A stretch of DNA of 35,105 nt from Paludibacteraceae bacterium (GTDB taxonomy: Bacteria > Bacteroidota > Bacteroidia > Bacteroidales > Paludibacteraceae): the NCBI GenBank assembly GCA_017448345.1, contig JAFSLP010000015.1:1-35105 (forward strand). Reading direction: 5' to 3'. How positions within the stretch are numbered: the first letter of the stretch is position 1; the number at the start of each line of letters is the position of its first letter. A program made the position numbers and the translations under genes. This document shows positions 1 to 35,105 of this stretch, one piece after another. The notes under the pieces are model-generated. The model was not told the origin of the DNA and did no database searches. It saw nothing but the letters and a program-made list of their open reading frames with translations.

Positions 1-84
1 TAGTGTTGTTTTACGGCAGACAAATGTACAAAAAATATGTCAAAGAACCAAATGTATAATAAAAATTTTAAACGTTTAACAACT

Positions 85-134
85 CAAAAGTGTAAACGAT
101 CTCGTGATACAAAAGTGTAAACGATCTCGTGATA
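85..134. repeat. Two perfect tandem copies of a 25-bp unit
   Basis: Positions 85-109 and 110-134 are identical and directly adjacent. The unit begins CAAAAGTGTAAACG and ends TCGTGATA. Looser relatives of its first part (CAAATGTA) lie at about 20-60. The stretch from 1 to 357 carries no gene I can support. It also holds an inverted pair CCGCCC (190-195) / GGGCGG (236-241) around a TACCATCC motif. Confidence 0.9.
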
Positions 135-290
135 CACGGCAGTTAAGTACTATGTAATTCGGACTCATTTTTGAAAAACCGGCACTTTACCGCCCTAATG
201 CCCACCTGATACCATCCTCCTGAAATTGACGGATTGGGCGGAAGATGTGTTTTCTATACGCAAAAGAGTATCTATTCAATAAACATTATG

Positions 291-353
291 TGCCAAAAAT
301 GTGTAAATATCACAATATTTAGTACCAAAAATGTGTAAAATTACACAATATTA
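291..353. repeat. Imperfect tandem pair of ~31-bp units with an embedded palindrome
   Basis: Units at 291-321 and 322-353 share the core CCAAAAATGTGTAAA followed by an ACACAATATT-like end. The second contains a 7-bp inverted repeat, TGTGTAA (332-338) and TTACACA (341-347). They abut the truncated end of the DUF4143 gene remnant. They could be operator sites of the lost gene start or the edge of a rearrangement; the sequence alone cannot decide. Confidence 0.75.
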
Positions 354-357
354 GCGC

Positions 358-837
358 TTGTATTTGTATAATGTCAGCAAGCCGGGCATTCCTCTTTCGG
401 CTTATCGTGAGTTATCTGCGTTTAAGGTATATGCTTTGGATTGCGGCCTATTACGTCGTTTGGCACGATTAGCTCCGGAAGTGGTGTTATCCGGCAATAC
501 GGAGTACAAAGAGTTTCGTGGAGCGATGGCGGAGAATATGGTTTTACAAGCATTAGTACCTCTACTGAACGGTGTACCGTATTATTGGACGAGTGGCAAT
601 CAGGCTGAGATAGAATTCTTGGTGGAACATATTGACCAAGTTATTCCCATAGAGGTAAAATCTGCCACACGCATTAGCGGTGGAAGTCTCGCCTCCTATA
701 CAAACCGCTATAATCCGTCTCTCCGCATACGTTTTTCCATGAACAATCTGCAATATAACGGCGGCTTGTTCAGTATTCCACTTCCGTTGGCAGATTGGAT
801 TATGAAATTGTTAAATTGTCTTACCACCCAACCCTAA
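358..837 (+). pseudogene. C-terminal remnant of an AAA ATPase with DUF4143 domain
   Basis: About 159 residues match the C-terminal part of the Bacteroidota ATP-binding proteins that pair an N-terminal AAA domain with a C-terminal DUF4143 domain. Recognisable stretches are VSKPGIPLSAYRELSAFKVY and the PD-(D/E)XK-like segment AEIEFLVEH...IPIEVKSA at about residues 83-102. Family members are usually near 400 residues. Here the P-loop, Walker B and winged-helix parts are missing, and a TAG at 352-354 closes the frame directly upstream. The nominal TTG start at 358 is probably not used. The 3' end looks intact. The break coincides with the ATGTGTAAA repeats at 291-353, which suggests loss of the 5' part by rearrangement. 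The remnant is followed by a dispersed repeat (about 856-894) and a terminator. Family identity is secure; the pseudogene status is inferred from length. Confidence 0.8.
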
Positions 838-855
838 AAGTGCAGACAATACTAT

Positions 856-894
856 TCGGGTACCATTGCGTACCACTACGCAGAGTGCAAGGTG
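856..894. repeat. Dispersed TACC-type intergenic repeat, copy A
   Basis: The string contains TACCATTGCG followed by TACCACTACGC and then AGAGTGCAAGG. Nearly the same ending (ACTACGCAGGGTGCAAGG) occurs at about 19296-19314, and a related start occurs at about 34847-34875. It lies between a gene end and a terminator. Confidence 0.7.
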
Positions 895-900
895 TGGTAA

Positions 901-935
901 ACAAAAAGAGCTCGCAGTCCTGCGAGCCTTTTTGT
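901..935. terminator. Bidirectional intrinsic terminator
   Basis: Perfect 8-bp stem GCTCGCAG (910-917) / CTGCGAGC (920-927) with a 2-base loop, extended by ACAAAAAG (901-908) against CTTTTTGT (928-935). It gives a T-tract on both strands, so it can end rplT transcription (minus) and anything arriving from the DUF4143 remnant (plus). Confidence 0.88.
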
Positions 936-975
936 TGTAAGAACGGCTCCGCCAAACATGGCGGATGGCGCATTG

Positions 976-1335
976 TTACTTGTCAGCTTTCTTCTTCGCT
1001 TGGTCAACGATAGCTTTGAAAGCAGCGGGTTGATTCATAGCGAGGTCTGCAAGCACCTTGCGGTTGATGACGATACCTGCTTTCTTGAGGCAGCCCATCA
1101 ACTGGCTGTAACTCAGTCCCTCGAGACGAGCGGCAGCGTTGATACGCTGAATCCAGAGAGCGCGGAAGGTACGTTTTTTGTTCTTACGGTCGCGGTAAGC
1201 GTACTGCAAACCTTTCTCCCATGTGTTCTTTGCTACGGTCCATACATTAGCACGACCACCAAAGTTACCACGGGTGAGCGACATGATCTTCTTGCGACGG
1301 TTGCGCGAAGCAACGTGATTTACTGATCTTGGCAT
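976..1335 (-). CDS. rplT: 50S ribosomal protein L20
   Basis: The 119-residue product is full length for L20, which binds 23S rRNA early in large-subunit assembly and in several bacteria represses its own operon. Diagnostic stretches are [18 protein letters not shown] at the N-terminus, the Arg/Lys-rich region around residues 40-65 ([20 protein letters not shown]), and the C-terminal segment with [18 protein letters not shown] and [12 protein letters not shown]. It is the last gene of infC-rpmI-rplT, 32 bases after rpmI, and the terminator at 901-935 follows 40 bases later. The ATG start is fixed by the conserved N-terminus. Nothing unusual in the protein. Confidence 0.98.
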
Positions 1336-1367
1336 TTCTCTTGTCCTTTCACTTTAATGGTTAGTAC

Positions 1368-1565
1368 TTAACGAAGCAACAGCATTTCGCGAACGGAACG
1401 CAGGTTCGTCTGATCTACGAGCGCAACATGGGTGAGGTTGCGTTTTTGCTTTTTAGTCTTCTTCGTCAGAATGTGACTTTTGTAAGCGTGCTTACGCTTG
1501 ATTTTACCGGTTCCGGTAAGCGTGAAACGCTTTTTAGCACCGGAGTTCGTTTTTACCTTTGGCAT
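1368..1565 (-). CDS. rpmI: 50S ribosomal protein L35
   Basis: The 65-residue basic protein begins [20 protein letters not shown] and ends with the RSVREMLL-type tail expected of L35, a component of the large ribosomal subunit. Length and start are standard. It sits between infC (207-base spacer) and rplT (32 bases). This order is the conserved bacterial arrangement; thrS, which often precedes infC, is not present here. Confidence 0.98.
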
Positions 1566-1772
1566 TTTGTAATAAATATTTAATTGTTAATAATACGTCC
1601 GACAGGCAGCAGGGCGCACACGGCGCCGGTTAAAGGTAAGCCTTCGGGCGGTTTTTATGTCGTTGTCATGAAACGATGCGCGATTTGATATCGGCTTGCT
1701 TCTGACATTCCCTCGTAGTTATCCCCTCTCGATTCTGTCCCGATAGTGTCTCGCCAGTCTGATTTGGCTATC
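1566..1772 (-). promoter_or_regulatory. Structured spacer between infC and rpmI; possible L20/L35 control region
   Basis: This 207-base gap inside a ribosomal operon can form at least three hairpins on the transcript: GGCGC/GCGCC (1613-1617 with 1623-1627), GCC-CGAA-GGC (1640-1649) and TCGTT/AACGA (1660-1664 with 1672-1676). In other bacteria L20 represses rpmI-rplT by binding structured RNA at this place. A similar role here is inference; no known leader consensus was recognised. Confidence 0.35.
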
Positions 1773-2330
1773 TTACTTCTGGCTCTTTGGACTGAGGAAG
1801 AGGATCATGCGTTTCCCCTCCAGCGTCGGCACATTGTCCGGTCTGCCGTACTCGGCAAGGTCATTAGCAAAGCGTGCCAAGAGGAGTTCTCCCTGCTCTT
1901 TGAAGACGATGGAGCGTCCGCGGAAGAAGACATAGGATTTGACCTTGTTTCCGTCCTTGAGGAACTCGATGGCATGTTTGAGCTTGAAGTTGTAATCATG
2001 GTCATCCGTCTGCGGACCGAAACGGATTTCCTTGACCTCCTGCTTCTTCTGGTTAGCCTTCGCCTCTTTCTGTTTTTTCTTCTGCGCGTAGAGGAACTTC
2101 TGGTAATCAATAATACGGCAGACCGGCGGATTCGCTGTAGCCGCAATCTCGACGAGGTCGAGGTTTTGCTCATCAGCCATCTTCATAGCCTGCTGAAACG
2201 AGTAGATGCCCTGCTCTACATTGTCGCCTACAAGGCGCACTTGCTGAACCCCACGTATCTTGTCGTTAATACGATGCGGGTCCTCTTTGATAACTCGACC
2301 ACCGCGTGGCCGTTGAGGAATAGTTGCTAT
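1773..2330 (-). CDS. infC: Translation initiation factor IF-3, non-canonical start codon
   Basis: IF-3 binds the 30S subunit and checks start-codon and initiator-tRNA selection. Conserved blocks are [18 protein letters not shown] (N-terminal domain), ALKMA-like [31 protein letters not shown], the basic linker, and [20 protein letters not shown] in the C-terminal domain. A GTG at 2240 would remove the conserved RIN...R segment, so translation must begin upstream. Between that GTG and the in-frame upstream TGA there is no ATG, GTG or TTG. The best candidates are ATA at 2328-2330 (product begins M-A-T-I-P-Q, 185 residues) or ATT at 2319-2321; ATC (2289-2291) is less likely. Near-cognate starts are a known infC feature that allows IF-3 to repress itself. 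Its promoter is at 2452-2482, giving a leader of about 115 bases. Confidence 0.93.
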
Positions 2331-2343
2331 AGTTTTAGCTTTT

Positions 2344-2371
2344 AGTAGAAAGTAGAAAGTCGAAAGTCAAA
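2344..2371. repeat. 7-bp tandem repeat (4 units) in the infC leader
   Basis: AGTAGAA, AGTAGAA, AGTCGAA and AGTCAAA follow each other without gaps. The array lies in the transcribed leader of infC, just upstream of the probable start codon. Confidence 0.85.
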
Positions 2372-2451
2372 AGCTTCCGTACATTCCCTTTCATGATTAA
2401 TAATACGCTTTCCGTGCGGGCACACAAAGCCCTACCATCGAAAAAGCGGCG

Positions 2452-2482
2452 CAAAGGTACAACTTTTTATTGACATGTGCAA
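2452..2482 (-). promoter_or_regulatory. Promoter of infC-rpmI-rplT (Bacteroidota sigma type)
   Basis: On the minus strand TTG (2482-2480) is followed after exactly 20 bases by TACCTTTG (2459-2452), the -33/-7 pattern of Bacteroidota promoters. The spacer begins CACATGTCAA and is 17/20 identical to the spacer of the tRNA-Val promoter at 18770-18800. Confidence 0.85.
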
Positions 2483-2519
2483 GAAAATCGTATTTTTTTT
2501 AACTTTTTTTTGTATTTAT

Positions 2520-2550
2520 TTGCGCGCGTGAAATATTTTTTGTAACTTTG
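2520..2550 (+). promoter_or_regulatory. Promoter of the lipoprotein-ppiD-permease-pssA run
   Basis: TTG (2520-2522), 20 bases, then TAACTTTG (2543-2550). The spacer starts CGCGCGTGA and is 17/20 identical to the spacer before the gene at 10064. It is divergent from the infC promoter. The leader to the ATG at 2640 is about 80 bases. Confidence 0.82.
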
Positions 2551-2639
2551 CACGCTTTTTTGAGTAAATACGGCTCGTTAGGGTCACAATCCAAGAGCCG
2601 GCACAAGACCTTGAATCCATATCATAAACAAATAGAGAG

Positions 2640-3551
2640 ATGAAAAAGAGTATTTTAAGTTTGACCGTAGTGGTCGCAATGTTGTTAATCGGTTGTAAAG
2701 AACGGGCTTATATCGACGGCCCGGGCGATAACTCGCACAACATCACGCAGGACTCTATACCCGTGGAGCCGGATCCGGAGCCGTCAGCTGACCCGGAGGG
2801 CGTGGATATACCCGATGGCACTATTGATGTGAACGAGGCGGTCCGTCTGACCAAGAAACTGTACGCCGGACAGGTATCGGCACAGAAATATTTCATCAAG
2901 GGATGGGTGAAGGGTTTCAACCGTGGAGACAGCTTTGACAACGACTTCCCCAGATATGGAAACGATTTCGTATATCTGAGCGCCCGTCAGGACGGCGAGG
3001 GTCCGAAGCAGTTCTACGCCTACCGTCTGCTGGGCAAGTTCGGCGCCAAGCTGCCGGATCTGGACTGTGTGAAAGAGGGTGATTTCATTGTCATCAGCTG
3101 CTATCTGACCAACTTCAACGGCATCTACGAGTCATCCGGTGCATGCTTCACCTATGCCTCGAACAACGCGCATTTCAACGAGGTGTACCCTGCTTTCCCG
3201 GGCTGCCCTGTTCCCGGAGAAGGGGAGATAAGCGTGACCGAGGCGGAGAAGATAGCGCTGACGCTGGAGTCAAGAGCCACCACTACAGAGACATACAAAA
3301 TCCGCGGCGTGGTGACCGATATCACGGATACTTCGCTCTCGTCGTACGGTAACCTGACGTTTAACATCTCGGACGGTCTGTCATACGCCACCTGCTACCG
3401 TATCTTGGGAAAGGCGAACGGCAAGTTCACCAACCTCAACCAAGTGCAGAAAGGCGACACCGTGCTTATCAACGCGAAGATTCAGAACTACAACGGCACC
3501 TGCGAGCCCGTACAAGGCTATGTAGAGGAGTCCACCAATCCGAACTTTTGA
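2640..3551 (+). CDS. Lipoprotein with two OB-like domains
   Basis: The 303-residue product has a lipoprotein signal, MKKSILSLTVVVAMLLIGC, with the lipidated Cys at 19, then a Pro/Glu/Asp-rich linker (about 22-60). Two related domains follow, at about 62-180 and 195-300. Both open with a V(N/T)EA helix (NEAVRLTKKL; TEAEKIALTL), then Y(F/K)I(K/R)G(W/V)V, a Y-R-(I/L)-LGK motif, a KEGD or QKGD turn and a final NFNG or NYNG strand. This is the layout of the OB-like, nucleic-acid-binding-type domains attached to many Bacteroidota secreted proteins; the duplication is seen directly, the OB fold is inferred. It likely sits in the outer membrane. It is 32 bases before the PpiD-like gene, so probably co-transcribed. 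The ligand is unknown. Confidence 0.85.
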   Translation: MKKSILSLTVVVAMLLIGCKERAYIDGPGDNSHNITQDSIPVEPDPEPSADPEGVDIPDGTIDVNEAVRLTKKLYAGQVSAQKYFIKGWVKGFNRGDSFDNDFPRYGNDFVYLSARQDGEGPKQFYAYRLLGKFGAKLPDLDCVKEGDFIVISCYLTNFNGIYESSGACFTYASNNAHFNEVYPAFPGCPVPGEGEISVTEAEKIALTLESRATTTETYKIRGVVTDITDTSLSSYGNLTFNISDGLSYATCYRILGKANGKFTNLNQVQKGDTVLINAKIQNYNGTCEPVQGYVEESTNPNF

Positions 3552-3583
3552 GAAATAAAACAAAATTAATAAAATAACAGAAA

Positions 3584-5587
3584 ATGGCAAGTTTACAAAA
3601 AATCAGAAATCATGGCGCCCTGCTGATTGCTATCGTGGGTCTCGCCATGTTGGCATTCATCCTCGGAGACTTTTTGAACTCCGGTAGTAGTTTCTTTAAC
3701 CGCAGCCGCGAAAACGTAGGCGTGATAGAAGGACAGAAGATCCACTACACGGAGTATGAGGCAGCCAAAGAACAATTGACAGAAGTGTACAAAATCGAGA
3801 CCGGTCGTTCGGATTTTGACGAGGACACGCACACACAAATCCGCAATCAGGTATGGAACATGATGATGATGGACTATACCCTGCGCGCACAGGCAAAGGC
3901 AATCGGCATGGACATCACGGCTGACGAGCTGAGCGAACTGTGCATCGGCGATAATGTGCACCAGATTATCCGCAGCCGCCGTGCGTTTATGGACGAGAAC
4001 GGCCAGTTCAGCCGCGACGCAGTAGTCAACCTGCTGCAAGCCATCAACCAAGAGGGCGAAGATGCCGAGCAGAACGCCAACCTCAAACAGGCAAAAGACT
4101 ACTGGATGTACTGGGAGAAAGCGGTCCGTATCAGCTATATGCAGGAGAAATACACCGCCCTGCTGCAGCATCTGTTCAAAGCCAACTCGCTGGACGCAGA
4201 GTACGCTTTCAACGGCCGTCAGAACGGCGTGAGCGCAGAGTATGTGATGCAGCCGTACTATGCGGTAGCGGACAGCCTTGTCAAGGTAAGCGACAGCGAC
4301 ATTCGCAAACTCTACAAGCAGCACAAACAGCAGTATAAACAGACCCCTAACCGCGCTATCGAATATGTGGCGTTTGACATCAAACCGTCGGAGGACGATT
4401 TCAAAGCGGCACAGGAGCTGCTTGCCGGTCTGCAGGAGGAGTTCAAGACCGCAGAGGATGTGAGCCTTGTGGTGAACACCAATTCCGACATCATGTATGA
4501 CGGACGCGACTACTCGGAAGAGACCGTTCCGGCTCAATACAAAGACTTCGCCTTCGCCAAAGGTGCCAAAGCAGGCGACTGCACGGAGATTCTCTTTGAG
4601 AACAACACCTACTCGATGGCGCGCCTGATGCAGACGGGTTATTCCCTGCCCGACTCCGTCGAGCTGAAAGCTATCGTGGAAGGCGGCGAGGATCAGGAAC
4701 TGGGCTGGTTCAAAGCCACCGACCTGCCGAAGAATATCGCAGAGCCTGCATTCGCCGGCAAACGCGGGACCCGTTTCACGGTTGCGCAGGGCATGGGCGA
4801 GCAGACATACGAAGTGATGGAAGTGGGCAAAGCCACACCGAAAGTGAAACTGGCTATCCTTGCGCGTGAGGTGACTCCGTCCAGCAAGACCTATTCCGTC
4901 ATCTACAACCAAGCCAAGCAGTTCATCGTAGCCAACAACAGCGCAGAAGCACTGGAGGCTGCCGCACAGGAAGCGGGTCTGACCGTCGTGCCGCAATACA
5001 ACCTCACGGAGACCACCGACAAGGTAGGTCAGCTCAAATCCAGCCGTCCTATCGTCCGTTGGGCGTTCGAGGCGAAAGAAGGTCAGGTGTCGGATGTCTT
5101 CGAGTGCGGACAGCAGTTCATCGTGGCTGCTCTGACCGAGGTCAACGACGGCGAATACCGTCCGCTGGATGCCGTTCGCGCCGAACTGACATATGAGGCT
5201 ACCAACAATGCCAAGGCGGAGTATATCAAGAAACAGCTCAAAGGTGTCACTACCCTTGAAGCCGCTGCCGAGGCGCTGAACCAGAAAGTGCAGAACGTAG
5301 AGCGTGTCAGCCTCAGCGACAGCCGTTTCGGCAATGCCGGCATGGAGCCTGCCGTCATCGGAAAGGTGCTGGCTATAGGCGAGAACGAAGTGAGCGAACC
5401 GGTGCAGGGCAAAACGGGAGTCTTCATGGTCAAGAGAGGCGCTGCCAACAACGCTGCCGAGAGTGCTTTCAATGCAGAGAGCGAGAAAGCACAACTCGCT
5501 TCCCGGTTCAGCTATCTGCCTTATCAGGCGCTCCAGATTGTGGAAGACAAGGCGGAGGTGACCGACAACCGCGCTAACTTCCAATAA
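3584..5587 (+). CDS. ppiD: PpiD/SurA-type periplasmic folding factor (peptidylprolyl isomerase)
   Basis: The 667-residue protein has one N-terminal membrane anchor (about 13-32, ALLIAIVGLAMLAFILGDFL) and then a SurA_N-like helical domain, with GVIEGQKIHYTEYEAAKEQL and the NQVWNMMMMDYTLRAQAKAIG stretch typical of Bacteroidota PpiD. A long middle region carries parvulin-like segments (for example PAQYKDFAFAKGAKAGDCTE near 315 and LKSSRPIVRWAFEAKEGQVS near 485). PpiD-type proteins are anchored in the inner membrane and help fold exported and outer-membrane proteins. Size matches family members. I did not identify every parvulin catalytic residue, so a chaperone without isomerase activity is possible. 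Gaps are 32 bases to the upstream lipoprotein and 50 to the permease, consistent with one operon. Confidence 0.92.
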   Translation: MASLQKIRNHGALLIAIVGLAMLAFILGDFLNSGSSFFNRSRENVGVIEGQKIHYTEYEAAKEQLTEVYKIETGRSDFDEDTHTQIRNQVWNMMMMDYTLRAQAKAIGMDITADELSELCIGDNVHQIIRSRRAFMDENGQFSRDAVVNLLQAINQEGEDAEQNANLKQAKDYWMYWEKAVRISYMQEKYTALLQHLFKANSLDAEYAFNGRQNGVSAEYVMQPYYAVADSLVKVSDSDIRKLYKQHKQQYKQTPNRAIEYVAFDIKPSEDDFKAAQELLAGLQEEFKTAEDVSLVVNTNSDIMYDGRDYSEETVPAQYKDFAFAKGAKAGDCTEILFENNTYSMARLMQTGYSLPDSVELKAIVEGGEDQELGWFKATDLPKNIAEPAFAGKRGTRFTVAQGMGEQTYEVMEVGKATPKVKLAILAREVTPSSKTYSVIYNQAKQFIVANNSAEALEAAAQEAGLTVVPQYNLTETTDKVGQLKSSRPIVRWAFEAKEGQVSDVFECGQQFIVAALTEVNDGEYRPLDAVRAELTYEATNNAKAEYIKKQLKGVTTLEAAAEALNQKVQNVERVSLSDSRFGNAGMEPAVIGKVLAIGENEVSEPVQGKTGVFMVKRGAANNAAESAFNAESEKAQLASRFSYLPYQALQIVEDKAEVTDNRANFQ

Positions 5588-5637
5588 CACCTGACGCGCG
5601 CACGCGTAATATATATAAGGAGGCTGACGCTTAGCCT

Positions 5638-6963
5638 ATGGCTGACAGCAGACATATAAGCCCGTGGTGGTGGGTACCCACTCTGTACTTCACCGAAGGT
5701 ATCCCCTATTTCTTGGTAAACAGCATCTCTGTGATGCTGTTTGCTAAAATGGGAGTACCCAACGACCAGTTGACATTCTTCACCACGCTGCTCTATTTCC
5801 CTTGGTTTCTCAAGGGTCTGTGGAGTCCGTTCGTGGATATTCTGCGGACCAAAAGATGGTGGATCATCGCGATGCAGGCATTGATGACGGTGCTCTGTAT
5901 CTTGCTGACCATCACGCTCCCCCATCCCTCTGCCGGGCTCATCGCTGCGAAAGAGACATCCGTAGGGCTGTTCCGGTGGACGCTCGTCTTCTTCATCATC
6001 GCGGCGTTTGCCTCCGCTACGCATGACATCGCGGCGGACGGCTATTATATGCTGGCGCATGACACGAAAAGTCAGGCGGCATTCATCGGACTGAGGTCCA
6101 CCTTCTACCGCATCGCGGCGGTGTTCTCGCAAGGGGTGCTGGTGTATATTGCCGGGTACATGGAGAACAAGACCGGCGACATCCCCTTCTCGTGGCAAGT
6201 GACGCTGGGTGTGACCTCTGCGCTGATGCTGCTGGTGACGCTCTATCACAGTTTCTTCCTTCCGCGCGCACAAGAGGACGTGCCGCGTGAGGTGCATGAT
6301 TTCACAGGCGCAGCACGCGAACTGAAGGACTCGTTTGTCACCTTCTTCACCAAACCCGGTGTGGCATTGGCGGTGGCGTTCATGCTCCTGTACCGGCTGA
6401 GCGAAGGTTTTCTGGTCAAACTCAGCCAGCCTTTCCTTGTGGACACACGCGAGGTCTTTCTGCGCGACGGACGGATCTTCGGCGGTGGCTTGGCGCTGAG
6501 CACCGACATGGTGGGGCTGCTATACGGCACCATCGGTGTCGTCTGCCTGCTGCTGGGAGGTATCTTGGGCGGTATCTATATCAGCCGAAAAGGGCTCAAA
6601 CGCTCGCTCTGGCTGATGGCGGCTGCCCTGACACTGCCCAGCTTCGTCTATTGCTACCTCAGCATGGCGCAGCCGCAGTCGCTATGGCTCATCGGTACGG
6701 CTGTCAGTTTCGAGCAGTTCGGATACGGCTTCGGTTTCACGGCATATATGATGTATATGATGCATTTCTCCGAAGGCGCGTACAAGACCTCGCATTATGC
6801 CATCTGCACCGCCTTCATGGCATTGTCAATGATGATTCCGGGCTTCGTCGCCGGTGCGCTGGAGATGGCGGTAGGCTATTCGGCGTTCTTCTGGATTGCC
6901 AATGCTTGCAGCCTCACCACCTTCATCGTCACTTGGTTTGTTTACAAAAAACTTGATAACTAA
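5638..6963 (+). CDS. AmpG-like MFS permease (probable muropeptide or related solute)
   Basis: The 441-residue polytopic membrane protein has about 12 hydrophobic segments. It resembles the AmpG branch of the major facilitator superfamily: YFTEGIPYFLVNSISVMLFA at the first helix, LYFPWFLKGLWSPFVD after helix 2, and ASATHDIAADGYYM in helix 4. AmpG members import anhydromuropeptides for cell-wall recycling; substrate here is inferred from family only. The neighbours, PpiD and phosphatidylserine synthase, fit an envelope role. A full AAGGAGG lies at 5617-5623, 14 bases before the ATG, which is unusual in this phylum and rather far for a classical ribosome-binding site. The first ATG after the upstream gene is the only plausible start. 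Confidence 0.85.
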   Translation: MADSRHISPWWWVPTLYFTEGIPYFLVNSISVMLFAKMGVPNDQLTFFTTLLYFPWFLKGLWSPFVDILRTKRWWIIAMQALMTVLCILLTITLPHPSAGLIAAKETSVGLFRWTLVFFIIAAFASATHDIAADGYYMLAHDTKSQAAFIGLRSTFYRIAAVFSQGVLVYIAGYMENKTGDIPFSWQVTLGVTSALMLLVTLYHSFFLPRAQEDVPREVHDFTGAARELKDSFVTFFTKPGVALAVAFMLLYRLSEGFLVKLSQPFLVDTREVFLRDGRIFGGGLALSTDMVGLLYGTIGVVCLLLGGILGGIYISRKGLKRSLWLMAAALTLPSFVYCYLSMAQPQSLWLIGTAVSFEQFGYGFGFTAYMMYMMHFSEGAYKTSHYAICTAFMALSMMIPGFVAGALEMAVGYSAFFWIANACSLTTFIVTWFVYKKLDN

Positions 6964-6968
6964 CAGAC

Positions 6969-6992
6969 TGGTCAACTGGTCAACTAACCAAC
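6969..6992. repeat. 8-bp tandem micro-repeat (3 units)
   Basis: TGGTCAAC, TGGTCAAC and TAACCAAC fill the short gap between the permease and pssA. The third unit has two mismatches. Confidence 0.7.
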
Positions 6993-7012
6993 TATAAGAA
7001 AAATACTATTCA

Positions 7013-7717
7013 ATGAACCTGAAACGTCTTATTCCGGACACTATCACGTGCTGCAATCTGCTCTGCGGCAGTATAGCCGTTTTCCTTGCTACGCAAGGCG
7101 CTTTCATTGCAGCTTTCTGCTTTATCTTGGGCGGCGCTTTCTTCGATTTCTTCGACGGAATGAGTGCGCGCCTGCTCAAAGCGCCCAGTCCGATAGGCAT
7201 ACAGCTGGACTCTCTGGCGGATGATATCACCTTCGGTCTGGCTCCGGCGATGATGCTTTTCTGCTATCTGCGTCCTATCCTCGGATGGTGGGCGTTACTG
7301 GCGTTGCTCATGGCGGCGTTCTCTGCCATACGCCTTGCCAAATTCAACGTGGACGAACGGCAGCATGACTCGTTCATCGGGCTCGCCACACCGGCTAACG
7401 CCATCTTCTGGGGAGGCATATGCTGCATGCCCTATGCAATGCTTGCGTACGACTGGATGGCATGGGTCCTCATCGGCTTGGCTATGGTCAGCTGCTGGCT
7501 GCTGAATGCGGAGATACCGTTCTTCAGTTTCAAAGCCTTCGGCAGGGAGAAAGTGGTCATCATCGGCTTCTTGGCGGGATGCGTGGTGCTCCTCGGCTTC
7601 TGTATCGCCAAAGCCGTGACTACCGGACATGTCTGTTTCGCTCTCTTCAGCGGTACTGCCTGTGTCCTCTGGTATGTGGCGCTGAATCTGCTCTTGGCTT
7701 GCATGCCTAAGAAATGA
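7013..7717 (+). CDS. pssA: CDP-diacylglycerol-serine O-phosphatidyltransferase (phosphatidylserine synthase)
   Basis: The 234-residue integral membrane enzyme joins CDP-diacylglycerol and serine to form phosphatidylserine, the precursor of phosphatidylethanolamine. The CDP-alcohol phosphotransferase signature DG-x2-AR-x8-G-x3-D-x3-D is complete at residues about 47-70: DGMSAR, eight residues to G, then IQLDSLAD. It begins with MNLKRLIPDTITCCNLLCG, the usual opening of this family. About six to eight hydrophobic helices follow. It is 49 bases after the permease and closes the run that begins at 2640. A psd (decarboxylase) partner is not in the window. Confidence 0.95.
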   Translation: MNLKRLIPDTITCCNLLCGSIAVFLATQGAFIAAFCFILGGAFFDFFDGMSARLLKAPSPIGIQLDSLADDITFGLAPAMMLFCYLRPILGWWALLALLMAAFSAIRLAKFNVDERQHDSFIGLATPANAIFWGGICCMPYAMLAYDWMAWVLIGLAMVSCWLLNAEIPFFSFKAFGREKVVIIGFLAGCVVLLGFCIAKAVTTGHVCFALFSGTACVLWYVALNLLLACMPKK

Positions 7718-7789
7718 CGGGCATGCATACAGGAGACATAAAACATACGATTAGCAAAATGGGTGGCACCGTGTAAGTACCGGTGAAAC

Positions 7790-8071
7790 GAATACCCTTG
7801 CGCTACCCGGAGCGTCCTCCCGATGAAACGGGAGGAGCGGCCTCCGCCTAGAAGGGCTACCCTTGCGCTACCTTTGCGCTACCTTTGCGCTACCCCGGAG
7901 CGTTCTCCCGGTGAAGCGGGAGAAGCGGTCTCCGCCTGAGAGGGCAATGAATCGTATACCCTTGCTATACCCTTGCTATACCCCGGAGCGTTCTCCCGGT
8001 GAAGCGGGAGAAGCGGCATCCGCCTAAGAGGGCAATGAATCGTATACCCTTGCTATACCCTTGCTATACCC
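7790..8071. repeat. 88-bp composite tandem repeat (3 copies) with covarying hairpins and 11-bp subrepeats
   Basis: Three hairpin modules of 39 nt lie at 7808-7846, 7896-7934 and 7984-8022, exactly 88 bases apart. Each has an outer stem CGGAG/CTCCG and an inner 7-bp stem. The inner stem is TCCTCCC/GGGAGGA in copy 1 and TTCTCCC/GGGAGAA in copies 2 and 3, so pairing is preserved by a double change. Copy 3 has one outer mismatch (ATCCG). The 49-base spacers contain 11-bp subunits: TACCTTTGCGC-type in the first, ATACCCTTGCT-type in the second and third. 88 equals 8 x 11. A partial spacer (ATACCCTTGCGC) precedes copy 1. The array fills most of the 405-base gap between pssA and the nuclease gene. 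The function is unknown; a transcription end, a structured RNA or a protein-binding array are all possible. Confidence 0.92.
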
Positions 8072-8122
8072 TTAGGCACCCTTTGAATAAAAGAAATACA
8101 AACAAATTAGCACCATACAGCC

Positions 8123-9934
8123 ATGAAACGTCATCTTCTCCTTTGTACATTGTTTTTTGTCCCTTTGTACATGCTTGCCGGGACCTATACCATTGTCTTC
8201 AACAGCGGCAATGCCGACTCCAGTTCGCAGACATCGGACCTCAACAGCATCGTCTTCTCTGCTACGGCTAACTGCGCGGACCGCGTGATAACCGCCAATA
8301 AGATCTACCGTGCCAAAGAGGGCTTCGGCATCAAAGGCGGCACGGCTTCCGCCAAGGGGGAACTGACAATAGGGCTGGATGACACCTACCGGATTACTTC
8401 GATGACCGTCTTTGCCGCCAGTTTCGCCACGGACTCCGCCAAGTCCGCCGGTATCGATGTATGCGGAACGCACATAGACTGGGAGACAGGTCATAAAACA
8501 CTCATCCGTCCCTACACGATAACCCTCAACGGGAACCTGAACAGTATCTCTATCCAAGCTACGAACGCCAAAAACAACCGCTGGTACGTGCAGAAGATCG
8601 AGTTCGAGGCGGAAGACCCGCATCCCGCACAGGCGGCGATAGAGATGCAGTACGCCAAGATGGACTTCGGTGCCGTGCGCTGGGAGAGTGAGGAGGAGCC
8701 GCTCGAAGATGTGCTCAACCTTGACATCACCGGCAGAAACGTGGTGGGAGACATCCGTCTCTCGCTGCAGTCAGGCAAGACATTCACGCTCACAGAGACA
8801 TCCCTCCCTGCCGCAGGCGGAGAAGTGGGTATCTACTACAGCGTCACCTATAAGGAGGTAACCAAAGCCTTCCCCATCGAAGACGTGCTGATAGCCAAAG
8901 CCAAAGGCTCGGATAATATCGAGCGCACGCGCGAACTGCCTGTCGTGCTGACCGTGGTGCCGCCGGGGGCGGGCGCAAGCACCTTCGATTTGGACACCAC
9001 AAGGATGGCAATCGGAGCCATGCCCGGCAGGTATTACCAATATGCACAATGCACTGCCGACTCCACACTCAAGAACCACCTCGGCTATATCATCTGCACC
9101 GGCAGACGCTACCGATACGGCAGCGGCACAAGAAAGACATGGGATGCGTTCTTCCACACCGACCGGGACACACTGACCAACCGCGTGCTGGATATGTATT
9201 CCGACAACATACGCTATTTTGACCCCGGGAAACCCACTGCCAGCGTACCGGAATTCGATATCGAACACATGCTGCCCAAGAGCTGGTGGGGCGGCAATGT
9301 CAACCCTGCCTATTGCGATCTCTTCCATCTCGTGCCGGCGGATTATTCCGCCAACCGCAGTAAGTCCAACCATGCACCGGGCATCCCTGCCGACAGCACC
9401 TTCAATAACGGTTCCTTCGTCACTGGAAGCGGAGAAGCCTACGGACTGACACGCGTCTTCTGTCCGGCGGATGAATACAAAGGAGACTTCGCACGCGCCT
9501 ATTTCTATATTGCTGCATGTTATGGCGACAGCCTCACATGGCTCACTACAGGAGAACCCGGTATTGCCATGACCAACGACGGATGGCAGGAGTTCCGCCC
9601 GTGGCTCCGCGACATCCTCCTGCAATGGCACCGCATGGACCCCGTGAGCGAGAAAGAGAAGAAAAGAGCCATCGAGGTCAACAGGATACAGGGCAACCGC
9701 AATCCCTTCATCGACTACCCCGATCTGGTGGAATATATCTGGGGCGACAAACAGGGGCAACCGGTCGATTTCTATGCCCTGCCGCAGACCTTCGGAGACG
9801 ACTATGACGAGCATCAGGCGCTTTTCGCGCCCGATGATGACTCGCCCGCTGCACAGAAGACTTTTCGCAACGGAATGATTGTCATCCTACGGAATGCGTC
9901 AATTTATACCACATTGGGGCAACGTCTGTACTAA
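8123..9934 (+). CDS. Secreted endonuclease I family nuclease with N-terminal beta-sandwich domains
   Basis: The 603-residue protein has a signal peptide (about 1-20, MKRHLLLCTLFFVPLYMLAG). A beta-sandwich domain spans about 21-175 and an Ig-like region about 180-285. The endonuclease I domain spans about 295-550, with the metal/catalytic motif DIEHMLPKSWW near 377-387, then DLFHLVPADYSANRSKSNHA and the closing NRNPFIDYPDLVEYIW. Endonuclease I enzymes cut DNA non-specifically outside the cytoplasm, which suggests nutrient acquisition or biofilm DNA cleavage. The last 20 residues (GMIVILRNASIYTTLGQRLY) resemble the tail of the protein at 15041 and may be a short secretion or anchoring signal. 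It has its own long upstream gap and is followed by a weak hairpin at 9933-9956. Confidence 0.92.
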   Translation: MKRHLLLCTLFFVPLYMLAGTYTIVFNSGNADSSSQTSDLNSIVFSATANCADRVITANKIYRAKEGFGIKGGTASAKGELTIGLDDTYRITSMTVFAASFATDSAKSAGIDVCGTHIDWETGHKTLIRPYTITLNGNLNSISIQATNAKNNRWYVQKIEFEAEDPHPAQAAIEMQYAKMDFGAVRWESEEEPLEDVLNLDITGRNVVGDIRLSLQSGKTFTLTETSLPAAGGEVGIYYSVTYKEVTKAFPIEDVLIAKAKGSDNIERTRELPVVLTVVPPGAGASTFDLDTTRMAIGAMPGRYYQYAQCTADSTLKNHLGYIICTGRRYRYGSGTRKTWDAFFHTDRDTLTNRVLDMYSDNIRYFDPGKPTASVPEFDIEHMLPKSWWGGNVNPAYCDLFHLVPADYSANRSKSNHAPGIPADSTFNNGSFVTGSGEAYGLTRVFCPADEYKGDFARAYFYIAACYGDSLTWLTTGEPGIAMTNDGWQEFRPWLRDILLQWHRMDPVSEKEKKRAIEVNRIQGNRNPFIDYPDLVEYIWGDKQGQPVDFYALPQTFGDDYDEHQALFAPDDDSPAAQKTFRNGMIVILRNASIYTTLGQRLY

Positions 9935-9956
9935 ATGTGTCAATTATTACACATTT
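9933..9956 (+). terminator. AT-rich hairpin after the nuclease gene
   Basis: AAATGTGT (9933-9940) and ACACATTT (9949-9956) form an 8-bp stem with an 8-base loop, overlapping the TAA stop and followed by TTCG. It is a weak terminator or an operator for the next gene. The same palindromic idea, AAATGTGTAAAATTACACA, occurs at 329-347. Confidence 0.45.
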
Positions 9957-9971
9957 TTCGCTGATTTGTGC

Positions 9972-10002
9972 ACGCGCGCGTGAGAAATTATTTGTACCTT
10001 TG
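9972..10002 (+). promoter_or_regulatory. Promoter of the first IgGFc-like gene
   Basis: The -7 box TACCTTTG is at 9995-10002. The base triplet 20 bases upstream is ACG (9972-9974) rather than TTG, but the 20-base spacer is 17/20 identical to that of the promoter at 2520-2550, including CGCGCGTGA. The leader to the ATG at 10064 is about 55 bases. Confidence 0.7.
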
Positions 10003-10063
10003 CACCCGAATTAGTTTCTGCCCGCAGGCATACAGACAAGAAATCATTTAACTAACATCCTAT

Positions 10064-12664
10064 ATGAAGAAACAACTATTTACATGGGCAATGACGTTGG
10101 GACTTCTGTTCCCTTCGTCCTTGTTTGCGCAAAGTACCGAAGGTACCGATTTCTGGGTAACCCTTATGCGTGGTGACGAACGGAACTACGACGAGTTGTC
10201 ACTCACTTTCTCTGCTAACCAAGCCACCAATGTACGTGTACAGAACGTCACTACGGGATTGGATACGGTTCTGAGCGTTAAGGACAATGACATCCAGCGT
10301 CTCTCGCTGAATGAGTTTGAGAGCAGCTGCTACGTGACGGACTGGGAGGCGGAAACTCCTGTCTATCGCGCGTTGCACGTCACCTCGGAGAAACCTGTCT
10401 CCCTCATTGCGGCTAACTATAAAGACAAATCCTTTGACGTAGCGGCTATCCTGCCTACCAAAGCTCTCAAAAGCGAATACCGCATCCAATGCTATACCCC
10501 GTACGCACACGCCGATACCGAGCAGGGTTCGCAGTTCGCTATCATCGCTGCGGATGACAACGTGGTGGTGGACTACACGCTCACCGAAGGGACTTCCACC
10601 GGCAAGAGCGCCAATGTGGAATACACCACCGACACATTGAAACGCGGACAAGTGTACTATGTCTGGAGCGGGTCCAATCAGGGACGCGACTTCACCGGCT
10701 CCGTCGTAAAAGCCAGAGACGGCAAAAAGATTGCTGTCTTCAATGGCAACTCGCATACCAATATCGGTAAGGTCCGTGACCGCGACCACGTCTTCTCACA
10801 GGCGATGCCAATCAACTATTGGGGAAAGCGTTTTGCTATCACGTCGTCGCTTACCACCATTGATAACCAGACCGGCTATTGGGAGCGCATCGACAAAGTG
10901 CGTGTGCAAGCCGTCTTGGACAGCACCGTGGTCATCATTGACGGAGACACCGTGCATACGTTTGATTTTGCTACCAATCCCAAGCATTACTATGAGTTCG
11001 ACTTCGGAGCCAAAGACCAGATGACAGGCTATAGCGGAGACGGACACGATTATTTTGAAGGCGCCAGCCATTATATCCAGACCTCCTGCCCCTGCGCTGT
11101 GCACCTCTTCATGACCAGTGACCGCTATGACCATGACAAAGTCAAAGGAGTCAACGAGAAATACTGCAACGGTGACCCGTCAGAGATATGGGTCAATCCT
11201 ATCGAGCAAAAGATTAAAGAACTGACCTTCGGCACTTTCCAGACCAGACAGGTGCAGGACCATTTCATCAATATCGTCACTTCGGCAGATAATGTCAACA
11301 GTGTGGAACTGGACGGATTGAATATCGCAGACCGGTTCCAACCGCTTAATGGCAATGACGAATATATGTTCGCACGCATATCCGGCGTAGAGGACAAAGC
11401 ACACACGCTCACTTCTGACTCCGGTTTTATCGCACATGTCTATGGCTTCGGAGAGAAGGAGAGTTACGGCTACCCTGCCGGAGGAAACACGCGCGACCTG
11501 ACTGCGGCTATTACCATCAACGGAGAGGAATACCATGCCAATAGTACCAACCGGATTTGCGGCAAGGACACCGTGGTCTTCGGTTGCGAACTCAACTATG
11601 AATACGACAGCATCTACTGGAATTTTGGCGACGGAGCAGACACTCTGGCTGTCTCCATTGATTCAGTGGAGCATTACTATAGCCTCGGGAAAGTCTATAA
11701 CGCATACGTGCTTATCTACCGCACATCAGGAGAAGACGACGGCTGTCTTATCTCCGGCACTACCGACTACGACAGTATTGCGTTCCATGTCAATATCGGT
11801 AAATATGAGTTCTCTATCGGAAATGCCGAGATCCCCTGTCCTGTAAACGGGGTGCAGGCTCCCGGCAAGATTCCTTATACCAGTACGGTGGACCTGACCG
11901 GCAGCAACGTGACCGTGGACTTCGACCAAGCGGCTCAAGATGCCGGATTTACCAAGAGTGCCATTTCCATCAAACCTACCCATTTCGAGCTGGATATCAA
12001 CGGCACGAACGCTGAACCCGGTGTGCTGTACGGCATCCACATAGAGATTAACTCGGAGTGCGGTGACAAGGATACCGTGTTGTTCTTCGAAATGCCTGTC
12101 GGCAATGATGTGATTGAGCAACGTTATGACAACGTACTTGGTCTCCTCAAAGACCACCCGTCACTCAAAGGCACACTCAGCGACTTCCAATGGTATCGCA
12201 CCAGCGATAGTACGGCGGTAGAAGGACAGGTTTCTTCTAACTTGAACATGTATGACCTCCCTTCCGAGGACTTCAAGAACGATGCCTTCTTTGTATGTTA
12301 CACCATTAACAAAGGTCTTGCTGACGAGCACCGCAACTGCGCTTGTGCAAAGAGTTTCGGAGAAGGAACGGTTACCGGACACCTGTTCGACGCCAACCCG
12401 GAGGGGCTGGTCATCTCGGCTACACAGACGATTGCCGGAGACAGAATCTTCGTCAATGCCGACTGGAACGGCAAGACCGGGCAGGACGAAGACTACTGCT
12501 ACGCGCAGTGGATTGACGCCGGAGGACATGTCTATGCCACCTACAAGGGCATACCCGACGGCGGATGTACTATCCCTACGCCTGCCGTCACAGAACCCAC
12601 GCTTTACCTCCTCCGCGTCGTTACCGGCAGAGGCAGCAGAAGCTTCAAATTCATCATTCAATAA
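10064..12664 (+). CDS. Secreted IgGFc-binding-like surface protein with PKD domain (copy 1)
   Basis: The 866-residue protein has a signal peptide to about residue 23 (FPSSLFAQ). The mature protein opens with STEGTDFWVTLM, a hallmark of the Bacteroidota IgGFc-binding-like family. The domain continues to about 470, with VKARDGKKIAVFNGNSHTNI, HVFSQAMPINYWGKRFAITSS and SCPCAVHLFM. A PKD-type domain is centred on WNFGDGADTL near 520, followed by a linker and further beta-rich sequence. The C-terminus (about 785-866, closing YLLRVVTGRGSRSFKFIIQ) resembles T9SS type A sorting domains. The family name comes from a mammalian protein; IgG binding is not implied. It is 23 bases upstream of the OmpA gene and paralogous to the gene at 15041. 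Confidence 0.85.
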   Translation: MKKQLFTWAMTLGLLFPSSLFAQSTEGTDFWVTLMRGDERNYDELSLTFSANQATNVRVQNVTTGLDTVLSVKDNDIQRLSLNEFESSCYVTDWEAETPVYRALHVTSEKPVSLIAANYKDKSFDVAAILPTKALKSEYRIQCYTPYAHADTEQGSQFAIIAADDNVVVDYTLTEGTSTGKSANVEYTTDTLKRGQVYYVWSGSNQGRDFTGSVVKARDGKKIAVFNGNSHTNIGKVRDRDHVFSQAMPINYWGKRFAITSSLTTIDNQTGYWERIDKVRVQAVLDSTVVIIDGDTVHTFDFATNPKHYYEFDFGAKDQMTGYSGDGHDYFEGASHYIQTSCPCAVHLFMTSDRYDHDKVKGVNEKYCNGDPSEIWVNPIEQKIKELTFGTFQTRQVQDHFINIVTSADNVNSVELDGLNIADRFQPLNGNDEYMFARISGVEDKAHTLTSDSGFIAHVYGFGEKESYGYPAGGNTRDLTAAITINGEEYHANSTNRICGKDTVVFGCELNYEYDSIYWNFGDGADTLAVSIDSVEHYYSLGKVYNAYVLIYRTSGEDDGCLISGTTDYDSIAFHVNIGKYEFSIGNAEIPCPVNGVQAPGKIPYTSTVDLTGSNVTVDFDQAAQDAGFTKSAISIKPTHFELDINGTNAEPGVLYGIHIEINSECGDKDTVLFFEMPVGNDVIEQRYDNVLGLLKDHPSLKGTLSDFQWYRTSDSTAVEGQVSSNLNMYDLPSEDFKNDAFFVCYTINKGLADEHRNCACAKSFGEGTVTGHLFDANPEGLVISATQTIAGDRIFVNADWNGKTGQDEDYCYAQWIDAGGHVYATYKGIPDGGCTIPTPAVTEPTLYLLRVVTGRGSRSFKFIIQ

Positions 12665-12687
12665 CCCTAATATAGGAGAACACGGAT

Positions 12688-14907
12688 ATGACAAACATCT
12701 TTCATAACATACTGATCGCAAGTGTTGTTCTTAGTCTGACTTGCACCCCTGTACTCGTTTCCGCTATGCCGGAACCCGCTCCTGCTGCGCAAACCGACAA
12801 ACAGAAAGCCGCTGCCGCCAAGGCGAAAGAGGCGGAGAAGAAGAAGAAAGAAGCAGAGAAAGCCAAAGCCGCTAAGGAGAAAGAAAAAGCCAAAGCCGCT
12901 GCCGCCAAAGAGAAAGAGAAGGCGAAAGCCGCCAAGGAGAAAGAGAAAGCCGCTGCTGCCAAGGCGAAAGAGAACGAGAAGAAAAAAGCGGAGGCTGCCA
13001 AAGCCAACGAGAAAGCACAGGCGCAGCGCGAGAAAGAAGCTGCCGAACGCGCCAAGATAGCCGCTGAACGCGAAGAAGCCAAAGCCAAGAAAGAGGCGGA
13101 AGCGCAGGCGAAAGAAGAGAAAGCCATCCGCGACTACGAGAAATATCAGGAGAGTCTGGAGAACCCCAAGACCGAAGTCATCTCGTATGTCAACCTCGGC
13201 GCACGACTGGGCTATGCTGCCATGATGGACAGATTCGGCAGCAACACCTATCTCGGAGCCGGTACGCTCAACCGGTCCAACGCACTACAGCAACTCAAAG
13301 GAGGAGCAGGCGTGGGTATTGACGCTACCTATGGGCTGGAGTACGGACATTTCCGCTTTGAGACAGGTCTGGACTTCCGCTTCCTTAACTCCGCTTCCGC
13401 CTACGGATTCAATGCAACGCGTACGGATGTAAACTATCCGGGCACCAAATATCTCTATCTCTTTGACAACCTGAATGAGACGCGCAACATGTTCGAGATA
13501 GGCGTGCCGGTGATGTTCGGTGCGCAGTTTGACCGTTATTATTTCCTCTTGGGTGCCAAGATTCACTACGGCATCCCGTTGGGTTACAGCCAGAAAGGCA
13601 AATATGACATCGTCGTCAACGACCCCTCGCTGCTGGAGCCTTACGGCATGGGTATCCATGACATCAACGGACAGACCAATGCCAAGATTCAGTTCGCGCA
13701 ACCGGATGTCAGTCTGGCGGCGGAAGTAGGTGTGGATCTGGATGAGTGGCTGCAACAGTCTCCGGACCCCAAGAAGAAAAAACAACAGACCAAACCCGGA
13801 CAACGGCTGCCCTTCGGACGCGAGCATATCCACTACCGCGCTGCACTCTTTGCCGAATACGGCGTGCTGAACACCAATAGCACACCGGCTGCCCTGCCTG
13901 TCGGGTTTGCAGCCGACGCAGTGGAGGTGCAGCACACCAACACGCTGCTTGCTTGGGGCGGAGACACTAAACTCAACAACCTCTTTGTGGGTGCCAAGTT
14001 CATCGTCCAGTTCGAGATTCCGGGTAAGAAAGAGCGCCCTGTGCCGCCGCCTCCTGCATATGCTATGTACAGCATCGTCGATGCGGAGACCAACCAGCCC
14101 CTGCCGCTGGCTTTCGTAGAGACGCATAACGCAGAGACGGGCAAAGTCACCCTCCGCGAGAAACAGATTACGCCGAAAGGGTTCCGCCAGAAATGTGCAC
14201 TGGGTTCCTTCGTTGCCGAAGCCAGAGCGGAAGGGTATTACAACACCTCCTTCCCCTTTGAGATTGAGGAAGTGGGCACCACGGAATATGTCACCATCGC
14301 GCTCCGCCATCGTCCTGTCCTGCGCGTGCGCGTGACTAATAAGGAGACCGGACTCGTCGTTCCGGCTTCCGTGCAGGTCCGCAAACGCAACACCACAGAG
14401 ACAGCTTACACGCTGGCTACCGACTCCGTCAACGGAGCTGCAAGCATGATGCTGGAGGAAGGACCGCAATACACTATCCATATCGCACAGATAGGATATG
14501 ACACACTGGATATGGAGATTGCCAACATCGGTGACTCTATGAACATCCAGCTCTCGCCGGTGAAGAAAGGCGAAGTCTTTGTGGTGCGCAACCTCTTCTT
14601 CGCTACCAACAAGACACGTATCCTTCCTACTTCGGAGGAAGCGCTGAATGACCTCTATATGTATCTGGCGCGTAACCCGCAGGTACGTATCAAGATTATC
14701 GGTCATACGGATAATGTCGGCAAGGATGCTGCCAACCAGAAACTGTCCGAAGGACGTGCCGAAGCCGTGATGAAAGACCTCATCGAGCGCGGCTTGACTG
14801 CCGACCGCCTCCAAGCCGAAGGTCGCGGTGAGACACAGCCCATCGACACCAACGAAACACCGGAAGGCCGCCAGAATAACCGCCGTGTAGAGATTGAAAT
14901 CCTGTAA
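12688..14907 (+). CDS. OmpA-family outer membrane protein with long K/E/A helix
   Basis: The 739-residue protein is exported (signal about 1-28). Residues about 32-155 are almost entirely Lys, Glu and Ala with KEKAK- and AAKAKE-like units and should form a long charged helix or coiled coil. A beta-barrel-like region follows (about 160-460, with many aromatic strand ends), then two carboxypeptidase-regulatory-like beta domains (about 465-625; AYAMYSIVDAETNQPLPLAF, LRVRVTNKETGLVVPASVQV), then the OmpA peptidoglycan-binding domain (about 630-739), with NLFFATNKTRILPTSEEAL, IIGHTDNVG and the NNRRVEIEI end. It probably spans the outer membrane and grips peptidoglycan. AGGAG lies 11 bases before the ATG. 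It is framed by two IgGFc-like genes, suggesting a joint surface assembly. Confidence 0.9.
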   Translation: MTNIFHNILIASVVLSLTCTPVLVSAMPEPAPAAQTDKQKAAAAKAKEAEKKKKEAEKAKAAKEKEKAKAAAAKEKEKAKAAKEKEKAAAAKAKENEKKKAEAAKANEKAQAQREKEAAERAKIAAEREEAKAKKEAEAQAKEEKAIRDYEKYQESLENPKTEVISYVNLGARLGYAAMMDRFGSNTYLGAGTLNRSNALQQLKGGAGVGIDATYGLEYGHFRFETGLDFRFLNSASAYGFNATRTDVNYPGTKYLYLFDNLNETRNMFEIGVPVMFGAQFDRYYFLLGAKIHYGIPLGYSQKGKYDIVVNDPSLLEPYGMGIHDINGQTNAKIQFAQPDVSLAAEVGVDLDEWLQQSPDPKKKKQQTKPGQRLPFGREHIHYRAALFAEYGVLNTNSTPAALPVGFAADAVEVQHTNTLLAWGGDTKLNNLFVGAKFIVQFEIPGKKERPVPPPPAYAMYSIVDAETNQPLPLAFVETHNAETGKVTLREKQITPKGFRQKCALGSFVAEARAEGYYNTSFPFEIEEVGTTEYVTIALRHRPVLRVRVTNKETGLVVPASVQVRKRNTTETAYTLATDSVNGAASMMLEEGPQYTIHIAQIGYDTLDMEIANIGDSMNIQLSPVKKGEVFVVRNLFFATNKTRILPTSEEALNDLYMYLARNPQVRIKIIGHTDNVGKDAANQKLSEGRAEAVMKDLIERGLTADRLQAEGRGETQPIDTNETPEGRQNNRRVEIEIL

Positions 14908-14911
14908 ATAA

Positions 14912-14954
14912 ACCACCTTTTCCTGCTTGGAAGAATGAACTTCTTCCGAGTGGT
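14912..14954 (+). terminator. Nested hairpin between OmpA gene and second IgGFc-like gene
   Basis: The inner stem is GGAAGAA (14929-14935) / TTCTTCC (14941-14947). The outer stem is ACCAC (14912-14916) / GTGGT (14950-14954). There is no T-tract, so attenuation or mRNA processing is as likely as termination. Confidence 0.5.
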
Positions 14955-14970
14955 AAAATTGGACATTTCC

Positions 14971-14992
14971 ACGGGACCATCACGGGACCATC
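14971..14992. repeat. Two perfect 11-bp tandem units
   Basis: ACGGGACCATC at 14971-14981 and again at 14982-14992. Unit length and the ACCAT core match the dispersed 11-bp repeats at 856-894, 19239-19316 and 34811-34890. Confidence 0.88.
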
Positions 14993-15040
14993 TTCCGAGA
15001 AGAGACCAATATAGAACATTTGAAGAAACAATAATTATAT

Positions 15041-17977
15041 ATGAAAAAGCATTTTAAATTAGTATTGTTTGTAGTGTTGTTCGCATGCACCACCCTTCCC
15101 GCTTGGGGACAAGCATCCACTGAAGGCTCTGACTTTTGGGTCACTTTCTTGCAGGCTGATCAAGACAATAACAACCCCTTAAAATTGGAACTCACAATTA
15201 CGTCAAGGACAAACTGTAACGTAACTATTGAGAATCCCTTTACCACATATAGCCAGACAGAGAAAGTGACAGCAGCCCAAAGCAAAACGATAAAACTCTA
15301 CGAGGGGGATGTACGTGCTCAGACTGCCCGAACAGCCATGAATAGAGACGGTAAAGTGTGCTATGCAGTTAACTCTGAGCAAATTGACCAATGTGCATTG
15401 CATGTCACGGCTAAAGACGATGCAGGAAAACCCGTAAAGATTTCATTATTTGCGTCCAACTACAAAAAGGCTACTTTTGATGCGACCAACGTCCTGCCAA
15501 CCGCTTCGCTAATGGATGAGTATATTGTGCAAACATATACTCCATCCGATCACGGTGGAGTAGATGAGACACAAGGTTCACATTTTGCTATCATTGCAGC
15601 AGAAGACGGAGTGGTAGTTGATTATTGGCCTACGGTGGCTACAACAGGTCATGCAGCCAACACTCAGGTTACCACACCGACACTGAACAAAGGACAAGTG
15701 TGGTATGTTTGGACAGGAAAGAAAGATGGTGAAGCAGGAGATTTATCTGGAACACGTGTGATAGCGCGAGATGGAAAAAAGATTGCTGTTTTTCAGGGAT
15801 GTCCTCACACCAATATCCCTTATCAAATCAAGCAACGTGACCATATTTTCTCGCAAGCAATGCCTACGGACTATTGGGGAAGTCGATTTGTACTTACAGC
15901 ATCTAAAGAGCGTAAAAAAGATATTATACGCGTTTTAGCACTATATGATGATACCCAAGTCTTTATCAACGGAGAGCTTGTTCACACCTTTAACTTTAAT
16001 ACGACCCCCAAGCAATATTATGAGTTTGTGATCGGTGAAAATGGAGACTACGCTGAGGATGGCAGTTGCTACCTCACGACCTCATGTCCCTGCGCAGTGC
16101 ACCTTTTTATGGCTTCACAAAATTTTGATCAAGTTAGCAATGGAGACCCCGCTATGCTATGGGTGAACCCTATTGAGCAACGTATTGATCAGATTTCTTT
16201 TGCAACTTATAATAGTTCGAATGGTACCACCCAGCACTTTACTAATATCGTAACGGACAAACCCGAGTTGATGACACTAGATGGTAATTCTATTGCTTCG
16301 GAATTCAAGAGAGTAAACGGAACTCCAGATTTCGCAAACTACTCATACGCACAATTATCGCTCGGCACGAATGCCACATCACATACCCTCAAGAGTGATG
16401 GTAGTACTTTCATTGCTCATGTGTATGGCTTTACCGACAACGAATCATATGGATACTCAGCAGGTTCTGCTACCGTAGGACGCCAGATTTCTGTTAATAA
16501 TGTTTCCTTTGAAAGTGGAGAAAAAGCCAAAGGCTACAATGACGCACCCACATTCTGTGCGGAAGATTCTTTACTTTTTGACCTTCGTGATGCATCAGGG
16601 AGCATCTACCGCATAGTTCTTGATTTTGGAGATGGTACGAGCAAAGACACTGCCAAAGTTTCAAGTGGGGCAAGTGAAGGAGAGCCAGAACCATTCTTAG
16701 TTTCCATTAAGCATGCCTATCCTACACCGGGATGGTACGACGCGAGAGCTATCGTCTATGGCGAAGAGTTCTGCACACAACCGGCTTTCTCGGACACAAT
16801 ACCTATTATCTTCCGCGTAATAAAGACGGATACTGTAACCGGTAGTGTGGCGGAACGCATTTGTATCAACCCGGATAGCACATTGGCGGACGGAACCAAA
16901 CTGACTGCCGAACAGGTAGCAGAATTGCTCGTCAATGGTGAAAATGAAATTGTACCTGTAGGAGAACCGTTGATTGGCGGATGCTATGACACGGTTTTGG
17001 TAAACTACCACCCATATGGTCTGGAGACTATCGAAGAGACCACTACGCTGAATCTGGAGATTTTACCGGGAGAAGAGAGTGTGTATTGTCCCGAACTGAA
17101 AAGATCGCTGACCTCCTCTGTCGAAGATACGGTGATAACTACAAACGAATATGGTTGCAACAACTATCACCCGTATCTTGTCAAGGTAAAAGCCTGCCTC
17201 TATATGAACTTGGAGAATGACCCGAAGCTGCTCAGCGTGTGCGAGGGGCAGACGCTGGAAGTCGGATATAAGAAGAGAGGAGATGTGGAAAACGCTCGTC
17301 TCATCATCGAGCCGCAAAGCGTAGCATGGTTGGATAACACAAGCACCAACACAACCACAAACGAAGCACCGGTACCTCCTGCCTCAGAAGATATGACAGT
17401 GCCGAATCCGGTCATTGACCTTGCTTTCAGTTGGACGGACGGCATAGATGACGGAATTATTCATGAGAACCCGGACGGCTCCGGCACCCTTGCCTTGCCG
17501 ACCCAAACGCTCAAACCGGGTATCTATGACCTCACGTTAGAGTTGACGGACGCTTCGGAGGAATGTCTCAATACGGATACGTTCCTCACCCGCACCATCA
17601 CTATCAAATACCCTGAGAGTGTGGTGGTACAGAAGTTCGTCAACGTTTTGGCGGTGCTCAACGCGCAGTACAACGGCGGATATGAGTTTGTCGGCTTCCA
17701 GTGGTACAAGAACGGCGAGATACTCCCCGGAGAGACCGGTGCCGTGTACCACACCATCGCGCCGTTCTCTGTAGGAGACACCTACTCTGTAGAACTGACC
17801 GACGCTGCCGGCAACAAACTGCCCTCGTGCGACTTTGAGATTAAGACGGAGCCTGGATATAATACCATACAGGAGGAAGGCGAAGAGGAGCCTGCGCAGA
17901 AACTGATTCAGAACAACCGCATTGTCATCCGCCGCGACGGACAGACATACAACATCTTCGGTCAGAAAGTAAGGTAA
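15041..17977 (+). CDS. Secreted IgGFc-binding-like surface protein with PKD domain (copy 2)
   Basis: The 978-residue protein is a paralogue of the 10064 product. It has a signal peptide to about 25 (LPAWGQ), STEGSDFWVTFLQ at the mature start, VIARDGKKIAVFQGCPHTNI, HIFSQAMPTDYWGSRFVLTAS, SCPCAVHLFMAS, and a PKD-type motif LDFGDGTSKDT near 527. The second half (about 600-978) is longer than in copy 1 and beta-rich, ending NRIVIRRDGQTYNIFGQKVR, a short tail resembling the nuclease tail. The first 1.7 kb is visibly AT-richer than the rest (22/60 G+C at 15421-15480 against 37/60 at 17701-17760), so the IgGFc/PKD part may have a different origin. Probably co-transcribed with the OmpA gene and the PAP2 gene 21 bases downstream. 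Confidence 0.85.
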   Translation: MKKHFKLVLFVVLFACTTLPAWGQASTEGSDFWVTFLQADQDNNNPLKLELTITSRTNCNVTIENPFTTYSQTEKVTAAQSKTIKLYEGDVRAQTARTAMNRDGKVCYAVNSEQIDQCALHVTAKDDAGKPVKISLFASNYKKATFDATNVLPTASLMDEYIVQTYTPSDHGGVDETQGSHFAIIAAEDGVVVDYWPTVATTGHAANTQVTTPTLNKGQVWYVWTGKKDGEAGDLSGTRVIARDGKKIAVFQGCPHTNIPYQIKQRDHIFSQAMPTDYWGSRFVLTASKERKKDIIRVLALYDDTQVFINGELVHTFNFNTTPKQYYEFVIGENGDYAEDGSCYLTTSCPCAVHLFMASQNFDQVSNGDPAMLWVNPIEQRIDQISFATYNSSNGTTQHFTNIVTDKPELMTLDGNSIASEFKRVNGTPDFANYSYAQLSLGTNATSHTLKSDGSTFIAHVYGFTDNESYGYSAGSATVGRQISVNNVSFESGEKAKGYNDAPTFCAEDSLLFDLRDASGSIYRIVLDFGDGTSKDTAKVSSGASEGEPEPFLVSIKHAYPTPGWYDARAIVYGEEFCTQPAFSDTIPIIFRVIKTDTVTGSVAERICINPDSTLADGTKLTAEQVAELLVNGENEIVPVGEPLIGGCYDTVLVNYHPYGLETIEETTTLNLEILPGEESVYCPELKRSLTSSVEDTVITTNEYGCNNYHPYLVKVKACLYMNLENDPKLLSVCEGQTLEVGYKKRGDVENARLIIEPQSVAWLDNTSTNTTTNEAPVPPASEDMTVPNPVIDLAFSWTDGIDDGIIHENPDGSGTLALPTQTLKPGIYDLTLELTDASEECLNTDTFLTRTITIKYPESVVVQKFVNVLAVLNAQYNGGYEFVGFQWYKNGEILPGETGAVYHTIAPFSVGDTYSVELTDAAGNKLPSCDFEIKTEPGYNTIQEEGEEEPAQKLIQNNRIVIRRDGQTYNIFGQKVR

Positions 17978-17998
17978 TCACCAACCCGTCAACTAAAC

Positions 17999-18739
17999 GT
18001 GCTAAAAAAGAACGCTGTATATCTTACGCTAAGCCTGATGCTTGTCATAGCATTGGGCTTAGCCCTTTTATGCATCCCCAAGGGCGAGTTGCACCTGCTG
18101 CTGTGCAACCGTCATACGCCGGTGCGAGACATCTTTTATCGCTACTACACCACCGTAGCGGAATGGTTTCCGTACGTGGTCTGCGTACTGATATTACTCT
18201 TCAGCCGCATCGGCGACGGGCTCTTTGCCTCAGCATGCATGATTCTCTCCGCCCTGACCACTCAGCTCTTCAAACACCTCGTCAATGCGCCGAGACCGCT
18301 CACATGGTTTGCTCAGAACATGCCGGACGTGCAGCTGCCGCTGGCAGAAGGCGTGCGTATGAACTACTGGTATTCCTTCCCCTCCGGGCACACCACCTCT
18401 TTCTTCGCCCTGACACTGGTGCTGAGTATCATCATAACGAAAGAGATTTATAGTATTCGGATTTCCCGGATTTCTCAGATTTCCCGGACTATACGGACTA
18501 CTCGGACTTACGACTTCCTGCTCATTTTCGTACAAGCAGGATTATTCTTCTTGGCAACCCTCGGTGCCTACAGCCGCATCTACCTCAGCCAGCATTTTGC
18601 AGCAGACGTGCTGGCAGGGATACTTGTAGGCGTATTGATTCCCCTCGCCTGCTACACTCTTTTTACTCCGTTGAGAAACAAAAATTGGTATAACTATCGC
18701 ATTTTTCGCCCCTTCAAGCCCGAAAATGCAAAAAAATGA
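17999..18739 (+). CDS. PAP2-family membrane phosphatase
   Basis: The 246-residue membrane protein carries all three motifs of the type 2 phosphatidic acid phosphatase superfamily: KHLVNAPRP (about 90-98), PSGH within FPSGHTTSFFAL (about 129-132), and SRIYLSQHFAAD (about 187-198). Such enzymes dephosphorylate lipid phosphates, for example undecaprenyl pyrophosphate or phosphatidylglycerophosphate; which one cannot be told here. Translation starts at GTG 17999. Between motifs 2 and 3 lies an insert of six perfect-length 9-bp units (18458-18511) encoding RIS RIS QIS RTI RTT RTY. The stop codon overlaps the arm of an AT-rich hairpin. The distance to the upstream gene is 21 bases. Confidence 0.93.
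   Translation: MLKKNAVYLTLSLMLVIALGLALLCIPKGELHLLLCNRHTPVRDIFYRYYTTVAEWFPYVVCVLILLFSRIGDGLFASACMILSALTTQLFKHLVNAPRPLTWFAQNMPDVQLPLAEGVRMNYWYSFPSGHTTSFFALTLVLSIIITKEIYSIRISRISQISRTIRTTRTYDFLLIFVQAGLFFLATLGAYSRIYLSQHFAADVLAGILVGVLIPLACYTLFTPLRNKNWYNYRIFRPFKPENAKK
18458..18511 (+). repeat. In-frame 9-bp tandem repeat (6 units) inside the PAP2 gene
   Basis: Units are CGGATTTCC, CGGATTTCT, CAGATTTCC, CGGACTATA, CGGACTACT and CGGACTTAC. Each codes for three residues starting with Arg (once Gln), making a positively charged loop between catalytic motifs 2 and 3. Confidence 0.93.
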
Positions 18740-18761
18740 CCCTTGAAGTGCATTTTTTTGC
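18728..18761 (+). terminator. AT-rich hairpin at the end of the PAP2 gene
   Basis: GCAAAAAAATG (18728-18738) and CATTTTTTTGC (18751-18761) form a perfect 11-bp inverted repeat with a 12-base loop; the first arm includes the stop codon region. It probably ends the run from 10064 before the tRNA promoter. Confidence 0.55.
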
Positions 18762-18769
18762 CAAAAAAT

Positions 18770-18800
18770 TTGCACATGTCAAAAAAAAGCAGTACCTTTG
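18770..18800 (+). promoter_or_regulatory. Promoter of tRNA-Val
   Basis: TTG (18770-18772), 20 bases, TACCTTTG (18793-18800). The spacer begins CACATGTCAA and matches the infC promoter spacer at 17/20 positions. The tRNA begins 69 bases after the -7 box, leaving a leader to be processed. Confidence 0.85.
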
Positions 18801-18868
18801 CACTCGCTTTTGAGAAATGACGAAATCGTACATCGGAAAAGTGTTCATCGTCAAATCGTAAATTGCAA

Positions 18869-18943
18869 GGGCGTTTAGCTCAGCTGGTTTAGAGCATCTG
18901 CCCTACAAGCAGAGGGTCTGCGGTTCGAATCCGTAAACGCCCA
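18869..18943 (+). tRNA. tRNA-Val (anticodon TAC)
   Basis: All arms pair: acceptor GGGCGTT/AACGCCC, D stem GCTC/GAGC, anticodon stem TCTGC/GCAGA with loop CCTACAA (anticodon TAC, reading GUA and related Val codons), a five-base variable loop, and T stem TGCGG/CCGTA around TTCGAAT. The discriminator base is A. CCA is not encoded. The length is 75 nt. A terminator follows at 18953. Confidence 0.95.
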
Positions 18944-18946
18944 CAA
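18924..18946 (+). repeat. tRNA 3'-end direct repeat, first copy (att-like)
   Basis: These 23 bases (T arm to just past the tRNA end) are repeated exactly at 19066-19088. A duplicated tRNA 3' end is the usual footprint of tyrosine-recombinase integration. No integrase is present in the 119 bases between copies. Confidence 0.75.
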
Positions 18947-18952
18947 AAAAGG

Positions 18953-18976
18953 AAAGGTCACCAAATGGTGGCCTTT
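18953..18976 (+). terminator. Terminator of tRNA-Val
   Basis: AAAGGTCACC (18953-18962), loop AAAT, GGTGGCCTTT (18967-18976), followed by TACTTTT. The stem is 10 bp with one T:G pair. Confidence 0.85.
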
Positions 18977-19065
18977 TACTTTTGAAGGTGCTACGGCCTT
19001 CTCCCGCAGTCCGGTCTGGGTTCTCCGCCGCTTCGCTCTGTCGATTATTGCAGATAACTGCAATT

Positions 19066-19088
19066 TTCGAATCCGTAAACGCCCACAA
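19066..19088 (+). repeat. tRNA 3'-end direct repeat, second copy (att-like)
   Basis: Exact 23-base copy of 18924-18946, not part of a foldable tRNA that I can find. A third, 12-base piece (AATCCGTAAACG) is at 19199-19210. Confidence 0.75.
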
Positions 19089-19161
19089 CCCGAAAGGGTG
19101 AGAGAACATCGATAGATGTTCTTTTTTATGAGCGAATAGGCAAGTACCCTTTCGGGTTGTG
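19084..19161. repeat. 16-bp inverted repeat enclosing a terminator
   Basis: CACAACCCGAAAGGGT (19084-19099) has its exact reverse complement at 19146-19161. Each arm itself holds a small ACCC-GAAA-GGGT hairpin. The first arm begins inside the duplicated tRNA end. Confidence 0.85.
19103..19127 (+). terminator. Strong intrinsic terminator
   Basis: AGAACATC (19103-19110), loop GATA, GATGTTCT (19115-19122) and a T-run. It sits inside the 16-bp inverted repeat. Confidence 0.88.
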
Positions 19162-19238
19162 CAGGACTCCCCCGAGCAGGGTATAAGGATTACGCAGAAA
19201 TCCGTAAACGGTGTCCTTCTTTTGTTTCAAATGACCGG

Positions 19239-19316
19239 GAAATACCCATGTTATCCCATCCTGACGGAATACCATTCCGGTACCATTTCATTACCACTAC
19301 GCAGGGTGCAAGGTCT
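19239..19316. repeat. Dispersed 11-bp-phased TACC repeat, copy B
   Basis: Successive 11-base steps are AATACCATTCC, GGTACCATTTC and ATTACCACTAC, then GCAGGGTGCAAGG. Related AATACCCATG and ATCCCATCC elements precede them. The end is shared almost exactly with copy A (856-894). It lies downstream of the tRNA region and at the 3' side of the TrhA gene. Confidence 0.85.
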
Positions 19317-19364
19317 ATGCGTTCCCGATGGGATGGAAGGGGATAGGAGATTAACAGTATATAC

Positions 19365-20003
19365 TCACGCGGCGAGGATAAGAGCGGTGGCGATGGTATG
19401 CGAAGCGGAGCCGAGGATGATGAACACATGCCAGACGGCGTGATAGAAGGGGTGCTCCTCATCCAGACGGAAGAAATAGGTGCCGACGGTATAGAACACA
19501 CCTTCCGCCAGCACCCACCAGAACGCCGCTCTCGGCATATTACGCCACATAGGCACAAGGATGAGCAGCGCCACCCAGCCCATGACCAGATAGAGTACGA
19601 GCGACAGTCCGGGATGCTTGCCCAAAGCAATGAGTTTGCCAGCCACCCCGGCAAGCACACACGCCCAGAGGAAGCCGAAGAGCGTCCACCCTGCCCATCC
19701 GCCTACCACGCTGATGCATATGAGCGAATAGGACCCGGCTATCATGGCATAGATACTCACATGGTCAAAGACCCGCAGGCGGCGTTTGACGTCCGGATGG
19801 AGTGCTGCATGATAGAGCGTGGAGGAGCCGTACATCAGCAGCGAGCCGAGGATGAAGAGCGCTGTGCCAAGCATTTCCCGCCATCCGTTGCCGTCCGAGA
19901 GGGCGAGAGCCGTCAGCGGTACGGCAACAAGCAACGAACACACGAACGCCACGAGATGCGTCCATGTGTTCGCTTTTTCTTCTGCCGGCAGGTATGCAAA
20001 CAT
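19365..20003 (-). CDS. trhA: PAQR-family membrane homeostasis protein TrhA (hemolysin III family)
   Basis: The 212-residue protein has seven hydrophobic helices and the family's conserved polar residues: SSTLYHAAL near 60-68, FDHVSIYAMIAGSYS near 78-92, and the C-terminal HAVWHVFIILGSASH. The first His and Asp and the two last His form the metal site in PAQR proteins. Bacterial members influence membrane fluidity; the older hemolysin label is not well supported. The ATG begins one base after the TGA of the giant gene (TGA-T-ATG), so it is likely translated by coupling or reinitiation, and transcribed with it. Confidence 0.92.
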   Translation of the reverse strand: MFAYLPAEEKANTWTHLVAFVCSLLVAVPLTALALSDGNGWREMLGTALFILGSLLMYGSSTLYHAALHPDVKRRLRVFDHVSIYAMIAGSYSLICISVVGGWAGWTLFGFLWACVLAGVAGKLIALGKHPGLSLVLYLVMGWVALLILVPMWRNMPRAAFWWVLAEGVFYTVGTYFFRLDEEHPFYHAVWHVFIILGSASHTIATALILAA

Positions 20004-20004
20004 A

Positions 20005-23000
20005 TCAGATGTTGATTACTTTATGCGAGGTGTCGTTTACTTTGACCACATAACCGGAGATGACAGGCAGCGGCATGGTGAACTCCGAGCCGGAAGCCGT
20101 CACCGTCCGGACGAGTTTGCCGGAAGAGGTATAGACGGTTATCTTGTCGCCGGAGACGAGTCCTCTGACATACAGCGTGCGGTCGGTGGCAAAGACGACA
20201 TACTGCCTCTTGCCGTCTGCGCCGGTCTTGGGGAAGCCGCCGATGCGCACCGCGAAACGCGTGTTGTTCGTGCCGGGCTCTATGGACGCCGTGTAGTCCT
20301 CCTCCATGAGGTTGGTATAGCGGCGCAGCGCATAGTCGATGAGCCATACATAGCGGTATCCTTCAAAGGCTTCTTTCTCCGGCAGCGAGAAAGTGAAGTC
20401 ATTTACCATTTGGTCATTTGCCATTTTGTCATTTATTTGGTCATTTTGCGGGACATAGACTCCGAGAGGTATATCCACTTCAGTCGGTGCTGCACCAAGG
20501 AGCGAGATACGCGAGAGGCGTTTGCTGTCCAGCAGATACATCTGCGGCGAGAGCATGTTCGCCTGCCATTTCATACCGTCGCGTCCGTAGCTGTATTGCA
20601 CATTCTTGCCGGCTGCCGAGTCAGGCATGGCGGTGAGGATGTCGCTCTGGCGGCGGGAAGACATCATGCGTACCAACGGACGCGCCTCCCGTTTGTTGCG
20701 ACCAAAGTACGGCAGATGGAATATCACTTCCTCACGCCCCTTGCGGGTAGCGGTCTGGGTGAAGAAGGCGTTGCCCATGGAGAGCGTAGCGCCTTTGTCC
20801 CACGAGCGGGAGGTGTATATCTGGTCGCCGTCGGTCATATAATTACCGGCTCCGTCCATCTGGTAGAACACGTGCGGGATATACATCTGGCGCAGATAAT
20901 TCCCCTCCAAGAGAATGGTATCCGTCCTGTAGTCCGACACGAGCCACGGCAGACCCTTCATGTTCCATCCCATATCTTCCTGACGGGTGAAATCAAGTGT
21001 TGTTCCGTTGCCTGCTATGCGGTGGTCATACTGGGTGAGATAAATCGTCTTGTCCGGTTCGTCTTCCGACTCGGTATAGACATAGTTGGTCTGCGTGGCG
21101 AACGCCGTGAACCGCAGCGTGGTGTCCTGCTTGGTGCCGAAATCCATCAGGTACCCTTCTGTCGCCGTTCTGTTGAGCGTGTCAACAGGCAGCCATAGGG
21201 ATGAGTTCTCCGTCTGGAAGACATAGTCCTTCGCCGAACGCGCGGCACCTGAGTATTGATAGGAACGGAAGTCAACGGGCCGGAGCGTCTGCGCAAGCGA
21301 GTCGTTGGAGGACGTGTAGGTGGTGGCGATGACATTTGCCACGGAGTAGTCGTATGGCAGGGCGGTCATGGAGTAACGCTGATTGACAAACTTCTTCTCC
21401 ACCGCCACATAGTTCATCCGCACGTTATGCCCGTTGCCGAAGAACGATGCGCCGGACTTAAGGAGCATATAACCCGGACGGAAATACATGTCGGCATCTA
21501 TCTGCTCGAAGTCCTCATCTTGGTATTGCATCGTCATGGCAGAGCTGTCCATGAGATATACCACGGAGCCCGGATGCGGGTAGGCGTTACCGCCATAGTG
21601 GTCGAGATAAGCTCTGCGTCTCGTTTCCTCGGTAGCCTGCTCCAGTTCGGACTGGGTATGGAGCGGATTGGTGACAGCCGTTATCTGCACATCCGTACCC
21701 GGCTCGACCCGCCATGCCTCAAGGGCACCGAGATCGACGTTTCCGCCGATGCGGCGCGGATTGCCGAGGATATCACGGTCGTGCCCGAAATGGACGGTAC
21801 TGTCCGCCGTATAGGGGTCGAAGAGTGCAGGCAGCGACTCACGTCCGCTGTTCACCGCCTTGCTATGCTCATGGAGCTGGTATGCCAAAGCAGGCATATT
21901 CGTCAGATAAGCAGGCAGGGTGTATGCGTTCGCGGATGTGAGATAGGGCGCAAAGCAATGCAGGCGGCTGATATGCCCCTCTATGTTATTCACCACGGCT
22001 CCGGTCTGTGCTTCGGTACTGTCTATGGCGGTATCGGTCAGACGGGACGCTATGACGGTGTTGTTGAGCGCCAAGCCGTGCGCACCTATCCGCACTACCG
22101 TCTGTGCCGTGTCGGCATAGAAGAGGGAGTTATAGAGCAGACCGCGCTGTATATCCGCCAGAGGCGCACTGCCGGAGACGATATTACCGGTAAAGAGACA
22201 GTTACGCACCGCCGTGAGGCTGTCCGCCAGCACAAGCGGCGAGGTGGTGAAGACACTATCGGGATTGGTGAACACGAATCCATCCAAGAGGAATCCTGTC
22301 TTGTAGGGAGCAGCCGCCTCGGTGAGCAGGGTGTTGATACGCGAAGGCTCGGCACCCGGCGCGATCACACCCGGCGTGATAGAGCGGATATAGTTCACAT
22401 ACCGCTGACATTCGTCGTTGGTGAAACGGGGTTGGTCGGAGCTCCGGTCCACAAATGCCGTATCGTTGCAACTCATCGGAATACCACCATAGACATACAC
22501 GCCATCCCGTGCGATGATGTCGTTGCGCTCGTGCGAGTCGCCGGAGGTCTTGACAAAGACGTATGCCTTGCGCGACTCGCGGTCGTCTGCGGACTTATTG
22601 AGATAGGTATATACCGCCGCTACATCGACAGCGTCTTGGAGTTGCCCTTGTCCGAAGGGCGTAGCCCATGAGGAACCGTCTCCTGCGCTATAGGCAGGCA
22701 GCGTAGGCTGGACGTACAACACGCGCTGGAGGACTGCCTGACACTCATATGCGCCACGCTCCATGCCCAAGCCCAGCAGACGGGGTTTGGATGCCAGGTC
22801 GCTGTCATTGCGCAGAGTGGTGATACCTGTAGACTTGAAGCCGTTGGACCTGCGCCAGTATTTGCCATGCGTAGCCTCGCTGGTGTCGGGGTGCATACGG
22901 AAGAAGACACGATTGCGATAGAGCGTCGTATCCGCCATATTCATGGTGCGGATACCGGGGTTAAGCCGGAAATTACGTGCGCGCCGTTCTTCCGGTGTAG

Positions 23001-26000
23001 AGGCATCCACGTCCGGCTCAACGAATCTCGGACCCTCAAACACATTGCCGTTGTCCGTCACAAGCGGTTCGTTGCGGTAGGTGTCATCGCCAGCGAGGAA
23101 GCACGACCAGAAGGCATTGTTGGTCACACGGTCGGCAAGACCCTGTTTGTCCGTATGCTTGTTCCATTTATGCTCAATATATTCGGGGTCCTGACCATCG
23201 GCATGCTCACGCAACTCCAGCTGCGTCAGGGTATCGGAAGCCAAGTCGTCCAGCCAGATGAGGGAGTTATGCACCTCGCTATGGTCGGACAAGAGGGTGA
23301 CATGTCCGTCGTTGAGGGCAAAGGTGGAGTTGACCACAATGACATCGTTCGGCTCGGTAGGCAAGTTGTTCTCTCCCACCACTTCGTCGTAGTGTTTCGC
23401 GTATAGCGGTGCTCCGGCATTGGAGTGGAAGAGGCTGTTGACGATGAGGCTGGAGCCTCCGCCATGGTCTATACGTACGGCGGGCGAACGCTCGCTCTTG
23501 TCTGCTGTGCGTGCGCCGTTTTCCATAAATACGCAGTTAGAGATAGTCAGTTTGGGCAGTTTGACTTTTTCGCCGTCCAGCATCGTGGAGTCCGCATGGA
23601 GGACATTGTTGAAATCCGGCGTGAAGACACCGCTGCTATTCTTATCCTCATACTGGCGTTGCCAGCGGTAATAAATGGCAGCCCCACCCTTCATGCTCAT
23701 CAGACCGCCCAAGTCCGTACTCTCCGCATTGGCATCGCGTGTGGAATAGGGGTTGATGAAGGTGATACCGTCGAAGGTGACAGGAATCACCACCGTATCG
23801 CGCGAGGTGACCTCGCCCATATAGTTGGCTTGGGTCCTCTCACGGGTCATATCTTCGATGACGAAAAGCTGGTTGCGCTGCGAACTGTTGCCCACATTGG
23901 GCATCTCTATGACGGTAGGATGCGCAAAGGGGTCACGTTTCTCGTCTTTGACATTATAGTTGTATCCGCCGAGGAAAGTCAGGCTCTTGACGCCATAGTC
24001 ATAGTCCGTCATGGCACTGTCGGGCAGGAGTGGCGCGAGCGTATTGGAGGTGACGACAAACGCACGGCGGTTGTCAATCACATTGGTGGGCGTGAAGGCG
24101 GCGCCTTCGTCGTCATCATCGCGGAGAAGACATACATATTTGTCGTGGTTGTTATGCGAGGACATGAGCAAGTCTATCGCCTCCTGCAGGTCGGTGGTAG
24201 GTGTCTCGAAAGTGAGCCCATCGTGACGGATAGGGTCTTTGGTCTTCGTGGCTACCCACACCGTATCCACCTCGTTGCCTTTGATGTCGAGCTGCACATA
24301 CTGGTACTCGTATATACCCATGTCGATATAGACATCCTCCACTTTCATCCTCGGGCTGGAGGATATACGGAGCATGTTGCCAACCGTAGAAGTATCGCTT
24401 ACGCTGCGGGTATATGCCATGTAATAGTCATTGCCCAGCGGCAGAGGCGGGTTGGATTGCGAGAGGAACGTACCATACTGTTTGGCGAGGTAGTTATACA
24501 TCGCGGGCGGGTTAGGCTGGCTATTATTAAATGTTGCCGTAGGCATGCCTTGACGCGGGAAGACATCCTCTTCCGTCGCCTCCGGATTCTCTTCTTTCGC
24601 AGCTGCCAGTGCCTCCTCTGCAGTAGCGAATTGTGTAGCCCCTGTATATTTGGTGGTAAAGTAGTTCTGTCGGGAGACGGACTGCTTGAGGTGTCCCCAG
24701 CCTTGGTCGGTGGTGAGGGTGATACGCGTCTGCAGCCAGTCGGCATTCTGCATATAGCCGTCCAGACCGGCTACGAAGGTAGGTTGCCGGAAGTTAGGAC
24801 CATCCACCGCCGTGTTGCTCCTGTTGATGAGCACATTATTATTACCATGTACGTAGGAGAAGAGCGAATCATACAGCTGGGCCGGACGAACGGGCGTACT
24901 ACGGCTGTCCTTGTAGGCTTTCAGCTCATCCCTCGTCATGAGATAGCCCTCCGCGTTCGGCTTCATGGAAGAAGGTCCGTAGTCCTTGCGATAGGAGCAG
25001 AAATAGAGTCCTTCTATCGAGTCGCCCAATGCACGGAGTTGGGCAAGTTTGGACGTGACTTCGGTATTGAAGGTATCGCCTTTAGCGAAATGATAATTAT
25101 AGAGACCGTCGTACTCTTGGAAGAGCTGCTCGTATCTTTCCCATTTCGAATGATCATAGTGGAAGACACCGGAACGGGAACCTTTGTATTTGAGTTTGAA
25201 TGCGTTTTCCGTAGAGTCAGCCGGCGCCTCTCTATGCTGCAAATCCGCCAGTTTTTCCACCTCGAACACTTCGTTGCCCCAGAAGATGGTATTGAAAGCG
25301 AACTGCATCGAGTCGGAGGTGGAATAGCGGTTATTGGCAAGCATGTTATAGATAGAGGGGTATGCCACGGCTTTGTTCCGCATAAAATGGCAGTTGACCA
25401 CGCGCATCTGCGCCTTCGGTCCGATAGAGAGCACACCGCCAAAGCCCTGACGCGCATCGGCATCGGGGATATTCTCTTTCGACGTGGCAGTCAGGGGATA
25501 GAGTCCGCGTTTCGCCTCATTATTGTCAAAGAGGGTATTGGCAATGTCGCAGGTGGCATTGGCGGCAATACATCCGCCGGCAGACCAGAGGATATTCTGC
25601 TGGTCGAGCTCGGTGACAGGCCCCTGCGAATAGTTCTGGGTGAAATGGCTGCCGAACATATAGATACCTCCGTTGGAGAAGAGGGCACCTCCGTTCGCCG
25701 CCATATTGTTGTTAAACGAGCAGTTCTCTACGATAATCGGGATGTTATATTTCGCCGGATAGGTCATATTCAGCGGTTCGGCGCCTACCTCATTCACTGA
25801 TTCTGTCCAGTTGCCATCGACTAAGATACCACCGCCGCAGAAGTAGGTCTTCTGAGTATAGGGGTGCCTTGCCGCATCCGCCAAATCAAATTGGTTGGCA
25901 TATCCGCCGGTGAACTGGATACCGTCAAAATCGGTGGTACGGGCTAAGACGGAGAGCTCATTCTCCAGATGGAAAGATGCCGTGTCGGTAGGAGCAATAG

Positions 26001-29000
26001 TGTCGCTGAAGACGTACATACCTTGTGTGTCAAGAGTAGCCTTCTTATATTTAATCGGCTGCGGACCAATATAGGCAGTGTCGGCATGCATAGTGACCAC
26101 ATGATAAACATGGGTGAAGTCCTCGCCGGAGACGGCATCTCCCGACAGGATGGTCTGGCGGTCCAGCTCCCATGGCTCAATGACGGAGTTGAGGTTATAG
26201 TCACGCATGGGGCGGTGGCGGTCATCACGCAGACGGATAGAGTCAAGCAGCGCAAAGTTAATCGTATATTCCGATTCCGTACCGGGGATGGTAACATCCT
26301 CTCTATGGTTGGTGATGATACTATCGCGTGTGAATTTATCAAGGAATCCCTCTTGTCCGTACTTATGGTCCGCCTGTTTGGAGTCGATACCGCCAATGAT
26401 ATAGATAGCTTCGGGGACAAGGAAGGTGTTATTCCGCACCTCGTCCTGCTCGCCATAGGCATTGCGGTAGGGGTAATAGGTACCCTTCTCGATATAGACC
26501 TCAAAGACGGTGTTGCGGTATTTGGCAGGATTCATTTTCCGAGCCGCAATGATATACTCGAAAGCGTCTCCCAGACGGTGGAAGGGGTTATAGATACAGG
26601 AGCCCATCTGGCGATACATATGGGCTATATCACTATTATCGGTATTATCCTGCAAGTCACGTGCCGCCTTGGAGTCCAGCAAATCGGTATGCATCACAAA
26701 GAGCCGCTTCATCACATATTTCTCATCCACCTTGATTTCGAAGGTCTTGTTCAGCGCACGGGCGCCTATCTCGATGAAGTCGTTTCTCTTGACCACAAAG
26801 GTGTCGGTACCCCATTTGTATCCGCGTTCGATGTTCGGTACGGTCCAAGACAGGCGGTTGATACCGGCTATGTCCACTGTCTCAAGGGTCGGGTATTTGC
26901 GGCAGGCTTTTTCCCATTCGCTATAGGTCATGCCGGCACGCGAGAGCGTGGAGGACATCTCTATCGGGTAATAGAGGATGGCATTGAAGGGGTCCAGTCT
27001 ATCCCAGCGCACACCTTCGGTCTCGCTTGGGGAGAGCAGCACATTACCCTGCCCCTCCAGACGACGTGACTCCACGGCGCAGAAGAGGAAAGGATAGTCG
27101 GTCTCGGCACTCGTACGGGTGAAACTACCGGCTACGTTGGCAAAGTCATTGGCGGTGTTATGCCATATGGCGGTGGAGTTGACGCGGGCATAGGTATTCT
27201 CGAACCACAAGCCGCCGGCGGTTGTCTGCGCGCTGTTTTCGCATATCGTCGTCGAATAGATATGGGCGATGGAGTCGTTCGCTGTATTGGTTGCCGGTTC
27301 GATATAGATACCTCCGCCCTTGTCTGCCGTATTTTTCTTGATAATCGTACCGCTGACCAGTGCTTTAGGCAAGAGGTAGAGCCCGCCGCCATTACCGCTG
27401 GCTTCATTGTTCTGGATGACGCAGTTGCGTATATGCGCATAGGCAGGCACTATGGCACCCGCGCCTATCTTGTCCTCTTCGTCCGAGGAATTGGCAAGCC
27501 CGTCCTCGATAAACAGACCGTCCACCACCGCCCGGTCTTTCTCGTCGGTCAGGACTGCCAGTTGGTTGCGTATGACTTGACCCTTATTGTTTTTGAGCCA
27601 TTTCTCGTCATCGACATTGAAGAGGTCATCGGTAAAGGTCACTACGTGGTAGCAGTTACCTTCGGCACCCGTGGTGGAAGTGATTTTGCCTGAGAGCACG
27701 GTCCGGTAGGTCAGCGGGTCGCGCTCATCGACTATTTTTCCACCCTCCTCGTGGTAGAAGGTGCTGGTATAACCGCCCTTCACCTGCACGCCGTGCGGGA
27801 TGATGAAGGAGTAGTCCAGCGTATTATCGTGATAGGTTTCTATACTATGCTTGGTGGAGCGGGTAGGCGTGTACCAGTCGCCATAGACGCTGCTGGTGGT
27901 GGCATTGGTATCGTCGCCTTCCAAACGGACCTCAACCGTCCAGTGTTTGTTGGGCTTGTCTGCAATAAACGTCTTCGGAATCATCTTGCCCTCTACCATT
28001 ACCGAGTCGCCTTTGTCGTAAGTGCCATCCGTCATCAGGGCGTGTTTGTACCGTCCTGCGGCATCGAGCACTTTCTGCAGTTTCTGCTTGCAGGCTGCGT
28101 TCTTGGGCGAGTCGGCGGAAGCGTCACCGCCCGGAGAATCGAACATCACATAATAGATTGCCTTGCCCGGATGGGTGGTCGTATCGGGTTTGATGTTCTT
28201 GGCTCCGTCATACTCGTACGCACCCATATCAATCTGGCAGTCCTGCACACGGTTAGCGAACACCACATCGTTAGAAGGAAGTTCGACTCCTTCAACAGCC
28301 TTGAAATAATCAGTAGCTCTTATTGTAGAATCATTGACTGTTTTTTTATTTACAGTCAAATAATTGCCAACGGCAGTATAAAGAGTTCCTTCAAAATCAT
28401 CTGTTCCAGCATTTACGCAACCAGAATTCTCCCTTAATGAAAAATCATTACTGTTTTTCGCTCCTCCTGTATAAATCCCGTTGTCAACATCTGCGACAAA
28501 AGGAGTTGTTGTTTCATTGGGATCCTCTCCGTTCAAGAACACGTTTCCTATTCCATAATACGTTTTTCCAGCTTTATAATTGTTAATCGCATTTAGAAAT
28601 TCTGATTTTGTAATAGCTTTCTTTGATTGAATATAGCAGTTTACAAACGGAGCTGAATTTACAGAACCTCCAGCGGTTGCATCAACAGCGAGACCACTAT
28701 TCCCATATATAATACAGTTAGCCATAAAAAGCTCCATATTTGCCCCTTTGGCTATACGGATACCTCCAACACCGGATTCATCACCTCCATACATACCTCT
28801 ATTGTATGCAACTGTATTATTATAGAACTTACCGACACACAAACCGACATTACCATAACCACGGGCAAAGTTATTGGCTATAAGGGAGTTAAAACACGTT
28901 CCCTCATAGATAAACATACCTCCTGCAAATAACTGAGATTCTGTCATCTGAGTGCCGCGAGTGGTTGTATTATTAAGAATAAAACACCCTTCAATGGTAG

Positions 29001-32000
29001 AAGTCGAACCATCACAGAACACTCCTCCTCCTTTTACCTTATTCGCACCATAGAAATTATCCGTAATGATACAGTTCTGCAAATGAGAACCTTCGTACAT
29101 ACTCACACCGGCACCACCTCCATGAGGTGTTGCTTGGTCATAAACGAAACCATGACGAATAGTGAATCCATCCCAATATATCTCATTATATCGTTTATAA
29201 TTAGGATCAGGAATCCACAAGACACTGCCACTTCTGGACCGACGTGTGAGATTATCTATACTATCAATACGTTCGCAGTGCGCAATACTATCAGAGGAAC
29301 CTCCTGATATAGGATTCCCAAAGCTACTGAAATATACAGGATTCGTAACATCAGGCATCTGCAACACCCTTTTGCGGAGTGTCGTTCGTGTTTTCGTAAT
29401 TGTATAGTTTTGTTTTGTCGTCCTATAATTGGTTCGCGGTTCGACGACTATAGTATCTACGATAACGCTGTCTTTTCCCGTCAGCACATATGAGGGCACC
29501 TCATCTATATTCTGTAATTGTAGATTTGCAATAAAAAATTCACGGCGGTTAGGATTCAAAGAACCATAATGATTCCCCTTATTGCAGGTTCCGCCATCCC
29601 ACTCGTATTTACATGGTATAGTGTCCGGGTCACCTCCTCCTTCTCTACCATATGTAGCATCTTTATCCAATGTATTTCGGGTTCCGTCTCTCACCTCTAC
29701 CAAGATAATCACATTACCGTCATTACTTGTAGTAAATTCTATCGTTTTTCGGTAAGCACTACCTCGAACATTATCTTTATTAGTGTCTGTCAATGTATTT
29801 CCTCTGCATTTCAACTCTATAGGATCTACCAAATCAACTGAATCATTATCCAATATATGGAAAAATATATTGGAATGAGTATAAATATCAAAAGGATAAG
29901 AAGATTTTGTATTATCACGATAACCACCCATCATATCCAAAGTAAAGCTATACTTTCCTGCAGGAATATTTTTGAACTTCTGCCAATATCGAAGTCCCGT
30001 AAGAGAACCGTTTCCTATACGCCTCGTAGTATTCTCTCTTGTTTCAATATATTCATTTGTTTCATAGTCATATATTTTCATTGGTTTGCTACCTGTATTA
30101 CTTTGATTTTCCAAGGCAACAAAGTAATGTCCGCTATCCGGTGATAGTTGTGTATTTGGATATGCTAAATGCCAACAATCTAAAGTAGCAGTAGCTTTTC
30201 CGTATGTAAGATACTGATATCCATTGGACGAAATATTCGATGTAGGTGTTGTGTTATATGTAGTAGTAGGGGAAAATATATAAGTATCTGTTATGTCTGT
30301 TACGGTTTTGTCTGTATAAGTATAAGTATCAATATATGTTTTTTTCTTATACTCAAAAATAACTGTATCAGACGTCTCGATAAGAGAATAATCATTATCC
30401 GAAAAGAAGCGTGCAGCTGGATTAATAGTAATACTATCTTGATATGGATTAATATCCGAGATCTGAAGAATTGTCTCATAGTCACGCGAGCGAACATTTA
30501 CGTTTTCTACTGCCTTTGGCACTGTTACTGTTGATGAGTCGGCGAGAAGTGCTTTACGTTCTCCAAGACCTGGAGAAGAGAAAATTCCTGTTGGGAACCC
30601 ACCTAATACAGTTACGCTATCGCGCATGATAAAGCCCTTGTAATCAGTATATTTGCCAGCTCCCACCCATACTTGTACAAGAGTATCAAAACTCTCTTCC
30701 GGGAGTCTTGTTGCAACATGATTCCGTCGAGCTGCTTCTTCTACCGCCCATTGCAAACCGCTTACGTATTTCTCCCGACGTTCATTTGTAACAGTAACTA
30801 TACCATCTCTAATCCAAGACGCCTCTGTATCATCAACTCCGACTGAAGTATCCTTTACTCCATCATCTGAATAAGGAGTTGTGTTTCCCTCAGCTCGCCA
30901 GAAAGAGCGTGATGCGCCGGAAATCTCACCATAAGGATAGTTACTATTTAGCATGCTTTGTGGTGTCCAACCAGTTGGAGTAGAACCTGAATTCGTAATA
31001 TTTGTAGAAGTATAGTTGATATATTCATTAAGGTGTGTTGTATCTCTTCCTGCTTCAGGTCCTCCGTCATGTACCTCAATATTTGTAACCCATGCATCAG
31101 TTGACGTGGTTGTACTGATCCCGTCTTTTTTATAAGACGTTATCCAACTCTTTGCAAATCCGCCTTGATAGCGGTCATCTGTTGTGAGGACCGGCTCTTT
31201 CGTAGATTTATTGACTAGACGGGCATTGTTCTGGGTATCAATCGAGTCGCCTGCCGCCAAACCCGGGCCGGTTATATTGTTCAGCACGTACACCGTATTT
31301 CCGGCAATGGCATTGCCCCACGAAGAGCCGTCGCGTTTGCCGGCGCCATCGGGGGTGACATAGAGGACGGTGCCTGCCTCGGGGAGGTTGGTGTTCTCGA
31401 TGGCACCTATATCGGGTGCACCGCCCCGGTTACGGAGGATGTTGTCCGTACGGTCGTATTTGAAATTGTCGTAAGCCGGCACGAAGGCGGCATTGACGCA
31501 GGGGTTGGTGTTCAGCGGGGCATACGACACCGTGCCGCCGTACAGCGGCTTGTCGCCCGTGATAGACACACCCACGTTTCGCGAGGGGTTGACGAAACCC
31601 GGATAGTTGGTATCCGTGCTGTTCGTTCGGGTGAAGATGGCTTTGTTGTTCTTCTCATCCGGCAGCGTGGCATCCAGCGAGGCACCGAAAGTGGTCTCTC
31701 TGCTCTCTATGCCTTCATCCTCGCCCGGCACAAACTCCTGCGGGACAGTCTTGCGGAAGCCGTACGTGAAGAAACCCTTCGGCTGATCCGTACTGATATT
31801 CTGCAACCGAAGGTCTTTGTCGAACATGTTGTATTCGCCGAAGACGTAGTCCTGTCCGTCCGGGAAGACGGACATCACCTGCCCCACACTTCCTAACTCA
31901 CCCCGGTTATCCAGAGGGCGGTCGCCGTTACAGAAGATGATGGAGTTATTCACGCGGATGAAACCGTGCAGCACATGCCCGGAGTGTGCCGGGTTGGTGC

Positions 32001-34740
32001 AGGTGATCTGCTGCGTGTCGTCATCGGTCTTCTTGTCATCCGCCTTGAAGGGGTAACCGACGTTGTTGACGATGTCGCAGTGCTCTATCTCTATATAGGC
32101 ACGTCCGTTGGCGGTGACGATACCGTGGTCGAGTATAGTGCTGCCCACACGCACTGTATCCGCCATGTTGTTACGGATGACGCAGTTGACCATCTTCAGC
32201 TCGGCATAGCTGACGTTGCCGTCGGCGCGCAGGTGCTCGCCGTTGACATAGACCGCCGCGCCCTTGGGGGACGAGCAGTTGGTGATGACGCTGTTGCGGA
32301 GCTGGTTGCCGGTCATGTGGATACGTTTCGCCACTGGCGTGGAGGCGTTGTTGACCAGCAGTCCGCCGCCCGCATGCGCGGAGTTGGACAGATAGACATT
32401 ATGGGTGTTGGCGTCGGCAAGGGTGAAGCCATCGACCACGGCGTGCTCCACGTTCACCATGGCGACGACGTGCGCGGCGTTGTTCTCATAACCGCGCACA
32501 CCGCCTATACCGGTGATATTCGCCGTGATAGTCGAGACATAGTCGCGCGGGTTACGCCCTTCGGTGTTGGTGCCCGTCAGAGAGGAGGGATAGCCACCAT
32601 ACAGACGCATATGGCTCTCCACGCGGATAGCGGCGGAACGGATGTTACGGTCAAGGTAGTTACCCGGTCCTGCCGTATTGATGGTTCCTTCTTTGACGAG
32701 AATCTGGATGTACTCATACCGCTGCTTTTCGCCAGTAGGCAGTCCGTCTCCGTCCAGAGCGGGAATCATATAGTGGTGATTGCCGCCATCGTCATCGACG
32801 AGGTACTGGCGGAAAAACTGGATGGCTTCGCCCAAGTCGCGCACCGGTGTGTCCCAACTGTTACCTTCATGACCGGAATAGGTAAAATTATCTTTCGCAT
32901 CATATACGCCTTTGCGGTTCGGGTTGATGAAGATAGTCGGGATAGAGTCACCGTTCCCTTTCCTGCCCTCTATACCCTGCTGCGGGACAAGCGCATAGGT
33001 CATGGGGTCGGGCTTGCGCACCAACGCACCCAGCGTAGAAACCGGCTCGTAGGGGTTCGACACAACGCCATAGTCCGTATGGGCGTGCCGGATCCACTGG
33101 GAGGCGTCCTGTATAGCGTCCGTGACCTGCACACCTTTCTGGTCCAAGGCAGAATAAGAGGTCAAGTGCCATATACGCGGACCCGGGATGTCCGTCAAAC
33201 GCTCCAGAGAAGTGAACACACCGGCACCATAGATACCCTTTGCGGTATTGACAGAGTCCCAGTTCAGCGGCGTAACCGTAGGTTCAAAGAAACAGGGGAA
33301 ACTGCTGGACGAATTCTTAATCGGCAGGTTGTGCTTGTCCAGCGAGAACACCATCTCTTTCTGCACACCGGTCCAGTCGGATATATCATGGTTCATGAAC
33401 GCCGTATGATAGACAAAAATCTGATGCCCCGTCGTATCCGCCACTTGGCGAACGGAGGCGAACTGGATGTCATTGTTCGACTCGCACTTGTTGCCCCAGA
33501 ACACGGAGTTGTAGATCATACCGCAGTCGCGGATATAGATACCTCCGCTTCGTCCGTGGCGGCGACCGTAATAGGTGACATCGGGGGAGATACAGTTATT
33601 AGCCGTCACCGTGGCGTGGTTAATCGTACCGCCTTCGGCGAGGTAGATACCTCCGGCTTCGGCGGTAGCGGTGTTGTTATTGATGACGCAGGCGGAGGAG
33701 AAGGGCGAGTAATAACTGATACCTCTGTCTGTGGGGTACTCGCTTGGTACATGGCATATCGCCAGACCGCCACCGCATCGTGCTACGCAGTTGGTGATAT
33801 GGCTATGCCCCACCTGTCCGTCATACTCGACGCAGGCACCGCCGCCGTAGCCTTGCAGCACGCCGATACCGATGGTCTGGCAGGTCTGTATGAAGCAGAA
33901 CTCCACTATACCGCCACCGTCGCAATAGATGCCACCGCCACGCATCGTAGCGGAACAACGCTCGACGATACAGTTCTTCAGCGTGGCATTGCCCACGAGA
34001 TAGGCACCTCCTCCGTAGGCTGTGTGCTCACGCACCGACGTGCTACGTGTGGAGGCGTTACCGCTGGAGATGACGCATCCGTCCACAGAGGCAGGGTACT
34101 CCAAGGGCTTGAAGTGGTCCTTGAGCGCATCATCCGTCGTCTCGAACTTGCCGTTCGTACCGAACCATACGACATGGTAGGAGCTGGCAGGGAAAGTAGT
34201 GTTATACCGTCCGCGCTCTTTGTCGAACGAGAACGTAGGCGGCGTGGTGGAGTGGTTTCCGGAGAGGACGGTCTTGTGACGGAAATCCCATTGGGAGACA
34301 ATTTCTTCGCCGGAGGTTGTTCCTATACCGTTCGGGTCCGCCCAGTTCTCGCTGCATTTATTGCCGTTGGACATGATACGGTCGCCGGGTTTGGACTCCG
34401 GATTGGCAGGGTTAAAACCGCCATAGACATGAATACCGCTATAGATCTTAAACGAGGTATTGAGCATGGAGCCGCCGGAGGACTCAGTGGACTCCGTCGG
34501 TACATACTGGCCTGCGGCTATATAGACGGAGCCGGAGGTGAGGTTGTTGGCTTTGAGGTAGTCGCGGAGGTCGTTGATAGCGTCCTGCACACGGTTTTTA
34601 GGTGCACCCCAAGAACGCCCGTCGTTCTCATACGAGCCGTTCGGGTGCACATACCGGATGGTGTCCGTCTGTGCCTGCGCGCCAACAGACAATGCGCACA
34701 GCACTATAGTCAGAAATAATATGTATATATTGCGTTTCAA
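20005..34740 (-). CDS. Giant secreted beta-helix protein, about seven modules, T9SS-like C-terminus
   Basis: The 4911-residue protein has a signal peptide (about 1-24, ending VGAQAQ). Modules start near residues 27, 600, 1120, 2195, 2675, 3490 and 4005. Most open with a strand, DGSSW-type turn and an A(I/V)D/E helix (GRSWGAPKNRVQDAINDL; GSSWATPFGQGQLQDAVDVA) and end with a (D/E)(I/M/L)GA(Y/I/L)E-type motif (PDIGAIENT, QIDMGAYEYD, GGNVDLGALE). Between are right-handed parallel beta-helix runs such as GGGIYCDGGGIVEFCFI and AGGIYLAEGGTINHATV. Residues about 1420-1760 of module 3 hold an inserted beta-sandwich-like, Thr/Tyr-rich region. The last 60 residues (VYTSSGKLVRTVTASGSEFT...) match T9SS type A sorting domains. 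It is probably an outer-surface adhesin or polysaccharide-interacting protein; enzymatic activity is not shown. A single uninterrupted frame argues it is functional. Confidence 0.93.
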   Translation of the reverse strand: MKRNIYILFLTIVLCALSVGAQAQTDTIRYVHPNGSYENDGRSWGAPKNRVQDAINDLRDYLKANNLTSGSVYIAAGQYVPTESTESSGGSMLNTSFKIYSGIHVYGGFNPANPESKPGDRIMSNGNKCSENWADPNGIGTTSGEEIVSQWDFRHKTVLSGNHSTTPPTFSFDKERGRYNTTFPASSYHVVWFGTNGKFETTDDALKDHFKPLEYPASVDGCVISSGNASTRSTSVREHTAYGGGAYLVGNATLKNCIVERCSATMRGGGIYCDGGGIVEFCFIQTCQTIGIGVLQGYGGGACVEYDGQVGHSHITNCVARCGGGLAICHVPSEYPTDRGISYYSPFSSACVINNNTATAEAGGIYLAEGGTINHATVTANNCISPDVTYYGRRHGRSGGIYIRDCGMIYNSVFWGNKCESNNDIQFASVRQVADTTGHQIFVYHTAFMNHDISDWTGVQKEMVFSLDKHNLPIKNSSSSFPCFFEPTVTPLNWDSVNTAKGIYGAGVFTSLERLTDIPGPRIWHLTSYSALDQKGVQVTDAIQDASQWIRHAHTDYGVVSNPYEPVSTLGALVRKPDPMTYALVPQQGIEGRKGNGDSIPTIFINPNRKGVYDAKDNFTYSGHEGNSWDTPVRDLGEAIQFFRQYLVDDDGGNHHYMIPALDGDGLPTGEKQRYEYIQILVKEGTINTAGPGNYLDRNIRSAAIRVESHMRLYGGYPSSLTGTNTEGRNPRDYVSTITANITGIGGVRGYENNAAHVVAMVNVEHAVVDGFTLADANTHNVYLSNSAHAGGGLLVNNASTPVAKRIHMTGNQLRNSVITNCSSPKGAAVYVNGEHLRADGNVSYAELKMVNCVIRNNMADTVRVGSTILDHGIVTANGRAYIEIEHCDIVNNVGYPFKADDKKTDDDTQQITCTNPAHSGHVLHGFIRVNNSIIFCNGDRPLDNRGELGSVGQVMSVFPDGQDYVFGEYNMFDKDLRLQNISTDQPKGFFTYGFRKTVPQEFVPGEDEGIESRETTFGASLDATLPDEKNNKAIFTRTNSTDTNYPGFVNPSRNVGVSITGDKPLYGGTVSYAPLNTNPCVNAAFVPAYDNFKYDRTDNILRNRGGAPDIGAIENTNLPEAGTVLYVTPDGAGKRDGSSWGNAIAGNTVYVLNNITGPGLAAGDSIDTQNNARLVNKSTKEPVLTTDDRYQGGFAKSWITSYKKDGISTTTSTDAWVTNIEVHDGGPEAGRDTTHLNEYINYTSTNITNSGSTPTGWTPQSMLNSNYPYGEISGASRSFWRAEGNTTPYSDDGVKDTSVGVDDTEASWIRDGIVTVTNERREKYVSGLQWAVEEAARRNHVATRLPEESFDTLVQVWVGAGKYTDYKGFIMRDSVTVLGGFPTGIFSSPGLGERKALLADSSTVTVPKAVENVNVRSRDYETILQISDINPYQDSITINPAARFFSDNDYSLIETSDTVIFEYKKKTYIDTYTYTDKTVTDITDTYIFSPTTTYNTTPTSNISSNGYQYLTYGKATATLDCWHLAYPNTQLSPDSGHYFVALENQSNTGSKPMKIYDYETNEYIETRENTTRRIGNGSLTGLRYWQKFKNIPAGKYSFTLDMMGGYRDNTKSSYPFDIYTHSNIFFHILDNDSVDLVDPIELKCRGNTLTDTNKDNVRGSAYRKTIEFTTSNDGNVIILVEVRDGTRNTLDKDATYGREGGGDPDTIPCKYEWDGGTCNKGNHYGSLNPNRREFFIANLQLQNIDEVPSYVLTGKDSVIVDTIVVEPRTNYRTTKQNYTITKTRTTLRKRVLQMPDVTNPVYFSSFGNPISGGSSDSIAHCERIDSIDNLTRRSRSGSVLWIPDPNYKRYNEIYWDGFTIRHGFVYDQATPHGGGAGVSMYEGSHLQNCIITDNFYGANKVKGGGVFCDGSTSTIEGCFILNNTTTRGTQMTESQLFAGGMFIYEGTCFNSLIANNFARGYGNVGLCVGKFYNNTVAYNRGMYGGDESGVGGIRIAKGANMELFMANCIIYGNSGLAVDATAGGSVNSAPFVNCYIQSKKAITKSEFLNAINNYKAGKTYYGIGNVFLNGEDPNETTTPFVADVDNGIYTGGAKNSNDFSLRENSGCVNAGTDDFEGTLYTAVGNYLTVNKKTVNDSTIRATDYFKAVEGVELPSNDVVFANRVQDCQIDMGAYEYDGAKNIKPDTTTHPGKAIYYVMFDSPGGDASADSPKNAACKQKLQKVLDAAGRYKHALMTDGTYDKGDSVMVEGKMIPKTFIADKPNKHWTVEVRLEGDDTNATTSSVYGDWYTPTRSTKHSIETYHDNTLDYSFIIPHGVQVKGGYTSTFYHEEGGKIVDERDPLTYRTVLSGKITSTTGAEGNCYHVVTFTDDLFNVDDEKWLKNNKGQVIRNQLAVLTDEKDRAVVDGLFIEDGLANSSDEEDKIGAGAIVPAYAHIRNCVIQNNEASGNGGGLYLLPKALVSGTIIKKNTADKGGGIYIEPATNTANDSIAHIYSTTICENSAQTTAGGLWFENTYARVNSTAIWHNTANDFANVAGSFTRTSAETDYPFLFCAVESRRLEGQGNVLLSPSETEGVRWDRLDPFNAILYYPIEMSSTLSRAGMTYSEWEKACRKYPTLETVDIAGINRLSWTVPNIERGYKWGTDTFVVKRNDFIEIGARALNKTFEIKVDEKYVMKRLFVMHTDLLDSKAARDLQDNTDNSDIAHMYRQMGSCIYNPFHRLGDAFEYIIAARKMNPAKYRNTVFEVYIEKGTYYPYRNAYGEQDEVRNNTFLVPEAIYIIGGIDSKQADHKYGQEGFLDKFTRDSIITNHREDVTIPGTESEYTINFALLDSIRLRDDRHRPMRDYNLNSVIEPWELDRQTILSGDAVSGEDFTHVYHVVTMHADTAYIGPQPIKYKKATLDTQGMYVFSDTIAPTDTASFHLENELSVLARTTDFDGIQFTGGYANQFDLADAARHPYTQKTYFCGGGILVDGNWTESVNEVGAEPLNMTYPAKYNIPIIVENCSFNNNMAANGGALFSNGGIYMFGSHFTQNYSQGPVTELDQQNILWSAGGCIAANATCDIANTLFDNNEAKRGLYPLTATSKENIPDADARQGFGGVLSIGPKAQMRVVNCHFMRNKAVAYPSIYNMLANNRYSTSDSMQFAFNTIFWGNEVFEVEKLADLQHREAPADSTENAFKLKYKGSRSGVFHYDHSKWERYEQLFQEYDGLYNYHFAKGDTFNTEVTSKLAQLRALGDSIEGLYFCSYRKDYGPSSMKPNAEGYLMTRDELKAYKDSRSTPVRPAQLYDSLFSYVHGNNNVLINRSNTAVDGPNFRQPTFVAGLDGYMQNADWLQTRITLTTDQGWGHLKQSVSRQNYFTTKYTGATQFATAEEALAAAKEENPEATEEDVFPRQGMPTATFNNSQPNPPAMYNYLAKQYGTFLSQSNPPLPLGNDYYMAYTRSVSDTSTVGNMLRISSSPRMKVEDVYIDMGIYEYQYVQLDIKGNEVDTVWVATKTKDPIRHDGLTFETPTTDLQEAIDLLMSSHNNHDKYVCLLRDDDDEGAAFTPTNVIDNRRAFVVTSNTLAPLLPDSAMTDYDYGVKSLTFLGGYNYNVKDEKRDPFAHPTVIEMPNVGNSSQRNQLFVIEDMTRERTQANYMGEVTSRDTVVIPVTFDGITFINPYSTRDANAESTDLGGLMSMKGGAAIYYRWQRQYEDKNSSGVFTPDFNNVLHADSTMLDGEKVKLPKLTISNCVFMENGARTADKSERSPAVRIDHGGGSSLIVNSLFHSNAGAPLYAKHYDEVVGENNLPTEPNDVIVVNSTFALNDGHVTLLSDHSEVHNSLIWLDDLASDTLTQLELREHADGQDPEYIEHKWNKHTDKQGLADRVTNNAFWSCFLAGDDTYRNEPLVTDNGNVFEGPRFVEPDVDASTPEERRARNFRLNPGIRTMNMADTTLYRNRVFFRMHPDTSEATHGKYWRRSNGFKSTGITTLRNDSDLASKPRLLGLGMERGAYECQAVLQRVLYVQPTLPAYSAGDGSSWATPFGQGQLQDAVDVAAVYTYLNKSADDRESRKAYVFVKTSGDSHERNDIIARDGVYVYGGIPMSCNDTAFVDRSSDQPRFTNDECQRYVNYIRSITPGVIAPGAEPSRINTLLTEAAAPYKTGFLLDGFVFTNPDSVFTTSPLVLADSLTAVRNCLFTGNIVSGSAPLADIQRGLLYNSLFYADTAQTVVRIGAHGLALNNTVIASRLTDTAIDSTEAQTGAVVNNIEGHISRLHCFAPYLTSANAYTLPAYLTNMPALAYQLHEHSKAVNSGRESLPALFDPYTADSTVHFGHDRDILGNPRRIGGNVDLGALEAWRVEPGTDVQITAVTNPLHTQSELEQATEETRRRAYLDHYGGNAYPHPGSVVYLMDSSAMTMQYQDEDFEQIDADMYFRPGYMLLKSGASFFGNGHNVRMNYVAVEKKFVNQRYSMTALPYDYSVANVIATTYTSSNDSLAQTLRPVDFRSYQYSGAARSAKDYVFQTENSSLWLPVDTLNRTATEGYLMDFGTKQDTTLRFTAFATQTNYVYTESEDEPDKTIYLTQYDHRIAGNGTTLDFTRQEDMGWNMKGLPWLVSDYRTDTILLEGNYLRQMYIPHVFYQMDGAGNYMTDGDQIYTSRSWDKGATLSMGNAFFTQTATRKGREEVIFHLPYFGRNKREARPLVRMMSSRRQSDILTAMPDSAAGKNVQYSYGRDGMKWQANMLSPQMYLLDSKRLSRISLLGAAPTEVDIPLGVYVPQNDQINDKMANDQMVNDFTFSLPEKEAFEGYRYVWLIDYALRRYTNLMEEDYTASIEPGTNNTRFAVRIGGFPKTGADGKRQYVVFATDRTLYVRGLVSGDKITVYTSSGKLVRTVTASGSEFTMPLPVISGYVVKVNDTSHKVINI
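20398..20448 (-). repeat. In-frame micro-repeat near the C-terminus of the giant protein
   Basis: Units built on AAATGACCAAAT recur at 12 to 15 bases and encode NDQI NDKMA NDQMV ND (about residues 4765-4781). The low-complexity stretch looks inserted into an otherwise ordinary domain. Confidence 0.75.
28290..31150. other. AT-rich segment inside the giant gene
   Basis: Composition drops sharply over about 2.9 kb of the giant gene: 19/60 G+C at 30241-30300 against 37/60 at 32341-32400. It covers residues about 1197-2150, most of module 3, and the reading frame stays open across both edges. Edges are judged by eye and may be off by 50-100 bases. It suggests recombination with, or acquisition from, an AT-richer relative. 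Confidence 0.75.
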
Positions 34741-34767
34741 AATATCAACCCTTTATACATTAAGATT

Positions 34768-34788
34768 GTACATCGTACATCGTACATT
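34768..34788. repeat. 7-bp tandem repeat upstream of the giant gene
   Basis: GTACATC, GTACATC and GTACATT lie 28-48 bases before the giant gene's start codon, within its likely leader. Confidence 0.85.
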
Positions 34789-34810
34789 AAATAATTCTAC
34801 TGTTCTTCCC

Positions 34811-34890
34811 ATTCTCCTTCCATCCTCCTTCCATCCTGCCGGAATACCATCTCGTGACCATTCCGCGACCACTACGGATGTCACCGTACT
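34811..34890. repeat. Dispersed 11-bp-phased TACC repeat, copy C
   Basis: CCTTCCATCCT occurs twice in tandem, then after a 6-base step the 11-base units ATACCATCTCG, TGACCATTCCG, CGACCACTACG and GATGTCACCGT. The ACCACTACG element is shared with copies A and B. Confidence 0.85.
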
Positions 34891-34989
34891 ATGCCTGCCC
34901 CCCTCGCTCTATGTGTAGTTTGCGTTGTCGGGTTTTTAGAAAAAACATTTTTTTCTTTTTAGTCCAAAATTGGCTCACTGGGGAAAACC

Positions 34990-34998
34990 TGTGGATAA
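34990..34998 (-). promoter_or_regulatory. Perfect DnaA-box sequence
   Basis: TGTGGATAA is the reverse complement of the DnaA consensus TTATCCACA. It follows GGGGAAAACC and an AT-rich stretch (34930-34965). One box does not make an origin. The 365 bases from 34741 to the window end contain this, the repeats above, and no gene that I can support. Confidence 0.4.
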
Positions 34999-35105
34999 GT
35001 TATGCAAAAATAGTAACGAGACGATATAAGAAGAACGGAATATCAACCACTCCTCTTAATTGCGCTCGAAACGCTTTGATCTTTGAATTGAATGATTCGG
35101 CAGAA

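Follow-up and report, generated by a model that had tools for sequence, protein, structure and literature searches.

A dispersed palindromic repeat with the sequence anatomy of an intrastrand DNA triplex in Paludibacteraceae

A stretch of 35,105 nucleotides from a Paludibacteraceae bacterium (assembly GCA_017448345.1, contig JAFSLP010000015.1, positions 1 to 35,105; hereafter, the window) carries three hairpins at a regular distance between two genes. What these hairpins are, and whether their folded form matters, is the question raised by this locus. The array (7790-8073) lies downstream of a pssA-like CDP-alcohol phosphatidyltransferase gene (7013..7717, + strand; Pfam PF01066, E 7.6e-18) and upstream of a gene with an Endonuclease I domain (8123..9934, + strand; Pfam PF04231, E 8.3e-40). 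Tandem Repeats Finder reports a period of 88 at 7792-8071 (3.2 copies, score 370), and the hairpins are in register at 7806, 7894 and 7982, with spacings of 88 and 88, as the first-pass annotation had described. Other repetitive parts of the window are a perfect 25-bp tandem repeat of 2.1 copies at 85-136 and, at 12841-13073, tandem repeats with periods of 21-60 within a coding frame where AAG and GCC codons abound. The minus strand has an open reading frame of 4911 codons at 20005-34740.

Each hairpin belongs to an element of 50 nt on the + strand, here named H, which was scored with a covariance model (R1) built from 22 H copies. Copy 1, also read directly from the sequence, spans 7807..7856 (80.3 bits), with arms TCCTCCC (7815-7821) and GGGAGGA (7830-7836) and a tail AGAAGGG (7850-7856). 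Copy 2 spans 7895..7944 (72.7 bits), with arms TTCTCCC (7903-7909) and GGGAGAA (7918-7924) and a tail GAGAGGG (7938-7944). Copy 3 spans 7983..8032 (76.7 bits), with the same arms at 7991-7997 and 8006-8012 and a tail AAGAGGG (8026-8032). Read as a mirror image of the 3' arm, the tail matches at 6/7, 6/7 and 7/7 positions, respectively. Copy 1 is of a different arm type than copies 2 and 3: the inner stem changes at both partners, and the loop changes in a paired manner, from G-ATGAAA-C to G-GTGAAG-C. Both changes had been noted beforehand and are seen in the sequence itself. In copies 1 and 2, the outer stem CGGAG/CTCCG is whole; copy 3 (GCGGCATCCGCC) is without the innermost pair. Folded as RNA, the array reaches z = -2.2, equalled or bettered by 1/100 shuffles. 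The fold at this single locus is only modestly above chance, and the non-randomness comes from recurrence.

The DNA around the H copies is an 11-bp tandem repeat, T, with unit TACCCTTGCGC or TATACCCTTGC, so that the array unit consists of the 50-nt H and a T spacer. On the + strand, T is found left of copy 1 (7790..7806, unit TACCCTTGCGC, with TACC at its end), between copies 1 and 2 (7857..7894, GCGC type), between copies 2 and 3 (7945..7982, TATA type, left boundary AATCG) and right of copy 3 (8033..8073); the sub-arrays of period 11 detected by Tandem Repeats Finder lie at 7856-7895, 7955-7983 and 8043-8073. The CRISPR interpretation had already been dismissed, and rightly: a CRISPR has unique spacers of similar length, and the spacers here are T repeats. 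The spacer between copies 2 and 3 recurs right of copy 3, which suggests that these two copies arose when H and its spacer were duplicated in tandem. All ten copies of H located in T in this genome follow TACC or TACCC (10/10). Three T units also occur in frame in a putative NAD-dependent DNA ligase gene (L019:1501-1538).

The spacing of 88 is also present at a second locus of the same genome (contig 26), where H likewise lies within an 11-bp repeat, and among the loci compared, it was found only in this genome. In other species, tandem H pairs are spaced by 40, 72, 78 and 107 with other spacers, and tandem arrays of H and spacer exist in several species. No H was present at the 29 other pssA loci examined, one of which (L456) was out of register. 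The first-pass annotation had reasoned that a structural role would be unlikely if the array were unique to one strain and not phased, or if the arms were decayed in relatives. Among the pssA loci examined, only the one in this genome has the array; the element, on the other hand, is spread over the genus with its arms paired.

H is a dispersed repeat of ~50 nt. In the genome itself, parts of the array are matched at 30 places with E values up to 1, some of these being the 11-bp repeat alone. The search by covariance model that had been proposed for the hairpin retrieved at least 577 matches in 112/178 genomes of the genus, a lower bound, as at most 33 candidates were scored per genome. With stricter filters, H was absent from 197 other Bacteroidales genomes, two further genera of the family among them, and in an order-wide spread of genomes, the sole carrier was the genome of the window itself. 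Among the matches listed, the named carriers are mostly Paludibacteraceae or Bacteroidales bacteria from ruminant or horse gut, next to one Candidatus Colicola equi and one Candidatus Alistipes equi. In the genomes searched, H is restricted to one genus. Three contigs of a viral collection (L195, L196, L197) also contain H, and hence, phages or integrated elements of the genus may carry it. The literature searched yielded no paper combining Paludibacteraceae with the term repetitive extragenic palindromic.

The pairing of the arms is well kept in this larger set. Only 10/1336 arm pairs deviate from Watson-Crick pairing in 167 copies, a figure that is partly built in, since copies were chosen with at least 6/8 arm pairs formed (one place is counted twice, as L043 and L169). 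This bears out the earlier observation that pairing is preserved through compensatory change. An unexpected feature of the same 167 copies, 106 of them distinct, is that the heptamer forming the 3' tail, placed after a linker, resembles the 3' purine arm read in mirror image. The linker, GCGGNNTCCGCCT, is 13 nt long, follows the pattern CGG-NNT-CCG and could form a small hairpin of its own. A variant of H at three loci (L015, L050, L120) has the linker AAGACCGTGTCCGCTCCGCC, with which the outer stem pairs perfectly over 7 bp and a three-way junction may form.

Scored as triads of tail and arm pair, 680/742 positions in the 106 distinct copies are canonical (G.GC, A.AT or T.AT). Permuted tails reached a mean of 593.7 (sd 7.2) and a maximum of 620 in 10,000 permutations, a comparison that overstates independence, because H copies are related and the loop is associated with the arm. 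Mirror identity is 0.90, versus 0.24-0.54 in direct or shifted registers. At tail position 2, A stands opposite A in 49/50 copies and G opposite G in 109/117; at position 5, G is opposite G in 119/128, and A or T is opposite A in 39/39. In purine-motif triplexes, T opposite an A-T pair is an allowed triad. T at tail position 5 occurs in 18/39 of the A-T copies and in 0/128 of the G-C copies. Where the arms themselves are mismatched (n = 8; four T-G and four G-A), the tail base equals that of the 3' purine arm in 8/8, as a reverse-Hoogsteen contact predicts. Weaker triads are also present: A at tail position 3 is opposite G-C in 63/150 copies.

Two arm types beyond the first set largely follow the mirror rule as well, as far as their tails could be read. 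The arm GGGAAGA, absent from the model, was found in 14 copies, with the tail AGAAGGG in eight and AGAAAGG in five; the 14th is overlapped by the next copy, and A is opposite A in 13/14. The subfamily H4 (arm GGGGAAA), first met at a tRNA gene, was searched with a pattern that excluded the tail and occurs 42 times in 31/178 genomes. In the 21 H4 copies that were read through, the tail is GAAGGGG in 20/21 and GAAAGGG in 1/21; its position 1 places G opposite A-T in 21/21. With H4 included, 717/791 triads are canonical, versus a permutation maximum of 630. A later sample of 60 regions, in which the GGGAAGA type was found, gave 20 new copies, next to 36 already in the first set, and taken alone, it did not exceed permutations (10 distinct copies, 59/70 triads, mean 53.4, maximum 61). 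At two places (L043, L090), the H4 tail is found on another arm, which looks like recombination between subfamilies.

Could this covariation be a founder effect of a few subfamilies instead of structure? The copies are related, the main arm types number only four apart from H4, and the loop, too, is associated with the arm (Cramér's V 0.59 and 0.72). The tail, however, is more tightly bound to the arm (V 0.91 and 0.93) than to the loop (0.61 and 0.54) or the mini-loop (0.17 and 0.16). Each of the commonest loops, ACGGAA, TTGAAG and ATGAAA, is combined with at least three arm types, and it is the arm that the tail follows; when tails were shuffled only within copies sharing the same loop, the maximum was 652 in 5,000 permutations, which does not reach the observed 680. 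The exact mirror register is not what founder effects predict, T at tail position 5 is confined to A-T copies, and this explanation is considered unlikely. At the level of sequence, arms and 3' purine tail covary in the manner of a hairpin joined by a third strand in mirror image, and H is built like a class II intrastrand DNA triplex, in its order of motifs and in a tail antiparallel to the purine arm.

That the folded form matters is supported by these data; whether it acts as RNA or as extruded DNA had been left open. Mismatches in the arms of the + strand are six G.T, four G.A and no A.C, which favors the + strand as the one that folds. The G.T bias, together with the location of H next to tRNA genes and gene ends, would also suit an RNA element that acts in processing, stability or termination and conserves its pairing as RNA. 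Copies inside genes are nevertheless read in both orientations, 23/24 copies at tRNA edges are antisense to the tRNA, and in the window, no Rfam family except a tRNA reached its threshold, so that a known RNA family was rejected. An RNA role is, hence, quite improbable, and the orientation of the in-gene and tRNA-edge copies makes DNA the more likely acting form.

The tRNA edge is a recurrent location. H abuts a tRNA gene in 24/167 copies, covering nine kinds of tRNA; 23 are at the 5' end and one, at a tRNA-His, is at the 3' end. The chance of such an abutment was estimated at 1.7e-4 per copy, a figure inflated by the way in which loci were chosen, and the resulting p-value is not literal, as orthologous sites are not independent. 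For the subfamily H4, the 5' edge is the main habit: 19/28 are at a tRNA gene, all 19 at its 5' end. At tRNA-Arg(tct), 50 loci were compared (30 as the best matches and a further 20 chosen manually, in part for a known H): seven have an intact H, three a remnant or altered H (one in the genome of the window), six another element with the same start (three of them full H4) and 34 none. Loops and arm types at this position differ between species, suggesting repeated insertion or replacement. In the genome of the window, H adjoins tRNA-Arg(tct) on contig 103 (L388, ~1477-1553), and an extra stretch in its hairpin loop resembles the T repeat boundary (TAATCGTACC). At L374, L383 and L401, in species without H, another, longer repeat-like sequence starts at the same 5' edge.

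Some copies of H are also located in frame inside protein genes. Of 146 copies, 58 are within open frames that reach 120 codons or more, many of them by chance, since the region is GC-rich. A stricter test, with at least 40 codons on either side and at least 200 in total, was passed by 15/31 copies with G at column 43 versus 4/109 with T (two copies skipped, four with A or C; Fisher 1.3e-8); this value is too good, because the 15 copies come from about nine independent sites and some frames look spurious. The change from T to G at column 43 removes an in-frame stop on either strand. In putative engB, named from its translation, H is present at 3/30 loci of the genus and at two named engB loci, one of which matches one of the three; in other species, the same loop contains other repeats or nothing. 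Across L240-L269, the putative EngB loop holds, in frame, short repeat families that differ between species, a repeat insertion hot spot within a conserved gene. No clean empty site was found in the engB loci examined, the loop being too variable and occupied by other repeat families.

The insertion sites were compared at 112 flank-distinct positions. The two positions before CGGAG are C in 80% and 88% of sites, and the base ahead of them is most often A (44%). H usually follows CC, often ACC, with no general target duplication: shuffling gives matches of 3-5 nt just as often, and direct repeats of 14-17 nt are found at 3/112 sites, in repetitive surroundings. No general preference for the flanks or 3' feet of hairpins as targets was seen, and no transposition event was seen directly in the genomes compared. 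As for a gene accompanying H, the commonest neighbor is a putative HU-like small family (11 elements), which is not transposase-like; the other clusters of neighbors are largely orthologous loci.

Taken together, it is considered probable, though by no means secured, that the array is a mobile palindromic repeat in an 11-bp minisatellite and that selection keeps its triplex fold. H would be a short non-autonomous mobile repeat that landed in T and was then duplicated in tandem together with it, giving the three copies now present. When single-stranded, the + strand of H would fold as a class II intrastrand purine-motif triplex: the pyrimidine arm, the purine arm and then a reverse-Hoogsteen tail, turned back by the CGG-NNT-CCG linker. 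The simplest cause of selection would be that the enzyme moving or copying H through a single-stranded intermediate recognizes this fold. More tentatively, and with less than even chances, the mobility of H itself may depend on the single-stranded DNA triplex, with an enzyme recognizing both the hairpin and the third strand and inserting H at 5' edges of tRNA genes and in frame in flexible loops of essential proteins.

The most serious competitor, possible if somewhat unlikely, is that H is an ordinary REP moved by a RAYT (Y1 tyrosine) transposase, its tail being a recognition or cleavage tail. RAYT-like genes are indeed common, being found in 128 and 121 of 178 genomes with two queries. The genome of the window has two of them (E 1.4e-8 and 5.8e-4 with NCBIfam REP_Tyr_transpos, neither reaching the cut-off of that model), which are diverged and lie on the minus strand of contig 29 (L053, 801-1949 and 4029-5249). 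The lack of general target duplication and the GGAG before the hairpin would fit, and so would two locations of H: at L079, within another frame, ~0.5 kb separate it from a RAYT1-like gene, and at L296 it is close to one, in the latter case, however, within a putative neighboring gene. Against this, H was matched in only 0/42 and 1/20 of the RAYT loci sampled, which cover part of the RAYT clades. The flanks of 29 loci (9/42 and 20/20) mostly display other hairpin repeats, and none of the loci examined has a RAYT gene with H on either side of it. RAYT1 and RAYT2 of the genome itself were rejected as mobilisers within this sample, the flanks examined showing other repeats. Across genomes, H and RAYT genes co-occur weakly (Fisher p = 0.015), and 24/112 genomes with H have no RAYT2-type match, though many of these are incomplete. 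Moreover, a cleavage tail does not predict mirror covariation base by base. Both RAYT-like families of L053 are multicopy in the genus, and several copies are flanked by tandem hairpin repeats of their own (GTATCCGCC..GGCGGATC and CCCGAATnnnATTCGGGGCTAATGGACAAAG). A T repeat (L049:1501-1531) lies ~0.2 kb from a RAYT1-like gene (1756-2802).

The array could also be a helically phased protein-binding or architectural site, as the first-pass annotation had supposed from 88 = 8 x 11 and the 11-bp sub-repeats. This reading is not supported and is very improbable: the array is absent from this locus in the relatives examined, and the different spacings of tandem H pairs elsewhere indicate that the multiple of 11 comes from the T unit and not from helical phase.

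If H is a mobile repeat with a triplex fold, how does it relate to known elements? The closest in anatomy is the E. coli motif BoxC/PIT/TM-ECO, also found in other bacteria, with the consensus CCCTCNCCC-N3-6-GGGNGAGGG-N3-GGGNGAGGG (Holder 2015, PMC4666352). As described there, it shares with H the pyrimidine arm, purine arm and reverse-Hoogsteen tail on one strand, a GC-rich composition and a dispersal over the genome in both orientations. H differs in its 7-nt arms and in having several arm types with a covarying tail. Its 13-nt linker exceeds the published loops of 1-6 nt, which are a limit of the ITxF search and not a structural rule (PMC4666352), and TM-ECO is reported there as always intergenic, whereas H has copies in genes and at tRNA edges. 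The main text of PMC4666352 does not mention Bacteroid-, tRNA, covar- or compensat-. For the E. coli motif, triplexes were stable in vitro, while in vivo footprinting did not support their stable formation (PMC4666352).

Other families resemble H in part. Rickettsia palindromic elements (RPE), compared by description, are palindromic and lie in frame inside unrelated protein genes, as H appears to do in the putative engB loop and in other long frames of genes named from translations; they are ~150 bp instead of ~50 bp, belong to a different taxon and, in the descriptions considered, have no tRNA-edge habit. The CGTC-tagged REP superfamily, reported in Bacteroidetes among others, has, like H, stems of 8-9 bp, short loops, intragenic copies and no associated transposase (PMC3733652). 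According to that description, its CGTC tag is unpaired and terminal, its 3' end is mostly CCA and clustered copies are head-to-head; in H, CGTC is in the stem and not conserved (CGTT or GGTG in some subfamilies), the 3' end is a long purine tail and clustered copies are in tandem. GTAG REPs and BIMEs are also short hairpins, with clustered copies that include flanking DNA, a tetranucleotide ahead of the hairpin and RAYT genes in the genome. Their GTAG is terminal and outside the hairpin, while the GGAG of H is inside the possible outer stem and is, in the published accounts considered, absent from the variants described. MITEs can be set apart as well: the ends of H are only CCC/GGG, and no general target duplication was seen at the 112 sites. 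By this comparison, H would be an intrastrand-triplex palindromic repeat of a variant not described before.

The importance of intrastrand DNA triplexes in living bacteria is the issue to which H may speak, as a natural test: its tail varies with the arm at four positions, its arms come in four main types and in that of H4, and copies with mismatches already exist. It is, at the same time, a short element located repeatedly and exactly at the 5' ends of tRNA genes, at sites that are occupied in some related species and empty in others, and it supplies in-frame copies in genes such as putative engB. To our knowledge, there is no earlier case in which comparative genomics alone showed a selected intrastrand DNA triplex. 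If the proposed reading is true, three-strand compensatory change in this genus would show, by comparative genomics alone, an intrastrand DNA triplex under selection.
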